In this document: piece after piece, positions 1 to 64,000 of the stretch
Layout of the letters: each line of letters starts with the position of its first letter
Numbering within the stretch: the first letter of the stretch is position 1
DNA from: Streptomyces sp. SLBN-118
GTDB taxonomy: Bacteria > Actinomycetota > Actinomycetes > Streptomycetales > Streptomycetaceae
DNA length: 64,000 nucleotides
Reading direction: 5' to 3'
NCBI RefSeq assembly: GCF_006715635.1
Contig: NZ_VFNP01000002.1
Coordinates: 2,418,001 to 2,482,000, forward strand
Made by a program: the position numbers and the translations under genes
The notes under the pieces: model-generated
The model's input: only the letters and a program-made list of their open reading frames with translations
Databases searched by the model: none
Told to the model about the DNA's origin: nothing

Positions 1-85
1 GCCGGGCACCTTCCCATCGGCCCATCGCCGCGTCCTCAACAACTCCTCTCAGAGCGGCATCGTCACGTGCGGGATGCCTGCTTAG
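1..85 (+). CDS. Possible C-terminal end of a gene cut by the window edge
   Basis: An open frame enters from the left edge and ends at the TAG at 83-85, giving about 27 residues ending in VTCGMPA. Codon use looks compatible with coding, but the piece is too short to recognise. It may equally be non-coding. It points away from the small leftward frame that follows. Confidence 0.25.
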   Translation, partial: PGTFPSAHRRVLNNSSQSGIVTCGMPA

Positions 86-126
86 GGTCGCGGCCGCGGA
101 GGCGGGAGTGGCGCGCTGCCGTCCCT

Positions 127-276
127 TCATGTCTCGACCCCCCAAGAAATCTCAGGAGTCTCGCCCCGGACGGAATCGAATGACACGTACAAGAGGAGTT
201 CGCCTTTGAAGCGGAAGCAAATGGGCGCGTAACGGCTGGGCGCCTCGCTCGGGCGGTTGAAGTCCATTGCCGCCAT
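127..276 (-). CDS. Possible small protein, 49 aa
   Basis: Short leftward frame from an ATG at 276 (or 267) to a TGA at 127-129. Most codons end in G or C, as expected for a Streptomyces gene. The product starts MAAMDFNRPSEAP and is mostly polar. No strong ribosome binding site precedes either start. I recognise no family. It lies just upstream of, and divergent from, the T-box leader of the aspartyl-tRNA synthetase. Low confidence. Confidence 0.3.
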   Translation of the reverse strand: MAAMDFNRPSEAPSRYAPICFRFKGELLLYVSFDSVRGETPEISWGVET

Positions 277-305
277 GGGTGCAGCACTCGTATGCTTCCG
301 ATCAA

Positions 306-570
306 CGCGTTGACGGAGACAAGTAACTGCGGGATCACGCGAGCCGAGAGAGCTGCCGGGAGCTGGAAAGGCAGCCTTGCGTCCCAGGGTGAAGACCCTC
401 CTGAGCGCGGGGAGAAAAGGTCCGATGGACCCAATGCCCCGCCGGTTGGCCCCCGTCATCGGGCATGAATGAGGCCATCGCCTTGTCGCGGTGGCAAAGG
501 CGTGGTGGCACCGCGAGTACCCTTCTCGCCCACGCTCCCAAGGGATCATGACGACGCCCCTGGGAGGGCT
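306..570 (+). promoter_or_regulatory. T-box riboswitch, Asp specifier, probably translational
   Basis: Stem I can be drawn as stacked helices: 306-311 with 404-409, 315-318 with 398-401, about 327-333 with 382-387, 337-343 with 376-382, and 352-357 with 370-375. The internal loop holds AAGTAA on the 5' side (321-326) and GAAGAC on the 3' side. The specifier position is GAC (394-396), an Asp codon. A GAGAGA bulge motif lies at 346-351. The T-box core TGGCACCGCG is at 506-515; its TGGC would pair with a tRNA ending GCCA, and a G discriminator is known for tRNA-Asp and tRNA-Asn. CTCCCA (535-540) can pair with TGGGAG (561-566), which overlaps the ribosome binding site of the downstream ATG at 574. 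Uncharged tRNA-Asp would thus be expected to free the site and switch on translation. The helices are seen in the sequence; the mechanism is inferred from actinobacterial ileS T-boxes. Confidence 0.8.
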
Positions 571-573
571 GCG

Positions 574-1890
574 ATGATCCACACCACTAGCCGCGTATTG
601 GTCTCTGACCTGCGAGAACACGTCGGCAAAACTGTTTCGATCTCTGGCTGGGTGAACGCCCTCCGCCTGCAACGCAAGATGCAGTTCGTCCTCGTGCGGG
701 ACCACACTGGCACTGTCCAGGTGACCCGCAAGCGTGACGATGGGCCGCTGGAGGCCCAGCTCGAAGCCCTGACTCCCGAGTCCGCAGTCAAGATCACCGG
801 CCGTGTCGTCGACGCCGCCCAGGTCAAGCTCGGCGGCCTGGAGATCGTCCCCGATGCGGTCGAGGTCTTGAACCTGGCCGCTACGCCGCTGCCGATCGAC
901 GAGCACACCGGCCTGGAGCAGCGGCTGGACTGGCGCTTCCTGGACGTGCGCCGCCGTCCCGCCACCCAGCTCATGTTCGCCGTACAGACGACCCTGGAGC
1001 AGGGGATGCGCGAGTACGCCTACGCGCAGGGCGCCACGGAGATGCACACCCCCAAGCTCATGGGCACCGCCTCGGAGTCGGGCGCGGAGGTCTTCAAGCT
1101 CGGCTACTTCGACCGCAGCGCCTACCTGGCGCAATCGCCGCAGTTCTACAAGCAGATGGCGATCTCCGCGGGCATCGACAAGGTGTTCGAGATTGGGCCT
1201 GTCTTCCGCGCCGAGCCGTCGTTCACCTCCCGGCACGCCACCGAGTTCACCGGCGTCGACGCAGAGCTCGCCTGGATCGACGGCGTCGAGGACGTGATGG
1301 CGTTCGAGGAACAGATGCTCGCCCACGCCACCGCCAAGGTCGCCGACGCGCACGGTGAGGCGATCCGCGAGCACTTCGGCGTCGAGGTCACCGTCCCCAC
1401 GACGCCCTTCCCTCGCATCACGATGGCCGAGACACACGAGATCCTGCGCAAGGGCGGCTGGGACCCTCAAGGAATCAAGGAGGACTTGGACCCGGAGGGC
1501 GAGCGGAGCATCTCGGCTCACATCAAGGAGGCCACCGGGCACGAGTTCGTGTTCATCACGCACTACCCGGTGAGCATCCGGCCCTTTTACCACATGCGGT
1601 CGGCTGAGGACCCGAGCGTGACCTTGAGCTTCGACCTGCTGTGGAGAGGACTGGAGGTCACCACCGGCGCCCAACGTGAGCACCGGTACGACGTGCTGCT
1701 GAAGCAGGCCGCCGAGAAGGGCATGAGCCCCGAGCCGCTGCAGGACTACCTGAACGCTTTCCGGTACGGCTGCCCGCCGCACGGCGGTCTCGGCATGGGC
1801 CTTGGTCGGGTGCTGATGGTGATGCTCCGCCTGGATTCGATCCGCGAGGCAACCTTCCTCTTCCGCGGGCCGAACCGGCTCACCCCGTAA
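574..1890 (+). CDS. aspS: Aspartyl-tRNA synthetase, archaeal type (aspartate-tRNA(Asp/Asn) ligase)
   Basis: Class IIb aminoacyl-tRNA synthetase of 438 aa, the size of archaeal-type AspRS and much shorter than the roughly 590-aa bacterial enzyme expected as the housekeeping copy. An N-terminal OB-fold anticodon domain (about 20-100) has GWVN where discriminating archaeal enzymes have GWVW, so relaxed tRNA choice (Asp and Asn) is possible. Motif 2 contains FRAEPSFTSRH. The motif 3 region ends LFRGPNRLTP, where FPRDPxRLTP is usual. The ATG at 574 was chosen for the GGGAGGG just upstream; an upstream frame exists but is part of the T-box leader. It is monocistronic and ends at a strong hairpin facing the oxygenase gene. 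An extra, T-box-controlled synthetase is typical of inducible resistance to a synthetase inhibitor. That role is inference. Confidence 0.88.
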   Translation: MIHTTSRVLVSDLREHVGKTVSISGWVNALRLQRKMQFVLVRDHTGTVQVTRKRDDGPLEAQLEALTPESAVKITGRVVDAAQVKLGGLEIVPDAVEVLNLAATPLPIDEHTGLEQRLDWRFLDVRRRPATQLMFAVQTTLEQGMREYAYAQGATEMHTPKLMGTASESGAEVFKLGYFDRSAYLAQSPQFYKQMAISAGIDKVFEIGPVFRAEPSFTSRHATEFTGVDAELAWIDGVEDVMAFEEQMLAHATAKVADAHGEAIREHFGVEVTVPTTPFPRITMAETHEILRKGGWDPQGIKEDLDPEGERSISAHIKEATGHEFVFITHYPVSIRPFYHMRSAEDPSVTLSFDLLWRGLEVTTGAQREHRYDVLLKQAAEKGMSPEPLQDYLNAFRYGCPPHGGLGMGLGRVLMVMLRLDSIREATFLFRGPNRLTP

Positions 1891-1904
1891 CCGACCGTGG
1901 GTCA

Positions 1905-1943
1905 CTTCCCACGACACGGGCCATTGCCTCGTGTCGTGGGAAG
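1905..1943. terminator. Bidirectional terminator-like hairpin
   Basis: Perfect 14-bp inverted repeat (1905-1918 with 1930-1943) with an 11-nt loop, placed between the convergent ends of aspS and the oxygenase gene. There is no long U-tract, which is common for terminators in high-GC actinobacteria. Confidence 0.75.
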
Positions 1944-1948
1944 CGGTC

Positions 1949-2731
1949 TCAGTAGCGAACATTGCGCAGGTCATGCGTCCACGCCTCACCGGGGTTCTTG
2001 TCCCAATAGGCGCGCAGCGCCAGCTCCCGCTCGGAGAATCGGCCCTGGTGACACAGGCCCCCGTGGGAGAGAGTGACGCTCATGGCAAGCGCCGACTCGG
2101 TGGTGACCCAATGGGGTGTCAGCGCGTGACTCCACAGCTGGTCGCCGGGGCGCATGGTGACAGAGTGGCGATCAGCCGCATCGTGTGCGGGCGGCTCCTC
2201 ACCGGTGGTCTCTCCGATGACCGCGGCTTCGGCCGACAGGTGCTTGCGGGGGTCGAGGTAGCTGTGGAAGGTCTTGATGCCATGCACCTGCCAGACCAAG
2301 CCGTGCGAATTGTCGTTGTGGTAGGTCGAGGACGCGCCCACGGTGGAGAGAAACAGGATGGGCGCGAGCCGCTGCCAGGTGAAGCCCCGGGCAGACAGAT
2401 GAGTGCGCCAGGGGATCATGACCTCATGCTGGAAGCAGTCCAGGAGGTCGTCGTAGAAGCGGCTGAGGTTGAAGTGCACCAGCCGGAAGGGCCAGGTGAC
2501 AATCTCCTCGAGCGGCGCGGTGCGGAAAGCAGCGGTGCGGTCCATGCGCACCTGCCAGTCCTCCTCCCCGAGAAGCGTGAACCGGACCTCCTCGTCCTTG
2601 CGGAGGTAGTCGAGGACGTCGACGGCGGGCAGGAACGTGTAGTCGAAGGGGACTTTCATCGGGAAGTTCGGCGGCTGCAGCCAGCGACGGGTGAAATCGC
2701 CGGTTGTCGTGATCGTCATAGAGCGGTCCAT
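1949..2731 (-). CDS. JmjC/cupin-type Fe(II)/2-oxoglutarate oxygenase-like protein
   Basis: A 260-aa protein with the JmjC/cupin_8 signature: HND at residues 138-140 gives the HxD pair, followed by a glutamine and a lysine in VWQVHGIKTFH, and a distal histidine at about 207 in a PGDQLW...PH segment. These residues would bind Fe(II) and 2-oxoglutarate, so hydroxylation of a peptide or amino acid side chain is the expected chemistry. It is the last gene of a leftward operon, 24 nt after the second radical SAM gene. No good ribosome binding site is seen for the ATG at 2731; the ATG at 2719 is an alternative start. Its operon partners suggest it tailors the same peptide product. Confidence 0.75.
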   Translation of the reverse strand: MDRSMTITTTGDFTRRWLQPPNFPMKVPFDYTFLPAVDVLDYLRKDEEVRFTLLGEEDWQVRMDRTAAFRTAPLEEIVTWPFRLVHFNLSRFYDDLLDCFQHEVMIPWRTHLSARGFTWQRLAPILFLSTVGASSTYHNDNSHGLVWQVHGIKTFHSYLDPRKHLSAEAAVIGETTGEEPPAHDAADRHSVTMRPGDQLWSHALTPHWVTTESALAMSVTLSHGGLCHQGRFSERELALRAYWDKNPGEAWTHDLRNVRY

Positions 2732-2755
2732 GGAGTCGTGGGCGTCGTGCCGCCC

Positions 2756-3661
2756 TCACGTCGGCGCGGAGCACGACGCACTGCGGTCGTCGGAGGTGGC
2801 GGAGGGGTGGCAGATGGCAGCGCAGTCCGGGATCACCCGGTCCTGCGCCGGACCGGTCAGGAACTGTCTGATCGCGGCACGGGGAGCGTGGGCGCTGACT
2901 GACGCCCGGCCGTAGGGACAGCGCCGTATGTGACCGTCGGCGGAAACGTACGCGGACGCCGAGCGGCACGACCATCGCTCGCCCCCGGTCGCGGGGAGCT
3001 GTAGATCCCGCAATTCGTCGAGGTAGGCCCGATACCGGTCGGACAGGTTGAAGTAGCGGCCCAGTGCGTCGGCATCGAGCTGCTGCTGCACCAGATAGTC
3101 CTGGACCGACTTGCCGTCGCGGCGCAGGGCACGCTCGTCGAGGACGACGGGGCTGAACTGGACCTCCACCCCTGCCTCGGACACGAGTTCGGCCAGGTTC
3201 TGGCACTCCCCGTCGCTGAGACTCCAGCAGGTGACGTGCAGAATCTTCGTCTCAGTGCTGATGGCGCGCAGCGTTTCGATTCCCGATGTCGCGGTGCGGG
3301 TGGTGCGGCCCAGCAGCATCGCGCCCTGTGAGTCGGCGGAGACGGTCAGGTTGGCCAGCAGACGCGCCACTCGGGAGAGAGCGATGACCTCGGCCACGGT
3401 ACGGGCTGAGGTCACCATCGACACCGACATGCCGAACTGGTGGGCCAGCCGCACGAGCTGCCGGAGCTGAGGGTGGTGGGTCGGCTCGCCGCCAGTCAGG
3501 CATAAGCCCTCCACGCCTGTCTCCTTCAGCCGCGACAGGGTGCGGGTGTAGGTCGCGGTGTCGAGGAAGCCGTGGGCCCGGTCGGCCCGGAAGCAGAACC
3601 CGCAGGCCACCTTGCAGTGCCCGGCTGTGGAGATCAGCGCCGTACGCACGTGGGTGTTCAT
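2756..3661 (-). CDS. Radical SAM protein
   Basis: A 301-aa radical SAM enzyme. The CxxxCxxC cluster motif is at residues 16, 20 and 23 (GHCKVACGFC) and a GGEP SAM-binding motif is at about 57-60. The C-terminal part has further cysteines (WSC, RRCPYG, DCAAICHP) that could hold auxiliary iron-sulfur clusters. The ATG at 3661 was chosen because it overlaps the TGA of the upstream SPASM gene (ATGA), showing translational coupling; a longer frame upstream lies inside that gene. With the SPASM enzyme and the oxygenase it forms a peptide-modification operon. The substrate is unknown. Confidence 0.85.
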   Translation of the reverse strand: MNTHVRTALISTAGHCKVACGFCFRADRAHGFLDTATYTRTLSRLKETGVEGLCLTGGEPTHHPQLRQLVRLAHQFGMSVSMVTSARTVAEVIALSRVARLLANLTVSADSQGAMLLGRTTRTATSGIETLRAISTETKILHVTCWSLSDGECQNLAELVSEAGVEVQFSPVVLDERALRRDGKSVQDYLVQQQLDADALGRYFNLSDRYRAYLDELRDLQLPATGGERWSCRSASAYVSADGHIRRCPYGRASVSAHAPRAAIRQFLTGPAQDRVIPDCAAICHPSATSDDRSASCSAPT

Positions 3662-4956
3662 TGCACCCCCGTGTTGTCCCACACCGCGATCTCCACAGTG
3701 CTCGTGTAGAAGGTGCACATCTCAGGGTCCGGGGTGCCGCCGATGAGGGCCCGCTCGTTGCGCGACGGCCCGCCGCAGATGGCGAGTGCCGGGCAGTCCC
3801 CGCACTCGGGGATGGGTGCGACCTTCTTCGCCACGCCGGCCAGGAGGCCGGAGTCGGCCCGCAGTTCGTCGAGGGTGTGCAGGAACGACGGCTCGGTGAA
3901 GTTGATGTCGCACAGGCTGACCCGGTTGCCGGGCAGCAGGGCGGCGTTCAGGCTGCGGTCGCCTTGCATATGGTCGAACAGCATCGGCCGCCGGGTATCG
4001 AGGGCCTGGAAAGCGCGGTCCAGGACGGAGAACAGCATCCCGCCCCGCCCCAGGGCGGCCATGCGGGCCTCGTACAGCTCGCGGGCCAGGTCGGCGCCCT
4101 TGACCTGCCAGTGGCCCGCCGTGGGAATGGGCGTGTTGACGTAAATGAACTTCAGCCCGAGGTCATCGATGATCCACCGGACAGTCTCGGCAAGGCGCCC
4201 GATGTTCGCGGCCGTCGGGGTGAGATTGCAGCCCACGTGCAGCCCGTCGGCCTCGACGAACCGGGCGACGTTACGGCGAATCCGGTCGTCCGCGGGCTGC
4301 CCGCCGAGCAGAAGGCGATGGGCGGAGTTGATGCCCGGGGGACCGTCGACTGAGATGCCGACCCCGTACTCGTACGCGACGAAGTGGTCGAGGGCTTCGT
4401 CTGTCAGGCGGGCACCGTTGGTGACTACCGTGCGCCGCACCCTGGCAACGCCATAGCGGTCAGCGAGGGTGTCGGCGAACTGGTCACCGTACTGCATGAG
4501 ATCGAAGCGGATGGTCGGCTCGCCGCCGAACCACTGGATGGACACCTCGTCCTGCCCGGCGTTCTGCTCGAAAAGGAACTCCAGCCCCTCCGAGAGCTCT
4601 TCCTTCGTCATATCCGGCTTGCCGGAGTTGGTGTCGACGAAGCAGTAGGTGCAGGCCATGTTGCAGCGGTCGGTGAGGACCACGCGCAGACCGCTGATAC
4701 GGCACGGGGTGGCGTCGAGGCCGAGGAATCGAAGACGATCACGGAGTGCTTCGCGCCGGTCGGCCACGGGGCCGCCGGGGGTGAAGCCGAGCCCAGCAAG
4801 GGCGTCATGGGTCGCAGTCGGGGGGACCCCGGCGAGGTCGTGGACCTCGCCGGAGTCGATGAACACACTGTCCAAAGCGACCGGGTCGAGGAGAACCGCT
4901 TCCCCGTCCCGCTCGTACTGGAAGTACTTCCCCCACAGCATCCGGGGGGCGGCCAT
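3658..4956 (-). CDS. Radical SAM/SPASM peptide-modifying enzyme
   Basis: A 432-aa protein with a short N-terminal leader-like region, a radical SAM core with cysteines 98, 102 and 105 (CNMACTYC), WFGGEP, and a C-terminal SPASM region (ECGDCPALAICGG and PEMCTFY) expected to bind auxiliary 4Fe-4S clusters. SPASM enzymes of this size usually install crosslinks, epimerisations or thioethers in ribosomally made peptides. It follows the small 119-aa gene by 5 nt and overlaps the second radical SAM gene by 4 nt. The family is clear; the reaction cannot be told from sequence alone. Confidence 0.88.
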   Translation of the reverse strand: MAAPRMLWGKYFQYERDGEAVLLDPVALDSVFIDSGEVHDLAGVPPTATHDALAGLGFTPGGPVADRREALRDRLRFLGLDATPCRISGLRVVLTDRCNMACTYCFVDTNSGKPDMTKEELSEGLEFLFEQNAGQDEVSIQWFGGEPTIRFDLMQYGDQFADTLADRYGVARVRRTVVTNGARLTDEALDHFVAYEYGVGISVDGPPGINSAHRLLLGGQPADDRIRRNVARFVEADGLHVGCNLTPTAANIGRLAETVRWIIDDLGLKFIYVNTPIPTAGHWQVKGADLARELYEARMAALGRGGMLFSVLDRAFQALDTRRPMLFDHMQGDRSLNAALLPGNRVSLCDINFTEPSFLHTLDELRADSGLLAGVAKKVAPIPECGDCPALAICGGPSRNERALIGGTPDPEMCTFYTSTVEIAVWDNTGVQ

Positions 4957-4961
4957 GGTGG

Positions 4962-5321
4962 TCAGGCCGCCGTTTCCTCTTCGGCGATCCCGAGCTCGCT
5001 CATGACCGCGCGGACCCTCTCCTCGGCGGAGGCCTGGAGCTTCCCCGATGTGGCGGGAGAGCCACCGTCGGCGAGGACGATGACACCGGGCAGCGTCGGG
5101 TTCGGCGCGATGACCGTAATGCCGGCCGGGTCGGTACCGATGACCAGGATCGCATCCTTCAACTCGACCCAGTCGGTCCGCTCCTTGAGCGCCTCGATGA
5201 TGCGGCCCTGCTTCTCCTGGAAGGAGGCGCGCTCACCCATCCACACGCCCGCCTTGGACTTGGAGTCCACGACGTCCGCGTAGATCAAGTGATCCTTCTT
5301 GTCTCGCCTGGCTTGGGGCAT
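4962..5321 (-). CDS. Small protein, candidate RiPP precursor or recognition partner
   Basis: A 119-aa, charged, cysteine-free protein starting MPQARRDKKDH and ending in an acidic EEETAA tail, with a Gly/Pro/Thr-rich middle (VIGTDPAGITVIAPNP). The ATG at 5321 has a perfect GGAGG 8 nt upstream, better than the longer start at 5357. It is the first gene of the leftward operon, directly ahead of the SPASM enzyme, which is where a precursor or leader-recognition protein normally sits. I recognise no family, so the precursor role rests on position and size only. Confidence 0.6.
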   Translation of the reverse strand: MPQARRDKKDHLIYADVVDSKSKAGVWMGERASFQEKQGRIIEALKERTDWVELKDAILVIGTDPAGITVIAPNPTLPGVIVLADGGSPATSGKLQASAEERVRAVMSELGIAEEETAA

Positions 5322-5570
5322 GACTGATCCTCCTGTGTGCTGGATGTGCTGGAACAACCCCTAGAGTCCGCCGAGGTCCGGCGAGTACCACCCCCACTCC
5401 GAGAGTTGTGGGTGGGCGGCGCTTGGCGGTCCTGCGGCGACCGGGCACAGTGGCACCGGCCCTCGTCCCCCAATCCCGCCGTCCTGTGGTGCGCGGAGCA
5501 GTGTGACGGGACGTGGTTTCGTAGTGACGAAGTGCCATCATGCTGACCCAAGACGTCCTATTCGAGGACT

Positions 5571-5598
5571 CTGACAGGTCATCAAGCGGACTTATACA
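5571..5598 (+). promoter_or_regulatory. Possible promoter of the TPR regulator gene
   Basis: CTGACA (5571-5576) and TATACA (5593-5598) are separated by 16 nt, about 90 nt ahead of the ATG at 5689. The fit to a primary-sigma promoter is fair. The 5322-5688 gap also holds the presumed leftward promoter of the radical SAM operon, which I could not place. A rightward 69-codon frame at 5337-5546 has no supporting evidence. Confidence 0.3.
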
Positions 5599-5688
5599 GG
5601 GCTTTGTTGCGGCCCCGTGGATGATTTTGCGCCGCCGTTAGGACATCGCATGTCACTCTCTGACGAGAGCTCGCCCCGGAGGAAATCT

Positions 5689-6963
5689 ATGTCCCGTCCC
5701 TCAGGCAACACCAGGCTCAAGGCCGCACGCCTGGCCGCCGGATACAACTCCCAGCAAGCACTGGCCGACGCCATCACCAAGGCGGCGCCGAAGCTGGGCA
5801 TCAGAGGTCTGGCTGTCGGCGTTCGGCAGATCCGACGCTGGGAGTCCGCTACACCACCCTGGCCGCAGCCCGATGTCCACCGAGTCCTGACTCACCTGCT
5901 GGGACAGAGCATGGTGGACCTCGGATTCACGCCTCCGTGGGGAAGCACGCGAACCCAGCCCAGCACAGCAATCGACAACACGCCGCGCGCTTCCCTGTCC
6001 GGAGCACGGCTAGCGTCCGTCCCCGCTCAAGGTGGAGCCCCAACGCAACCAGCAACTGTCGGCAGGGACTTCGAGGCTGTCACGCGCTCGCATCGGCACC
6101 TGTACTGGTCTGTCGCCCCTGCCGTGTTGCACCCGGCGGTCTTGGAGCATGCCCGTCTCGGCTGCGCCCTCCTCCCGGAGACGGCGAACCCGGCCCGACA
6201 AACCCTCGCGGCCGCGCTGGCCGAGTCCTACCTGCTGGCCGGCCGTATCGAGTTCTTCGACCTGCGACAACCCGACCAGGCTGCAGAGACTCTTCTTCGG
6301 GCCCTGCAGGCGGCAGGCGAAGCAGACGACCCACTGCTCGGAGCAGCCATCCTCACGCACATGGCCTTCATCCCGGGCTGGGCGAAGGACCGGGAGGCAG
6401 CGATCGAGCGCATGCTGGCCGCCCGTACATACGCTCGCCGCGGACAGGCGTCAGGGGAGTTCTGGGCGTGGCTGGATGCCGTTGAAGCGGAATGCGAGAC
6501 ACGCTGCGGAGATCCACACGCGGCGCTGCGCTTGATCCGTCATGCCGAGGACACACTTTCCACAAACTCTGAGCACGCCACTCCTGAGTGGCTGGACTGG
6601 TTCAGCCCTGTCCGCCTGTCCGCATTCAAAGGCAACACGCAGTTGAAGGCCGGCCACGTGCCGCAAGCGCGCCAAACACTCCACGAGGTGCTCGACGGCC
6701 TGCCACCCGAATCGGACAAACAGCGCACCGTCGTCCTCGGCGACCTAGCTGCGGTCGAAGCCGCGGACGGAAGGCCAGAGGATGCATGCCGCTACGCCAT
6801 CCAGGCCCTCGACCAGTTGGCGATCACTTGGTACGCCACCGGCATGGACCGCATCCGCGAGGTCCGGCGCACGCTCGCCCCTTGGCAGAACGAGCAGTGC
6901 GTCCGGGACCTCGACGACCGTCTCTACGACTGGGGCACGACGGTCAGCGCCCTTCAGCGTTGA
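5689..6963 (+). CDS. HTH (XRE-like) regulator with TPR-like repeats
   Basis: A 424-aa protein. The N-terminus (about residues 5-60, RLKAARLAAGYNSQQALADA) looks like a helix-turn-helix of the XRE type. The remainder is alanine- and leucine-rich helical repeat of the tetratricopeptide kind, as in many Streptomyces pathway regulators that may sense a small molecule or peptide. The ATG at 5689 has GGAGGA 6 nt upstream; a longer frame starts at 5617. It lies divergent from the radical SAM operon and is a plausible regulator of it. Its end overlaps the convergent HAD gene by 20 nt. Confidence 0.7.
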   Translation: MSRPSGNTRLKAARLAAGYNSQQALADAITKAAPKLGIRGLAVGVRQIRRWESATPPWPQPDVHRVLTHLLGQSMVDLGFTPPWGSTRTQPSTAIDNTPRASLSGARLASVPAQGGAPTQPATVGRDFEAVTRSHRHLYWSVAPAVLHPAVLEHARLGCALLPETANPARQTLAAALAESYLLAGRIEFFDLRQPDQAAETLLRALQAAGEADDPLLGAAILTHMAFIPGWAKDREAAIERMLAARTYARRGQASGEFWAWLDAVEAECETRCGDPHAALRLIRHAEDTLSTNSEHATPEWLDWFSPVRLSAFKGNTQLKAGHVPQARQTLHEVLDGLPPESDKQRTVVLGDLAAVEAADGRPEDACRYAIQALDQLAITWYATGMDRIREVRRTLAPWQNEQCVRDLDDRLYDWGTTVSALQR

Positions 6964-7603
6964 ACTTGGCAATCTTCTCTGGCAGTTCCGCGAGCGAGTC
7001 GATGCGCATCGTCGTGATCGCATCCGCGTCCGGGTCGCGCTGCTGGATCGTGCCCCAGGGACCACGCCGGATCAGGGCAGTCAGTAGCCCCGCCTGCACG
7101 GCCGGGCGGATGTCGTTGTCGAGCCGGTCCCCGACATACAGAATCTCCCCCGGGTCAGCAGGCGTCGCGTCGATGACATGCTCGAAGAACTTCACGTCCG
7201 GCTTCGACGCCCCCCAGTCGTCACTGGTGGCGATCATGTCGGAGGGAAGGTCCAGCCCCCGCAGCAGACCGCCAGCCCGCACGGTCTGGTTCCCGGCGAT
7301 GCCCACCCACAGCCCCGCCTCACGCAGAGAAGCCAGCGAAGGCCGGACGTCCGGGTACAGGTCACCCTCGCCGAACCACTCCGGCTTCCCGGCAGCCGCA
7401 CGCTTCTCCCGCTCGTCGGTCAGGTCGAACCCGGGACGGAACTCCTGGAACGTCTCCCGGTAGTCGCGTCCCTGCGCGATGACCGCCCCGAACATCGCCG
7501 CGAAGGTGTGCCGCGGCACTCCCAGCCAGTCAGCCCACGTCCCGTACTCCCGGGTTTCGTCAACAAGACACTCGCCCACGTCGAATACCACCGCACGAAT
7601 CAT
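6944..7603 (-). CDS. HAD-superfamily hydrolase
   Basis: A 219-aa HAD phosphatase-like protein. Motif I is FDVGECLVD (nucleophile Asp8; the usual second Asp is replaced by Gly10, as in several dehalogenase-like branches). Motif II lies near AGNQTV, the motif III lysine is in GASKPDVKFF, and motif IV is YVGDRLDND. The substrate is unknown. It overlaps the convergent regulator gene tail-to-tail. The 182 nt upstream (7604-7785) hold several TGATCA-like words but no gene. Confidence 0.8.
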   Translation of the reverse strand: MIRAVVFDVGECLVDETREYGTWADWLGVPRHTFAAMFGAVIAQGRDYRETFQEFRPGFDLTDEREKRAAAGKPEWFGEGDLYPDVRPSLASLREAGLWVGIAGNQTVRAGGLLRGLDLPSDMIATSDDWGASKPDVKFFEHVIDATPADPGEILYVGDRLDNDIRPAVQAGLLTALIRRGPWGTIQQRDPDADAITTMRIDSLAELPEKIAKFNAEGR

Positions 7604-7785
7604 GCTCCGCAGGTTAGACGGTCCAGTACGACAACGAAGCAGCCCTTTCAGACTGCGTACGAGGGTTCCCCCCAGTCCCTGGCTTGATCACAGGGGCGGG
7701 CACCACGTTCCCAGCACTACTTGCCGGTGCGTCACCCCTTTCGATCACTGACCCGTTTGATCACCTAGCCCTGGGAATCGATCAT

Positions 7786-8601
7786 CTAGGCCAACGCCCA
7801 ATCAGGCCGCGGGCCAAAGGCACGTCGGCATCGAGGATGTGAGATCGGCCATTCCGCCGCTTCTTCAACCGTCCGGAGAGTCCTCGCAGCCTTGTCCGGG
7901 TCCTGGTGAGAGGTCCAGCCGCAGTCGAAGCCGTCGAAGACCTCCACCACGCTGAAGCCGGCCTGGCGGGTCCGGTTGAGCGTTCCCGCGTTGTAGGCGA
8001 CGGCCGACTTGGTGAGCGTGGCGGCCTCGGCCCACGCGCGGACCGGAACCCGGGCGCCGTTGCGGTAGATGACATGAGTCAGCTTGTGGCTGGCGGCGAG
8101 CCTGTAGGCCAAGTTCTTCACGGCCTGCTTCGCCGTCTTGTTGCCCGCGGCGAGCAGCGGAACTTCTCGGCGTGCGGCTTCCCTTGCTGCTCGGTAGAAC
8201 TGGTTCGCCATCCGCTCGGCTTCCTGAGAACGGCGCAGGAAGTCTGCGTACGAGTCGGAGGCGAGCAGCTGGAGGGCGTCGCGGTGGAATGTGGTCCAGG
8301 TGAAGGTCACCCCCAGGGCCTCGGCGGCGGCACGTCCGCCTTCCTCGTACAGGTGAGGCAGCTGCCGCTGGACGAATTGCTGGGCCTCCTGGTCGACACG
8401 TCGGCGGAAGGCCCGGATCGCCTGCTTGAACTCCTCCAGCGTCACAAGGGTGTGTGGCGTCCTTGGATTGTCCGCAAACCGGGCAATGACGGCGCGCTGT
8501 TTGTCAGCTAGACGCTGCCACGCTTCCTCGAGTACCGCCGCAACCCGGCGAGCGACCTCGTCCGGGTCGCCAGGCACCAGCGGTGGCCATTCGTACGGCA
8601 T
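7786..8601 (-). CDS. Phage minor capsid protein, MuF / SPP1 gp7-like
   Basis: A 271-aa protein. The long helical N-terminal part ends in the typical C-terminal motif of phage head morphogenesis proteins: CGWTSHQDPDKA, then SHPRCRRAFGPRPD. Such proteins sit at the portal inside the head and may be ejected with DNA. It is the last head gene of the leftward operon, 6 nt after the preceding gene, and looks full length. The usual next genes (head-tail connectors, tail) are absent: the next gene to the left is a HAD hydrolase. Confidence 0.8.
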   Translation of the reverse strand: MPYEWPPLVPGDPDEVARRVAAVLEEAWQRLADKQRAVIARFADNPRTPHTLVTLEEFKQAIRAFRRRVDQEAQQFVQRQLPHLYEEGGRAAAEALGVTFTWTTFHRDALQLLASDSYADFLRRSQEAERMANQFYRAAREAARREVPLLAAGNKTAKQAVKNLAYRLAASHKLTHVIYRNGARVPVRAWAEAATLTKSAVAYNAGTLNRTRQAGFSVVEVFDGFDCGWTSHQDPDKAARTLRTVEEAAEWPISHPRCRRAFGPRPDWALA

Positions 8602-8607
8602 GCCGGT

Positions 8608-8937
8608 CTACCGTGCGCGGCGGGCGGGAAGGAGGGGAGCAGTCACCAGGTCGGCGCCAGCTTCGCCTGCTGCCGAGTCGTCCGGTGCGACCAGCCCGGC
8701 CAGTCCGGCGATCTGGCGTTCCAGGCCGGCGAGGTTGTTGCTCTGGTCGATGGTGACTACGCCGTCGACCGTCATGCGCAGCGGCTCGGCTAGGAGTTTG
8801 GCGCGGCGCTCGGCCAGGACTTCGGCGGCAACGGCGCGGGCTCGGCCGAGGCGCGCGTAGCGGCCCGCGAGTTCCTGCTCACCGGTGGCGGTGCCGAGCT
8901 GCGACCGCAGCCAGGCCAGAAGGCTCGGGTCCATCAT
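8608..8937 (-). CDS. Small phage head-region protein, unknown
   Basis: A 109-aa, mostly helical protein starting MMDPSLLAWLRSQLG, with a GGGAG ribosome binding site before the ATG at 8937. I do not recognise the family. Its place between the capsid-proximal EP-repeat gene and the MuF gene suggests a head completion or connector role, by position only. Confidence 0.6.
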   Translation of the reverse strand: MMDPSLLAWLRSQLGTATGEQELAGRYARLGRARAVAAEVLAERRAKLLAEPLRMTVDGVVTIDQSNNLAGLERQIAGLAGLVAPDDSAAGEAGADLVTAPLLPARRAR

Positions 8938-9010
8938 TGCTCCCGCTGGATGGCCTTGCCCGCCCGCGCCCGGGTGAGGGGCGTGGGCGGGTGAGGTTGG
9001 TCGTCTGCTC

Positions 9011-9324
<314 letters not shown>

Positions 9325-9325
<1 letters not shown>

Positions 9326-10380
9326 CAGATCACCTTCGCCACGATGTGGGCGTCCGGTGTGTGCAGCACCGGCATGCCGACCGCCGCACCCTTGGTCCAG
9401 ATCTGCACCGGGTCATCCTGAGCACCTCGCGTGATGATGATGCCCGGACGGTCCTCCTTTATGATCTCCGGGTTCGTGCCGCGTGAGAGGGCCAGGCCCT
9501 CAGCGGTCACGCCGAAGATGGTCTGTCCCCACTTCGTACGGTCCGGCGGCAGCATGATCCACCGGTCCTCCGGCAGCACCTTCGTCTGCACGCCGTCGAC
9601 TCGCACCTGCCCCTTGTAGAAGGTGACCGGCGGCAGGCCGTAGTTGTCGCGCACCACGTTGATCTGCTGCGGGGTCAGCGTCGCGGTCGGCGTGTTCGAC
9701 GGGTTCACACTGCCGTAGTAGGCCGCCCGGTAGGCGTTGTTGGCAGCCAAGAAGCTGAACGCCTTCCGGCTGGTGAGCACCATGTCCGGGGCCGGAGCGC
9801 CCCGGTCATCGAGGTACTGAATCCACGCCAGCTCGTCCTTGATCGGGTCCGAGGTGGGGTCCGACCACAGCTTGGGCGCGGTCGGCATGTTGCCCGCCGG
9901 CACGCCCCAGTCGACTTCAATCGTCAGCCCGTTCTCCGCGTTCAGGGAGAACTTGCCGTCAGTGAGGACGTCGCCCCAGGCGAGTTCGACGCGAGAACGG
10001 ATGGCCTCGACATGCCGCTCGGTGTCGTCGTACAGCAGCTCGATGAGCCGGTCCTCGTCCGCACCGCGAGACGCCTCCAGCAGGATCTGCTCCTGCTCGC
10101 CGACCAGGAGCTTCTGGCCGAGCGGCGGCAGCATGCCCTCGCGGGTGGTCTGCCACGCCTCGCGGCTGGCGAACGGCACCGAAGCGTCGAACGCCCGGTA
10201 CTTGGCGACGTTGACGTACCGGCCGTTGTCCCGGATGCGCCACTTCACCTCGTCCTGCTCCAGCGTCGGGATGATCCCGCCGTCCTGGGTGAGCAGGTGA
10301 TCCTTCTGCGAGGGGATGGCGCGGGCAAAGGTCGTCAGGTCGTGGGCGCTGACGTTCTTGATCAGGTCCTGGATAGTCAT
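9325..10380 (-). CDS. Phage major capsid protein (lambda gpE-like family)
   Basis: A 351-aa protein starting MTIQDLIKNVSAHDL. Length, neighbours and features such as the RSRVELAWGDVL segment, the PAPDMVLTSRKAF segment and a C-terminal beta-rich region match the HK97-fold major capsid proteins annotated as 'capsid protein E'. The gene for a lambda gpD-type decoration protein lies just upstream, as in lambda-like heads. The ATG at 10380 follows a purine-rich GAGGGG. Confidence 0.85.
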
Positions 10381-10393
10381 CGCTGGCCGCCCC

Positions 10394-10810
10394 TCACACG
10401 AACCGGATCTGAGGTCCGGTCACGGACGGGGCGACCTTGGTGGTGTCGATGCCGCCGGGCACCTTCGCGGCGACGACAACGCCATGCCACAGCAGAGCTG
10501 CGGGGACCTTCGTCGCGGTCGGCGCGAACAGCGTCTCGGCGAAGACGAGACCGGCGAGGGTCTGTCGGCCGTCGGTTGCGGCGGGGTCGAACGAGCCGTA
10601 AAGACCGGACGCGGTGATCTTGCCGACTGGTACGCCGGACATGACCCGGCTGTACGGCTGGGCGGTGTCCGTGGACGCCTGGGTGTGTCCGGCGTTGAGC
10701 TTGGCGACGTCGAGTGTGATGGTCTCGGTGGAGTCGGTGCCGTGCAGTGCCGCGAGCCAGGCGCGGTCAGCGGTGTACGACGTCGACGTGGTGATGGGCT
10801 GCAGTGTCAC
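10394..10810 (-). CDS. Head decoration protein (lambda gpD-like)
   Basis: A 138-aa beta-rich protein starting at a GTG (10810) with GGGAGGA upstream. The alternation of short hydrophobic strands with Gly/Thr/Asp turns, the GKITASGLYGSF segment, and the position directly ahead of the capsid gene match gpD decoration proteins that cap the capsid three-fold axes. Confidence 0.75.
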   Translation of the reverse strand: MTLQPITTSTSYTADRAWLAALHGTDSTETITLDVAKLNAGHTQASTDTAQPYSRVMSGVPVGKITASGLYGSFDPAATDGRQTLAGLVFAETLFAPTATKVPAALLWHGVVVAAKVPGGIDTTKVAPSVTGPQIRFV

Positions 10811-10957
10811 AGCCGTCCTCCCGGTGGACGTGAAGCGAATCGGATTCGCGCACTCACCGAGCGGTGGCGCCGTCCACGGGAGGAGAGAGGGGCGTGGTCC
10901 CCATGTCCGGCCTTCCCGCCGGTGGAGTCATGGCCGAGCATGACGGCGTGAGTGTGG

Positions 10958-11572
10958 TCAGTCGGTGATGAAGCCCCGGCGCCGAGCCATTTCGAGTCCG
11001 GCCGCGCCAGGCTTAGGCGGTACGCCGCCGCGCGACGGCGGTCCGCCGGCGGGAGATCCTCCCGGGGCGGGCGGCGTGGTCTCGCGGGTCTGGCCGAAAA
11101 GCTCCGGTCGCCGTTCCTTCAGCTGCTCGGCCGCCGCGGCGACCGCTTCCTCGTCGGCGTCGCGCTTGTCATCGAGGGCCCTATCGATGAGGAGCACTGC
11201 ATCGGCCAGGTCGTCCCCGGCCGCGCCCAGCCCCGCCAGAGCGGCCCGTCGGCTGGCGGCGCGCTCCCGCGCTGTTGCCTGTGCCTCGCGCGCCTCGGCG
11301 GCCCTCAGCTTCTCGTCAGTGGCCTGTTCTCGTCGCTGGAGCTCCGTCAGCGCGGCCTGCTCGGCGTCACGCCTGGTGGTAACGAACTCGGTCAGGGCCT
11401 CGGAGTCTTCGAAGCCGAGTTCTCCGAGCAGCTTCTTGACGGCCGCGCGTCCGCCCTGCGTCTTCTCACGGGCGAGCAGCCGCGACAGGTCGTCCTGCGT
11501 GACACCACCACTCGGGGTGCCGCTGGCCTCACCGGGCCTGATCGAGTCGTCGTTGGGCGAGGGGCGTGTCAT
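10958..11572 (-). CDS. Phage scaffolding protein
   Basis: About 204 aa, with a long charged helical middle (AAEAREAQATARERAASRRA), a Pro/Gly-rich linker, and a short basic C-terminal end (LEMARRRGFITD) of the kind that contacts capsid protein. These are hallmarks of scaffold proteins, and it sits just before decoration and capsid genes. The start at 11572 (MTRPSPNDD) is preferred; a longer start at 11629 also exists and neither has a strong binding site. The portal gene that normally precedes it is about 18 kb away because cargo lies between. Confidence 0.75.
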   Translation of the reverse strand: MTRPSPNDDSIRPGEASGTPSGGVTQDDLSRLLAREKTQGGRAAVKKLLGELGFEDSEALTEFVTTRRDAEQAALTELQRREQATDEKLRAAEAREAQATARERAASRRAALAGLGAAGDDLADAVLLIDRALDDKRDADEEAVAAAAEQLKERRPELFGQTRETTPPAPGGSPAGGPPSRGGVPPKPGAAGLEMARRRGFITD

Positions 11573-12068
11573 GCGTGAACCATCCACAGGTCTCGGCGCC
11601 CCCGCGCCAGTAATCAGTGTAGCGATCATCCAGACCGGGCCGTTCCCTCATGGGGCAGTTACCCAGCCCGGCAGCTCACATCGCGTGATGCCCTGGACCG
11701 TGGTATCACTCCTCAGGAATGGGAGTTACCGGGTGTACGGTCGTGGCAGCGTGTTCACAAGCGATCCGTCCGCGACGGGCACGAGCACCCCGACCGCGAA
11801 CCATGCCCACCCCGGGACCTGAACTTCACGGTTGAAACGCGCTCTTTGCAGACGACGCCGTGCAGCGGCCCTCAGGCGCCAAGAAGAGGAGCATGCAGCC
11901 GCAACTCCACCGCCTACCGCAGATAGTCATCAGTCGTGTTTGCAGGCGGCTTCCCTGTTTGCCAGGCGATCAGGGAGAAGCGCAAACATACGCAGGCACC
12001 ACGCAATTCAGCGGATCCTTCCGCCTCATGGCGCTGCCCACTTCAATTGTGGACGCATACCACTGGGC
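11573..12068. other. Gap at the left cargo junction
   Basis: No convincing gene in either strand. This is the boundary between phage head genes and the cargo island. I looked for an inverted or direct repeat shared with the other junction (29,864-30,008) and saw none. Confidence 0.5.
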
Positions 12069-12674
12069 TCAGACCTTCACTCCGTAAGTCACCCCAAGCG
12101 CCTCCAGGCGACTCCTCAGCCTACCTATCACGCCCATCAGGTATTCATCTAGATCATCGGGGAACGGTATGCGGTTTTTTGATTGATTCTCTCCCCGTTC
12201 CCACGATATGCGCAGCAGTCTGACGTGTGCGATGAATTTACTCAGAATGTCCGGCGGAGGGAATGATTCATACAGTCCCGCCTTCGATGTCAGTATACTT
12301 TCAATCTCAGAATTGATTTCTAGTATCTGCTCGACGGCCTCCACTTCGGCATGGTCGGCGCCTGACTTGACATCTTCAATGTGATCGACCAGTCGCCACG
12401 GACTGCCATCAGCTTGCTCGTGGGGAAGGATATCGCGCAAACTCTCGCTGGCGCGCCTTCGCATATAAATTGGTCCGTATAGCTCGTTCAGTTGCTGACG
12501 AAGGAAATCTACCTTACGTTGCTTTTCCGCATTTGCAGCTTGAGACTTCGCCGATCGCAAAGACAGTACTGCCGCCGAAATTGCCGCAAAGGCTGCGATT
12601 CCAGCAACAACAAGCGTTACCCACCACTTCGCATTGTTGGCCTCCGCTGCTATCCGCGACAATATGGCCATCAT
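12069..12674 (-). CDS. Membrane-anchored protein, unknown
   Basis: A 201-aa protein with one N-terminal transmembrane helix (about residues 17-40, WWVTLVVAGIAAFAAISAAV) followed by a charged, mostly helical cytoplasmic part. The ATG at 12674 has AGGAGGAG upstream and overlaps the TGA of the methyltransferase gene (ATGA), so the two are coupled. Base composition is clearly lower in G+C than its neighbours, suggesting separate acquisition. No family recognised. Confidence 0.7.
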   Translation of the reverse strand: MMAILSRIAAEANNAKWWVTLVVAGIAAFAAISAAVLSLRSAKSQAANAEKQRKVDFLRQQLNELYGPIYMRRRASESLRDILPHEQADGSPWRLVDHIEDVKSGADHAEVEAVEQILEINSEIESILTSKAGLYESFPPPDILSKFIAHVRLLRISWERGENQSKNRIPFPDDLDEYLMGVIGRLRSRLEALGVTYGVKV

Positions 12675-13462
12675 CGACTCCTCCTGGCGTATACATTCAC
12701 CCAATCGCCGCCGATTGTTCCAACTTCTGTGGTAACGTTCATTATTTCATAACCAGAAGCGTCTAGGGCATTTCTCATGTCTGCCTCTGAATAGCGGTGA
12801 AACCATCGTTCGCCCATATAACGGCACGCCTCCCTCCATTCCCCTGTGCCGTGGCGTACTGTTACGAACAAAGCTCCTCCCGGTTTCAGGACCCGCCAGA
12901 ATTCTGCAAGCGCACGTGCCGCCTGCCCTGCAGACAAGTGAACAAGAGACGCGCATGACCAGACGCCAGAAAAGCTCATACTCCGAAAGGGGAGTGCTCG
13001 AATATCTGATTGAATGAGTGGAGTCGACGGCAAACGAGAATGAGCAATCTTTAGCAGTCCGTAGGACAAGTCACAGCCTACGACTCGGACGCCACTCCGC
13101 ATTAGGGCTTCACAGTCCCGCCCTGCACCGCAACCAGCATCTAGGACCCAACCATTCCGACTTGGCAGTGACTCCAGAAAATACTGCCGGAGTGTCCGCA
13201 AGTCTGCATCCTCGAAACGTGCGGCATAGTGCTCTGATCTCAGGTCGTAGCTTTCAATGGTCTTCCTGAGGCGACTTTCGGCGATCGGTTCTTCCATTAG
13301 GATGAGCCACTTCCCATTGGGGAGAACTGTTTTCGTCAGATCGGCTGATGCGCGCCTCGCAAGCCCATTATCGCCTGCGATCAATTCTGCATAATCGGCG
13401 GCTTGATGGAGGCTTCTCTTAGGTCCTCCTTGCCGACGCCCTAAATAATAGGCTAGACCCAT
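12671..13462 (-). CDS. Class I SAM-dependent methyltransferase
   Basis: About 263 aa. The SAM-binding motif is VLDAGCGAGRD, with a following acidic residue in VVGCDLS and a typical post-motif strand ending in FWRVLKPGGALFVTVR. This resembles small-molecule (UbiE/Methyltransf_11-type) enzymes rather than DNA methylases. The start at 13462 (MGLAYYLG) has AGAGG nearby; a start at about 13297 is possible. It is lower in G+C than the surrounding genes and coupled to the membrane-anchored protein gene. Role in the element is unknown. Confidence 0.75.
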   Translation of the reverse strand: MGLAYYLGRRQGGPKRSLHQAADYAELIAGDNGLARRASADLTKTVLPNGKWLILMEEPIAESRLRKTIESYDLRSEHYAARFEDADLRTLRQYFLESLPSRNGWVLDAGCGAGRDCEALMRSGVRVVGCDLSYGLLKIAHSRLPSTPLIQSDIRALPFRSMSFSGVWSCASLVHLSAGQAARALAEFWRVLKPGGALFVTVRHGTGEWREACRYMGERWFHRYSEADMRNALDASGYEIMNVTTEVGTIGGDWVNVYARRSR

Positions 13463-14013
13463 TGGCCTCTGACCGTCCACTCGCAACCGGTCGGCCCGGG
13501 CGACGTTCGCCGAGTCCGGCGTCGAGGAGCAACCAGCCACGCCACTGTTGCCGACGGCGGTTACCAGGCACCCTCATCCCGCACCGCCGCCGGGCCGTAC
13601 ACATCCCTCCGCCTCCATGACCGCCGTAGCCACGACACGCTTCCGCCTGGCCGAGCCACAGGCCCTTGGACGGCCTCACTCGCCCCTGCCCGTCGGCCAC
13701 TCTTCGCCCTCGGTGCGTGTTGGGAACGTCGTCACGCCGTAGTGGCGCTCCGCACCCAAAAGTCCTGACGCCGAAAATACGGGCGACCACTGACATCGCA
13801 CGCGCGATCCGTAAGGGCCCACGGGGAGAAGGGCATCGGCAACAACGGCGTCACTGTCCTCGCGGATGCCGGTCGCGCACCCGACTGGGTGCGTCCCGAG
13901 CGAGGATTTGCACCGCCAGCGGGCCAATGACGCGATGGCACAGTCAGGAGACGCGGCGGCGGACTCGTGATCCGGCCGTTGAACACCGGCCGGTCCACCC
14001 ATCCACGTCCGCG
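13463..14013. other. Gap between the low-GC pair and sspD
   Basis: About 550 nt without a convincing gene. Open frames exist on both strands but none has a good start, ribosome binding site or recognisable product. It may hold the promoter of the leftward low-GC pair. Confidence 0.45.
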
Positions 14014-14847
14014 TCAGAGATGGCAGACGGAGCAGCCGGCTTCGTCGTCGTCGGAGTCGAGCGCGTCCGAAAGGACTTCCAGGAGGGGCCGGTTGGGCTT
14101 GATGCGCTTGGCCGCGCGCTCAAGGGCTGCCTGATGCTTGGCCTCGATCTCGTCCTTGCGCTCTATGAGCTCTGGGAGCGACTCGCCCTGCGACCAGGTG
14201 TAGTTGCGGCCTTTCATGGCGGTGTGTCGGTATCGGACCTTGTCCTCATACTCCACGGCCTTGGCGTACAGGTCGGGGTGGCGTTCCTTGAGGCCGACCC
14301 ACTCGTGCTTGCGCTGGAAGAAGCAGAAGTAGCATCCCGAGCGAGTGCGCCACTCGTAGTAGCCGGGCAGGCCGATGCCTGCCTCGTCGAGGATGCGCAT
14401 GACGCCTTCCTTATCGATGCCTTCCTCTCGGAAAGGAAAGACGGCATCGATGTTCGGCTTGGTGCTGACGTAGCCGATGCGGTTCTCGTCCGCCCGGATG
14501 GCGACATAGGAGATGACCTTGTCGTCGCCAACCCAGTCTTCCAGGGGCTTGATCTTGAGGTTCTTGGTGCACCAGCGCATCTGAGGGCTGGGCAGGGTGC
14601 CCTGGTAGACCTCCATCCAGTGGTCGAAGTCGCGGTCGGCGTTCAGTCGCACGATGGACTTGCCGAGGGCGGCCTCAAGCCGGTTGAGGTACTCGTACGT
14701 TTCCGGGAGTTCGGCACCGGTGTCGCAGAAGAAGTACTCCATCTCCGGGACTCGGTTGCGCATGTAGACGGCGAGAGCTGAGGAGTCCTTGCCGCCGGAG
14801 ATACCGAGAACGTGCCGGACCTTCTGGGTGTCGGCTCCATCGGTCAT
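14014..14847 (-). CDS. sspD: DNA phosphorothioation ATP-pyrophosphatase SspD (PAPS reductase family)
   Basis: A 277-aa PP-loop protein of the PAPS reductase/DndC family. SGGKDS is at residues 17-22, which binds ATP. Cysteines in WCTK and CYFC and a C-terminal CSVCHL could bind a cluster or relay sulfur. It overlaps sspC by 4 nt and is the last gene of a four-gene leftward operon. In SspABCD systems this enzyme activates the DNA backbone for sulfur insertion on one strand. Assignment rests on the PP-loop plus the neighbouring DUF4007 and large ATPase genes. Confidence 0.85.
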   Translation of the reverse strand: MTDGADTQKVRHVLGISGGKDSSALAVYMRNRVPEMEYFFCDTGAELPETYEYLNRLEAALGKSIVRLNADRDFDHWMEVYQGTLPSPQMRWCTKNLKIKPLEDWVGDDKVISYVAIRADENRIGYVSTKPNIDAVFPFREEGIDKEGVMRILDEAGIGLPGYYEWRTRSGCYFCFFQRKHEWVGLKERHPDLYAKAVEYEDKVRYRHTAMKGRNYTWSQGESLPELIERKDEIEAKHQAALERAAKRIKPNRPLLEVLSDALDSDDDEAGCSVCHL

Positions 14848-17800
14848 CCCTGTGCCTTCCTTTCACTCGCCGCTGTCGCGGCATCGGTCACGCGCTGGGC
14901 GAGGGCCGCGAGCAGGATCCTCGCTCCGTCCGGCCCGAGAGCCTTCTCGGCCTGCTTCAGGACGTCGGCCGCGAGGCTGCTTGCCTCGCTGCGGGCCTGT
15001 TCCGGCACGTAGATCAGGGTGCGTTGTTCCACGCCGGCGCTGTCAGTCAAGGTCAACAACTGAGCGTCGAGTTTCTCTTCCCGGCCGCGAACCTCCTTCC
15101 CGGCGTGGTGCAGGTGCCCGACTCGGTCAAGGGCCGCAGCCATCGACCGGGCCTTCTGCGGGAAGACCTCGGCTTCGTGGTCGTCCCAGTCACCGAGGGC
15201 GGAGTTGGTCAGGCGCACGACGATGGGCTCGAGCCAGTCGTCGTCCTCAAGGCTGTCACTGAGGACGAAGTCGACAAAGCCGCGTAGTTCCGGAGTCAGC
15301 ACCGCGCCGGCGAAGCCGCGCAGCCGGGCAGCGAGCTGTGCGCGCAGTTCTGGCAGTTCGGCCGGCAGGCGGAACTCCTGTGCGAGGACGCTGATTACTT
15401 CGGCCCGCAGCTTGCTGTCGATGGCCACGAGTTCGTCGGCCGCCGCGGTGAGACGTTCAACGTGGATGTTCGCCGCTTCCGCATTGGCGCGGGTGCGGGC
15501 CGGGATCTCGGGCAAGCCGAGCGCCTTCGGCAGCGCATGGAAGATCAGATCGTCGGGATCCAGGGCTCCGACGATCGTGGTGCGTACGGTGCGGGCGTCG
15601 GCGGAGATGTTCTTGGTGGTGCGGGCATACTTGTGCAGGTCGGCCACACGCACGATCAGGGCGCTGGCTACGGAGAGGAGGTCGGGGTTGCGCAGGGCCT
15701 TGGAGCGCGGTGCCTCCACGCCGAGCGAGACCATCAGCTTCTTGATGATGCTGCCGCGCTGCCCGTCTCCGGCCGGCGTGTACTTCACCGAGAAGCGTGC
15801 CGGGCCCTTGACGAGTCGCTCGACCACGTCGATGGTCAGCCGGGGCAGGTAGGTGCCTTCCTCGAACAGGGCGATGTCGTGGCGGCGGATGACCAGGGCG
15901 GGGATCAGGAAGACCGGGACCACGCCGGCCTTGAGACCGAACGGCGGGCTCATCAGGACACGGATGACCTCCTCGATACTGACCCGCTCGGTGGCACTGG
16001 TCAGGACCTCGTTGAGGGCGTTCCAGGCGGGCTGGGCGTGCTCGTGGCCCTCGCCGGGCGGGGAGAAGCCGTACGGGAGCAGGCTCTCTTGCTGGCTCTC
16101 GGCCTGAGCCACCCCGTTCTCGCGGTGCAGGCCGAGGTAGGCCAGAACGCCGCTGTACATGGCACGTTCGGCCTTGTAACCGCCGCCAAAGCCAAGGTTC
16201 TCCTCCCCCGAGGAGGAGAGCATGGCCGTCAGCAGTATGCCGCGCGCCTGAGCGGCCTGGCTGGTGAGGACGTGCCGACCGAGCATCTCGTTGCGGATGT
16301 GCGGGGTGTGCGGGTACACCGACTCGCAGGCGAGGGAGACCAGGCCGCTCAGGCTGCGGGCCGTCAGGCCGGAGGCGGCGGGTTCTTCGCCGGGGGCGAT
16401 CCCGGTGTGCCACAGGCTCCAGGACGCTTCGGAGGACGGCGGGTAGAAGGCGTACTGCAGCAGCTCCAGCAGCTCGGCCTCGGCCTGCACGAGCCGCTCG
16501 ATGACTTCCCGCCGGGCGACGTGGTCGATGTCCTGCTGGTTGCTGAGTTCCTTCAGCGCAACGAGGTAGGTGGCCGTGGTCAGCACCACGTCGGGGTGGG
16601 GGGTGGTGCCGATGAGCACCGGCAGGGGCGAGTGGACATCGGGCCGGTCAGCGTCGGTACCGAGGTGAAAGACAACAAGGCCGTCAGCAGGCTCCTTCAG
16701 CTCGTCCGGGGCGGCGACAGACTTGGTCTCCGGGCCGCTGACCGCGGTGTAGAACACGCGCATCATGCCGGTGACCTGGCTGTGGCGGCCCGCCACGAAT
16801 GCCTGCGGGACGAGGCTGCCGAGCCGGTTGATGACCGAGGCGTCATCGAAGCGGCTGATAATTTCCTTGAGCCGGCCGTCGATGTCGACGTCCGTGCCCT
16901 GCCAGACCCGGTATTCACCGCTGAACTCACGGTGGACCACAAAGCCCCGACGGACAAGGTCGGCGAGCCGCTCTTCGAGAGCCTGGAAGGCATCGGAGTC
17001 AGCGACGTCCGTGGGGTCGTGAAGCGCGAAGTGAATCATCGGCGCGGTGGCGCTGAGCGCCCCGTCGGAATCGATCAGGTTGAGGACACCGATGGTCTTC
17101 AGCACGTCCTGGTCGGCATCCGGGAGACCGTTGGCATCCCGGATGCGCGAGTCGACCTCGATCCACCGGCTCGCGTTGGCGGAGGCGAGCAAGGTCGTGC
17201 GCCCGGAGTTGAGGAAGTAGTCGTACAGCTGCGGCAGTCGCACCGTGCTGGCGTGCTCCGCCTTCTGGGTGCTGTGCCGAGACAGCGAGTGGCGGATGGT
17301 GTTGGGCTCCCCGCTGTTGAGGAAGCCCGACAGGCTGCGGTCGTGCTGGCCGATCTGAGCGGCAAGAATCGGCGCGGCCAACGCCGTGATCGGGTGCAGC
17401 GGGTAGAGGTCCGCGAAGTGGTCGGGGCCGAGTTCAGCCAGAACGCCGAGCCCGTGCTGCGTCCAGATGTCCGCGGATGCCTCGGCTGACGCGGTGATGA
17501 GAGCCTGCCCCGCCGAGTTGACGGCCGAGCGGTCGAGGCGGCGGCGCAGCAGGTGCAGGGAATCGCCGTGGTGGGGGACGAAGGTGATGTCTTCGAAACG
17601 CCCCTGGATCTTGGCCCATTCGCGGGTCTTGAGTTCGCTGGACCGTGAGGCGTAGTCCATGAACGACAGGTGCTGCAAGGTCATCAGGTAGACGGGCAGC
17701 CCGTTGGGGCCAGCCGCCCTCTCGGCGAGTTCCTGCAGCAGGAACAGGTCATGCTGGGCGTCGGCGAACTCGTTGTGACCGGCGAGGTGTTCCAGCGTCT

Positions 17801-18422
17801 TGCCGAACTCGTCGATGACGAGGAGCAGAGGCTGACCGTCGGCGGTCAAAGCCGTGACGGCGCCGAGAATCTCCTTGGCCCCGGCGCGCTCTGGGTCGGC
17901 GCACGCCGCCAGGGCGGCGGCGATGGTCTTCGGGACACGTTTGCCCCAGCGTCGCGCCGCCGCGGTGTGCAGGGCACGGGCGAGGGTGGCGACGACGGAT
18001 TCGCGGCGCGCGGTGGCCACGCCGCCGAGGAATCCCTCGGGGGCGATGGCGTCGCGTGCTGTGGCAAGGCGCTGGGCGAGGGCGGGGCTGGCCTCTTCGA
18101 GGATGCGCTCGGCCTCGCCGCGCCGCTTGGCATCCCGCCCCAGCAGAGCGTCGATGATGTTGGACAGGGTGGATTTGCCGGAGCCGTAGGGGCCGGTGAA
18201 TGACCAGGCACGGGTGCGGCGTTGGTCGGCCAGGGCGCTCGTGATGCGCTCCATAACATCGACGGCCCGGGCGCCGACGTAGGGGTCGTGCAGGGCGTCC
18301 TCGACATCGCGCTCAAGGTTGGTCGAGCGCATCTGGGAGCCGACAAGTTCGATGCCGACGGGGAACTGCGGGGCGGAGCTCGCCGGGCTGCTCGGGGTCC
18401 GCGCGGGGGTTGCGGTGGTCAC
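14844..18422 (-). CDS. sspC: DNA phosphorothioation ATPase SspC
   Basis: A 1192-aa P-loop ATPase. Walker A is GPYGSGKST at about 77-85 and Walker B is LLLVIDEFG at about 199-207, followed by a long helical body without recognisable motifs. It overlaps both neighbours by 4 nt, so sspB, sspC and sspD are translationally coupled. Known SspC proteins are large ATPases in the single-strand phosphorothioation complex. The related BREX BrxC family also has this layout, but no pglZ, brxL or other BREX gene is present. Confidence 0.8.
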   Translation of the reverse strand: MTTATPARTPSSPASSAPQFPVGIELVGSQMRSTNLERDVEDALHDPYVGARAVDVMERITSALADQRRTRAWSFTGPYGSGKSTLSNIIDALLGRDAKRRGEAERILEEASPALAQRLATARDAIAPEGFLGGVATARRESVVATLARALHTAAARRWGKRVPKTIAAALAACADPERAGAKEILGAVTALTADGQPLLLVIDEFGKTLEHLAGHNEFADAQHDLFLLQELAERAAGPNGLPVYLMTLQHLSFMDYASRSSELKTREWAKIQGRFEDITFVPHHGDSLHLLRRRLDRSAVNSAGQALITASAEASADIWTQHGLGVLAELGPDHFADLYPLHPITALAAPILAAQIGQHDRSLSGFLNSGEPNTIRHSLSRHSTQKAEHASTVRLPQLYDYFLNSGRTTLLASANASRWIEVDSRIRDANGLPDADQDVLKTIGVLNLIDSDGALSATAPMIHFALHDPTDVADSDAFQALEERLADLVRRGFVVHREFSGEYRVWQGTDVDIDGRLKEIISRFDDASVINRLGSLVPQAFVAGRHSQVTGMMRVFYTAVSGPETKSVAAPDELKEPADGLVVFHLGTDADRPDVHSPLPVLIGTTPHPDVVLTTATYLVALKELSNQQDIDHVARREVIERLVQAEAELLELLQYAFYPPSSEASWSLWHTGIAPGEEPAASGLTARSLSGLVSLACESVYPHTPHIRNEMLGRHVLTSQAAQARGILLTAMLSSSGEENLGFGGGYKAERAMYSGVLAYLGLHRENGVAQAESQQESLLPYGFSPPGEGHEHAQPAWNALNEVLTSATERVSIEEVIRVLMSPPFGLKAGVVPVFLIPALVIRRHDIALFEEGTYLPRLTIDVVERLVKGPARFSVKYTPAGDGQRGSIIKKLMVSLGVEAPRSKALRNPDLLSVASALIVRVADLHKYARTTKNISADARTVRTTIVGALDPDDLIFHALPKALGLPEIPARTRANAEAANIHVERLTAAADELVAIDSKLRAEVISVLAQEFRLPAELPELRAQLAARLRGFAGAVLTPELRGFVDFVLSDSLEDDDWLEPIVVRLTNSALGDWDDHEAEVFPQKARSMAAALDRVGHLHHAGKEVRGREEKLDAQLLTLTDSAGVEQRTLIYVPEQARSEASSLAADVLKQAEKALGPDGARILLAALAQRVTDAATAASERKAQG

Positions 18423-19522
18423 GCGGTCTCCTCAGCAAAGAGCATCTCGGTGGTGTCGGTGGCGTCCGTGGCCTTGGTGGTGAGTTCCTTCTGCTCTGCC
18501 TTGGTGAGCTTGGGGAACTTGGCGGCCCACTCTTCACGGGTGGGGAAGCCCGGACGGCGGGTGACGAAGTCGTACTGCTCGTCGAGCACTTCCCAGGCCA
18601 GATCGAAGGGGTCGGCCGTGAAAGCGAGGCTGCGCTGTCCCACGGCCTCGGTCAGGTTGAGCTGCTGGTGGTCCGCAGTGACCTTCTGCAGCGCATTGAC
18701 GATCTCGTTCTCCCTGACGCGGAAGGCGCGCCCCGGGGAGCCCGGTTCGTTGGCGAGGCGGGCCACGGAGATCGAGTTGGCCTGGCGGGAGAACTTGGCG
18801 GCGTAGTCGAGGCAGGCATAGGCCAGGACCCGGGCAGGCAGTGAGGTGCGGTGCCCGCTGGTGAACTGCCACTCGGGCTTGCCGCGCGTTCCTACGAAGG
18901 TGAGCAGGTCAAGGTCACGGAAGGGGCAGGCGAGCAGGTCCTCGTAGCTGCCCGGCGAGCCGGCCTTCTCCGGGGCGCTGCGCGCATACATCTTGGTGAT
19001 GCAGTCGATGTCCCGGACGATCGACGCCTCTTCCGGACTCTTGTCGTAGGAGAAGTTCACATGCCGGGTGACCACCTGCGTCATGTCTGCGGTCGTAAAA
19101 CGGGAGAACGGAGCCAGGTGGAAGGCCGTGTACCAGGCCGGCGCGTGACTCTTGGCTCCGGGGCGGGAAGAGACCAGCCACCAGTGCAGCAGCCACAGGC
19201 TGCCCGTCTCCTCCAGATACGGGTCCGCACCGTCCTCGTCCAGAAGCCAGCGGGCTTCCCAGGTGGGATAGGAGAACTTGGCCTGTGTGCCCTTCGAAGG
19301 CGAGTGCTCGCGGGTCAGCTTGAACGCACGTGACCAGTAGCGCATGGCGTTGACCATGTTTTTGCCCACACCGAGCAACACCGGCGCGTCGGCCGCGAGG
19401 AACGCACCCTGGTCGCTTTTGACCTGCATGTACGCCTTGTGCAGCCAGCCGAAGCGGGGCGCGAAAGTTTCGTGTCGCGCGAAGGCAAAAAGGGCGGCTT
19501 CCCCAAGCCGGCTGTCTGACAT
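18419..19522 (-). CDS. sspB: DNA phosphorothioation protein SspB (DUF4007)
   Basis: A 367-aa protein that opens with the DUF4007 signature: FARHETFAPRFGWLHKAY, then DAPVLLGVGKNMVNAMRYW. DUF4007 is, to my knowledge, the defining domain of SspB, a DNA-nicking component of SspABCD. The ATG at 19522 was chosen because homology begins right after it and AGAGG precedes it; the longer frame upstream runs into the convergent shadow of sspA. It is 58 nt after sspA and overlaps sspC by 4 nt. Confidence 0.85.
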   Translation of the reverse strand: MSDSRLGEAALFAFARHETFAPRFGWLHKAYMQVKSDQGAFLAADAPVLLGVGKNMVNAMRYWSRAFKLTREHSPSKGTQAKFSYPTWEARWLLDEDGADPYLEETGSLWLLHWWLVSSRPGAKSHAPAWYTAFHLAPFSRFTTADMTQVVTRHVNFSYDKSPEEASIVRDIDCITKMYARSAPEKAGSPGSYEDLLACPFRDLDLLTFVGTRGKPEWQFTSGHRTSLPARVLAYACLDYAAKFSRQANSISVARLANEPGSPGRAFRVRENEIVNALQKVTADHQQLNLTEAVGQRSLAFTADPFDLAWEVLDEQYDFVTRRPGFPTREEWAAKFPKLTKAEQKELTTKATDATDTTEMLFAEETA

Positions 19523-19580
19523 CTGGGACCTCTCTGTGTCCAATGCGATTGCTCTAACGAGGTGGCAAACGAGGTAACGG

Positions 19581-20759
19581 TCAGCGGGGACCGTCGGCTT
19601 CGGCCAGCGCGGCACGAACTTGCGCCACGGCGCGTTTGACGGCCTGCGCGGCGTACTCGATCTCGGCATCCGTGGTGGCGTAGCCCAGCGAGAAGCGGAT
19701 CGTGCTGTCGGCGTCCGCCCGGGACAAACCCATCGCCAGGAGCACGTGGCTCGGCGTCGGAGCGCCGGATGCACACGCGCTGCCCTCCGAAGCGGCGACG
19801 TCGGGCATGGCCGCCAGGAGCGCGTCCGCCGGCACTCCAGGGAAGGTGAAGCTCGTCACGCCCGGCAGGCGCTGATCGCGCCGACCGTTGATACGGCATT
19901 CGGGCAGGGCGCCGGTCACCAGGTGTTCGAGGCGGTCACGCAGGGCGGCGACCCGTTCAGCCTCCTCGCCGAGACCGCGCGACGCGGCCTCGGCCGCCGC
20001 CCCCATGCCGATGATCCCTGCCACGTTCAATGTGCCCGCGCGCCAGCCCCGCTCCTGTCCGCCACCCACGAGGAGCGGACGGTGCGGGAGTGGGGTCCCA
20101 CGCCGTACATACAGCGCGCCGACTCCCTGCGGTCCGCCGAACTTGTGGGCGGACAGCGACAAGAGGTCGACGTCGAATTCCGCGACGTCCGCGGGCAAGC
20201 GGCCGATGATCTGCGTGGCGTCCGTGTGGAGGAGCGCGCCGGCTTCACGGGCCGTCTTGGCCGCGACGCGGAGGTTAGTGAGGACCCCGGTCTCGTTGTT
20301 CGCCGCCATCAGGGAGACCACTCCCCCAGGACGCGCGGCGAGGACCTGATCGAGAGCGTCGAGATCCACCAGGCCGTCGCCGCCGACCGGCAGGAGCGCA
20401 AGATCTTCAGGACTCTCGGCGGTGACCGCGCGAGCCGTCTCCAGGACAGCCGGATGCTCAACAGGGCTTGTGACGAGGGGCTTTCCAGCGGTGAACGCTG
20501 CCCGGAGAGCCAGGTTGTTCGCTTCGGTCGCCCCGGAGGTGAAGATGATCTCGCCGGGCGAGCAGCCGAGAAGGTCGGCTACCTGCCGACGGGCGACGTC
20601 GACCCGATGAGCCGCCTGCCGCCCCGGGGGGTGCATGCTTGAGGCGTTGCCGACCGACTGCATGGCCTCGACGACGGCCGCGAGGGCCTCGGGCCGGATC
20701 GGAGCGGTGGCGTTGTAGTCAAAATAGGACGTATCCGACCCATTCGGCCCGTTCGTCAT
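19581..20759 (-). CDS. sspA: Cysteine desulfurase SspA (DndA/IscS-like)
   Basis: A 392-aa PLP-dependent class V aminotransferase-fold enzyme. N-terminal SYFDYNATAP, HPAVLET, the PLP lysine in SAHKFGGPQGVG, a WRAGTLN segment and the catalytic cysteine in SEGSACASG are all present. It provides persulfide sulfur. As first gene of the ssp operon it would feed SspD. The ATG at 20759 (MTNGPNGSD) fits family N-termini; a longer start at 20834 is possible. The general IscS fold alone would not prove a phosphorothioation role; the operon does. Confidence 0.85.
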   Translation of the reverse strand: MTNGPNGSDTSYFDYNATAPIRPEALAAVVEAMQSVGNASSMHPPGRQAAHRVDVARRQVADLLGCSPGEIIFTSGATEANNLALRAAFTAGKPLVTSPVEHPAVLETARAVTAESPEDLALLPVGGDGLVDLDALDQVLAARPGGVVSLMAANNETGVLTNLRVAAKTAREAGALLHTDATQIIGRLPADVAEFDVDLLSLSAHKFGGPQGVGALYVRRGTPLPHRPLLVGGGQERGWRAGTLNVAGIIGMGAAAEAASRGLGEEAERVAALRDRLEHLVTGALPECRINGRRDQRLPGVTSFTFPGVPADALLAAMPDVAASEGSACASGAPTPSHVLLAMGLSRADADSTIRFSLGYATTDAEIEYAAQAVKRAVAQVRAALAEADGPR

Positions 20760-21209
20760 CTGCCACCCCGCCTCGCTCGTGTCGCACACCAATGTACTGC
20801 TGGTGGAAACCTTCTCCCGCATCCGGGGTTCCACCAGGAGCTCGCGGTGATCCTAGCCGCGAGCCGAGATCCACTCTTTGAATCACCCGAACGCGGGGTG
20901 TCGCAAGCCGCTTGCCGAACGAATGTTCTATGGCGCGCGCCTTACGCGCAATCCACATGCGGCAAGAGCCGTTCCTCGGCCGGGCAGACGGGCAGCGGTG
21001 TGGCCAAATGCCGTCCCTGGCTGGGCTATTCGCCTGATGGTGCTCCTGTTGTCAGTGGTCCCGATTAGGGTGGTCCGCACGCTTCATCGTCGCAGTAACT
21101 GGACGCTGAGCGCTGCTTGTTGTGCGTCGAGCTGGGGGAGGAACTTCACGATGATGGTCGGTCCGAGCGGCTCACGGCTCGTCGTCAGCCGCATCGGTCA
21201 GGTGAAGCT
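20760..21209. other. Divergent promoter region of the defence island
   Basis: 450 nt between the leftward sspABCD operon and the rightward helicase operon. No supported gene. Both operons must start here, so shared regulation is likely, but I could not place clear -10/-35 elements. Confidence 0.5.
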
Positions 21210-22835
21210 GTGACGACATGGTCACCGGGATTGCCCTTCGAGGCGCTCCTGGCAAACGCCCCCATGGACTACATCCGCCGGCACCTCGGCAAGGAGCTGT
21301 GCGGCCTCCTCGACCTCATCGAAGGGGGTACCGCCGGTGACGAGCGGTTGCGAGCTGTCGCCGCGATCGCGATCGATGCCGAGCTCCTGGTCGCCGACGA
21401 GGACGAGCGTGCCGCGCTGATCGGTCTCGTTCCCGCGCCCAAGCAGGGGGAGCTGGCGCAGCGGCTCGGGTCGCTGGGCGACCGGCAACCGCTGGAGTAT
21501 CTGCACTCGTTGAAGTGGACACCTGACGAGCGCAGGGAACTTCTGGAGTTCTTCGGCTTCACGGTCGAGCGCGCACAGCCTCAACTCCCCTCCTTCAAGC
21601 GGGAAACGGCTCCCGACTACGCTCTGTTCCCTCATCAGCTCCGCGCGGCGCGCCGGACCAAGGAGCTGCTGTACGACGGCCCTCGGCGGGCCGTGCTCCA
21701 TCTGCCGACGGGCGTGGGCAAGACGCGGACCGGCATGAGCATGATCTGCGACCACCTGCGGCAGCACGGACCTGCCCTGGTGGTGTGGCTGGCTCACGGG
21801 CAGGAGCTGCTGGAACAGGCCGCGACCGAGTTCGAGCGCGCCTGGAGCAAAGTCGGCGACCGTCCCCTGCCGGTTCTCCGTGTGTGGGGCAGCTCTTCCC
21901 CGGATCTCGCGGACGTGACCGACGGACTGGTCGTTCTCGGGCTGGAGAAGGCCGTCTCAATCGCCAGATCGGACCCGCAGTTCCTGCGCACGCTGGCCGC
22001 CCGCAGCACTCTGACCGTGTTCGACGAGGCACATCAGATCATTGCCCCCACGTTTCAGGGCGTGGTGGACGACCTGACGGTACGACATGACTCCAGCCTA
22101 CTGGGCCTCACCGCGACCCCGGGCCGCACCTGGGCGGACATCGCCAAGGACGAGGAACTCGCCGACTTCTTCTCCCGCCAGAAGGTCATGCTGGAAATCG
22201 AGGGCTACACGAACCCCGTGACAGCCCTCATCGACCAGGGCTACCTGGCTAAACCGATCATGCGCACGGTGGCCGCGGAAGCCGGCATGCAGCTGTCGGC
22301 CCGGGACCAGCAGAGCCTGGCGCGAGCGTTCGAGATCCCGGACAGCATCATCGCCGAGCTCGCGAAGGACAAGCAGTGGAACCTCAAGGTTGTCCAGACG
22401 ATCATGGAGCTGCTTGAGAAGCAGCACCGCCGCATCCTCGTGTTCGCGGCATCGGTGCAGCACTGCCGACTCATCGCATCCGTGCTGTCCGCGGCCGGCT
22501 TCGACGCGGTATTCGTGACCGGCGAGTCCTCCCCCAGACACCGAAGCGACGCCATCCGTCGTTTCAAGAGCGCGGCGCGACGCCCCATGATCCTGTGCAA
22601 CTTCGGAGTTCTGACCACGGGCTTCGACGCACCGGCAGCCAGCGCCGCCGTCATCGCCCGGCCGACCAAGTCCCTGGTGCTCTACAGCCAGATGGTCGGC
22701 CGGGTCATCCGCGGCCCCAAGGCCGGCGGAACCGAAACCTGCGAGATCGTCACCGTCGTCGACCCGGAACTTCCCGGGTTCGGCGACGTCGCCGAAGCAT
22801 TCACCAACTGGGAAGACGTATGGGAGACAGCGTGA
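21210..22835 (+). CDS. DEAD/DEAH-box (SF2) helicase, candidate SspF-like effector component
   Basis: A 541-aa protein. A roughly 135-residue N-terminal region of unknown type is followed by an SF2 helicase: Q-like FPHQLRAA, Walker A LPTGVGKT (165-172), DEAH box in VFDEAHQI (272-275), GLTATPGR, and C-terminal motif VI QMVGRVIRGP. The GTG at 21210 has AGGTGA just upstream and matches the domain start; a longer ATG frame begins at 21117. It overlaps the GHKL gene by 4 nt. With that gene and the PLD gene it forms an operon divergent from sspABCD, where phosphorothioation systems keep their restriction module. Confidence 0.75.
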   Translation: MTTWSPGLPFEALLANAPMDYIRRHLGKELCGLLDLIEGGTAGDERLRAVAAIAIDAELLVADEDERAALIGLVPAPKQGELAQRLGSLGDRQPLEYLHSLKWTPDERRELLEFFGFTVERAQPQLPSFKRETAPDYALFPHQLRAARRTKELLYDGPRRAVLHLPTGVGKTRTGMSMICDHLRQHGPALVVWLAHGQELLEQAATEFERAWSKVGDRPLPVLRVWGSSSPDLADVTDGLVVLGLEKAVSIARSDPQFLRTLAARSTLTVFDEAHQIIAPTFQGVVDDLTVRHDSSLLGLTATPGRTWADIAKDEELADFFSRQKVMLEIEGYTNPVTALIDQGYLAKPIMRTVAAEAGMQLSARDQQSLARAFEIPDSIIAELAKDKQWNLKVVQTIMELLEKQHRRILVFAASVQHCRLIASVLSAAGFDAVFVTGESSPRHRSDAIRRFKSAARRPMILCNFGVLTTGFDAPAASAAVIARPTKSLVLYSQMVGRVIRGPKAGGTETCEIVTVVDPELPGFGDVAEAFTNWEDVWETA

Positions 22836-24712
22836 CCGGCGAAGGAAACAACTACCGGATCGTCAGCCCTTCGCTGACCGTCAAGGCCATGCGCGACAGC
22901 GGCTACAAGAACACCGCCTACGCACTCGCCGAGCTGATCGACAACAGCATCGACGCCGAAGCCGCGCTGGTACAGGTCTTCGCCTGCGAGGGCCCCATCG
23001 AGGGTGCCACCCAGACCAGGTACCGGGTGGACAAGATCGCTGTCCTCGACAACGGCAAGGGCATGGACAGCGAACTCCTACGCCGTGCTCTGAAATACGG
23101 AGACGGTCTCGGCGACGACCGCAATCGAATCGGCCGCTTCGGCATGGGCCTGCCCAACTCCAGCATGTCCCAGTGCACCAAAGTCGAGGTCTGGTCGTGG
23201 AAGAACAACGCTGCGAACGCTCTGTACACCTACCTTGACCTGGACGAGATCACCAACGGGCAGGATGAGGTTCCCGACCCCGTACCTCGCCGGGTGCCGG
23301 AGTGCTGGGACGACCTGAGCGAGGTGCCACTGGGCACCAGCGGCACCCTCGTCGTCTGGACGAACCTGGACCGCGTCAAATGGCACAGTGCTGGGGCCAC
23401 CCTGCGCAACACCGCCGAGCTGATCGGTCGTGTGTACCGTCACTATCTGCACGACGGCTCCGTGGACATCAAGATGGCGCCCGTTCGCGACGGGAAGGTC
23501 CTCGAAGGGGACAACGGCGCTTACTACGCCGAACCCAATGACCCTCTGTACCTGATGGCGAAGACCGGAACGCCCGCGCCGTTCAGCAGCACTCCCATGT
23601 TCGAGCCCTTCCACATGGGCAACGAAGCGGAACCCGGGGTCTACCGCTATCCCATCACGGTCGATGGCATGCAGCACACCGTAACCGTGCGGGCGTCCAT
23701 CGCCCGGCCTGAAGCCCGCCGTTCCGACGTCTCCGGCCATCCGTGGCCTGACACTGCCAACCCCAACCGGGACCCAGGTGCCCAGAAGTGGGGGCAGCAC
23801 GCCCGTCGGAACATCGGCGTCTCCCTGGTCAGGAAGGGGCGCGAACTCGACCTCGATACTTCGTGGGCGATCGGCTACGACCCCGTGGAGCGGTGGTGGG
23901 GCGTCGAGGTGGACTTCCCGCCCGAGCTCGACGAAGTGTTCGGCGTCACCAACAACAAGCAGACCGCCGTCGTGTTCTCGTCACTCGCCGACTTCGACTG
24001 GTCGGCTGAACAGGACCCCGACGAGACGCCCAAGCAGTTCAAAGACCGCCTCCGCGAACTCGGCGACCCCCGACTGCCGCTGATCGACCTCGCCCAGTAC
24101 CTCAAGGGTCTCCTGGGCAAAATGCGCAAGAAACTGAAGCAACAGACGCTGGGAGGCCGGAAGGGCAAGAAGCGGTACGACCAGGACGTCACCTCCAAGG
24201 CCACGGACGCCGTCAAGCGCCGGCAGGAGGACGGGTACACCGGTACGACCGACCTCCTCGCCGAGGAGGCGACGGAATCCGACAAGCGCCAGGAGCAGCT
24301 CACCGCGCTGACCGAGCGACACCACATCGACGAGGACACCGCCCAGACCCTGGTCGACGAGGCCCTGGAGAACGACTGGCGCGTCCGCTGGATCTCCAGC
24401 CCCCAGGACTCATCCGCCTTCTTCAACATCGACCTGCTCGCAGGCATGCTCCAGGTGTCCTTCAACACCGAACACCCCCTGCACAGCAAGCTGATGGCCG
24501 TCCTTGAGGACGTGCCCGAGGACGCGAACGAGGCAGAGCTCCGCCAGCGACTCGCCCGCGCGACCGAGACCTTCAAGCTGCTCATCTTCTCCTGGGCACG
24601 GATGGAGGACGAGATCCCCAACAAGAAGGCGCGCCGGGTCATCGCGGATGCCCGAAGCGACTGGGGCCGGTACGCCCGTGACTTCATCGAGGACGGGAGC
24701 GAAGAGGAGTGA
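22832..24712 (+). CDS. GHKL/HSP90-like ATPase, candidate SspG-like component
   Basis: A 626-aa protein with a GHKL ATPase domain: N-box in ELIDNSIDAEA (Asn38), G1 box DNGKGM (73-78), and G2 box GRFGMGLPNSS (101-111), as in MORC/HSP90-type ATPases. The long C-terminal part is charged and helical. The GTG at 22832 overlaps the helicase stop (GTGA) and follows GGGAGA. It overlaps the PLD gene by 4 nt. Such ATPases act as nucleotide-gated clamps; here it probably assembles with the helicase and nuclease on DNA. This is inferred from family and context. Confidence 0.75.
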   Translation: MTGEGNNYRIVSPSLTVKAMRDSGYKNTAYALAELIDNSIDAEAALVQVFACEGPIEGATQTRYRVDKIAVLDNGKGMDSELLRRALKYGDGLGDDRNRIGRFGMGLPNSSMSQCTKVEVWSWKNNAANALYTYLDLDEITNGQDEVPDPVPRRVPECWDDLSEVPLGTSGTLVVWTNLDRVKWHSAGATLRNTAELIGRVYRHYLHDGSVDIKMAPVRDGKVLEGDNGAYYAEPNDPLYLMAKTGTPAPFSSTPMFEPFHMGNEAEPGVYRYPITVDGMQHTVTVRASIARPEARRSDVSGHPWPDTANPNRDPGAQKWGQHARRNIGVSLVRKGRELDLDTSWAIGYDPVERWWGVEVDFPPELDEVFGVTNNKQTAVVFSSLADFDWSAEQDPDETPKQFKDRLRELGDPRLPLIDLAQYLKGLLGKMRKKLKQQTLGGRKGKKRYDQDVTSKATDAVKRRQEDGYTGTTDLLAEEATESDKRQEQLTALTERHHIDEDTAQTLVDEALENDWRVRWISSPQDSSAFFNIDLLAGMLQVSFNTEHPLHSKLMAVLEDVPEDANEAELRQRLARATETFKLLIFSWARMEDEIPNKKARRVIADARSDWGRYARDFIEDGSEEE

Positions 24713-25605
24713 CACAGCCGGACCATGTCTGGCAGCAGATCGCGGACCTGATGGAGAACGCCACCGAGGAGGTGGTCATCATCGCCCCCTTCATCAAGAA
24801 GGCGATCTTCGAGGAGACCATCGCCGCGGTGCCCTCCTCCGTCCAGAAGATCACGTGCGTCACTCGCTGGACCCCGGCGGAGGTAGCCGCCGGGGTCTCC
24901 GACCCGGAGATCATCGAAGCTGCCCAGAGCGACGAACGCATTTCCATCGCCTTGTGCCCGTCCCTCCACGCCAAGCTCTACCGGGCCGACGACCGCTGTC
25001 TGGTCGGCTCCGCCAACCTCACCGGCAAAGCCACTGGACGCGTACCGAACGCCAACGTGGAACTCCTGCTGCAGGTGCCGGTCGACCACCCCGAAGTACA
25101 GCGCGTCCTCGGCCAGATCAACGCCCGCTCGACTACAGCCACACCCCACACAGCAGCCCTCGTACGGCAGCAGGCAGAACTCCTGAGAAGCGAGCGCGTC
25201 ACCCCGCCGTCCGAGGACGAAGCAGCCCCGTACTGGTTCCCGGAGACAAGGAGACCGGAGAACGTCTACGCCCTCTACAGCGGGCGCCATAAATTCACCT
25301 CGCTGGTCGAGGCCGGCATCGTGCGAGACCTGGCCATGCTCGATGTTCCCGCCGGCCTCTCTGAAGACGCCTTCAACGCTGAGGTCGAGGCCCGCCTGCA
25401 TGCGATCCCGGAACTCGGTCAGCTGACCGCAGACCAGCGTCTCAGCAACATCGAGCTTCAGCGGGCCATCGCCGAGCGGACAGGAGACACAGACGAACAG
25501 GCGCGCAGAACGACCGAGACGCTTGCGGCCTGGCTCCAGCACTTCGGCCGGTACTACACCGAAGTGGGCTCGTGGGAGCTGCGACCCGGCATAGAGCACG
25601 CCTAA
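24709..25605 (+). CDS. Phospholipase D-superfamily nuclease-like protein
   Basis: A 298-aa protein with one HKD motif: His87, Lys89 and an Asp at about 94-95, then GSAN at 100-103 (SLHAKLYRADDRCLVGSAN). One motif implies a dimeric nuclease. The C-terminal half is helical and unrecognised. It starts at a GTG overlapping the GHKL gene stop. As third gene of the helicase/GHKL operon it is the likely DNA-cutting part of an SspFGH-type arm that attacks unmodified DNA. The correspondence to SspH is inference. Confidence 0.75.
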   Translation: MTQPDHVWQQIADLMENATEEVVIIAPFIKKAIFEETIAAVPSSVQKITCVTRWTPAEVAAGVSDPEIIEAAQSDERISIALCPSLHAKLYRADDRCLVGSANLTGKATGRVPNANVELLLQVPVDHPEVQRVLGQINARSTTATPHTAALVRQQAELLRSERVTPPSEDEAAPYWFPETRRPENVYALYSGRHKFTSLVEAGIVRDLAMLDVPAGLSEDAFNAEVEARLHAIPELGQLTADQRLSNIELQRAIAERTGDTDEQARRTTETLAAWLQHFGRYYTEVGSWELRPGIEHA

Positions 25606-25679
25606 GATCACAGCCACGGCGTGGCCTGCCAGCACACCGCCGACGAACGCGACCACAGGGTGATGGGGAAGGCCGTCTC

Positions 25680-26339
25680 ATGGCAAAGGTACGCGTCCCG
25701 CTCCTCCTCGGGCACGCCGAGATTGCCTTCCTCTTCCACGTGGAGCGGCAGACATCCCAAAGATGGCGGACAGCGGGCACGCTCGACGATCCCGACCTGA
25801 TCGCATCGGGCAACCCGTACTGGCTACTGAGCACAGTCATGCGACTCGACGGCGAAGGCGACCGAAAAGCCGACCGAGAACGGCTAGCGACGTACAAGGC
25901 CGGTATCCCTCTCGGCTACGACCTCGGGGACAAGGAGCAACTCCCGGTCGTCGTCGGTATCCAGGAGACAGCTCGCGTGCTCGGCCAGGACGCACAGGCC
26001 ATCTCTCGGTGGCGCAACCGGCACAAGATCGCCGAGGCCGACCTGATCGTCTCCGGCTCTCCGCTCTGGCTCCTTGAGACGATCCTGGACGACGGGCGAC
26101 AGCGGCAGCGAACCATCGTGGCCTCCGAAGTCGCCGCGCTCCGCGCCGGACAGCGTGCTAATCAGAAGCCTCGTGGCCGAAGGCTGAGCGCCCCCGAGGC
26201 GCGCCCTCCTCGACAGTCACCGCCCGCCCCACGGACCTTCACCAGCGCCGACCAGGGCGCCGCAGCCGAGTTTCTGGCGTCCGTCCTGGCTCAGGGGTAT
26301 TCCGTCACCATCAAGGCAAAGCCGCAGCCCACCGCTTAG
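25680..26339 (+). CDS. Protein with two tandem HTH-like repeats, unknown
   Basis: A 219-aa protein. Residues about 9-54 and 91-137 are an internal repeat: each starts with a helix-turn-helix-like stretch (EIAFLFHVERQTSQRW and ETARVLGQDAQAISRW) and ends in a matching D-DLI-SG-P-WLLxT segment. This suggests a duplicated DNA-binding or DNA-reading module. The C-terminus is Pro/Arg-rich. The ATG at 25680 has GGGGAAGG upstream. It lies 74 nt after the PLD gene on the same strand and may be a regulator or DNA-recognition partner. Confidence 0.6.
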   Translation: MAKVRVPLLLGHAEIAFLFHVERQTSQRWRTAGTLDDPDLIASGNPYWLLSTVMRLDGEGDRKADRERLATYKAGIPLGYDLGDKEQLPVVVGIQETARVLGQDAQAISRWRNRHKIAEADLIVSGSPLWLLETILDDGRQRQRTIVASEVAALRAGQRANQKPRGRRLSAPEARPPRQSPPAPRTFTSADQGAAAEFLASVLAQGYSVTIKAKPQPTA

Positions 26340-26440
26340 CTAAGCCTTGGTCGCCAGCGCCCGCCGCTAGCTTCCACTGTTCACCGACGCAGTGAGAGAA
26401 ACACTTGCCCATCACCTTGCTCATCCATAGTATCTCTCAT

Positions 26441-27334
26441 ATGTCGATCTTGCAGCAGACCCCAGGAGCCCATCACGCCGATCCAACCGACCCCGCTCCT
26501 CGATCCGCTTCCAGCGAGCCCGACCGGCACCCCACGAAAGTCATTTCCTACGGCGGCGGCGTCCAGAGCACAGCCCTGCTCGTACTGGCCGCTCGCCGCG
26601 AGATCGACTTCAGCACCTTCCTCTTCGCCAACGTCGGCGACGACAGCGAGCACCCTGCGACGCTGGCCTACGTTCGCGAGATCGCCATCCCGTACGCCGC
26701 CCGCGCCGGGATTGAAGTACATGAGCTCAAGCGCCGCCGTCGGGACGGAACCACCGAAACGCTCATGCAGCGACTAAACCGGCCAGACACGCGGTCGATC
26801 CCCATCCCGGTCCGCATGGCCAACGGCGCTCCGGGCCGACGCAACTGCACAGCAGACTTCAAGATCAAGGTGGTCGGGCGGTGGCTCCGGGAGCACGGCG
26901 CCACCGCAGAGCACCCAGCGACGGTTGGCATCGGCATATCGCTCGACGAAATCCACCGAGCCAACCGCCGACGAAGGGAAGCCCACGAGGTCATCGAATA
27001 CCCGCTGCTCGACCTCGGGCTCCGCAGGGACGACTGCGAGCGCATCATCGCCGAAGCCAGTCTGCCGGTGCCGCCCAAGAGCTCGTGCTTCTTCTGCCCC
27101 TTCCGTACGGTCGGCGCATGGCGCGACCAGCGTAGGCACGAACCGGAGCTGTTCGCCTTGTCGGTCCGGCTGGAGGAGACGATCAATCGGCGCCGGGCCG
27201 CGATCGGACGGGACGCCGTGTATCTCACGAGGTACGGCATCCCGCTCCCCCAAGCCATCCCCGATGCGTCCCCGAGTAATGGCAGCGTCGACGAGGACGA
27301 GGGCGCTTGCGACTCGGGATGGTGCATGACCTGA
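26441..27334 (+). CDS. PP-loop (PAPS reductase/DndC-like) protein, second copy
   Basis: About 297 aa. PP-loop SYGGGVQST lies at about 36-44, in the form common in actinophage 'PAPS reductase' proteins rather than the SGGKDS of SspD. SSCFFCPFRT gives a CxxC, and CDSGWC ends the protein. It could activate a backbone or base for modification, or adenylate another substrate. The start at 26441 is tentative (12 codons inside a longer frame; no clear binding site at either). It is last in the rightward run and is followed by a strong palindromic terminator. Confidence 0.7.
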   Translation: MSILQQTPGAHHADPTDPAPRSASSEPDRHPTKVISYGGGVQSTALLVLAARREIDFSTFLFANVGDDSEHPATLAYVREIAIPYAARAGIEVHELKRRRRDGTTETLMQRLNRPDTRSIPIPVRMANGAPGRRNCTADFKIKVVGRWLREHGATAEHPATVGIGISLDEIHRANRRRREAHEVIEYPLLDLGLRRDDCERIIAEASLPVPPKSSCFFCPFRTVGAWRDQRRHEPELFALSVRLEETINRRRAAIGRDAVYLTRYGIPLPQAIPDASPSNGSVDEDEGACDSGWCMT

Positions 27335-27350
27335 AACGCCCCGAGCAGGC

Positions 27351-27394
27351 CGCGAGCGGGGGCCGGCAGCCATGGCTGCCGGCCCCCGCTCGCG
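27351..27394. terminator. 44-nt perfect palindrome, likely bidirectional terminator
   Basis: A 22-bp inverted repeat with no loop, centred at CCATGG (27370-27375). It lies 17 nt after the PP-loop gene and faces the convergent unknown gene. Its perfection and length are unusual for a terminator. Confidence 0.75.
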
Positions 27395-27509
27395 TTCCCC
27401 CTGAGGACGCAGGAGTGAAACCCTGCACTGGACCGAAGTCCGGGCGGAGCTGGCGATGTTCGCCGTCGATCCGGTCCGCAGCCCGCGGAGAGCAGACGGT
27501 GTGGTGACC

Positions 27510-28361
27510 TCAGAGCTCGGGCGGCTCGCCGGGGGCAAGGTGAAGAACGGCCAGATACTCGCCGTAGGGCATCTCTTCGTCCACCCACCGGCTGTCACCG
27601 GAGGCGTCGGGAATCCACATTCCGTCGAGGAGGTACTTGTCGTCGAAGGCCGCGACCCGATCCTCCTTCACCGCAGCTGCCATCAGCAACTGGATCCCCA
27701 GCAGAAGCACCGTGGAGGCTTCCCTTCCGGCGCAGACCTCAGCGTGCCCAGCGGCGAAGATCTTCATGTCCGCGTCGTTGGTCGGCTCGGGAATGCCCGC
27801 ACTGCCGTGTACCGCCTTCTCGTGCAGGGCAATCGCCTGCGCCACTCCTGTCGCGACCGGCGCGTCGCTGCCACCCGCGTAGGCCGGAGAATGTGTCCCC
27901 AGATGCTCGGCGACCGCTCGTGCGTGCAGGGGCAGTGCTTCGGCGTGGTGCTGCAGCTGCCGCTCGGCCGCCTCGATGGCGAGCCCGGGCTGCGCGGCGT
28001 CGGGGTGCAGCAGCCGGACGAACCCTTCGAGTGCTGCGCGCAGGTAGCCGAACCGGACCTGGTGCAGCTGCCATTCCTCCATCATCTCTGTCCAGACGGC
28101 GTCGAAGTCGCCGCCTACCGAGCACATACCGCCATCGTCGTAGGACATGTCGAAGGTCATCGTGCGCAGCCCCTGGGCGAGGCGCAGCCACTTGTAGGCG
28201 TTGTCCCAGACCTCCTGCGCCCCCGGCACTCCGGTGACCGCGGAGGCGTGCTCGACCCAGTCGGTGAGTTCGCGGACGTGGTCCTCCAGCTCGGACAGTG
28301 CAAGGGTTGACTGCGTTCGGTAGGAGGGCAGACAAAAGCCGCCCGTTCGGGTGGTGGTCAT
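27510..28361 (-). CDS. Unknown helical protein of the defence island
   Basis: A 283-aa, Trp-, His- and Glu-rich, mostly helical protein starting MTTTRTGGFCLP and ending APGEPPEL. I recognise no family and see no signal peptide or membrane segment. It follows the phosphorothioation-associated methyltransferase gene by 59 nt on the same strand, so a partner role there is possible. Confidence 0.65.
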   Translation of the reverse strand: MTTTRTGGFCLPSYRTQSTLALSELEDHVRELTDWVEHASAVTGVPGAQEVWDNAYKWLRLAQGLRTMTFDMSYDDGGMCSVGGDFDAVWTEMMEEWQLHQVRFGYLRAALEGFVRLLHPDAAQPGLAIEAAERQLQHHAEALPLHARAVAEHLGTHSPAYAGGSDAPVATGVAQAIALHEKAVHGSAGIPEPTNDADMKIFAAGHAEVCAGREASTVLLLGIQLLMAAAVKEDRVAAFDDKYLLDGMWIPDASGDSRWVDEEMPYGEYLAVLHLAPGEPPEL

Positions 28362-28420
28362 GCACGGAGCGTCTCACGCACCACTGACAACCACACCGGG
28401 ATCGAAGACTGGTCGGAGGC

Positions 28421-29863
28421 TCATGTGCTGGTGGTTCGCCGCACGAGCCGGTGGCCGCGCAATTCTCTTTCGCAGCGGACGAGTTCGCGTTCCCAGCCCT
28501 CTTCCGTACCGATCAGGTGCGGGCTCTCGTAGAGGCCGGCGCGCACTTCGGCATCGGTGAGCCGCCGATACTTGGGCGCATCGGGATCGTCCTCCGCGAG
28601 GAACTCGTGTTTGCGGTGCAGTAGGGGGCGGTTGGTCGAGTCTGCGTACGAGGTGAAGGATGACTTGAGGGTCTTCAGGTCGACGGCGTACGACGCGGCC
28701 AGACGTGGGTGAGGGTCTGTATCGAATTTCGGGTAGTCGAGCCAGCTCACACCGCGGCTCTGGTGGCGGAGCTTGACAACGGACCACTCGCCAGGTCGGC
28801 CGGCAGCGATACTCGCGCACTGCTCGTACAGGCGCAGCACGGTGGGGATCCGGTGGAGTGCGCGGCTGTGAACATAGAGGGCGGTCGCCGTGAACTTGCC
28901 AGCGATCGATCCGTTCATGGCCCGGCGAATGTAGGCGTCATCGCGCAACTTGAATAGCAGACGATCCGCTCGCTGACACGCTTCGGCATACGAGGGGAAG
29001 AAGGCGCGGATGTCCAGCTGAATGGGCAGCGGCAAACTGCTGACGGGACCTCGGCCGTGGAAGAGCTCCAGAGCGAGGAACTGCAAGGCATCGACAGCAC
29101 TGCGTTCTGCACTGCGTTCCACCTTGAGTGGGTCCGCTTCCTGCTCGGCGAGGCGCTTCAGTTCGGCAGGACGAAGGTGGCCAAGCAGGCTAATAATCGG
29201 TTGGGGCATTTCTTCAAGATGCGGCATCCGACCGCGCTGTTCGAGATGTGAGACGACCGAGGTGATTGCCGACGCGGTGTCCTCGGACGCCAGCCATTCG
29301 CCTTCGGGGGCAATCTGGCGGGCCAAATAGCTAAGGCGCGTTTCGTCGTCCTTGAAGGCGTAGACGATGCCGGGCGCTGCCGACACGCAGCGCACGCCCG
29401 TCACTTCCTCAACGTAGTCGCGGAGCTCACCAGCCGCGAAGAGGCGTTGGAAGGTGCGGCGCTGGGTGAGGATGCCGTCACCGTATTCAATCCCCTTGAT
29501 CTGGTTGCGCTCCCAGCGCAACCGCGCGGAGACGACTAGTACAGACTTGGCGAGATCCCAGGCACGTAGCAGCGTCTCGCGGCGTTCGGAGGGGTCCTCA
29601 ATGACGTTCAACACGTAGGTCAGAAGGACAGCCTCGGCCGGCTTCCGCTCCCCATCGGGGAAGTGCACTGGATCCCACCCTGTGGCGTCCAGGCCCAGGC
29701 GCTGGAGAGCGCGTACATCGCCGCCCCTACCACAGCCATAGTCCAGCACTCCCAGGCCAGGGTCCAGTTGGAGATCACCAACGGCACGACGGGCAGGAAG
29801 TGAGAGACCGACCCGCCCGATTGCGGTGCGGTGCCTCTGACTGGTCCAAAGCTGCTGTGTCAT
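28421..29863 (-). CDS. DNA phosphorothioation-associated putative methyltransferase
   Basis: A 480-aa protein. A class I SAM-binding motif near the N-terminus (VLDYGCGRGGDV, about 39-50) is followed by a long C-terminal region containing LLFKLRDDAYIRR, SRALHRIPTVLRLYEQ and LKSSFTSYADS. This architecture and length match the family annotated as phosphorothioation-associated methyltransferase (TIGR04096). The ATG at 29863 has AGGGGA upstream; 11 extra codons are possible. It supports the view that the island is a phosphorothioation locus. Its substrate is not established. Confidence 0.8.
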   Translation of the reverse strand: MTQQLWTSQRHRTAIGRVGLSLPARRAVGDLQLDPGLGVLDYGCGRGGDVRALQRLGLDATGWDPVHFPDGERKPAEAVLLTYVLNVIEDPSERRETLLRAWDLAKSVLVVSARLRWERNQIKGIEYGDGILTQRRTFQRLFAAGELRDYVEEVTGVRCVSAAPGIVYAFKDDETRLSYLARQIAPEGEWLASEDTASAITSVVSHLEQRGRMPHLEEMPQPIISLLGHLRPAELKRLAEQEADPLKVERSAERSAVDALQFLALELFHGRGPVSSLPLPIQLDIRAFFPSYAEACQRADRLLFKLRDDAYIRRAMNGSIAGKFTATALYVHSRALHRIPTVLRLYEQCASIAAGRPGEWSVVKLRHQSRGVSWLDYPKFDTDPHPRLAASYAVDLKTLKSSFTSYADSTNRPLLHRKHEFLAEDDPDAPKYRRLTDAEVRAGLYESPHLIGTEEGWERELVRCERELRGHRLVRRTTST

Positions 29864-30008
29864 CGGTGTCCCCTGATTCCACGGACAGGCCAGCATGCAA
29901 CAGCACGGAACCCCACGTCGCGCATTGTGCGCACTCGGCCTTCAACGAGGCGCAGCCTATGAGGTCGCCAGGAGTCCCTCAATGAGCCGCGCCTTGCCCC
30001 AGGCTCCG

Positions 30009-31820
30009 CTACCCAAGAGGGACCTGCGGAATGTCGCTTGCGGCTTCCGGCAGACCGAGGTATTGGCGCACCGCAGCGTTGTCACCAGTTGCGTCGGCAA
30101 GCCGGGCGGCAGCGTCGAAAGCCCGCGCTTGAATGCGCTCGATCTCTGCCTGCACATCGTCGATCGGGTAGCCCACGTCGACGAGCATCCGGATGCCGGT
30201 CTCGACGGACAGCACACCGGCCCCGACGCCCTTTACGACCTCGTCGAGGACTGCGGCGCGGTCAGTCGGGGTGTGCGGGCCCCACATGAGGTGTGCGCGC
30301 ACAGACTCCCCAGTGAGCCAGCCCTCAGCCTGCCCTGCCTGGTGGAGCCGCTGCACCATCCGCAGCAGGACAGCGTACTTGTGCCTGCGAGCCAGACGCA
30401 TGGCCGCGACCAGCGAATCCAGAGGGCCAAGCGCGAGTTGCAGCGCGTACCCAGACGGCAGCGCGGTCGGGTCGAGGGTGCCAAGCCCAGCGGCGGTGAG
30501 GCGAGAGTTCGCTGCGATGCGGTCGAGTACGTGGTCGACCCGGGCCCGCAGTTCGGCGAGTTGCGCCGATGTGTCGAGGACGTCCATACGACCGTTGTCG
30601 TTGAGCTGCCAGACGGTCCCCGCCCGAACCTTGACTGGTAGCGGCTGGCCGGTGGCGCGGTCGATGGGCAGGCGAGCCCCTGCCAGGCCGATGATTGGGG
30701 AGCCGGTGGTGGCCGAGGCGCCGGAGCTGTCGGTGTCGGTGGCGGACAGCTCGTCGAGGGCCTGGAGGACGGTGGCCACGGTGGGTTTGCCCCAGTGCTC
30801 TCCGCTGGCGGGGATGCTGTTGGTGACGTGGACGAGGGGAATGAAGTCCACCATCAGGTCGAGGCGGTCCAGGACTTCTCCGTCCGAACGGACACGGTAG
30901 GTGGCCTTGTGCATCGGCAGGTCGTACAGCAGGTCGGCGTGCTTGAGGTCGTCCAGCTCCCATTCCGCGTCGGTGAGGTAGCACGTCCACGGCGTCGGCC
31001 GACTCGGCGCCCACGGGTAGGTCCGCGTGATGACACGCGTGTCGGCGTTGAGCGCGTCGCCCTTGACGAGGATCGGTTGGCCGTCGTCGGCGTACAGATA
31101 CTCGCGCGCGGGACTGCCGTCCTTCGCCATGCCGCTCCGACTGGCCGGACCGATCGGGCCGAGCTCGTAGGTGACCCGCCGAAGCCTCGCCTTCAGGCCG
31201 CGCCGCTTGTCCTCCGGCAGCTCCCAGGCCAGGTGCACACGCAGCGGGAACTCCGCCCCATCTTGCTCACCGTCCTCCGGCCACTCCGGGAAGTACAAGC
31301 CCGGGTCCCACGTGCGCAGCAGGACGCGGCCCTTCCCCGGGTCCCAGGCCAGGGTGTAGACGGCGTCACCCAGGAGGATCGCGGTGCGCTCGGCCTGCTG
31401 GATGCGCAGGGGCAGCAGCTCCTTCTCCGCCCATGCCCGCAGCTTGTCCTGCACGGCCAGCGCCGCGGCTGCCTCGGAGGTCGGCTCGTCGTCGGCGTGC
31501 TCTGCGCCCGCGACGCTGATGGTCTGCTCGGAGCCGAGGAGGTAGCCGAGCGCGGTGTCGACCAGCTTGGAGGCGTCGCCGAGTTCCCTCCGTTCAGTTC
31601 CCGCATCGTCGTCCCCGGTTATCGCGGCGACCTGGCCGGCCTGGTTGGAGTCGTACGCGGCCAGGAGCCGGTAGGCGGCAAGACGCCGCAGGTCCTCGTC
31701 GGGCACCCACGATGAGGTCAGCTCCGCCCACGCGTTTCGGCCCGGTCGGCGCGGGTCGGCCATGGCTGGCTTGTAGTCCAGCCAGCTCCAGACGTCGGTG
31801 ATCAGCTCGCGCAGGCCCAC
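30009..31820 (-). CDS. Phage portal protein
   Basis: A 603-aa protein typical in length and layout of SPP1 gp6-type portals: N-terminal clip/wing region, WDPGLYFPEWPED, VHVTNSIPASGEHWGKP, then a long helical stem and crown part (LRARVDHVLDRIAANSRLT). It starts at a GTG (31820) with GGAGGGG. It follows terL after a lipoprotein gene. In most phages scaffold and capsid genes come next; here about 18 kb of defence cargo does. Confidence 0.85.
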   Translation of the reverse strand: MGLRELITDVWSWLDYKPAMADPRRPGRNAWAELTSSWVPDEDLRRLAAYRLLAAYDSNQAGQVAAITGDDDAGTERRELGDASKLVDTALGYLLGSEQTISVAGAEHADDEPTSEAAAALAVQDKLRAWAEKELLPLRIQQAERTAILLGDAVYTLAWDPGKGRVLLRTWDPGLYFPEWPEDGEQDGAEFPLRVHLAWELPEDKRRGLKARLRRVTYELGPIGPASRSGMAKDGSPAREYLYADDGQPILVKGDALNADTRVITRTYPWAPSRPTPWTCYLTDAEWELDDLKHADLLYDLPMHKATYRVRSDGEVLDRLDLMVDFIPLVHVTNSIPASGEHWGKPTVATVLQALDELSATDTDSSGASATTGSPIIGLAGARLPIDRATGQPLPVKVRAGTVWQLNDNGRMDVLDTSAQLAELRARVDHVLDRIAANSRLTAAGLGTLDPTALPSGYALQLALGPLDSLVAAMRLARRHKYAVLLRMVQRLHQAGQAEGWLTGESVRAHLMWGPHTPTDRAAVLDEVVKGVGAGVLSVETGIRMLVDVGYPIDDVQAEIERIQARAFDAAARLADATGDNAAVRQYLGLPEAASDIPQVPLG

Positions 31821-31861
31821 AGCGCCCCTCCAGGCAGTCGGCCCCGCGCCGCAAGATCAGG

Positions 31862-32248
31862 TTACGGCGTCGGCGTGCTGCCGCTGGCCTCGGCCACGGC
31901 GTCGTCGTAACCCGGCATGCCCGGAGCAGGGAAAGAGGAGCACGCGGCCACGAAGCCGCCGCGGCCACCCGCGCTCTGTTCCTTCTCGCCGAGCTGGTCC
32001 CACCGCGTGGTGCACTCCTGCTCGCTGGGACTGGAGAAGGCGGGCGCAGTGCCTCCAGCGATCTTCTGCCGCTGCAACGCCAGACCCTCGCTGCGCCCAA
32101 GCCGATGCGTCTCGCGTACACGGTCCACGTGCGCGGCACGCTGGTCCGCGCCGGTGGGTTCCTCGGTCCCCGACGAACAGCCCGTGAGGCATGTGACCGC
32201 CAGTGCTGCCGTGCACAGGATTCCCGTCCAACTCCCCCTGCTCCCCAT
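31862..32248 (-). CDS. Small lipoprotein encoded between terL and portal
   Basis: A 128-aa protein with a lipoprotein signal peptide: hydrophobic stretch ILCTAALAVTCLTGCSSG with lipobox LTGC and a cysteine at about residue 24. The mature part is short and polar, with three more cysteines. The ATG at 32248 has no clear ribosome binding site. Phage-encoded lipoproteins often block superinfection, but its presence inside the packaging operon is unusual. Function not known. Confidence 0.7.
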   Translation of the reverse strand: MGSRGSWTGILCTAALAVTCLTGCSSGTEEPTGADQRAAHVDRVRETHRLGRSEGLALQRQKIAGGTAPAFSSPSEQECTTRWDQLGEKEQSAGGRGGFVAACSSFPAPGMPGYDDAVAEASGSTPTP

Positions 32249-32336
32249 GATCGTGAGGCTAGCAGCGCGCGGAGGGCCGCCGAGCGGGCTGGGCTGTTTC
32301 CTCTTGGGGCCGTTTTCGGGCGAGATGGGGGCAGCT

Positions 32337-33875
32337 TCAACGGCGGCCGTCGAAGCGGTCGTCGTCGATGTCCGTTGGCAGGGTGTCGAGTTGGTCGGGG
32401 TCAGCCAGTTCAGTCAGTCCGTGCACGGCAGCGTCCATACGGTCCGGGCTGTCCATTCCCTCGACCCAGGTCACCATCTGGTCCTCCAAGACGGGGTACT
32501 CGCCGACGTGGTGAACGAGCTGCTGCTCGTAGAGCTGAGCCACGGGGGCAGCACGTAGCCGTTTGCCGACCTTGGCGGTGACCTCCAGGATCATGGGCAT
32601 GAGCAGCCCCTTGGTAACGCCCTCGCGGCGCAGTTGCTCCCATGCCTGGGTGACAATCTGCCTTGCCATGTCGCCGCCGTAATTCTTCTCGACGACGATC
32701 GCGTCGGCCTTCAGTTCGAGAGCCAGGCGGCACGCGGCCAAGCCCCAGTCGTTGGCGCCCATCGATCCGGACCGGTCGGCGAGGACGTACAGCTGCCGGT
32801 CGAAGTCCCGGCCCACGCCGATGACTCCCGTCTCGTCGCCGACGGTGGACTCTCCGCCAGCGGGGTCCACGGCGACGACGATGCGCGCCATGTCGAGGCC
32901 CGAGAACTGGACGGCGTTGATGCGGGCGGTGTCGATCCACTCGCGCTTCCACACGCCTCCCTCGGGCGGCCTGGGCTTCTGCATGTAGAGGGCGCCCCAC
33001 ACGCGTTCGCCCACTCGTTTGCGGGTCTTGGCGTGGTGGGCTGCGTCAAAGCGTTCGGGCCACAGCGGCTCACCGAGTGCGCGGCCGAGCGGGTCGTCGG
33101 GGCTGTCGGCGATGGCGGGCAGGTCGATGACGCGCCAGGCGTCCCGCTCGGTGGCGAGGATGCGACCGGCGAGATCGTCCTCGTGCCACCGGGTCTGGAT
33201 CAGGCAGATGGCGCCGACGGGTTCGAGTCGGGTTTGGAGTACGGAGGTCCACCAGTCCCAGGCGCGTTTGCGCATGGTGGGGCTGTCGGCGTCGGCCATG
33301 TCCTTGACCGGGTCGTCGACGATGGCGATGTGGGCGCCGCGTCCGGTCAGGCCGCCGCCGATACCGGCTGCGAGAAGGCCGCCTTCGCCGCCCACGATGT
33401 CGAAGCGATTGGCGGCCTGACTCCCCGTCTTGAGCTGGATGCCGAGGTCGTCGCCCCAGGTGTAGATGGCGTCCCTGATCCACCGGCCGTGGTCGTCAGC
33501 CAGGTCGGCGGAGTAGCTGGCGATCATCATGCGGTGGCCGGGATTGCTGCGCAGGTACCAGAGGGGCGCCCAGCGTGAGGCGCGGCGGCTCTTGCCGTGC
33601 CGCGGGGGCATGGTCAGCATGACGCGGTCGCACCGGCCTGCGGCCATGTCGATGAACGCTTGGTCGATGAGGTCCAGGTGCGGTGCCTGCATCTCCCGGC
33701 CTCCGGTGAGGACGGCGGCGAGCGCACCTGGTGAGCGGTCCATGGCCAGGTGGCGTTCAGCTCGCGCGAGTTCGGCGCGCAGCGCGGGTGAGGCGGACTG
33801 CGCAATGGCCCGACGCTGCGCGGCCGGGAGCGTCTTGTAGCGGGTGATGATGCCCTCGTCGTCGCGCGGTCTCAT
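32337..33875 (-). CDS. Terminase large subunit
   Basis: A 512-aa DNA-packaging motor. Walker A MPPRHGKS lies at about 89-96, Walker B is HIAIVDDPV, a coupling region contains LIQTRWHEDD, and the C-terminal RNase H-like nuclease begins VVAVDPAGGE with later acidic residues. It overlaps terS by 4 nt. It cuts and translocates phage DNA into the prohead through the portal. Confidence 0.92.
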   Translation of the reverse strand: MRPRDDEGIITRYKTLPAAQRRAIAQSASPALRAELARAERHLAMDRSPGALAAVLTGGREMQAPHLDLIDQAFIDMAAGRCDRVMLTMPPRHGKSRRASRWAPLWYLRSNPGHRMMIASYSADLADDHGRWIRDAIYTWGDDLGIQLKTGSQAANRFDIVGGEGGLLAAGIGGGLTGRGAHIAIVDDPVKDMADADSPTMRKRAWDWWTSVLQTRLEPVGAICLIQTRWHEDDLAGRILATERDAWRVIDLPAIADSPDDPLGRALGEPLWPERFDAAHHAKTRKRVGERVWGALYMQKPRPPEGGVWKREWIDTARINAVQFSGLDMARIVVAVDPAGGESTVGDETGVIGVGRDFDRQLYVLADRSGSMGANDWGLAACRLALELKADAIVVEKNYGGDMARQIVTQAWEQLRREGVTKGLLMPMILEVTAKVGKRLRAAPVAQLYEQQLVHHVGEYPVLEDQMVTWVEGMDSPDRMDAAVHGLTELADPDQLDTLPTDIDDDRFDGRR

Positions 33876-34408
33876 TCGGTGTCCGGATCGGTGAGCGCGA
33901 TCAGGGCGTCGAGTTCGTCGGCCGTCACGCTTTCGATCTGGACCGGACCACCCTCCGGGCCCGACAGCTCAGTGCGGACGGGCATGTCGAGGCCGAGGAG
34001 GCGCGCACGGCGCTCCATGATCCGCAGCGTCCGGTCGATGGCCGCGAGGTCCTGGTCCCGGACGGCCTTCTTGTATGCGACGAAGAACAGCCGGTCGAGT
34101 CGGTCGGCTTCAAGAGCACGCAACTCATCTACGTCGTCGTTCAGTTCGGCGCGGCGGTCGGCAAGTGCGGTGCGAACGTCCCGGCAGGTGGCATGGATCA
34201 GTGCCTCGTCGGTCGGCGGGTCCTGGTTCTTGCGGTACCGCTCGATGCCGTAACCCTGGGCATAGGCGATGCCGTCGGAGTTAGCGGTCGGGTCGGCGGC
34301 GAGCTTGCGGGCGATCGTCAGCCAGTCCACGCCGGCGAGACGTAGGTCGATGGCGTCCGAGCGGCGGCGCGCAATGGCCGCACGCGCGGCCTTGTCTGGG
34401 CGTCCCAC
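33872..34408 (-). CDS. Terminase small subunit-like protein
   Basis: A 178-aa protein with an N-terminal HTH-like region (DAIDLRLAGVDWLTIARKLA) and a helical oligomerisation part (EADRLDRLFFVAYKKAV). The starting GTG at 34408 has AAGGA upstream. It overlaps terL (ATGA). It would recognise the packaging site, which commonly lies in or near this gene. Confidence 0.8.
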   Translation of the reverse strand: MGRPDKAARAAIARRRSDAIDLRLAGVDWLTIARKLAADPTANSDGIAYAQGYGIERYRKNQDPPTDEALIHATCRDVRTALADRRAELNDDVDELRALEADRLDRLFFVAYKKAVRDQDLAAIDRTLRIMERRARLLGLDMPVRTELSGPEGGPVQIESVTADELDALIALTDPDTE

Positions 34409-34751
34409 GGCGGGAGTCCTTCACAGCTCGGGTGCGCCCCCGCGCCCGCATCCATGATCGCACCCTGACGCGTCAGCCCTTTCTCACCTTTGTGGATTCG
34501 TAACGGCGCTGATCGCACTGTCAGTTGAGGCCATCCGCGAGATATGGTGCGCGCACCCATACGCCTTTGGGCTTGGGCTAATCCGGTCTGGCTCCTTGCG
34601 CCGTGGAGTGTCCGACGACTCTCCTAGGCAGAGCCGGACGGTGGGTCGGCTCCCCCTGTCGGGGGACGATCGCAGTACCTGTACCGCCAGCAGGAGGGGA
34701 TTGAGCCAATCAGTCCTCTGCAACACCTGAGTCTTCTGCGTCGGCATGGAG
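34409..34751. other. Gap upstream of terS
   Basis: No supported gene. It should hold the late promoter and perhaps a packaging (pac/cos) site. A small hairpin, TCCCCC-TGTC-GGGGGA, lies at about 34651-34666. Confidence 0.45.
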
Positions 34752-34783
34752 CTCAGTTCGATCACTCATGTGGTCGAACTGAG
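34752..34783. repeat. Near-perfect dyad, operator or terminator
   Basis: Inverted repeat of 14 nt (34752-34765 with 34770-34783), 13 of 14 positions matching, with a 4-nt loop TCAT. It lies between divergent transcription units (leftward terS, rightward small membrane gene). This position fits an operator; the stem would also fold well in RNA. Confidence 0.7.
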
Positions 34784-34829
34784 TGCGTCCATGCACACGG
34801 TTCGGCCCCGATTGGAAGGACGCCGACCG

Positions 34830-35066
34830 TTGGACACGACCGTCATCCTCCTGGCTTTCGCCTGGTCCGGGGTGTTGTCCGTTGTCATCTTCGTGAGCAA
34901 GGGGCTTCTGGACCAGCTCCCGCCCCTGATCGAGTCGTGGCGCCGCTTCCTCCGCGCGCTGCACGGCGATGGGGTGGGCAGCGACACAGCCAACCGGCGG
35001 GAGCGGAGACGAGACGAGACGGGGCCGGAGGATGGCCGCCCGACCCCGCCATCGTCACAGCAGTGA
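34830..35066 (+). CDS. Small single-pass membrane protein
   Basis: About 78 aa from a TTG at 34830 with GGAAGGA 8 nt upstream. One transmembrane helix near the N-terminus (TVILLAFAWSGVLSVVIFV), then a basic and acidic soluble tail. It overlaps the end of the convergent gene by 12 nt. An ATG at 34746 would be inside the dyad and is less likely. Function unknown; it is the only rightward gene in this stretch. Confidence 0.5.
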   Translation: MDTTVILLAFAWSGVLSVVIFVSKGLLDQLPPLIESWRRFLRALHGDGVGSDTANRRERRRDETGPEDGRPTPPSSQQ

Positions 35067-35567
35067 CATCTGCTCGCCCTCGCCAGGCCGCGTGGGCGGC
35101 ACGTACTCAGGCGGCGCGTCCGGCGCGTCGCGCTCGGTCCGCAGCCACCAGGCGAACTGCCAGTTGCGGCAGGTCCGGAAACGGACCGAGTTCCTGCGCG
35201 GCTCGTGCTCGGGGATGCTGTGCTCACCCCATCCAGTGATGGGGCGAGCGTTGTTGAGGTTCACGTGCAGGCCCGGAACAAGAGCAGGCCCTTCCCACTG
35301 CGCTCCTGGCGCGCCCTCGAAGGCGAGGTGTGAGTTCTCGCTCCACTTCCACGGGTTGGGCAAGGCGCAGAGGTACCAGGCCAGGGGAGGGTTGTGCTCG
35401 GGCAGTTCGAGGGTCTGATGCCGGCGGCGGACGTCTACCCGCGGTCGGTCGGGCTGGCCGAAGCTGCGCAGGCAGTGCTGGTCGAGGGCTACGTGCCGTA
35501 CGCCTGCCAGCCACATGATGTGGTACCGAGTTCGTGATTCAATTTGGATCTGTATTCGCTGCGACAT
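35055..35567 (-). CDS. Hypothetical phage protein
   Basis: A 170-aa, Trp/His/Pro-rich soluble protein starting MSQRIQIQIES with GGGGAG before the ATG. No family recognised. It is the last gene of a leftward early-type operon, after the ParB/methyltransferase fusion. Confidence 0.65.
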   Translation of the reverse strand: MSQRIQIQIESRTRYHIMWLAGVRHVALDQHCLRSFGQPDRPRVDVRRRHQTLELPEHNPPLAWYLCALPNPWKWSENSHLAFEGAPGAQWEGPALVPGLHVNLNNARPITGWGEHSIPEHEPRRNSVRFRTCRNWQFAWWLRTERDAPDAPPEYVPPTRPGEGEQMSLL

Positions 35568-35585
35568 GCACTCCCCATTACTTCC

Positions 35586-37031
35586 TTAATTGGCGAGAGA
35601 TTCATTTCTCCCTACTACCAATTTTATCAAATTTCCCACCAATTCCAGATGCCTGTCATGCCGAAAGCCATTCGGGTAAGGCATGTTGAATTCCTCCTCG
35701 AATGCCTTCTCGTATTCCTCTTTGGGGAGTGCGATGGGGCGGCGGCATGTGGCCTTGAGGTTGGACCCGCTGAGGTCGCTGACCTGCACGTCCTTGAAGT
35801 AGCGGCGGAGCAGGGGTTCTAGGGTTTCGGGCGTGTGGAAGCGGAGTTTTTGCCACTTCCCCTTGACGAAGTTCATCTCCACGTTGTCCTCGTCGAGGAA
35901 GCTCATCTTCGTGGTGGCGGTCTTGGAGGTGACCCGCTTGGCCTGCTCGTCGCGGAGTTCGCGGGCGAGGTTGCGAGTGCCGAGGCACACCACTCCGTCC
36001 GCCGCACAGAGGGCGTTGACGGTGGCGAGTACCCAGTGCTGGTAGGCGAGGGAGGTGGTGGCGTTGATGACGGAGTCGAGGACCACTACGTCGTAGAGGC
36101 CGTTGGCCTGGATGTCCTTGGCGATGTCGCGGATCATGCCGACGACGGCGCGGATGTCGACGGCGTACGATCCGGCGGCGCAGCGGTAGGGCTCGTAGTC
36201 GTGGATGTTGAAGCCCTTGGCACGCAGGTGCTTGGCGTAGTCGCCGTACCCGGCGCCGAAGTCGACGACCCGCTGCGTGGGCTTGAGCCAGGGCGTGACC
36301 AGTTGGTCCCATGTCTCGGAGCCGTAGGCAAGCTTCCCTGCCTTGGCCTTGGAGGAGAACTGCCGGAGCCTCTTAGGTTGGACGATGTGCTGGTTCCATA
36401 CGGGGGCCTTGCCCTCAATGGCGGTCCAGTCGTAGACGCCGTACTCGCCGGTGAGGTCGGCGTGGAGCTGGGCGGCGTCGGCGGAGGTCACGGTCCAGGC
36501 GAGGACGTCGAACCGGGAGATGGAGGCGACGACAGCGTATTCGGCGTTGAGGACGACGCGGCCCTGGTCGTCGATGACGACGCTGCCCCAGGGGCCGTGG
36601 CCGGCAGTCATGTGGGCGATGGCGTTGACGAAGGAGAGATTCTTGCGTTCGGCGACGCGGATGGACGGCCACGGAATCCACGACCAGGCACCGATCTCGC
36701 CGGGCTCGGCGTACACGACGCTGGCCTCGGTCTCGACGCGGTTGTGGAGCAGGTTGAACTGGATCTCGTCCTGCAGCCTGACCTTGGTGCCGAGCATGAC
36801 CGCGGGCGTGTGGGTCAGGCCGATGGCCTTGAGTCCCTTGGTCCTCTGGTGGCCTGCGACCAGAGTGCCGTCCGCGTTGAGGATGACCGGCTTCACGACG
36901 CCGTGGCGGCGCAGGGATGCCTGGAGCCGGACGAACGCGCCCTCGCTGAGGCGGCGCGGGTTGTAGTCGGCGGGGCGGAGTTGGTCGAGCGGGTACGCCT
37001 CGTGGAACGTCGTGGTGGGTGCGCTGCTCAT
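35586..37031 (-). CDS. ParB-like domain fused to a methyltransferase-like domain
   Basis: A 481-aa protein. The N-terminal about 100 residues are ParB/Srx-like (DYNPRRLSEGAFVRL, GVVKPVILNADGTLVAGHQR). From about residue 240 a class I SAM-type fold follows (RVVDFGAGYGDYAKHL, VVVLDSVIN). Fusions of this kind are common in actinophages and may read and modify DNA. The ATG at 37031 overlaps the stop of the upstream ParB-like gene (ATGA), which settles the start. G+C drops near the 3' end. Confidence 0.8.
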   Translation of the reverse strand: MSSAPTTTFHEAYPLDQLRPADYNPRRLSEGAFVRLQASLRRHGVVKPVILNADGTLVAGHQRTKGLKAIGLTHTPAVMLGTKVRLQDEIQFNLLHNRVETEASVVYAEPGEIGAWSWIPWPSIRVAERKNLSFVNAIAHMTAGHGPWGSVVIDDQGRVVLNAEYAVVASISRFDVLAWTVTSADAAQLHADLTGEYGVYDWTAIEGKAPVWNQHIVQPKRLRQFSSKAKAGKLAYGSETWDQLVTPWLKPTQRVVDFGAGYGDYAKHLRAKGFNIHDYEPYRCAAGSYAVDIRAVVGMIRDIAKDIQANGLYDVVVLDSVINATTSLAYQHWVLATVNALCAADGVVCLGTRNLARELRDEQAKRVTSKTATTKMSFLDEDNVEMNFVKGKWQKLRFHTPETLEPLLRRYFKDVQVSDLSGSNLKATCRRPIALPKEEYEKAFEEEFNMPYPNGFRHDRHLELVGNLIKLVVGRNESLAN

Positions 37032-37690
37032 GCGGGCTCGCCCTCCTGGTGTGCCTGCTGGAGGACGTGCCAGCCGAAGCCGAGGTCGCTGTTGGTGTCG
37101 TCCACGAACTTCGTGTAGGTGGCGTTGAGGGCTTCGACCTCTTCGGAGGTGATGCGTACGCGCTTGGACTCCCACTGGAGGTATCCCCACTGGAGGTAGT
37201 CGACGGTGGCGGCGGCCCCGGTGCCCGCTCCGTCGGAAGTGAGTTCCAGCGTCTCGGGGAGGGTCGTGTCGTCGAGGAGTCGGTCGACGCTCTCGCGGTC
37301 GTACCCGGTGCCGGCGAGGTCCGGAATCTCGGAGAGGACTTCGGCCAGGAGCGCGGTGTCGTATCCGGCGAGGTCGTTGGTCCGGTTGTCGACGATGACG
37401 ATGCGGGCTGCTGCGTCGTCGTCCACGTCGACCCAAGTGACGGCGATCTGCTCCCAGCCGAGCTGCTGCGCGGCGGCGTGCGTGTGGTTGCCTGCCAGGA
37501 TCTCGTTGGGGCGCCGGGTGAGCGTGCCCTTGTTGACGACGATGGCCCGGTACTGGCCGTTGACGGTCAGCGATTCGGCGATGGAGGGTATGTCGCCGCT
37601 GCGGGGGTTTCGGTGGTACGGCGCGAGGTCCCCGATGGGGACTGCGAGCGGCAGAAGCTGTTCAGGAATGTTGGCGAGCGTCGCGGTCAC
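37028..37690 (-). CDS. ParB-like nuclease/NTPase-domain protein
   Basis: A 220-aa protein with a ParB-type domain near the N-terminus: PYHRNPRSGDIPSIAESL, NEILAGNHTHAAAQQLGW and VDNRTNDLAGYD. The GTG at 37690 follows GAGGGA. It is coupled to the ParB/methyltransferase gene and probably works with it, perhaps as a DNA-site reader or nickase. Longer frames upstream are not supported. Confidence 0.75.
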   Translation of the reverse strand: MTATLANIPEQLLPLAVPIGDLAPYHRNPRSGDIPSIAESLTVNGQYRAIVVNKGTLTRRPNEILAGNHTHAAAQQLGWEQIAVTWVDVDDDAAARIVIVDNRTNDLAGYDTALLAEVLSEIPDLAGTGYDRESVDRLLDDTTLPETLELTSDGAGTGAAATVDYLQWGYLQWESKRVRITSEEVEALNATYTKFVDDTNSDLGFGWHVLQQAHQEGEPA

Positions 37691-37767
37691 GGGCTGTCCC
37701 TCGGAGTAGGCCGATCCCCGCGCCCTACTCCGGTCCACACTAGACGATCTCTGGCCAGGGCTGTGGA

Positions 37768-38598
37768 CTACGCCATTTCGTCGACATGCTTGGCGCACGC
37801 AGCTCGAATCTCGTCCAGCAACGGGCTGGCCTGGCTCCACGATAGATTTTCTCGATCAGCTTCGTCCGCTGCGGTGTGCAGATCAGTCATAAGCGTCTTG
37901 AAGGTGTCTACGGGCAGTACGCGAGTGCCGAGTTGCCGGTAGCCGGTGTTCAGCCGGGTATCGAGTGCCCGAGACAGGTCATCGATCTTCTCGTGACACT
38001 CCTGGCGCTTGTCCGGCAGCCTCTCGCTATTCTTGTTCAGCTCGCGCACGCTGTGTAGTGACTCCATGTGCCTCCGCACACCTGAGACCCCCTTGGTGAT
38101 CTCCGTGCAGAGTTTTCGCGTCCTCGTGGTCGATTTGTTAACGGCGACTACGGAGCCGATTAACAGCGTCAGCGTAATTGTGACGCGCTGCCCATTCTGA
38201 AGGTCTGAATAGTGGCCGAGAGCTATGAAGTTGATGCCCAAGGCCGTCCCCACCAGGGCTGTGCTGTGGAAGAACACCTCGGTGAGGATGTGAACGTCGA
38301 GCTCTGGCACCGTCCAGCCCTGCTTCCGTGGAGATGCCAGGCGTACGGAGGCGGTGAGAATGAGGGCGACTCCGGCGCCAAAGAGACTGAAAGGGATCAA
38401 GGCAACTGTGGCGCAGAGACCCAGCAGCACGAAGGCTGCCCGAACCGTAAGCCGCCTCTGGCGCCTGCTCAACTGCCACAGCGCCTGGGCTGTTTCGCTC
38501 CGCGTTGCGAGCACCGCGTAATGGAGCAGCGCGGAGCACACCAACGCAAACGTAGCGGGCTGGGCTCTGTCGAAAAGGCCGCCCACGTATTCGAACAA
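37768..38598 (-). CDS. Multi-pass membrane protein, unknown
   Basis: About 276 aa from a TTG at 38598 preceded by AGGGGG. Four to five hydrophobic segments fill the N-terminal half (for example LVCSALLHYAVLA, FVLLGLCATVALIPFSLFGA, VTITLTLLIGSVVAV), followed by a charged helical cytoplasmic tail of about 125 residues. Base composition is slightly lower in G+C than its neighbours. Membrane protein plus long cytoplasmic tail could be an exclusion or abortive-type factor, but nothing specific is recognisable. Confidence 0.6.
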   Translation of the reverse strand: MFEYVGGLFDRAQPATFALVCSALLHYAVLATRSETAQALWQLSRRQRRLTVRAAFVLLGLCATVALIPFSLFGAGVALILTASVRLASPRKQGWTVPELDVHILTEVFFHSTALVGTALGINFIALGHYSDLQNGQRVTITLTLLIGSVVAVNKSTTRTRKLCTEITKGVSGVRRHMESLHSVRELNKNSERLPDKRQECHEKIDDLSRALDTRLNTGYRQLGTRVLPVDTFKTLMTDLHTAADEADRENLSWSQASPLLDEIRAACAKHVDEMA

Positions 38599-38728
38599 GC
38601 TATCCCCCTGAGGTCTACGCGGCTGGCGCGGCCATGGTCCGTCATTCCCATGCCAGTAGAGAGCCCTCAAACATGATCGTGAAGCGATTTGAGGAGATTC
38701 AGAGGAGAGGGCGGCCGGGTGTGGGCGA

Positions 38729-38923
38729 TCACCCCGGCTTCCGCCCAGCACGTCGTTTTGCCTTGAGGCGCGTCGCACCGTCGACGAGTGCGAGCGGGCC
38801 GAGGATTAGCAGCAGGCCGGCCGCAAGGATGTATCCACCACCGAGCAGCGTGACGAACCAGGCGAAGAGGCCGACGGCCGCCATGAGAACGATGGCCGTC
38901 GCGGTGACGATAGAGCGGATCAC
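38729..38923 (-). CDS. Small membrane protein, 64 aa
   Basis: Two adjacent hydrophobic segments (IVTATAIVLMAAVGLFAWFV and GGGYILAAGLLLILGPLAL) and a basic tail. The GTG start at 38923 overlaps the stop of the zinc-ribbon mini-gene (GTGA), which fixes this start over the longer ATG frame. A holin-like arrangement is possible, but no lysis gene is nearby. Confidence 0.6.
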   Translation of the reverse strand: MIRSIVTATAIVLMAAVGLFAWFVTLLGGGYILAAGLLLILGPLALVDGATRLKAKRRAGRKPG

Positions 38924-39045
38924 CGGTTGTTGCACCCGCAGACGCCCGTGGGCAGGCACCAACTGCCGCAGCCGTCGCACCAGATGGAGCCGGGAACGGG
39001 TGGGATCCGAGCGGGCTGCTCGGCCTGGGCGGGGGTTACGGTCAT
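38920..39045 (-). CDS. Zinc-ribbon mini-protein, 41 aa
   Basis: Very short gene starting MTVTPAQAEQPAR, with AGGAG before the ATG at 39045. The second half has WCDGCGSWCLPTGVCGCNN: six cysteines in a CxxC...C...CxC arrangement suited to zinc binding. It is coupled to the next gene by a GTGA overlap. Likely a small phage nucleic-acid or protein adaptor. Confidence 0.6.
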   Translation of the reverse strand: MTVTPAQAEQPARIPPVPGSIWCDGCGSWCLPTGVCGCNNR

Positions 39046-39056
39046 GCTGCTCGCTC

Positions 39057-39269
39057 CTATTTTCTTGAAGTGCGGGCGCCGATCGCGGCTGCGAGCTCCG
39101 CGTAATGCTGGGCCGCTTCGGGGTCTGGTGTGCTCAGTCCGGGCGGGGGCTTCTTGCTTACGCTCCGTCGCTCAGCGAGGAGTTGGGGCAGCGGGCCGTA
39201 TCGCTCCTCCATGAGCCGGGCATACAGCTTGGGATCGGCTGCGCCCTCGGTGTTGTACGTGGCGGGCAT
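39057..39269 (-). CDS. Small hypothetical phage protein, 70 aa
   Basis: Starts MPATYNTEGAADPKLY at 39269 with GGGAG upstream and ends AAAIGARTSRK. Soluble and helical. It sits 11 nt ahead of the zinc-ribbon gene in the same leftward operon. Family not recognised. Confidence 0.6.
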   Translation of the reverse strand: MPATYNTEGAADPKLYARLMEERYGPLPQLLAERRSVSKKPPPGLSTPDPEAAQHYAELAAAIGARTSRK

Positions 39270-39379
39270 GCGTTCTCCCGGTTGAAACGAACGGCCCGCC
39301 CTGGCGTGGACTGCCTGAGGGCGGGTCGCTTCTTGGGCTGTGGCGGACGTAGACATCTGTGGCCCCACGTGGGCGGAGC

Positions 39380-39428
39380 CGGTGCCTGGCGGGTAGGGCG
39401 CGGGGGATTGGCCACCCGCCAGGCACCG
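39380..39428 (-). terminator. Hairpin downstream of the DNA methyltransferase gene
   Basis: A 14-bp perfect inverted repeat (39380-39393 with 39415-39428) with a 21-nt loop, about 86 nt after the methyltransferase stop. A second, 8-bp hairpin (39295-39302 with 39318-39325) follows before the 70-aa gene. Both could end or weaken leftward transcription. Confidence 0.6.
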
Positions 39429-39514
39429 AAGGGGATGCCGCATGCCACGGCATGTTGGTGGGCCGGTTCCTCGGTTGTGGTCGTTCCCGCCAACGAAATA
39501 GAACGTATCACTCT

Positions 39515-40447
39515 TCAGTGTTGGGATCTATTTTTCCCGACGGAGTGATCCCTCCCGTCGTGCGGCGCTCCGTACCCGAGCCCGTCAAAGGGTGCCGTTC
39601 CGTGGGCAGTTGGCACGTCCGTGAGGAACAGGTCTTGCTGCACGGCGCGGGGCCGAGCCGTGAAGTCCTCGGGCCTGAGCGTGATCTGCTTGAGGACGTG
39701 AAGGGGCGCGACTTCACGGACCGGAATGACTGCGATCACCGTGGCCACCCTCACTGCGGGGAACGCGTCTGCGGGCAGCTCCCAGAGATTTCCCCGCGCC
39801 TCCCACACCCGGGCGAGGAAGTCCTTGGTCCTGCGGTCGCTCCGGTACGTGAGGCTGCCGTACATGATCGCGACGAGGTGGCCGCCGGGCTGGACGAAGC
39901 GCAGCGCCCGCTCCACGTGCAGGATGTCCTGGCGTCCGGCGAACGGCGGGTTCATGATGACCCGTTGGTATCGGCGCCTCACCTGCACGCTGAAGAAGTC
40001 GGCGGTCGTGACCTGCCGGGCGTACCCGCCGGCGCGGATGTGCTCGGCGCGAGCGGCGTCGAGTTCGACGCAGTCCACGACGGCCCCGCGGGCGGCGACC
40101 GCTTCGGCGATGGCGCCGCGCCCCGCCGAAGGCTCCAGCACCTCGCATCCGGGTTCGAGTTCGGCGAGGTCCAAGAGGCGTTCGACCGTGGGCTCCGGCG
40201 TCGGGAAGAACCCCAGGTCGACGTCGGTGATCACCTCGCCCGTAGCGAGCAGCCCGGCGATGGCGTCGGCGGCGTCGATGGTGAAGATGTGGGCCTTCTT
40301 GTAGCGGTGCCAGACGCCACCCGCCGCGCGAAGGGCGAGGTTGACGCGCTCGTATAGCTTGCGTTCGAGTTGGCCGTTCAGGCGGAGCGCCGGGCCGTCG
40401 ACCGTGGCAGCGCGGAGGACGTCGAGAACGTCGGGATCTATCTTCAT
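39515..40447 (-). CDS. DNA methyltransferase-like protein (NPPF motif)
   Basis: A 310-aa class I methyltransferase. SAM-binding motif VLEPSAGRGAIAEAV, acidic VDCVELDAARA, and catalytic NPPF in VIMNPPFAGRQDI mark an amino-group (N6-adenine or N4-cytosine) DNA methylase. The N-terminal 75 residues are unrelated and may choose the target. The ATG at 40447 has AGGAG. No cognate nuclease is adjacent, so it is probably an orphan that protects the element. Confidence 0.8.
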   Translation of the reverse strand: MKIDPDVLDVLRAATVDGPALRLNGQLERKLYERVNLALRAAGGVWHRYKKAHIFTIDAADAIAGLLATGEVITDVDLGFFPTPEPTVERLLDLAELEPGCEVLEPSAGRGAIAEAVAARGAVVDCVELDAARAEHIRAGGYARQVTTADFFSVQVRRRYQRVIMNPPFAGRQDILHVERALRFVQPGGHLVAIMYGSLTYRSDRRTKDFLARVWEARGNLWELPADAFPAVRVATVIAVIPVREVAPLHVLKQITLRPEDFTARPRAVQQDLFLTDVPTAHGTAPFDGLGYGAPHDGRDHSVGKNRSQH

Positions 40448-40462
40448 GACTGGGACTCCTGA

Positions 40463-40714
40463 TCAGGCGTACTGGGTGCAGTTGGCGGCGAGCGGGTGGC
40501 TCTTGTGGTCCGCGCAGACGGCGTCGCCCGTGGCAGGGTCTGTGCCGCCGTCGCAGAGCTCGCACACCCAGTAGCCGCAGACGACACAGATCGCGGATGC
40601 GAGCTGGTTTTGGGTGTGGGCAAGGTCGGCGTCGCAGAGGCGACAGAATTCGGGTGGGAGGGTGCCGTCTTCGGGCCAGGTCTTGAGGCCGTTGATGCGC
40701 GCGGGCCGCTTCAC
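40463..40714 (-). CDS. Small cysteine-rich zinc-finger-like protein
   Basis: An 83-aa protein with four CxxC-type pairs or halves (FCRLCDAD, ICVVCGYW, VCELCDGG, AVCADH), a B-box/ring-like zinc pattern. It starts at a GTG overlapping the previous gene's stop (GTGA). Probably a phage adaptor protein; no specific function can be given. Confidence 0.65.
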   Translation of the reverse strand: MKRPARINGLKTWPEDGTLPPEFCRLCDADLAHTQNQLASAICVVCGYWVCELCDGGTDPATGDAVCADHKSHPLAANCTQYA

Positions 40715-41052
40715 GCGGACTGTCCCTCCGCCTCGCTGGCGGCATCGGCCTTGGCGACGAGCAGCGCCGCTTCGAGTTCCACCAGGCGCGCCGCGACCAT
40801 GATGGGGAAGCGGACGTAGACGGAACGTCCGGCCTGGTTGAGGAGTTCGGCAGCAGCGAGGAACGTCGCGTTGCTGGCCTCGTTTATAGCCTGCGGGTCG
40901 TTGTCGCGGCGGGCCTTGACCAGATGCTGCGCGGCCTCACGAACGAGCTGGGCGGCGTCGGAGTCGTACTCCTCAAGGGCGTTGGCCGTGGCGGGCACCC
41001 CCTCGAACAGGTTGCGGTTGATGTTGCGCATGGCGTGGATGTCGTTCATCAC
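40711..41052 (-). CDS. Hypothetical phage protein, helical
   Basis: A 113-aa, alanine- and glutamate-rich helical protein starting with a GTG at 41052 or the ATG at 41049, after GGGAGA. It overlaps the zinc-finger gene by 4 nt. No family recognised. Confidence 0.65.
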   Translation of the reverse strand: MMNDIHAMRNINRNLFEGVPATANALEEYDSDAAQLVREAAQHLVKARRDNDPQAINEASNATFLAAAELLNQAGRSVYVRFPIMVAARLVELEAALLVAKADAASEAEGQSA

Positions 41053-41075
41053 TGCGGGTCTCCCGATGGAAAGAG

Positions 41076-41100
41076 GGGGCGGCCCGTTGGGGGCCGCCCC
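41076..41100 (-). terminator. Hairpin after the parB-type gene
   Basis: A 10-bp perfect inverted repeat (41076-41085 with 41091-41100) with a 5-nt loop, followed on the minus strand by a pyrimidine-rich stretch. Probably attenuates, rather than stops, transcription into the next genes. Confidence 0.55.
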
Positions 41101-41112
41101 GGGTGAAGGCGT

Positions 41113-42249
41113 TTAGGCTGCGACGGCGACGGGCTCGGCCTCGGCGTCGTCTGCCTCCGACGCCGGGGCGGTCTCCTGCTCCGCGTCGTCGGCGGCCTCG
41201 GCCTGCGGGGCGGGGGCGGCGGGCCCCGTCTCCGTCTCCGCGACCGTCTCCGAGGTGACGTCGGAGGTGGGCTCCAGGCTGGCGAGTGCGGCATCGGCCT
41301 CCGCGACCAGGTCGGGGGCAGCCGCCGCGGGGTTGACCATGATCTCGCTGGCGTCGGCGTGCGCCTTGGCCTGGCGGAGCTGGAAGCGGGCCTTCTGGAC
41401 GAAGTTGGCGACCCGGTCCATCTGCTCCAGCCGCTTGCCCACCTGTCCCTCCAGGGTGCGGGCCAGCTCCATCGGGTCCGCCTTGCCGATGCTGTCCAGC
41501 AGCTCGCACATGCGCTCGATGTCGTCAAGGTCGGTCTTGGTCTTGGCCTGCGTGCGGGCGCGCTGGGCCTTCTCCTCGGGGGTCATCTCCTCGACGTCGA
41601 CCATGGAGTCCTGCTGGGCCGCCTTCTCCTGCTTGCGCATGGCATAGGCGATGTGGACGAGCTGGTTGTCGCTCTTGTCGCCCTTCTTCCAGTCCTCGAA
41701 GACAGCCTTCTGGTTGTCCCGGGAGAGGGCGGCGATCTGCACGGCGGCCTGGGTGCCGATGTGTCCGAGGTCGACGGCCGTCTGGATCTCGGGGCGCAGG
41801 TTGAGCAGGGCCAGGCGCTGGTTGACGTACTGGACCGACTTGGAGAAGGTCTTCGCGACGCTGGCGGGGTCGGCGCCCTCCTCCTCGTCCAGGACCTTCT
41901 TGAAGCCGCGCGCCTCCTCCAGCGGGAGCATGTCCTCGCGGTTCAGGTTCTCGGCCATGGCCTTCTTGAAGGACTCCATGTCGCCGATCTCGGCGTCACC
42001 CTCGGTCAGGAGGATCTTCGTCTCGATGGTGATGTTGCCCGCCAGCCCGTTGGCGCGGAAGCGGCGCTCACCGGCGACCAGCTCGTAGCCGCCCTCCGCG
42101 ACCTTGCGGACGACGATCGGCTGGAGGAGACCGTGCTCCTTGATCGAGTCGGCCAGCTCGGTCAGGGCCTCCTCGTTGAAGGTCTCGCGGGGCTGGTTCA
42201 GATTGCGGCGGATCTGACGCATTTTCAGGGTCGCGTACTTGTGCGGCAT
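41113..42249 (-). CDS. ParB/RepB/Spo0J-family partition protein
   Basis: A 378-aa protein. The N-terminal ParB domain has RRNLNQPRETFNEE, GLLQPIVVRKV, ELVAGERRFRAN and ENLNREDMLPLEEA. A central HTH follows (SVAKTFSKSVQYVNQRLAL), then coiled helices and a long acidic alanine/glutamate tail (about 310-378). The start at 42249 is chosen because TTGGAG lies 6-7 nt upstream; an ATG 4 codons earlier would put that site too close. No ParA is visible, so it may act as a DNA-binding or replication regulator. It is first in the leftward early operon. Confidence 0.85.
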   Translation of the reverse strand: MPHKYATLKMRQIRRNLNQPRETFNEEALTELADSIKEHGLLQPIVVRKVAEGGYELVAGERRFRANGLAGNITIETKILLTEGDAEIGDMESFKKAMAENLNREDMLPLEEARGFKKVLDEEEGADPASVAKTFSKSVQYVNQRLALLNLRPEIQTAVDLGHIGTQAAVQIAALSRDNQKAVFEDWKKGDKSDNQLVHIAYAMRKQEKAAQQDSMVDVEEMTPEEKAQRARTQAKTKTDLDDIERMCELLDSIGKADPMELARTLEGQVGKRLEQMDRVANFVQKARFQLRQAKAHADASEIMVNPAAAAPDLVAEADAALASLEPTSDVTSETVAETETGPAAPAPQAEAADDAEQETAPASEADDAEAEPVAVAA

Positions 42250-42304
42250 TTCATGCTCCAAGAGGTCGGTGGGGGTTTCTTTTCTCCCCCTTCCTTGTAG
42301 TTCT

Positions 42305-42333
42305 ATTCTATATGCATTCGGGGTAAGGGTCCA
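42305..42333 (-). promoter_or_regulatory. Promoter of the leftward parB-type operon
   Basis: On the minus strand TGGACC (42333-42328) and TAGAAT (42310-42305) are spaced by 17 nt, within an AT-rich patch about 55 nt ahead of the parB-type start. This is a good match to a vegetative actinobacterial promoter. Confidence 0.5.
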
Positions 42334-42409
42334 CGATTTTCGAGAAGTTTTTGCAGGTCAAAGCCGAGGGGCGGACTTCCAACCGGAAGCCCGCCCCGTA
42401 ATCGTCTCG

Positions 42410-42589
42410 CTACTTGACACCAGACAGCTCCTCGCCGCCCGTCGGCGCCTCGGCGGGATCAATGCACTGAAGGTCCACTACGGCCAGCGCACCCAGCACC
42501 GCGCTCGCTTCGTCCTCCCCTAGCTCCGCGTACGCGATCCCGCCGGACTCCTTGAGGCGAGCCAGAACTCGCTCCAGATCTATCCCCAC
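42410..42589 (-). CDS. Small acidic protein, 59 aa
   Basis: Frame from a GTG (42589) to a TAG, encoding a helical N-half (DLERVLARLKESGGIAYAEL) and an acidic end (GGEELSGVK). Third-position G+C is high, supporting coding. The ribosome binding site is weak. No family recognised. Confidence 0.4.
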   Translation of the reverse strand: MGIDLERVLARLKESGGIAYAELGEDEASAVLGALAVVDLQCIDPAEAPTGGEELSGVK

Positions 42590-42765
42590 CCGAAATACAC
42601 CCCGTCACACCGCCGCCCGCCTCCCGGCAAGCCGAGCCCCTCCTTAGATCCCCACACAGTAAGAGTTGCGGCACATATCGCGTACGAGAGCGACTGCCGT
42701 GCACTCGCTGCGAGGACCAAGGCCGAACATCACACCCCTGAAAGCTCCGCGTAAGAGCACCGCCA

Positions 42766-42803
42766 GCCCCGCTCCTGACACTCTTGGGCATCCGGAGCGG
42801 GGC
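42766..42803 (-). terminator. Terminator of the secreted-peptide gene
   Basis: A 10-bp perfect inverted repeat (42766-42775 with 42794-42803) just beyond the stop codon of the leftward secreted-peptide gene. Confidence 0.6.
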
Positions 42804-42816
42804 ATTTCGATGTCCA

Positions 42817-43056
42817 CTAATCCCAGTTGGGATCCATCGCTGCAGAAACGCCCGAAGATTCAGCGCCCGCCGGCGGCACAATGACCGTCACCGGCACGGA
42901 GTCCCAGTTGGGATCCTCAGCCAGCACACTGGTGTGCTGCTGGGGGGCCATAGCAAGCGCGAGGGCCGCGAGCGCACCCACCAGCAACGAGGCCGCAGCT
43001 GCTCGGAGCCTTCGTGTAGCGATCATCCTGCGGATACCTTTCCCCTTTGGGCACAT
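42817..43056 (-). CDS. Small secreted peptide with two DPNWD repeats
   Basis: A 79-aa precursor. A basic n-region (RRMIATRRLR) and a hydrophobic core (ASLLVGALAALALAM) form a signal peptide with cleavage expected near MAPQQ or VLA. The mature part carries DPNWD twice: once soon after the likely cleavage site and once as the exact C-terminus. The DNA words are identical over 15 nt (42821-42835 and 42902-42916). The ATG at 43056 has GGGGAGG upstream; one at 43026 is also possible. It is divergent from a HTH regulator gene and has its own terminator. A signalling role is inference. Confidence 0.65.
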   Translation of the reverse strand: MCPKGKGIRRMIATRRLRAAAASLLVGALAALALAMAPQQHTSVLAEDPNWDSVPVTVIVPPAGAESSGVSAAMDPNWD

Positions 43057-43215
43057 GGGCCCTCCCCTGTCGACATGAGCAACCGCAGGCGCCATCAGTT
43101 CTCAATTTCGGACGACCCGCATATGCCCAGGACAGTAGGCTTACCGGCTCACTCACCAAGATCAAGCCATTCAGTGTTGCGTGAAGGCGCACTTCCGAAG
43201 GACGCAGCCCCAAAC

Positions 43216-44235
43216 ATGAGCGAAGCGGACAAACCTTCAAGCGACGCAGGCTACCCTCAACTCTCGGCAGAGGCTTGGGCGTTGTACCGGCGCGCGATGA
43301 GAGGCGAACGAATCACCCCTCAGGAGCCAGGCTTCGGCGAGCTGGACTCGATGGGACTCCTCGTCCCCGAGCCGTTCCGACCTGGCCTTCACGTGCCAGC
43401 CGAGCTGGCACACGTTGAAGGCCAACTACGTGCACTTGCCGAGCAGCGGCTCTCCACAGCTGTCAGCTTCATGTCTGGTATCCGCTCTCTCCTTCAGAGT
43501 GTGGAGGAGGAGCAGCACCGGCACCGGCGCCCGACAGGCGAGTTGGCTGCAGAGTTCATCGAGGGTATCGACGCCGTCCACAAGGTGATGGCGCCGGCTG
43601 TCGATGCGGCCCATGGCGAGGTCCTCACTGCCCAGCCGGGCAAGCGCAAGCCGGAATTGCTCGCCGCTTCCGCTCCCCGTGACATGGCGCTCATTGAGCG
43701 AGGTGTGAGCATGCGGATCGTCTACAACGGCAGCAACCAGGGGGAGGCCGCAGCGCGCCAGTACGCGAAGAGCATCATCTCCGTTGGTGGCCAGATCCGA
43801 ACGATGGAAGCCCCGATCACGAAGATGATCATCGTGGACAACGACCATGCTTTCGTCCCTGACTTCGCAGAGGGCAGAGCCCCCGAGGTTGGCGCTTGGC
43901 ACATGCGGCACCCCGCCATGGTGGGCTTCGTTCGGGCTATCTTCGAGGATTTCTGGCAGCGATCAACTCCTTGGGGCGCCACCGGCCTCAGCGAACAGTT
44001 CTATGCTCCTGGCGCCAGTGAACCGACATCAGAGCCGGTGACCACGCCCCTGCTGCGGTCCATCCTGCGTGGGATCGTCGCGGGCCAGAGTCATCGGCAG
44101 ATCGGTGACCAACTCGGCATCAGCGAGCGAACGGTGACCAACCACCTCTCCGGACTGCGCACCACACTCGGGCTGACGACCATCCCTCAACTGACCTTCT
44201 GGTGGGCTGAGTCGGACGAGCGAAGGCTGATTTAG
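43216..44235 (+). CDS. HTH regulator with C-terminal LuxR-type domain
   Basis: A 339-aa protein. The N-terminal part resembles a degenerate winged helix (WALYRRAMRGERITPQE, DSMGLLVPEP). The middle has a phospholipase D-like/TrmB-type sensor feel (MRIVYNGSNQGEAAARQYAKS). The C-terminal about 60 residues are a LuxR-type HTH (ILRGIVAGQSHRQIGDQLGI, TVTNHLSGL). Such regulators are common in Streptomyces and sense unknown ligands. The ATG at 43216 has GAAGGA upstream. Divergent from the secreted-peptide gene, it may sense that peptide. Confidence 0.75.
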   Translation: MSEADKPSSDAGYPQLSAEAWALYRRAMRGERITPQEPGFGELDSMGLLVPEPFRPGLHVPAELAHVEGQLRALAEQRLSTAVSFMSGIRSLLQSVEEEQHRHRRPTGELAAEFIEGIDAVHKVMAPAVDAAHGEVLTAQPGKRKPELLAASAPRDMALIERGVSMRIVYNGSNQGEAAARQYAKSIISVGGQIRTMEAPITKMIIVDNDHAFVPDFAEGRAPEVGAWHMRHPAMVGFVRAIFEDFWQRSTPWGATGLSEQFYAPGASEPTSEPVTTPLLRSILRGIVAGQSHRQIGDQLGISERTVTNHLSGLRTTLGLTTIPQLTFWWAESDERRLI

Positions 44236-44240
44236 TGCTG

Positions 44241-44265
44241 CACGCCAGTTGGCCACTCTGGCGTG
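44241..44265 (+). terminator. Terminator-like hairpin after the HTH regulator
   Basis: An 8-bp perfect stem (44241-44248 with 44258-44265) with a 9-nt loop, 5 nt after the regulator stop codon. It contains one of the GCCANNTGGC boxes described separately. Confidence 0.5.
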
Positions 44266-44921
44266 CCACTTGGCTGGACGCTGCAACGGGCACCCTCTGA
44301 GGGTGACTGCCTTTCTGAACCAGCTGCCTGCACTCATAGGTGTCATCGTCGGTGTCCTGGGGACGCTGCTCACAGCTCGGCTCAACGACAGGGCGCAGTG
44401 GGAGCGCGCACTCTCGGTGCGGTGGGATGAACGACGACTGGATGCCTACACCGAGTTCGGTCGAACGCTCAAGGAGGTCCACTTGCTCGCGCATCGTCTC
44501 ACGGCGTCGTCGCGACCCTCGTCGCGGGCGCATCCGATCGATCGGGCCACGGGGCTTGAGCTGATTGCCCAAGCGGACGCCCAGCAGACCAAAGCGTGGG
44601 AGGCGGTGCTTCTGCTGGGTGACGCCGACACTGTGGCCGCCGCGCGCGAGTGGCGCTGGGCTGTGCTGCAGCTGGAGCGGGCGGCACGTGGTCTTGCCGA
44701 CGACGACTTCGACTGGGTAGCTGCCGTACGACGCGCGGACGAAGGCCGGGACGGCTTCTACGTCGCTGCCAGGGCCAGCCTGACTGTGGGCAGAGGCGAT
44801 GTAACCCAGGCGCGATGGCTCACCGACCGACAGATGAACGCGTAATTCCGACGTGGCTGTAGAGCCGTACTCGCCGGTGAGCGGCCAAGTGGCCAGCTGA
44901 AGCACCCAATGGCCAACTGGC
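44244..44921. repeat. Four GCCANNTGGC boxes flanking a small membrane gene
   Basis: GCCAGTTGGC (44244-44253) and GCCACTTGGC (44265-44274) lie before the gene. Their reverse complements, GCCAAGTGGC (44883-44892) and GCCAACTGGC (44912-44921), lie after it in mirror order. The boxes are themselves palindromic and may be binding sites or the ends of a small mobile cassette. Confidence 0.6.
44303..44845 (+). CDS. Membrane-anchored protein, unknown
   Basis: About 180 aa from a GTG at 44303. One N-terminal transmembrane helix (LPALIGVIVGVLGTLLTA), then a charged helical domain (NDRAQWERALSVRWDERRLD) seen in many short actinobacterial proteins of unknown role. Ribosome binding site poor; an ATG at 44249 is the alternative. 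Flanked by the mirrored GCCANNTGGC boxes. Confidence 0.6.
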   Translation: MTAFLNQLPALIGVIVGVLGTLLTARLNDRAQWERALSVRWDERRLDAYTEFGRTLKEVHLLAHRLTASSRPSSRAHPIDRATGLELIAQADAQQTKAWEAVLLLGDADTVAAAREWRWAVLQLERAARGLADDDFDWVAAVRRADEGRDGFYVAARASLTVGRGDVTQARWLTDRQMNA

Positions 44922-44996
44922 ATGCTCAGTCACAGCCGCATTCGCACACCCAGTGTGTCTCCCACGCGAAAATCGAATACATGCTCTAATCGAGTC

Positions 44997-45245
44997 ATGG
45001 CGCGAACCACCTTCCCCGACGACCTGGTCCAGGCCCAGCGCGACTGGATCCGCACATACGAGGAGCTCGCCTGCCGCTCCCCCGTGGCGAGCACTACGGC
45101 GCTCAGGCGCCGCCTGATCCAGCTGCCGTGCGGTCTGGCCAGTCACCCGTTCTGGACCGAGGCGGGCCAATCCTCGGCGGCCCTGGCGGAGCTGCGGCAC
45201 CACGCCCGTGCGCGCGGCTGGACGCAGCATGAACGAGGTCACTGA
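44997..45245 (+). CDS. Small conserved actinobacterial-type protein, 82 aa
   Basis: Starts MARTTFPDDLVQAQRDWIRT and ends with a basic, His/Arg-rich tail. Proteins of this look occur next to LexA-like genes in Streptomyces mobile elements, as here, where it overlaps the next gene by 17 nt. An AT-rich patch with CTCTAAT just upstream could be its promoter. Function unknown. Confidence 0.6.
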   Translation: MARTTFPDDLVQAQRDWIRTYEELACRSPVASTTALRRRLIQLPCGLASHPFWTEAGQSSAALAELRHHARARGWTQHERGH

Positions 45246-45438
45246 GACTCAGCGCCGGATCCTGATCTGCGTGCGTGAGTGGATCGCAGAGCACGGCGAG
45301 GGGCCGACGATTCGGGAGATCGGTCAGCATGTCGGTCTGTCCAGCACGAGTTCGACGGCGTACCAGCTCGGGAGGCTGGAGCAGCATGGGCTGATCAGCC
45401 GCAGTGCCCGGAGCTGGCGCTCCATCCGGCTCTGTTAG
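45229..45438 (+). CDS. LexA-like HTH domain protein without protease domain
   Basis: A 69-aa protein corresponding to only the N-terminal DNA-binding domain of LexA: TETQRRILICVREWI, GPTIREIGQHVGL, YQLGRLEQHGLI. The S24 autoprotease domain is missing, so it cannot self-cleave; it might compete for LexA-like operators or act as a small regulator of the element. It meets the convergent recombinase gene with a 4-nt overlap. Confidence 0.75.
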   Translation: MNEVTETQRRILICVREWIAEHGEGPTIREIGQHVGLSSTSSTAYQLGRLEQHGLISRSARSWRSIRLC

Positions 45439-46379
45439 CCAAGCTTGCGCCAGTGCAGCTTGACGCGGCCGGGCTCGATCTCCCGTACCCCGCGGTCCCT
45501 CGCCGAGTAGACCTCCACCTTCTCCAACAGCAACATCGAGAGAGCGCGCTTGGACCCGAACGGCGCATGGTTCCACCACCGCACCAGGTCCCTCACCCCA
45601 CCGAGAGAGAAGGAAGCCATCTGCTCGGCGTATCGCAGGCGCGACCGTAGCGCCTTCACCTGCCCGGTGATCTCCTGGTCCGCAGCCTTGAACGCATCGA
45701 GACGGATCTCGCCCCTGGCGTACGGGCCGGCGAGATCCGTCCGCCGCCTCTCCAACGCCTTGATCTCTTCCTGGAACTCCTCGGCCTGCTTGGCCACACG
45801 ACGACGCGCACGCTCGATCTGGGCCCGAACGGCAGGCTTGGACAACTCCGCCACTACGTACTCGGCCACATGCGTCTCGAGCAAGGCGGCATCGATACGA
45901 ACCGTGCCACAGCCGCCCCGTCCGTCCTTCTCCTTCGGGCGGCACCGGTACCCCGGGTTGCCCGCGTTCGTGCGAGCCCCTGACAGCTCCTGCTCACAGT
46001 TGCCGCATCTGCTCAGGCCTCCAGAGAGCAGATACTCGAAGGCCGGAGTCTTGCTTGCCGTCTTGCTCTCGGCCAGCGACTTCTGGAGTTCGACGAACTC
46101 TTTCCGCTCAATCGCGCCGGGATGCCCCGCGTCGACCAGCTGGCCGCTGTCGTCGTACGCGCAGCCCGCGATGGCCGGATTCTTGAACAACCGGCCCAAG
46201 GTCATGCTCGTAAACGGGGAACCCAGCGTGCCCACGTACCCCTCGGCCGTCATCCAGGCGGCGACCTCAGCCGTGGACTGCCCGGCCCTCCTGCGGCTGA
46301 CGGCCTGCCGCAGCGGGCCCACCTCACTGTCACGAAGCCGCCGACGCGCTGAGTCGTCGAAGCTGTAAAGCCGTGGCAT
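45435..46379 (-). CDS. Large serine recombinase lacking its catalytic domain
   Basis: A 314-aa protein with the parts that follow the catalytic domain in large serine integrases: recombinase domain (WMTAEGYVGTLGSPFTSMTL, LFKNPAIAGCAYDD), zinc ribbon (CGNCEQELSG, YRCRP, GGCGTV) and coiled-coil/C-terminal region (RRRTDLAGPYARGEIRLDAF). The N-terminal resolvase domain with the catalytic serine is absent, and nothing resembling it lies in the sequence upstream. The remaining frame is intact with its own ATG. It may be a remnant of an older integration system or a DNA-binding directionality partner. Confidence 0.75.
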   Translation of the reverse strand: MPRLYSFDDSARRRLRDSEVGPLRQAVSRRRAGQSTAEVAAWMTAEGYVGTLGSPFTSMTLGRLFKNPAIAGCAYDDSGQLVDAGHPGAIERKEFVELQKSLAESKTASKTPAFEYLLSGGLSRCGNCEQELSGARTNAGNPGYRCRPKEKDGRGGCGTVRIDAALLETHVAEYVVAELSKPAVRAQIERARRRVAKQAEEFQEEIKALERRRTDLAGPYARGEIRLDAFKAADQEITGQVKALRSRLRYAEQMASFSLGGVRDLVRWWNHAPFGSKRALSMLLLEKVEVYSARDRGVREIEPGRVKLHWRKLG

Positions 46380-46493
46380 GCGGTCCCGTCCGTCTCTCTC
46401 TGCGCTCCCCCTGTGCAGCGCGAAGCTTAGGCCACAACACTCCGTTAGAGACGGTCTAACTCAACATCTGACGCACCGAAGGGTGAGCCGAGA

Positions 46494-46748
46494 TCAACCT
46501 TGGGACTGAGGCGAAACTCCCAAGACCCCCCAAAGGGAGGCCGTCGGAACCTTCACCGTTCGCCCCAGGGTCAGCACTTCCACAGGGAACATGCCGCCCT
46601 TGATCAAGGCGTACGCCTTATGCGCACTGATGCCCAGCGCCCGCGCTGCCGTCGTCACATTCACCGTCGGCGGCAACGCAAGCAGCTCCTCCAAGGTCAT
46701 GACCCGCCCCCCAGAGGTCTTCGTCGCAAGAGTGTCGTTCTCAGTCAT
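46494..46748 (-). CDS. Excisionase-like HTH protein
   Basis: An 84-aa protein with a MerR/excisionase-type HTH: NVTTAARALGISAHKAYALI followed by a wing (FPVEVLTLGRTVKVPTASL). The ATG at 46748 is preferred over the longer frame from 46787. It is divergent from the integrase gene, the usual position of a recombination directionality factor in tRNA-targeting actinobacterial elements. Confidence 0.75.
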   Translation of the reverse strand: MTENDTLATKTSGGRVMTLEELLALPPTVNVTTAARALGISAHKAYALIKGGMFPVEVLTLGRTVKVPTASLWGVLGVSPQSQG

Positions 46749-46796
46749 CTCGTTGTCGCGTTCTCCCCCGCGCCAACTTGCACACAAGGATAGGGC

Positions 46797-46810
46797 AACT
46801 CTTCAGAGTT
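46797..46810. promoter_or_regulatory. Small dyad between xis-like gene and integrase
   Basis: AACTC-TTCA-GAGTT inverted repeat in the divergent intergenic region. It could be an operator or Xis-binding site controlling both genes. Confidence 0.35.
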
Positions 46811-46907
46811 ACGGCATCATGGGCGAAGATCTACAGCAACCAACACGGGACGTTCACAGCGTCGGGGCGGGTCGTGCTCCGAATCTGTGGATCTGAGGGG
46901 AGATGGG

Positions 46908-48494
46908 ATGCTAAACCCCAACTACTACCGGCGCTGCGCGTGCAAAGCACCGGCCGTCGATTCCGACGGGGCTCCGATATTCGACGCCAACGGCTCGCCA
47001 ACGTTGCGCATGCTCGGGGCAAGCTGCCCGAAGCTCCCACTGAAGGGGCACGGCTCCTGGTACTTCTACTTCGAGCTCGAAGCCGGGGAGGGCGGAAAAC
47101 GTCAGCGCGTTCGCCGGGGCGGATTCGCCACGAAGGACGAGGCGAAGACCAAGGCAGCAGAGGTGTACCGCGACGTCATCGGCGGCGCAGACGTACTCAG
47201 CAACGCCACCGTCGGAGAGGATCTGAACACCTGGCTCAAGAGGAAGAGGAGCCTGGCCCGCACGACTCGGCACGGGTACGAAGAGCACATCACTCTCTAC
47301 CTCACACCGCAGCTCGGCCACATCAAACGGCGTGACCTCAAGCTGCGTCACATCGAGGCCATGTACGACGCGATCGAACGAGAGAACGCGGAGCGGCTGC
47401 TTCACCACGCCAAGGTGATCGAGTTGCAGGAGGCACGCGACGCCGCCTACACGGCCTGGGTCCGTGCCGCGGGAAGGAAGGAGGAGCGCCGTGTCACCCG
47501 TCGGGGCTACCTCGATGCCAACGCCGCGCTCCGCGAGAGCCGCAAGGGCAAGCGGAAGATCACCAGTGCCGCGACGATGCACCGCATCAACGCCACCCTG
47601 AGCTCGTTCCTGGGCAGCGGCATCAAGCGCGGCGAGTACGCAACCAACTGGGCCGCGATGGTCGAGCTGCCGGCGGTCAAGCGGCCCAAGGCGCTGGTCT
47701 GGACGCCGGAGCGGGTTGAAGAGTGGAGGCGCACGGGCAACAAGCCCAGCCCGGTCATGGTCTGGACGCCGGAGCAGACCGGCGAGTACCTGGACTTCGT
47801 CAGCGACGACCGGCTGTGCGGCATGTGGCACGGGTTCATCTTCCGTGGCCCTCGGCGCGGCGAGATGTGCGCTCTGCCCTGGACGGAGGTCAATCTAAGC
47901 GGCTCATGGTTCCGCATCTCCGCGCAGATCGTCGAGGTCGCCTACAGGCAGTACGACGAAGCGCCGAAGCAGGACAGTGTCCGTACTGTCACCCTCGACT
48001 CTGAGACTCGTGAGCAGTGGCGGCAATGGCGGATCACTCAGGCCAAGGAACGTGAGCAGTGGTCCGGCAAAGACGCCTGGGTTGAGACCAATCGGGTCTG
48101 GACGCACGAGAACGGCCAGCCGTTGCACCCCGATTGGATCAGCCGAAGGTTCAATCGGCTCGTGGAGCTGTCCGGCCTTCCCCCGATCCGACTGCACGAC
48201 ACACGGCACCTGTCGGCCACGCTGGCGCTCCTAGGCAAGGCCGACATCAAGGTCGTCCAGGAACGGCTTGGACACAGCTCCCGCCAGATCACCTCGGACA
48301 CGTACACCAGCGTCCTGCCTCAGCTCATGACCGCCGAGGCGGAGTCGACAAGCGCAGTCGTGCCCCGGTCCCCGCAAAAGGAGACTTCTCCACGCGGGAA
48401 GCGTCCCAAGCCGGAGGGCCAGGATGAGGGCGCCGGACAGCCGCCCGATGCCGACGAGGGTGGGCCGGACGAGGGACTGCGTCCCGCCGCGTGA
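46908..48494 (+). CDS. int: Tyrosine site-specific integrase
   Basis: A 528-aa phage-type integrase. The N-terminal part holds an arm-binding/AP2-like region (GKRQRVRRGGFATKDEA) and a core-binding SAM-like domain. The catalytic domain shows the first arginine in FRGPRRGEM, HDTRH (His-x-x-Arg box) and the nucleophile tyrosine in TSDTYTSVLP. The Pro/Glu/Asp-rich C-terminal tail is not conserved. The ATG at 46908 follows GGGGAG. It reads toward the tRNA 3' end 127 nt away, so it most likely integrates the element there. Confidence 0.9.
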   Translation: MLNPNYYRRCACKAPAVDSDGAPIFDANGSPTLRMLGASCPKLPLKGHGSWYFYFELEAGEGGKRQRVRRGGFATKDEAKTKAAEVYRDVIGGADVLSNATVGEDLNTWLKRKRSLARTTRHGYEEHITLYLTPQLGHIKRRDLKLRHIEAMYDAIERENAERLLHHAKVIELQEARDAAYTAWVRAAGRKEERRVTRRGYLDANAALRESRKGKRKITSAATMHRINATLSSFLGSGIKRGEYATNWAAMVELPAVKRPKALVWTPERVEEWRRTGNKPSPVMVWTPEQTGEYLDFVSDDRLCGMWHGFIFRGPRRGEMCALPWTEVNLSGSWFRISAQIVEVAYRQYDEAPKQDSVRTVTLDSETREQWRQWRITQAKEREQWSGKDAWVETNRVWTHENGQPLHPDWISRRFNRLVELSGLPPIRLHDTRHLSATLALLGKADIKVVQERLGHSSRQITSDTYTSVLPQLMTAEAESTSAVVPRSPQKETSPRGKRPKPEGQDEGAGQPPDADEGGPDEGLRPAA

Positions 48495-48517
48495 CCTGCG
48501 TCCTCAATTTGTCCTCA

Positions 48518-48537
48518 CGATCATGAAAACATGATCG
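48518..48537 (+). terminator. Hairpin just after int
   Basis: Perfect 8-bp repeat CGATCATG-AAAA-CATGATCG, 23 nt after the int stop. A second dyad, ACCAGCA-AAGA-TGCTGGT (48574-48591), follows. These may terminate int or be part of the attachment-site arm region. Confidence 0.5.
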
Positions 48538-48620
48538 CGGCGGGCCGCCAAGGTCCTGGCCGTACTCGATCCAACCAGCAAAGATGCTGGTCAGATCGCT
48601 TCTCCACGCGTAGCGCGTTG

Positions 48621-48694
48621 TGGGGCGGGTGGGACTCGAACCCACGGCCGACGGATTATGAGTCCGCTGCTCTAACCGGCTGAGCTACCGCCCC
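48621..48694 (-). tRNA. tRNA with CAT anticodon (Ile2 or elongator Met); likely attB
   Basis: A 74-nt cloverleaf on the minus strand: acceptor GGGGCGG/CCGCCCC, discriminator A, anticodon CAT (48660-48658) in an ACTCATAATC loop, T-arm GGTTCGAGTCC. The loop resembles tRNA-Ile2 (lysidine type), but Met cannot be excluded by eye. Its 3' end faces the integrase gene, so it is the probable integration target, restored by the element. Confidence 0.85.
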
Positions 48695-48852
48695 TAACGG
48701 CGCGTCGCGCACAAATGTGCGCGCCGTCTGCCGCAGCATAGCCGCTCATACGATCTCCTGCCTCGGAGGGGCGGCCACGCTCAATCATGAGGACTGCGCT
48801 GCCCCCTGCCCGGTTCCAGAAGCCGTCGGATCTCGCAGATGACACACGAAAA

Positions 48853-48872
48853 AGGACCCCCCAGGGGGTCCT
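48853..48872 (-). terminator. Rho-independent terminator of the tRNA-Asn genes
   Basis: A 9-bp stem (48853-48861 with 48864-48872) followed on the minus strand by TTTTT, directly after the leftward tRNA-Asn pair. Confidence 0.75.
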
Positions 48873-48885
48873 CTTCCGGTATCTG

Positions 48886-48958
48886 CTCCCCCGGCTGGAC
48901 TCGAACCAGCAACCCTCCGGTTAACAGCCGAATGCTCTGCCAATTGAGCTACAGGGGA
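48886..48958 (-). tRNA. tRNA-Asn(GTT), copy 2 in transcription order
   Basis: A 73-nt cloverleaf, acceptor TCCCCTG/CGGGGGA with discriminator G, anticodon GTT (48925-48923), T-arm GCTGGTTCGAGTCCAGC. Nearly identical to the neighbouring copy and co-transcribed leftward with it. Confidence 0.9.
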
Positions 48959-48963
48959 TCGCG

Positions 48964-49036
48964 CTCCCCCGACTGGACTCGAACCAGTAACCTGCCGGTT
49001 AACAGCCGGCTGCTCTGCCAATTGAGCTACAGGGGA
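48964..49036 (-). tRNA. tRNA-Asn(GTT), copy 1 in transcription order
   Basis: A 73-nt cloverleaf, same acceptor, discriminator G and GTT anticodon as the second copy, five bases away. The T-stem and the anticodon stem differ from the other copy at a few positions. Confidence 0.9.
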
Positions 49037-49209
49037 TTGCTGCGTATGCACCGAACGTACCTACCCCGGGCGTCCCGGGGGGCGTGTGCCCGCTGCGACA
49101 CATACATTAGCGCAAGCAGGGGGGTGCTCCGCCAATCGGTATGGCCCCGGGTGATCACGGGCGAGGACGGGTAGGCGGCCTGCACCGACGCAAGGGAAGG
49201 GTGGCTGCC

Positions 49210-49509
49210 ATGCGGTACAAGCTCACGTTCGTCGCCGGACTTGCCCTCGGCTACGTGATCGGCGCGAGGGCCGGGCGCGAGCGCTACGAACAGCTGAAGA
49301 AGTCCGTCCGCCAGTTCTCCCAGAATCCCGCGGTGCGCAACGCCGTGGAGTCCGCCGCGCAGAACGGCCGCCAGGTGACGGGCAAGGCCTTCCACGCGGT
49401 GAGCGACAAGGTCGGGGACCGGATGCCGGACTCGGTGGCCGAGCGGGTGCGGTCCCTCAGGGAGCGGACCGCCAACGGCGAGGACGACTGGGGAACCAGC
49501 AACACGTGA
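49210..49509 (+). CDS. YtxH-like small membrane-associated protein
   Basis: A 99-aa protein. One short N-terminal hydrophobic segment with glycine pattern (LTFVAGLALGYVIGARAGRE) is followed by an amphipathic helical tail with QLKKSVRQF and AAQNGRQVTGKA. This matches the YtxH/general-stress type of small proteins. The ATG at 49210 is chosen because the conserved part starts there. Confidence 0.7.
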   Translation: MRYKLTFVAGLALGYVIGARAGRERYEQLKKSVRQFSQNPAVRNAVESAAQNGRQVTGKAFHAVSDKVGDRMPDSVAERVRSLRERTANGEDDWGTSNT

Positions 49510-49545
49510 CGCCGATACCCCCCACGTGCGGCAGAATCTTGTGTC

Positions 49546-50991
49546 ATGGGGATAGTCGCCGGCTTGGACAGTTCGTCTGCATTCACACGCATCGTCGTCT
49601 GTGATGCGGACACGGGTGCCGTGCTGCGCCAGGGGTACGCACCGCACCCCGCCGAGGCGAAGGCCACCGAGATAGATCCGCAGGCCTGGCTGCTCTCGCT
49701 CGGCGATGCGGCGGCCGGCGGGCTGCTCGAAGGCGTGCAGGCCATCGGCGTCTCCGCCCAGCAGCACGGACTGGTGCCACTGGACGCGCAGGGCAATCTC
49801 GTACGCCTCGCGCTGCTCGGCAACGACAAGCGGGCGCAGGTCGCCGCGGCTGATCTGATCGACGCGCTCGGCGGGCGGCAGGCCTGGGCCGAGGCCGTCG
49901 GCTCGGTGCCGCAGGCCGCCCAGCCGGTGTCGAAGCTGCGCTGGATGGCGCGCTCCGAGCCCGATACGGCGCGGCGCGTCGCGGCTGTCCTGCAGCCGCA
50001 CGACTGGCTGGTGTGGCAGCTGCTCGGTCGTCCCGGCCGCCGGACCACGGACCGCGGCGGCGCTTCCGGCACAGGTTTCTGGTCGGCGGGAACCGGCTCC
50101 TACCGGCCCGATCTTGTCGAGCTGGCGCTCGGGCACCAGGTCGCGCTGCCCGAGGTGCTCGGCCCTGCCGAGGCCGCGGGGACGACGCCCGAGGGGCTGC
50201 TGATCTCCGCCGGGACCGGCGAGACGATGGCCGCCGCGTTCGGGCTCGGAGTCGGGATCGGCGACGCGGTGGTGTCGCTGGGGGCCTCGGGTTCGGTGAT
50301 GACCGTGCACCAGGAGGCGCTGGCCGACCCGAGCGGGATGATTACGTCGTTCGCCGACGCGACCGGGATGCATCTGCCGGTGGTGCACACGCTCAATGCC
50401 GTACGGGCGCTGCGGGGCACGGCCGAACTGCTGGGGATCGGTGAGCTCAGAGAGCTGTCCGCGCTGGCGATGAAGTCGACGCCCGGTTCGTCGGGGCTTG
50501 TGCTGCTGCCGTATCTGGAGGGCGAGCGCACTCCGCAACTGCCGCACACCGCGGGGACGCTGAGTGGTCTGCGCCGCGAGTCGATGAAGCCCGAGCATCT
50601 GGCGCGGGCGGCCTTCGAGGGCATGCTGTGCTCGCTCGCGGACGCCCTTGATGTGCTGCGTGGGCGCGGGGTCGAGGTGCGCCGGGTCTTTCTGCTGGGT
50701 GCGGCGGCCGAGCTGCCCGCCGTGCAGGCCGCGGCGCCCGCGATCTTCGGGGCGCAGATCGTCGTACCGCAGCCCGCCGACTACGCGGCGATCGGCGCGG
50801 CCCGGCAGGCGGCCTGGGCGCTCGGGGTCTCGCAGGGGACGCTGTCACCGGCCGCTCCCCCGGCCTGGCAGGGCGCGGCGGCCCAGGTTTTCGAGCCCGG
50901 GGACGAGCTGGCGGTGGGTCAGGCGGTGCGCCGGCAGTACGGAGCAACGCGGGATCAGATCCACCCCGGGGCGTTCAACCCGACATCTTGA
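49546..50991 (+). CDS. xylB: FGGY-family carbohydrate kinase, xylulokinase-like
   Basis: A 481-aa sugar kinase. N-terminal phosphate-binding GLDSSSAFTRIVV, substrate region GVSAQQHGLVPLD, a glycine-rich TGETMAAAFGLG and VSLGASGSVMTV, and C-terminal LLPYLEGERTPQLP with AAFEGMLCSLAD are the FGGY signatures. Phosphorylates a ketose such as D-xylulose. No sugar isomerase or transporter is adjacent, so the exact substrate is uncertain. The following gene starts about 90 nt later. Confidence 0.8.
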   Translation: MGIVAGLDSSSAFTRIVVCDADTGAVLRQGYAPHPAEAKATEIDPQAWLLSLGDAAAGGLLEGVQAIGVSAQQHGLVPLDAQGNLVRLALLGNDKRAQVAAADLIDALGGRQAWAEAVGSVPQAAQPVSKLRWMARSEPDTARRVAAVLQPHDWLVWQLLGRPGRRTTDRGGASGTGFWSAGTGSYRPDLVELALGHQVALPEVLGPAEAAGTTPEGLLISAGTGETMAAAFGLGVGIGDAVVSLGASGSVMTVHQEALADPSGMITSFADATGMHLPVVHTLNAVRALRGTAELLGIGELRELSALAMKSTPGSSGLVLLPYLEGERTPQLPHTAGTLSGLRRESMKPEHLARAAFEGMLCSLADALDVLRGRGVEVRRVFLLGAAAELPAVQAAAPAIFGAQIVVPQPADYAAIGAARQAAWALGVSQGTLSPAAPPAWQGAAAQVFEPGDELAVGQAVRRQYGATRDQIHPGAFNPTS

Positions 50992-51083
50992 CCCCTCCTT
51001 GAATTAAACCCTTGGGGTTCCACGGGGGGAGTGTCGCAAGATGGGGTGACTCCCCAGATCTTGCCGACTCCGAGAGACAGCGT

Positions 51084-52817
51084 GTGCTGATACGACTACT
51101 GCGGACACATTTGGGTCCGTACAGACGACCGATCACCCTCCTTGTGGTGCTGCAGCTGCTGCAGACCAGCGCCACTCTTTATCTGCCGACCCTCAACGCG
51201 GACATCATCGACAACGGTGTCGTGAAGGGGGACACGGGCTACATCCTGCGGCTCGGCGCGCTCATGATCGCGGTGAGCATCGTCCAGGTGTTCTGCAACA
51301 TCGGAGCCGTCTACTTCGGGGCGAGGACCGCCGCAGCGCTCGGGCGCGACGTCCGGGCCGCCGTCTTCGACCGGGTACAGAGCTTCTCCGCGCGGGAGGT
51401 CGGCCAGTTCGGCGCGCCCTCCCTGATCACCCGCACGACCAATGACGTCCAGCAGGTGCAGATGCTGGTCCTGATGGCGTTCACGCTCATGGTGTCGGCG
51501 CCGATCATGTGCGTCGGCGGCATCATCATGGCCCTCGGCCAGGATGTGCCGCTGTCGGTTGTGCTGCTCGCGGTGGTGCCGGTGCTCGGCATCGCCGTCT
51601 CGCTGATCGTCAAGAAGATGCGGCCGCTGTTCCGGACCATGCAGGAGCGGCTGGACACGGTGAACCGGGTGCTGCGGGAGCAGATCACAGGCAACCGCGT
51701 CATCCGTGCCTTCGTACGCGACGACTACGAGGCAGGGCGCTTCCGCGGCGCCAACAACGAGCTGACCGATGTGTCCCTGTCCACCGGACGGCTGATGGCG
51801 CTGATGTTCCCGACCGTCATGACGGTCGTGAACGTGTCGTCCATCGCCGTTGTCTGGTTCGGCGCACACCGCGTCGACAGCGGCGCGATCCAGATCGGCG
51901 CGCTGACCGCGTTCCTCGCGTATCTGATGCAGATCGTGATGGCCGTGATGATGGCCACCTTCATGTTCATGATGGTTCCGCGCGCCGAGGTCTGTGCCGA
52001 GCGGATCGAAGAGGTGCTGGACACGCGCTCGAGCGTGATCCCGCCGATCAAGGCCGTACGGGAGCTGCGCAGTCACGGGCATCTGGAGGTGCGGGACGTG
52101 GAGTTCCGCTATCCGGGGGCCGAGGAGTCGGTGCTGCGCGATGTCACGCTGGTGGCGCGGCCCGGCGAGACCACCGCGATCATCGGGTCGACGGGCAGCG
52201 GAAAATCGACGCTGCTCGGCCTCGTACCGCGGCTGTTCGACGCGACGGACGGCGAGGTGCTCGTCGACGGCGTGGATGTGCGTGACCTCGATCCGGCGCT
52301 GATGGCGAGGACGGTCGGGCTCGTGCCCCAGAAGCCGTACCTCTTCTCCGGGACCGTGGCCACCAATCTGCGCTACGGGAAGCCCGACGCGAGCGACGAG
52401 GAACTGTGGCAGGCGCTGGAAGTGGCGCAGGCCGCCGATTTCGTACGGGAGCTGGAAGGCGGGCTGAACGCACCGATCGCGCAGGGCGGCACCAATGTCT
52501 CCGGCGGTCAGCGCCAGCGCCTCGCGATCGCGCGGACCCTGGTGCAGCGTCCGGAGATCTATCTCTTCGACGACTCCTTCTCGGCCCTGGACTACTCCAC
52601 GGACGCGGCGTTGCGGGGCGCACTCGCCCGCGAGACCTCCGAGGCGACGGTCGTGATAGTTGCCCAGCGGGTGTCCACCATCCGTGACGCCGACCGCATC
52701 GTGGTCCTGGACGAGGGGCAGGTCGTGGGGGCCGGAAGCCATCACGAGCTGATGGAGAGCAATGAGACCTACCGAGAGATCGTGCTCTCGCAGCTGACGG
52801 AGGCTGAGGCCGCATGA
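51084..52817 (+). CDS. ABC exporter half, degenerate nucleotide site
   Basis: A 577-aa protein: six-helix membrane domain (about 1-320) and ATPase domain with Walker A GSTGSGKST (about 369), Q-loop LVPQKPYLF, signature VSGGQRQRLAIA and Walker B IYLFDDSFSALD, where the usual catalytic Glu is Asp. That marks the degenerate site of heterodimeric exporters. The GTG at 51084 fits the family N-terminus (VLIRLLRTHLGPYRRP); a longer frame starts at 51012. It overlaps the second half by 4 nt. Substrate probably a drug or lipid. Confidence 0.85.
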   Translation: MLIRLLRTHLGPYRRPITLLVVLQLLQTSATLYLPTLNADIIDNGVVKGDTGYILRLGALMIAVSIVQVFCNIGAVYFGARTAAALGRDVRAAVFDRVQSFSAREVGQFGAPSLITRTTNDVQQVQMLVLMAFTLMVSAPIMCVGGIIMALGQDVPLSVVLLAVVPVLGIAVSLIVKKMRPLFRTMQERLDTVNRVLREQITGNRVIRAFVRDDYEAGRFRGANNELTDVSLSTGRLMALMFPTVMTVVNVSSIAVVWFGAHRVDSGAIQIGALTAFLAYLMQIVMAVMMATFMFMMVPRAEVCAERIEEVLDTRSSVIPPIKAVRELRSHGHLEVRDVEFRYPGAEESVLRDVTLVARPGETTAIIGSTGSGKSTLLGLVPRLFDATDGEVLVDGVDVRDLDPALMARTVGLVPQKPYLFSGTVATNLRYGKPDASDEELWQALEVAQAADFVRELEGGLNAPIAQGGTNVSGGQRQRLAIARTLVQRPEIYLFDDSFSALDYSTDAALRGALARETSEATVVIVAQRVSTIRDADRIVVLDEGQVVGAGSHHELMESNETYREIVLSQLTEAEAA

Positions 52818-54736
52818 GCGGGCCGGGCGGACGGATGATGATGGGCCCCGTCGAGCGGTCCATGGACTTCAAGGGTTCGGGCAAACGGCTGCTGCGGCAG
52901 CTCGCGCCGGAGCGCATGACGCTGTGGGTGATGCTCGCGGCGGCAGTGCTGAGCGTCTCGTTCAACGTGGTCGGCCCGTGGATTCTGGGCCGGGCGACCG
53001 ACCTGGTCTTCGCCGGGGTCGTCGGCCGCGGGCTGGACACCGGCACCAGCAAGGAACAGGCGATCGAGGGTCTGCGGGACAAGGACCAGGGCGGGCTCGC
53101 TGACCTCCTGTCCGGCGTGGACTTCACCCCCGGCGAAGGCATCGACTTCACCGCCGTCGGCCATGTGCTGCTGACGGCGCTGGCGGTGTACGTCGCCGCC
53201 GGTCTGCTGATGCTGGTGGCGACCCGGCTGTCGATCCGGGTGATCAACCGGACCCTGTACCGGATGCGCGAGGAGGTACAGGCGAAGCTGTCGCGGCTGC
53301 CGCTGTCGTACTTCGACCGTGCCAAGCGCGGCGAGGTGCTCAGCCGGGCGACGAACGACATCGACAACATCTCGCAGACCCTGCAGCAGACGATGGGCCA
53401 GCTGATCAACTCGCTGCTGACCATCGTGGGCGTCCTGGCGATGATGTTCTGGATCTCGCCGCTGCTCGCGCTGGTCGCACTGGTGACGGTGCCGGTGTCG
53501 GTCGTCGTCGCCACGAAGGTCGGCAAGCGCTCGCAGCCGCATTTTGTGCAGCAGTGGAAGACCACCGGCAAGCTCAACGCCCACATCGAGGAGATGTACA
53601 CCGGTCATGCGCTGGTGAAGGTCTTCGGGCGGCAGGACGAGTCGGCCAGGGACTTCGCCGAGCAGAACGAGGCGCTGTACGAGGCTGGATTCAAGGCGCA
53701 GTTCAACAGCGGGGTCATGCAGCCGCTGATGTTCTTCGTCTCGAACCTCAACTATGTGCTGGTGGCCGTGGTCGGCGGGTTGCGGGTCGCCTCCGGCGCG
53801 CTGTCGATCGGCGACGTGCAGGCGTTCATCCAGTACTCCCGGCAGTTCTCGATGCCGCTGACGCAGGTCGCCTCGATGGCGAATCTCGTGCAGTCGGGCG
53901 TCGCGTCCGCCGAGCGGATCTTCGAACTCCTCGACGCGGAGGAGCAGGAGGCGGACTCGCCCTTGGCCGAGCGGCCGGAAAGCTCCAAGGGCCGGGTCTC
54001 CCTGGAGAAGGTCGCCTTCCGCTACGACCCGGACAAGCCGCTCATCGAGGATCTGTCGCTGAGCGTGGAGCCGGGTCACACGGTCGCGATCGTCGGTCCG
54101 ACGGGCGCGGGCAAGACGACCCTGGTGAACCTGCTGATGCGGTTCTACGAGGTCACCGGTGGCCGGATCAGCCTCGACGGGGTCGACGTCGCCAAGATGT
54201 CCCGCGAGGAACTGCGGTCCCGGATCGGGATGGTGCTCCAGGACACCTGGCTGTTCGGCGGCACGATCGCGGACAACATCGCGTACGGGGCCTCCCGGCA
54301 GGTGACGCGCGGGGAGATCGAGGAGGCGGCCCGCGCGGCGCACGCCGACCGGTTCATCCGTACACTGCCCGACGGCTACGACACGGTGATCGACGACGAG
54401 GGCTCGGGCGTGAGCGCGGGCGAGAAGCAGCTGATCACCATCGCGCGGGCGTTCCTGTCCGACCCGGTGATCCTGGTGCTCGACGAGGCGACGAGCTCGG
54501 TGGACACGCGTACCGAGGTGCTCATCCAGAAGGCGATGGCGCGGCTCGCCCACGGCCGCACGAGCTTCGTCATCGCGCACCGGCTGTCCACCATCAGGGA
54601 CGCGGACGTGATCCTGGTGATGGAGAGCGGGGCGATCGTCGAACAGGGCACGCATGAGGAGCTGTTGGCGGCGGACGGGGCGTATGCGCGGCTGTACGCG
54701 GCGCAGTTCGCCCAGGCGGTGGTGGAGGTGGAGTAG
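52814..54736 (+). CDS. ABC exporter half, canonical nucleotide site
   Basis: A 640-aa partner of the preceding gene (ATGA overlap). It has an extra loop after the first helix, a six-helix membrane domain, Walker A GPTGAGKTT, signature VSAGEKQLITIA (a variant of LSGGQ) and Walker B VILVLDEATSS with the catalytic Glu intact. Together the two form a heterodimeric type IV exporter. A strong terminator follows. Confidence 0.88.
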   Translation: MSGPGGRMMMGPVERSMDFKGSGKRLLRQLAPERMTLWVMLAAAVLSVSFNVVGPWILGRATDLVFAGVVGRGLDTGTSKEQAIEGLRDKDQGGLADLLSGVDFTPGEGIDFTAVGHVLLTALAVYVAAGLLMLVATRLSIRVINRTLYRMREEVQAKLSRLPLSYFDRAKRGEVLSRATNDIDNISQTLQQTMGQLINSLLTIVGVLAMMFWISPLLALVALVTVPVSVVVATKVGKRSQPHFVQQWKTTGKLNAHIEEMYTGHALVKVFGRQDESARDFAEQNEALYEAGFKAQFNSGVMQPLMFFVSNLNYVLVAVVGGLRVASGALSIGDVQAFIQYSRQFSMPLTQVASMANLVQSGVASAERIFELLDAEEQEADSPLAERPESSKGRVSLEKVAFRYDPDKPLIEDLSLSVEPGHTVAIVGPTGAGKTTLVNLLMRFYEVTGGRISLDGVDVAKMSREELRSRIGMVLQDTWLFGGTIADNIAYGASRQVTRGEIEEAARAAHADRFIRTLPDGYDTVIDDEGSGVSAGEKQLITIARAFLSDPVILVLDEATSSVDTRTEVLIQKAMARLAHGRTSFVIAHRLSTIRDADVILVMESGAIVEQGTHEELLAADGAYARLYAAQFAQAVVEVE

Positions 54737-54743
54737 CGAACCT

Positions 54744-54794
54744 GGGCAGGCCCGGGACCCCGCGCGAAGCGCGTACGGGGTCCCGGGCCTGCCC
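54744..54794. terminator. Strong bidirectional terminator
   Basis: An 18-bp perfect inverted repeat (54744-54761 with 54777-54794); the 15-nt loop holds a smaller GCGCG-AA-GCGCG-like hairpin. It separates the ABC genes from the convergent hrdA-type gene. Confidence 0.8.
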
Positions 54795-54870
54795 CGGTTC
54801 GGGAGGGGGGTACCTCCCACAGCCGCCGGCCGCGGGGTCGGGACAGGCCCCTGCGCAGCGGTCACGCCCC

Positions 54871-55968
54871 TCAGTCCAGGTAACCCCGTAGCTGGTCCGC
54901 GAACGCGTGGTCTCTGAGTTTGTTGAGCGTCTTGGACTCGATCTGGCGGATGCGCTCCCGCGTCACGCCGAAGATCCGGCCGATCTCCTCGAGCGTCCGC
55001 GGCCTCCCGTCCACCAGCCCGTACCGCAGCTGGACGACCTTCCGCTCGCGTTCGCCGAGCGTGGAGAGCACCGCCTCCAGGTGCTCGCGCAGCAGCAGGA
55101 AGGCAGCCGACTCGACGGGAGACGCCGCGTCGCCGTCCTCGATGAGGTCGCCGAGTGCCACGTCGTCCTCCTCGCCCACCGGCGCGTGCAGCGAGACCGG
55201 CTCCTGGGCGAGCCGCAGCACCTCGCTGACCCGCTCGGGTGCCAGGTCCAGCTGGACGGCCACCTCTTCGGGGGTGGGTTCGTAGCCGCGCTCCTGGAGC
55301 ATCCGGCGCTGGACCCGGACGACCCGGTTGATCAGTTCGACGACATGGACCGGGACCCGGATGGTGCGTGCCTGGTCGGCGAGGGCCCGGGACATGGCCT
55401 GGCGTATCCACCAGGTCGCGTACGTCGAGAACTTGTAGCCGCGGGCGTAGTCGAACTTCTCCACCGCCCTGATCAGGCCCAGGTTTCCCTCCTGGACGAG
55501 ATCGAGCATGGTCAGTCCGCGGCCCACATACCGCTTGGCCACGGAGACGACGAGCCGCAGGTTGGCCTCGATCAGCCGGCGCTTGGCCATCCGGCCCATG
55601 ACGACCAACTTGTCGAGATCGACGGCGAGTTGGGAATCGTCGATGTCGGGGGTGTTGGCGAGCCTCTCCTCGGCGAACAGACCGGCTTCCACGCGGCGCG
55701 CCAGCTCCACCTCCTCGACCGCCGTGAGCAGCGGAATCCTGCCGATCTCCCGCAGATACTGCCGGAACAGATCGGAGGAGGGCCCGCCGCTGTCGACGCG
55801 GCCGGCCCGGGGCTCCGGAGGCTCGGGCACATCCACAGTTTCCTCGACAACGGTCTCCGGGGCCGCCTGGGGCACGGCCTCGGGTTGCTGTACTGCCCGG
55901 CTCTGCGCGGGGACCTGCGCGGAGACGGCCGCGACAGCATCGGTCTCGGTCAGGGTCTGGGTCTGCAC
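54871..55968 (-). CDS. hrdA: Principal-like sigma factor, HrdA type
   Basis: A 365-aa group 1/2 sigma-70 factor. Region 1.2 ([17 protein letters not shown]), region 2 ([53 protein letters not shown]), region 3 and region 4 ([33 protein letters not shown]) are complete. The N-terminal about 60 residues are a low-complexity Pro/Glu/Val stretch in place of the long acidic region of HrdB. Its position next to dnaG matches hrdA as I recall it in Streptomyces coelicolor. It starts at a GTG with GGAGG upstream. Probably a non-essential, growth-condition sigma factor. Confidence 0.85.
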
Positions 55969-56228
55969 GGGGGCGACCTCCAGGTGATCGCTGCCGGTTC
56001 GGGGGTGTGCGGCAGCGGGACGTGGGCGGCCGGGCCGCTTTCCGTCCCGTACACGATGAGCGGATCCGCGGGAGTGAGAGGCCCACTGTGGGTGGACCGG
56101 CCGCGCTCCGAGGACTCAGGCACCGCACCCAGTGTGGGGTACGACACACAGCCGCCACGAGGGGCGTGCGAGCACTTTTTGAGTCCCGTGTGTGACCGGA
56201 CGGTTACCGCAGCGGGGGCTGCCGGCGT

Positions 56229-58124
56229 CTAGAGAGCGTCCGCGCCCTGGTTGCGCAGGGACTGGGCGTACTGCTGGAGCACCCACACCTCGTTCTGCGC
56301 GGCCGCAAGCTGCTCCGCGGACACGTTGCTGCCGAGCCGGGTGAGACTGCCCTGAACCTCGCTGATACGGCGGTCCACGGCCCGCACGCGGACCTGAACG
56401 AGCTGCATCCCGGCGTACGTCTCGTCGATGGACTTGCCGATGAAGACCTCGACGGCGAGTTCGGTGATGAGGCTGCGCACGGTGTCGTTGGGCGCGGCGT
56501 CGAGAACCTTGGCAAGGTACTCCCGCTCCTCGGCAAGGCCCTGCTCGGCGCCGCCCGCCTGCTCGATGCAGTGGCGTACGGCCGCATAGGGCGCGGCCGT
56601 GAACTCGTCGACGCCGTACGCGTCGAAGGCGGGCGACACCAGCTCGGGCCGTTGCAGGGCAAGCTTCAGCAGCTCCCGCTCGGTGCGGGCCGCCGGGCTG
56701 CGCAGATTCAGCGGCGGTCCTGAGCCGGCCCGCGCCGGGGCCTGCGGCAGCGGAGCCGAGCGGCGCTGCTGCGGCTGCTGGCCGCCCCGGTCGCGGGCCC
56801 AGCGGGCGAGCTGGGCGACGCGCTTGACGACGAACTGCGTGTCCAGGATGCCGAGCATGCCCGCGAGCTGCACCGCGACCTCGTGCTGCGCACCGCTGTT
56901 CTTGATGCGTGCGACGACGGGCGCCGCCTCGTCGAGTGCCGTCGCCCTGCCCGCGGGTGTTTCCAGGTCGTAGCGGGCCACGATCTGCCGCAGCGCGAAC
57001 TCGAAGAGCGGGGTACGGGGCTCGACCAGCTCGGCGACCGCGTCGTCCCCCTTGGCGAGGCGCAGCTCGCAGGGGTCCATCCCGTCGGGGGCGATCGCGA
57101 TGTACGTCTCGGCGGCGAACTTCTGGTCGTCCTCGAAGGCTCGCAGCGCGGCCTTCTGGCCGGCCGCATCGCCGTCGAAGGTGAAGATGACGCGGGCGCT
57201 CCCGTTGTCCATCAACAGCCGCCGGAGGATCTTGATGTGGTCGCCGCCGAAGGCGGTGCCGCAGGTGGCGATCGCCGTGGTGACCCCGGCCAGATGACAG
57301 GCCATCACATCCGTGTAGCCCTCGACGACCACGGCCCGGCTGGTCTTGGCGATCTCCTTCTTCGCAAGATCGATGCCGTAGAGCATCTGTGACTTCTTGT
57401 AGATGCCCGTCTCGGGGGTGTTGAGGTACTTCGGCCCGTTGTCGCTCTCGTACAGCTTGCGCGCTCCGAAGCCGACGACATCGCCCGAGATGTCGCGGAT
57501 CGGCCACATCAGCCGACCGCGGAAACGGTCGATGGGTCCGCGGCGGCCGTCCTGGGAGAGGCCGGAGAGGATCAGCTCCTTGTCGCTGAACCCCTTGCCG
57601 CGCAGAAAGCGGGTGAGGTGGTCCCAGCCCTGCGGGCTGTAGCCGACGCTGAAGTGCCGGGCCGCGGCCTGGTCGAAGCCGCGCTCGGCGAGGAACGCAC
57701 GGCCCGTCTCCGCCTCGGGGCCGTTCTCCAGCTGCTCGATGTAGAACTGCGCGGCGATCTTGTGTGCCTCGACAAGACGGATGCGCTCGCCCCGCTGGTG
57801 GGCCGGGTTGTAACCGCCCTCCTCGTAGCGCAGGGTGATGCCCGCCGTCGCGGCGAGGCGCTCGACCGTCTCGGAGAAGGAGAGGTGGTCGATCTTCATC
57901 ACGAAGGCGATGGTGTCGCCGCCTTCCTGGCAGCCGAAGCAGTGGAAGAGACCCTTGCTCGGGCTGACCTGGAAGGAGGGGGACTTCTCGTCGTGGAAGG
58001 GGCACAGCCCCTTCAGATTCCCGCCGCCCGCGTTGCGCAGCTGGAGGTATTCGGAAACAACGGCGTCGATCGGGACCGCGTCCCGGACCGCCTTCACGTC
58101 GTCATCGTTGATCCTGCCTGCCAC
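56229..58124 (-). CDS. dnaG: DNA primase
   Basis: A 631-aa DnaG. N-terminal zinc ribbon (CPFHDEKSPSF, FHCFGCQEGGD), catalytic core with the TOPRIM signature VVVEGYTDVMA and FDGDAAGQKA, and a C-terminal helicase-binding domain. It makes RNA primers at replication forks. Upstream of hrdA in the same direction, separated by 260 nt with no visible gene. Confidence 0.95.
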   Translation of the reverse strand: MAGRINDDDVKAVRDAVPIDAVVSEYLQLRNAGGGNLKGLCPFHDEKSPSFQVSPSKGLFHCFGCQEGGDTIAFVMKIDHLSFSETVERLAATAGITLRYEEGGYNPAHQRGERIRLVEAHKIAAQFYIEQLENGPEAETGRAFLAERGFDQAAARHFSVGYSPQGWDHLTRFLRGKGFSDKELILSGLSQDGRRGPIDRFRGRLMWPIRDISGDVVGFGARKLYESDNGPKYLNTPETGIYKKSQMLYGIDLAKKEIAKTSRAVVVEGYTDVMACHLAGVTTAIATCGTAFGGDHIKILRRLLMDNGSARVIFTFDGDAAGQKAALRAFEDDQKFAAETYIAIAPDGMDPCELRLAKGDDAVAELVEPRTPLFEFALRQIVARYDLETPAGRATALDEAAPVVARIKNSGAQHEVAVQLAGMLGILDTQFVVKRVAQLARWARDRGGQQPQQRRSAPLPQAPARAGSGPPLNLRSPAARTERELLKLALQRPELVSPAFDAYGVDEFTAAPYAAVRHCIEQAGGAEQGLAEEREYLAKVLDAAPNDTVRSLITELAVEVFIGKSIDETYAGMQLVQVRVRAVDRRISEVQGSLTRLGSNVSAEQLAAAQNEVWVLQQYAQSLRNQGADAL

Positions 58125-58158
58125 GCGTGAAGTCTACGGTGGCGCGATGACACTCCCG

Positions 58159-59421
58159 TCAGCCGTTGAGGGAAGTGAGCGGTACGGAAGGGTCGGCGAG
58201 GGCTTCCGGGTCCACCGGGGCACCCGAGCGGATCAACTGCTGGATGGGGTCGGTGACATCCCACACATTCACGTTCATCCCGGCAAGCACCCGGCGGTCC
58301 TTCTTCCAGAAGGCGATGAACTGCCGCTTGCCGGCGTCGCCCCGCAGCACCACCTGGTCGTACGAACCGGGCGGCGCCCAGCCCGAGTACTCCAGGCCGA
58401 GGTCGTACTGGTCGGAGAAGAAGTACGGGATGCGGTCGTAGGAGACCTCCTTGCCGAGCATCGCGCGGGCTGCCGCGGGGCCGCCGTTGAGGGCGTTGGC
58501 CCAGTGCTCGACGCGCAGCCGGGACCCCAGGAGCGGGTGGTGCGCTGCCGCGACGTCGCCCGCCGCGTAGATGTCGGGGTCGGAGGTGCGCAGGCTCGCG
58601 TCGACGGCGATGCCCCCGCCGTGCGCACGGTCCGCCATCTCCAGACCGGCTGTCTCGGCCAGAGAGGTGCGCGGGGCGGCCCCGATCGCGGCGAGGACGG
58701 CGTGCGCGGGGTGCTCGTCGCCGTCGTCGGTGCGGGCCGCGAGCACCATGCCGTCCTGCCCGGTGATCTCGGTGAGGCGGGCGCCGAAGTGGAAGCGGAC
58801 GCCGTGCTCCCGGTGGAGCTCGGTGAACATCTGGCCCAGCTCGGGGCCGATGACCCGCTGCAGCGGGGTGGCCTCCGGTTCGACGATCATGACCTCGGCG
58901 CCGTAGCCACGGGCGGCCGATGCGACCTCCAGGCCGATCCAGCCCGCGCCCGCGATGAGCAGTTGGCCGTTGTCGCGGCCGAGCGCGGTGAGCGCCCGGC
59001 GCAGCCGGTCGGCGTGGGCGAGGCGGCGCAGATGGTGGACGCCGGCCAGCTCGGTGCCGGGGATGTCGAGCCGGCGCGGCTCGGCTCCGGTGGCCAGCAG
59101 CAGCTTGTCGTAGTGCAGGACGGTGCCCTCGCCGAGCCGGACGGACTTGGCTTCCCGGTCGATGGCGACGACGGTCTGGCCGAGGTGCAGTTCGACATCG
59201 GCCTGGGCGTACCAGCCGGGTTTGTGGACGAAGACGCTGTCGCGTTCGTCCTTGCCCGACAGATAGCCCTTGGACAGCGGCGGGCGCTCATAGGGGTGGT
59301 CGCGTTCGTCGCCGATGAGGATCACTCGTCCGGTGAACCCCTCGGCGCGGAGGGTCTCGGCGGCCTTGGCCCCGGCCAGTCCACCGCCGACGATGACGAA
59401 TGTCCGATGTGCGTCGACCAC
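58159..59421 (-). CDS. FAD-dependent ferredoxin/rubredoxin reductase-like oxidoreductase
   Basis: A 420-aa pyridine-nucleotide-disulfide-type flavoprotein. FAD-binding VIVGGGLAGAKAAE at the N-terminus, NAD(P)-binding LIAGAGWIGLEVASAA in the middle, and second FAD motif IYAAGDVAA near residue 280. The C-terminal WxxA region (VEHWANALNGG) and reductase C-terminal domain resemble ferredoxin-NAD(P) reductases of the BenC/putidaredoxin reductase group. The GTG at 59421 follows GGAGG. Electron acceptor unknown. Confidence 0.85.
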   Translation of the reverse strand: MVDAHRTFVIVGGGLAGAKAAETLRAEGFTGRVILIGDERDHPYERPPLSKGYLSGKDERDSVFVHKPGWYAQADVELHLGQTVVAIDREAKSVRLGEGTVLHYDKLLLATGAEPRRLDIPGTELAGVHHLRRLAHADRLRRALTALGRDNGQLLIAGAGWIGLEVASAARGYGAEVMIVEPEATPLQRVIGPELGQMFTELHREHGVRFHFGARLTEITGQDGMVLAARTDDGDEHPAHAVLAAIGAAPRTSLAETAGLEMADRAHGGGIAVDASLRTSDPDIYAAGDVAAAHHPLLGSRLRVEHWANALNGGPAAARAMLGKEVSYDRIPYFFSDQYDLGLEYSGWAPPGSYDQVVLRGDAGKRQFIAFWKKDRRVLAGMNVNVWDVTDPIQQLIRSGAPVDPEALADPSVPLTSLNG

Positions 59422-59550
59422 TTGATGCCTCCTCTTTGCTTTCACGCTGCTCAGCCTTCAGCGAGCGTCCCGCACGGAGCGTTATGGCGGAAGAGGGAGT
59501 GACCCGTGGGCGTGTCATCGCGGACCCGCCCGGACTGCTCCCCCGGCTGG

Positions 59551-60882
59551 TCAGCGGCGTGTCGTGAGATGGGTGTGCAAGGTGCGGGCCGAGGCGTCCG
59601 TGAGGGATGCCAGCTGGTCGACGATCACCCGCTTGCGCGCGCGGTCGTCGGGCGCGGCGTCGAACTGGGCCCGGAACTGCGGTTCGAGACTCTCGGGTGC
59701 CCGAGCAGTGAGCGCCTCGGCCAGCTCCGCCAGCACGATACGCTGGTCGGCCCGGAGTGCTTCCTGTTCGGCGCGCTGCATCACATAGCGGTCGGCGACG
59801 GCCTTGAGTACGGCGCACTCGTTGCGGGTGGCGGGCGGAACGACCAGTTCGGCGGCGTACCGGGTGAGCCGGCCGGAGCCGTACGCCTCGCGGGTCGCAC
59901 CCTCCGCGGCCAGGCAGAACCGGCCGATGAGCTGGCTGGTGGCGTCCTTGAGCCGGGCCTGCGCAACCGCTGAGCCGTCGTAGTGGTGCGGCCACCACTC
60001 CTGGTCGACGAGCCGGTCCAGGGCCTCGGCCAGCTCCTGCGGATCGGTGTCCTCGGGGACGTACCGGCCGATCGCGACCCGGAAGATGTCGCTGCGCTCC
60101 GGTTCGGCGAGCAGGAGGCCCGGGTCGACATGGCCGGCGTGCAGACCGTCCTCGAAGTCGTGCACCGAGTAGGCCACGTCGTCGGACCAGTCCATGACCT
60201 GGGCCTCGAAGCATTTCCCGTACGCGGGCGCTCCCTCACGGGCCCACTCGAAGACCGGCAGGTCGTCCTCGTAGACCCCGAATTTCACCGAGTCGGGGGC
60301 GGAGGGATGCCCGCCGCGCGGCCACGGGTATTTGGTGGCTGCGTCCAGGGCGGCGCGGGTGAGATTGAGGCCGACGCTCACGAGATCGCCGTATGCGTCG
60401 TGGACGAAGCGCTTGGGCTCGATACGGGTCAGCAGGCGCAGTGACTGGGCGTTGCCCTCGAAGCCGCCGCAGTCCTTGGCAAAGTCGTTGAGCGCCTGTT
60501 CACCGTTGTGCCCGAAGGGCGGATGGCCCATGTCGTGGGCGAGGCAGGCGGCCTCGACGAGATCCGGGTCGCAGCCGAGTGCCGCGCCGAGCTCGCGTCC
60601 GACCTGGGCGCACTCAAGGGAGTGGGTGAGCCGGGTGCGCGGGCTGGCGTCCCAGGCCAGATTGCGCGTGCCGGGGGTCACCACCTGGGTCTTTCCGGCG
60701 AGTCTGCGCAATGCCGAGGAGTGCAGCACACGCGCGCGGTCGCGCTGGAAGGCGGTGCGGCCGGGGCGCTTGTCCGGTTCGGGGGCGAAACGGTCGGTGG
60801 CTGCCTCGTCGTACGCGTCGTGTCCGTGGGGTCCGGGGGATCCGCCGGGGCCTGATGAGGTGGTGCTGGTGGTGCCTGCCAT
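59551..60882 (-). CDS. dgt: dGTPase-like dNTP triphosphohydrolase
   Basis: A 443-aa HD-domain enzyme. [16 protein letters not shown] and [16 protein letters not shown] contain the His and His-Asp metal ligands, with [14 protein letters not shown] as the distal Asp. It cleaves dNTPs to nucleosides and triphosphate. The ATG at 60882 ([10 protein letters not shown]) is preferred. The dnaG-dgt proximity is common in actinobacteria. Confidence 0.88.
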
Positions 60883-60928
60883 GCACCGAAGGTAACCGCA
60901 GCGGGTCGCGGACGGGCGACCGAGCGGG

Positions 60929-61876
60929 TTACGCGGTGGCGAGTTCGCGCCGCTGAGCGGCATGCCTCGGCGTGCTCAGTGCTTCTTCGTAGCGCCGCAG
61001 CAGCAGCCGGGCCAGGGCCGGATGCGCGCCCAGCGGTTCGGCGGCGATCCAGGGCGACGCGCTTGCACTGGCGGTGGAGAACTGTCCGGGGCATACGAAG
61101 TAGGAGGCGACGGCGATGCGGTGGCGGCCGCGTGCGGTGAGCGCACGGATGGCCGCGGGCACGGTCGGCGAGGCGGCCGAGGCGTACGCGGGAACGACCG
61201 GCACGCCGCCCAGGCGCTCGCTGAGCAGGTCGGCCGTGCGGCGGGTGTCCGATGCGGAGTCGGGGTCGCGCGATCCCGCCGCGGCCAGGACCACTCCGGC
61301 GCTGCGGCCGGTGCCGTCCTCGGGCCGCCAGCCCGCATCGGCCAGGCGGGAGCACAGCGCCTCGAGGAGGAGGGGGTGCGGGCCGAGCGGGGCGGCGATC
61401 CGTATGTCCGCATCAGGCAGCGCCGCGGCTGCCTGCGGCAGATCGTGCTTGACGTGGTGGCCGCGGCCGAGGAGCAGCGGGACGAGGACGGCCCGGGTGC
61501 CCTGTCCATGCCGCTCTGCGTGCAGCGCGGCGAGAGTGTCGGAGAGCAGTGGCTCGTTCAGCTCGATGTGGCCGAGGCGGACGTCGAGGCTGGGGCGCAG
61601 CTCACGGACCACGTCGAGGAGCGCGGTGGCGGTGCGCAGGGCGCGCGGGTCGCGGCTGCCGTGGGCGACGGCGACAAGGGTGGGCCGTTCTGTCGGTGGC
61701 ATACGCCTGCGGGCTCCGTTTCGTGTGACGTGGCTGAGTTGGGTGCCCAGCTGGTCGGTGATGCGCGAGAGCAACTGCGCGGTGGTGGCGAGGGGCGTCG
61801 AGTCGAAGAGCCCGGCGTCCAGGGGCTTGGCGTCCAGGGGCAGGGACTCGCGAGGGTGTACTGCCGGCTCCGTCAT
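60929..61876 (-). CDS. Sirohydrochlorin chelatase (CbiX/SirB-type)
   Basis: A 315-aa duplicated chelatase. The first half has [12 protein letters not shown] and [14 protein letters not shown] (catalytic histidines) and the second half repeats the fold with [12 protein letters not shown]. It inserts cobalt or iron into sirohydrochlorin for cobalamin or siroheme synthesis. Siroheme is needed for nitrite and sulfite reductases, and a nitrate-reductase-like gene begins at the window's right edge. About 60 N-terminal residues are a non-conserved extension. Confidence 0.82.
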
Positions 61877-62030
61877 GAACCGATCCTGCCGGGCCGAGAT
61901 TGCAGGGTCGTTGCGTGACGGTGACGGGTGTTTTCCACGGGCTCACCGGCTCGGCCCCGGCTTTGTCGGACTCCCCACCTCCTGCGATCCACCGCCGGCT
62001 GCGCAAGCGCCGGCCGCGTGGACGGCACCC

Positions 62031-62090
62031 GACCGGTCCGGACCGGACCGATGCCGACCGATGCGGACCGAACCGATCCGGACCGAACAG
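62031..62090. repeat. GGACCG-rich imperfect tandem repeat
   Basis: Several copies of GGACCG, GACCGATGC and related words in about 60 nt upstream of the YdcF-like gene. No coding support; could affect the promoter or be simple-sequence DNA. Confidence 0.6.
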
Positions 62091-62103
62091 CGTCTGACCA
62101 GGT

Positions 62104-62784
62104 GTGAAGCGACCTGGACTGAGATTGCCCCGCACCCGGCGTGCCCAGCGGCGGATCGTGCAGACGGTCATGCTCGGGTGCGTGCTCGCGCTCGCGCCCG
62201 CTACCTGGATGCATGCCGTCGCCGACAGCCGGGTCCGCGCCGTCGCGGACGTCCCCGCGCAGGATGTCGCCGTCGTCTTCGGGGCCGGGCTGTGGAAGGG
62301 CCGCCCCACGCCCTATCTCGCGCACCGCCTGGACGCCGCCGCCGAGTTGTACCGGGCGGGCAAGGTCAAGGTCGTACTGGTCACCGGCGACAACAGCCGC
62401 GTGGAGTACGACGAGCCGGACGCGATGCGTACCTATCTCACTACGCGCGGCGTGCCGGACCGGCAGATCGTCAGTGACTACGCCGGGTTCGACACCTGGG
62501 ACTCCTGCGTACGCGCCAAGAAGATCTTCGGGGTCGAGAGGGCGGTTCTGGTGACCCAGGGGTTCCACATCCGGCGGGCCGTCGCGCTCTGCCGGGCGGC
62601 CGGGGTCGAGTCGTACGGCGTCGGGGTCGCCGAGCCGCATGACGTGACCTGGCTGTACGGCGGGACGCGCGAGATGTTCGCGGCGGGCAAGGCGGCGCTG
62701 GACGCGGCGTTCACGCCGGATCCCCGGTTCCTGGGCGCCGAGGAACCGGGTGTGAAGGAGGCACTGGCCGCTGCGGCGAGGTGA
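62104..62784 (+). CDS. YdcF/SanA-family (DUF218) membrane protein
   Basis: A 226-aa protein. One N-terminal membrane segment (IVQTVMLGCVLALAPATWM) and a DUF218 domain: DVAVVFGAGLWKGRPTPYL, VVLVTGDNS, DSCVRAKKIFGVERAVLVTQ and FHIRRA. SanA-like proteins affect envelope barrier function. It starts at a GTG at 62104; the operon partner, if any, is not clear. Confidence 0.78.
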   Translation: MKRPGLRLPRTRRAQRRIVQTVMLGCVLALAPATWMHAVADSRVRAVADVPAQDVAVVFGAGLWKGRPTPYLAHRLDAAAELYRAGKVKVVLVTGDNSRVEYDEPDAMRTYLTTRGVPDRQIVSDYAGFDTWDSCVRAKKIFGVERAVLVTQGFHIRRAVALCRAAGVESYGVGVAEPHDVTWLYGGTREMFAAGKAALDAAFTPDPRFLGAEEPGVKEALAAAAR

Positions 62785-62891
62785 TGCCGTGACCAAGCCG
62801 CGGCGACGCCCCCGCAATGCCCGCCGACACGCGCGTGCGCACGCGTGCCGCAGACTCGCGCCGGCATCCGCGGCGCGCGACAGTGAGGCGT

Positions 62892-63473
62892 ATGGAAAAC
62901 GACGTAGCCACCCTGCTCAGCCGTCACGCCGAAGCGCTCGCGTTCTTCACGGACCGCGTGCACGCCGTACGGGCCGAACAGTGGGACGATCCGACGCCCT
63001 GCACCGATTGGTCCGTACGCGATCTCGTCAACCATCTCACCGCGGAACAGTTGTGGGTGCCCGCCCTGGTGACCGACGGGCTGGGCGCCAAGGACGTGGG
63101 CGATGCCTACGACGGGGACGTCCTCGGCAGAAAGCCGAAGACCAGCTGGGACACCGCCGCACGCGCCGCGCGCAAGGCCTTCGCCGCACCGGGCGCGCTG
63201 GAGCGGACCGTCCGGCTTTCGTACGGGGAGACACCCGCGGTCGCATACTGCGCGCAGATGGTCACCGACGCCGTCGTGCACTCCTGGGATCTGTCGCGGG
63301 CGATCGGCGCGCCGGAGCGGCTGCCGGACGTGCTGGTCCTCTTCGCGCTCGACGAGGTCACGCCCTACGCCGCCGAGCTGGCCAAGTCCGGTCTCTTCGC
63401 GCCTCCGATCGAGCCGCCGCCGGGCGACAGCCACCAGACCAGGCTGCTGGCGCTGCTCGGCCGCCGCGAGTGA
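62892..63473 (+). CDS. TIGR03086/maleylpyruvate isomerase-like metal-binding protein
   Basis: A 193-aa DinB-fold protein. LLSRHAEALAFFTDRVHAV, DDPTPCTDWSVRDLVNHLT (metal-binding His) and VVHSWDLSRAIG (second His site) are the signatures of mycothiol-dependent maleylpyruvate isomerase N-domain proteins. The ATG at 62892 is preferred to a longer upstream frame rich in Arg. Actual reaction unknown. Confidence 0.78.
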   Translation: MENDVATLLSRHAEALAFFTDRVHAVRAEQWDDPTPCTDWSVRDLVNHLTAEQLWVPALVTDGLGAKDVGDAYDGDVLGRKPKTSWDTAARAARKAFAAPGALERTVRLSYGETPAVAYCAQMVTDAVVHSWDLSRAIGAPERLPDVLVLFALDEVTPYAAELAKSGLFAPPIEPPPGDSHQTRLLALLGRRE

Positions 63474-63583
63474 GGAGCGGCGGCCGTGCCTCACGGGGCG
63501 GCGGGGCGCAGACGGAGCCCGCCGTACCGCGACCGTAATCCGGGGCGCCCGCCCGTGTAACACGGACGACCCAACCTGGGCGT

Positions 63584-64000
63584 ATGCCCGACGCCACCAC
63601 CACGACCGACCCGGCCGCCCCCATCACGCCGACCCACTGTCCCTACTGCGCCCTGCAGTGCGGCATGAGCCTGCGCGGTGAGGCGGATGCGGTCGAGATC
63701 GTGGAGCGGCCGGACTTCCCCGTGAACCTGGGCGCACTGTGCGGCAAGGGCCGCACCGCGCCCGCGCTGCTCTCCTCCCGGGTGCGCCTGACCGAGCCCC
63801 TGGTCCGTCGCCCCGCCACAGGCAGGCTCGAGCCGGCCACCTGGGAGGAGGCTCTGCGCACGGTCGCGGAGGGACTTCGGCGGACGCGGACGGCGTACGG
63901 CCCCGACGCGGTCGGCGTTTTCGGGGGCGGGGGTCTGACCAATGAGAAGGCGTACACGCTCGGAAAGTTCGCGCGGGTCGTGCTCGGCACCTCGCAGATC
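63584..64000 (+). CDS. Molybdopterin oxidoreductase (nitrate reductase-like), 5' part
   Basis: The first 139 codons of a larger gene cut by the window edge. The N-terminal 4Fe-4S motif HCPYCALQCGM with a later CGKG, then RLTEPLVRRP and EATWEEALRTVAEG-like sequence, are typical of bis-MGD oxidoreductases such as assimilatory nitrate reductase. It starts at an ATG (63584). Which subfamily it belongs to cannot be decided from this part. Confidence 0.82.
   Translation, partial: MPDATTTTDPAAPITPTHCPYCALQCGMSLRGEADAVEIVERPDFPVNLGALCGKGRTAPALLSSRVRLTEPLVRRPATGRLEPATWEEALRTVAEGLRRTRTAYGPDAVGVFGGGGLTNEKAYTLGKFARVVLGTSQI

Follow-up and report, generated by a model that had tools for sequence, protein, structure and literature searches.

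Genes and features at the locus

The window, i.e., the whole stretch of 64,000 nucleotides analyzed here, carries a leader at positions 301–573, which is followed by a gene for a second aspartyl-tRNA synthetase (aspS2, encoding AspRS2). A cassette of radical SAM and cupin-like protein genes lies convergent to aspS2. Judged from its sequence, the leader is a T-box. The features are collected in Table 1, where A1 denotes the alignment described below in one row and, in the antisequestrator row, a helix.

Table 1. Features of the T-box locus and its surroundings (window positions)
Feature	Position	Strand	Basis or remark
Candidate −10 hexamer, TATGCT	291–296	+	Weak, picked by eye; TATCCT or TATTCT in many relatives at this place
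T-box leader, full RF00230 match	301–536	+	83.4 bits, E 1.1e-18
Long Stem I with AGAGAG (347–352) and GCTGGAA distal loop	307–408	+	Covariance-model match, RNAalifold, covariation
Specifier GAC (Asp), followed by C397 and not the usual purine	394–396	+	GAC in 64/64 rows of alignment A1
Stem II	409–440	+	Helices 7 and 8; column pair 122–140: AU 24, GC 22, GU 11
Stem IIA/B pseudoknot with CCGUCA	443–464	+	Helices 9 and 10; mostly invariant
Stem III	474–495	+	Helix 11; each of the 7 pairs has a two-sided change in one or more rows
Antisequestrator: A1 (499–505/530–536) and A2 (513–517/525–529)	499–536	+	Helices 12 and 13
T-box bulge UGGC, matching the complementary GCCA end of tRNA-Asp (discriminator G)	506–509	+	
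CCCTT, apical loop of A2	520–524	+	Complementary to 540–544
AAGGG, candidate pseudoknot partner of 520–524	540–544	+	Last two G also open the RBS hairpin
RBS hairpin H2: outer stem 543–548/575–580, inner stem 556–559/566–569	543–580	+	Helices 14–16; covers SD (562–568) and ATG (574–576)
Second, archaeal-type (non-discriminating) aspartate–tRNA ligase, aspS2	574–1890	+	NF003483, 476.6 bits (cut-off 353); TIGR00458, 384.9 bits (368.4)
Cupin/JmjC-like protein	1949–2731	−	No Pfam hit of its own; some relatives so named; PF13621 in 2/78
Radical SAM protein	2756–3718	−	PF04055
Second radical SAM protein (SPASM-like)	3658–4956	−	Beside T-box aspS in 31/64 loci
Conserved small protein of 119 aa, unassigned as precursor or carrier	4962–5321	−	46 relatives: unnamed, hypothetical or uncharacterized
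att core inside tRNA-Met	48620–48665	−	One of five genome copies

The closest solved structures to AspRS2 are 3nel, 1b8a, and 1n9w; in its best segment, the protein has 30% identity with the bacterial-type AspRS of the host. A single bacterial-type aspS (608.9 bits) and a GatB are present in the host genome, and no AsnRS over the cut-off was found there. AspRSs with 55% identity to that of the window occur on Rhizobium leguminosarum plasmids (L162 and L163), with transposase genes nearby.

The 3′ end of a tRNA-Met gene (48620–48694) is found in five copies in the genome, all in a single orientation and with 46–47 identical bases. The last interval between these att repeats (C2:2381590–2466622) includes the window up to 48.6 kb. 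The phage genes in the window encode an integrase (46887–48494), a terminase (32337–33875), a portal protein (30009–31820), and head proteins (9325–10380 and 7786–8601); the genes of a tape measure protein and a minor tail protein lie upstream of the window, and the T-box/aspS2 locus is situated between the head and tail genes. The mobile element suspected from the sequence in the initial annotation is thus a prophage, flanked by att repeats of the tRNA-Met 3′ end. These repeats form a nested array of five att sites (G000:C2:2347902–2466645), which contains one 85-kb prophage interval and three shorter ones. Within the prophage, positions 14014–20834 carry genes for a PAPS-reductase-like protein, a large ATPase-like protein (below the Pfam cut-off), and a class-V aminotransferase, a set which we take to resemble that of DNA phosphorothioation.

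Two close relatives of the locus also adjoin phage genes. One is found in a congener (G182), where the T-box and aspS2 (93%) adjoin homologous tail genes. Another is the IMG/VR contig L164, where both (aspS2 at 91%) lie beside homologous portal and head genes; in the 17 kb analyzed there, the tail proteins compared had no homologue. The similarity begins at window position 261 for G182 and at 288 for L164, i.e., at about the promoter. Homologues of the terminase, portal, head, and tape proteins were absent from 80 relatives, with flanks of no more than 6 kb covered in either direction, and the locus is not tied to this phage elsewhere. One aspS2 copy (L161; 81% identical) resides on a 790-kb linear Streptomyces plasmid; its leader, located just before aspS at position 10001, is recognizable, with the core TGGCAGCGCG, in which AGC replaces ACC. 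A phage origin of aspS2 itself was rejected: phage records are at most 38% identical among the best 10 of 16, and all 16 are under 60%.

Structure of the leader

When positions 200–700 (501 bases) were searched with cmscan, the T-box model RF00230 was the sole match, and it was matched from end to end (model positions 1–219 of 219). Stem I, the GAC specifier, Stem II, Stem IIA/B, Stem III, the antisequestrator, and the TGGCACCGCG core (506–515) are all present. The proposal that this leader is a T-box with a full Stem I, a GAC specifier, and the T-box core therefore stands, and GAC occupies the specifier position of a highly significant Infernal match, even though its score is lower than the Rfam gathering score of 93. 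The whole-window Rfam scan at the gathering score returned three tRNAs only and no T-box, because the score of the leader is under this curated value. The T-box of the ileS gene in the same genome (L082) is likewise below 93, with 53.0 bits. Moreover, when 19 further divergent leaders were compared with RF00230 at E 0.01, 8 matched (34–68 bits) and 11 did not. These values indicate that GC-rich actinobacterial leaders fare poorly with this model and its cut-off.

The folding energy of the leader taken singly is only mildly better than those of shuffled sequences (z = −1.87; 5 of 200 shuffles were equally good), so that the case is carried by comparison and not by energy. A sigma-70 consensus scan gave no match to back the candidate −10 hexamer.

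Comparison among aspS2 relatives

Among the 303 aspS2 relatives found, 80 were analyzed. The motif GGNACCGCG occurs within 700 bases upstream in 64 of them and is missing in 16; since the exact motif misses changed cores, the latter are to be read as loci without the motif within 700 bases. Alignment A1 (64 rows, 319 columns) is composed of the window and 63 of the 64 motif-bearing loci. The omitted one, L043, carries before its aspS a leader in which Stem I and the specifier have been naturally lost and the 3′ half of the T-box is kept.

RNAalifold recovered most of the T-box stems from this alignment unaided. In the named structure, 98.9% of the 4077 cells pair, and 24 of the 65 pairs change on both sides, while shuffles gave a mean of 9.5 (none of the 500 was as high) and slid structures gave 4–10. 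The strongest covarying pairs are those of the antisequestrator, Stem II, and Stem III; in the antisequestrator, pair 215–250 is UA in 38 rows and CG in 25, pair 213–252 is AU in 38 and GC in 16, and pair 217–248 is CG in 47 and UA in 11. As for the RBS hairpin, the outer stem GGATCA/TGATCC never varies and is thus uninformative by itself; the inner stem covaries (276–291: UA 41, CG 21). It had been expected that homologous leaders would conserve the paired positions, the GAC, and the TGGC bulge. The first two are conserved; however, the last base of the bulge varies (UGGT in 21 of the 64 rows and UGGA in 4).

Specifier and tRNA-Asp

GAC occupies the specifier position throughout alignment A1, and it was also found in 19 further leaders that precede aspS relatives of other genomes, the genes being identified by tblastn. 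On the same scaffold, the triplet is UCC in all 11 leaders of serS genes; for seven of these, the SerRS identity was checked with TIGR00414 at the place (for three of the seven also directly), and for the other four by the N-terminal sequence alone. This exchange of GAC for UCC along with that of aspS for serS provides the strongest support for reading the triplet as the specifier. Two tRNA-Asp genes were found in the host, both with the anticodon GUC and the discriminator G, complementary to GAC and UGGC, respectively. Asp specificity, likewise proposed at first, is thus supported by the aspS leaders, the serS leaders, and the host tRNAs alike.

Two features depart from the standard pattern. 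One is the base following the specifier, which is C in 56 rows and A in the remaining 8, whereas a conserved purine has been described at this place (PMC7583486). Another is the variable base of the bulge: covariation between it and the discriminator was sought across the relatives and not found, since leaders with UGGU or UGGA coexist with G73: all 20 tRNA-Asp copies from ten genomes have G73, and the leaders carry UGGT or UGGA in seven of these genomes. UGGA, which mismatches G73, is confined to L036, L038, L039, and L077 among the aligned leaders. In these four loci, two T-boxes (at about 3085 and 5934) were observed in one island, a serS-like gene (TCC, UGGC) being located 2.8 kb upstream of aspS2 (GAC, UGGA).

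Nine aspS leaders (L103, L105, L106, L108–L110, L112, L113, and L116) gave no specifier match, and no long Stem I was recognized in them; in L116, GGAG-CA-GAC-A-CTCC can be found by eye. Among the loci L090–L137 (n = 48), the motif pattern failed to parse L095, L097, L098, L102, L114, L115, L117, L122, and L134, and for L111 and L121 no gene was assigned to the leader.

Relationship between the T-box and the ribosome binding site

A simple consensus scan found no terminator-like site in 180–620. From this result and the conserved RBS hairpin, we infer a translational mode of control. In the hairpin, GGATCA (543–548) pairs with TGATCC (575–580), the inner stem is GCCC/GGGC, and the ATG (574–576) lies in the 3′ arm. 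The initial annotation let the leader end in a hairpin that hides the ribosome binding site. A conserved hairpin over the SD and ATG is indeed present; however, six bases separate it from the end of the antisequestrator, and both structures form in the minimum-energy fold of the window leader. Because they share no bases, the hairpin alone is not a textbook exclusive sequestrator, and the switching step seems not to be the simple one first assumed.

Two forms of coupling deserve consideration. The first, to which we give somewhat less than an even chance, is that the leader is a real Asp T-box coupled to the RBS by a pseudoknot: the A2 loop CCCTT would pair with AAGGG when helix A1 is open, and the tRNA would act on the RBS hairpin through the AAGGG strand, with no strand exchange and with control that is either normal or reversed. 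Between the A2 loop and the downstream strand, at least four contiguous pairs are possible in 99 of 100 leaders (mean 5.07, as against 3.53 in shuffled sequences), while the ileS leader of the same genome has only two. Loops and strands that are changed and yet complementary were found in L079 (CCCTG/CAGGG), L099 (GTTCCCG/CGGGGAT), L113 (TGGCCC/GGGCCG), and also L105, and 13 distant leaders have 65 loop pairs in total as compared with 43.9 after shuffling (0/2000). Furthermore, once helix A1 has formed, a stretch of about 12 pairs would be left for about 3 bases to bridge; the loop/AAGGG pairing and helix A1 should therefore exclude each other. In alignment A1, this pairing has one compensatory change (in L079). 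Nevertheless, segments swapped between distant loci still give 4.42 pairs versus 5.0, which means that much of the signal comes from the invariant CCC/GGG (98 of 100 leaders). Taken singly, just 30 of the 100 leaders reach p ≤ 0.05, and these figures are counts of complementarity and not pseudoknot energies. The pairing of the A2 loop with AAGGG may therefore be the coupling link, as a lead and not as proof.

The second form of coupling, which we hold more tentatively, is the textbook strand exchange, in which CTCC at the end of helix A1 pairs with the SD sequence GGAG in the OFF state (H1) and the RBS hairpin H2 is secondary. The pairing of the SD with the 3′ arm of helix A1 was evaluated in an OFF model from which the 5′ strand of this helix was removed, and the values cover the leaders named here. 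The value is 1.0 for the ileS leader of the same genome and 0.99–1.0 for seven distant aspS leaders (L100, L103, L105, L106, L108, L109, and L110), and L057 (0.94) and L036 (0.80) are also high. Four other distant leaders gave just 0.71 (L099), 0.56 (L116), 0.39 (L104), and 0.27 (L107). L080 gave 0.37, and the window leader 0.31. The lowest values were found in ten leaders: 0.13 (L092), 0.06 (L031), 0.05 (L079), 0.03 (L045), and 0 (L001, L064, L096, L125, L128, and L131). Thus, several distant relatives show strand exchange of the textbook kind, which is weak or missing among many of the closer ones. For the window leader, the H1 fold has −31.8 kcal/mol, as compared with −35.0 kcal/mol for the antisequestrator plus H2, which leaves strand exchange within reach. 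Enforcing helix A1 raises the unpaired fraction of the SD only slightly (0.58, versus 0.39 with its 5′ strand removed) and changes that of the AUG in the wrong direction (0.06 versus 0.33), which weighs against the predicted freeing of the RBS by the antisequestrator. Evidence against strand exchange comes from alignment A1, where pair 252–288 reads U-A in 48 rows and C-A in the other 16, and no H1 pair changes on both sides; H1 as a conserved sequestrator is accordingly unsupported in the aligned leaders.

The direction of control would follow that of the T-box family, by analogy, and the reversed logic, in which uncharged tRNA turns the gene off, is not favored.

Two further explanations dispense with a working T-box in the window. 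That the leader is a decayed T-box without switching, leaving aspS2 constitutive or silent, is improbable: decay does occur in the family, as seen from the loss of Stem I and the specifier in L043, the UGGA of four loci, and the AGC for ACC in L161, but the window copy retains its T-box elements, and purifying covariation is seen across the set. Less credible still is a conserved 5′-UTR controlled by a protein or peptide, with a leader peptide encoded by the ATG frame at 548–577 (ATG ACG ACG CCC CTG GGA GGG CTG CGA TGA; nine codons plus stop, overlapping the aspS start), because this ATG is missing in L057, L059, L060, L064, L079, and L080 and shifted in L036-type loci, where the T-box parts persist. 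A conserved leader peptide was thus rejected.

Distribution of the T-box and of synthetase copies

At E 0.01, R1, a model of the 3′ domain of the T-box, had matches in 51 of the 200 family genomes and in 28 of the 394 class genomes, with serS leaders included and the weakest matches counted; within the genus of the window, the occurrence is patchy. An Asp T-box in this phylum had been regarded as unusual. This holds insofar as ileS dominates the known actinobacterial T-boxes, but with R1 matches in 51 of the 200 family genomes it is less odd than was supposed.

All 23 genomes checked, out of the 76 matched by R1, have a bacterial-type aspS. Seven genomes with serS T-boxes have two or three serS copies each, while the window's genome has one. 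These counts suggest that the T-boxes mostly serve spare synthetases. In G128 and G305 (L112 and L113), a T-box without a recognized long Stem I was observed before the housekeeping bacterial-type aspS.

Ten aspS2 relatives lacking the T-box motif (L066, L068, L069, L071–L076, and L078) share a short leader of another kind. It has a hairpin with the 7-nt loop CCGUCUA, whose middle GUC equals the anticodon of tRNA-Asp (GUU, the Asn anticodon, in L076), and a second hairpin, GGCGCG-AnCAA-CGCGCC, which precedes the SD. This short leader may be a mimic of the anticodon arm for autoregulation; only one compensatory pair was found in the nine sequences folded.

The radical SAM/cupin cassette is convergent to aspS2 in 31 of the 64 T-box loci and in none of the 16 motif-less ones (the second radical SAM gene was counted, and several loci end at contig ends). 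The relatives of the cupin-like protein are mostly unnamed among the matches listed. Upstream of aspS2, 13 loci share an amino acid permease, and 15 share a protein of 322 aa.

Discussion

Taken together, the leader is very probably a T-box riboswitch by which the translation of aspS2, a back-up AspRS, is controlled in response to uncharged tRNA-Asp. In the predicted mechanism, uncharged tRNA-Asp would accumulate as the signal whenever aspartate runs low for the housekeeping AspRS or this enzyme is inhibited. Its anticodon would then bind Stem I and its GCCA end the UGGC bulge, the antisequestrator would form, the RBS would be freed, and AspRS2 would be made. The coupling step might be either a swap of CTCC in the 3′ arm of helix A1 to the SD, as in the distant relatives, or the pairing of the A2 loop with AAGGG.

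Regarding its role, the gene neighborhood by itself suggests an inducible back-up or self-resistance AspRS: because roughly half of the T-box relatives have aspS2 convergent to the cassette, the gene most likely serves for inducible self-protection or for rescue from a block of AspRS. A wider conjecture, which we consider rather doubtful, is that the leader belongs to an Actinomycetes T-box subclass mainly for spare synthetases (aspS2 with GAC and serS2 with UCC), coupled through a pseudoknot, carried on prophages, and accompanied by a radical SAM/cupin cassette with AspRS as its product or target; the spare enzyme would thus be turned on by a block of AspRS. One scaffold reads Asp or Ser according to the downstream gene, mostly an extra copy, and as such would sense blocked charging and point to hidden synthetase inhibitors. 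The conserved cassette is a concrete place to seek an AspRS-directed natural product.

Comparison with known systems

T-boxes of ileS are reported for Actinobacteria (PMC1262725, PMC2494555), and translational ones were described by Seliverstov 2005 (PMC1262725) and by Sherwood 2015 as cited in PMC7583486. The window leader shares with them the T-box core, the lack of a terminator, the RBS hairpin, and the actinobacterial host, and differs from them in its GAC specifier, its second-copy gene, and an RBS hairpin that does not overlap the antisequestrator. The ileS T-box of the same genome (L082) has AUC at the specifier place of the alignment, and its gene matches TIGR00392 over the available part. 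According to the section of PMC7583486 on this subject, most translational T-boxes are without the elbow motif of Stem I; the window leader, in contrast, has a long Stem I with this motif. GAC and UCC specifiers are present in a T-box collection, the relevant part of which does not give the host phylum (PMC7778990). Searches of the open-license literature yielded no publication about a Streptomyces T-box for Asp or Ser; such leaders may be listed in TBDB.

The AspRS T-box of Clostridium acetobutylicum and the window leader are alike in that each is a T-box on an extra AspRS. The clostridial switch reportedly reads Asn/Glu codons and acts with GatCAB, whereas the window has a single GAC and a lone aspS2. 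In C. acetobutylicum, the T-box precedes the operon of a non-discriminating AspRS (Saad 2012, 2013, cited in PMC4206432), and one of three aspS genes is T-box controlled (PMC2494555).

The auxiliary synthetases of Streptomyces offer another parallel, that of a spare synthetase under a tRNA-charging signal. These antibiotic-resistant enzymes, for example a second TrpRS, are under attenuation and are linked to the drug. A candidate attenuator has been described before trpS2 of S. avermitilis (PMC1262725). Their control is ribosome-mediated attenuation, whereas direct binding of tRNA is predicted for the leader of the window, where the link to a drug is a guess.
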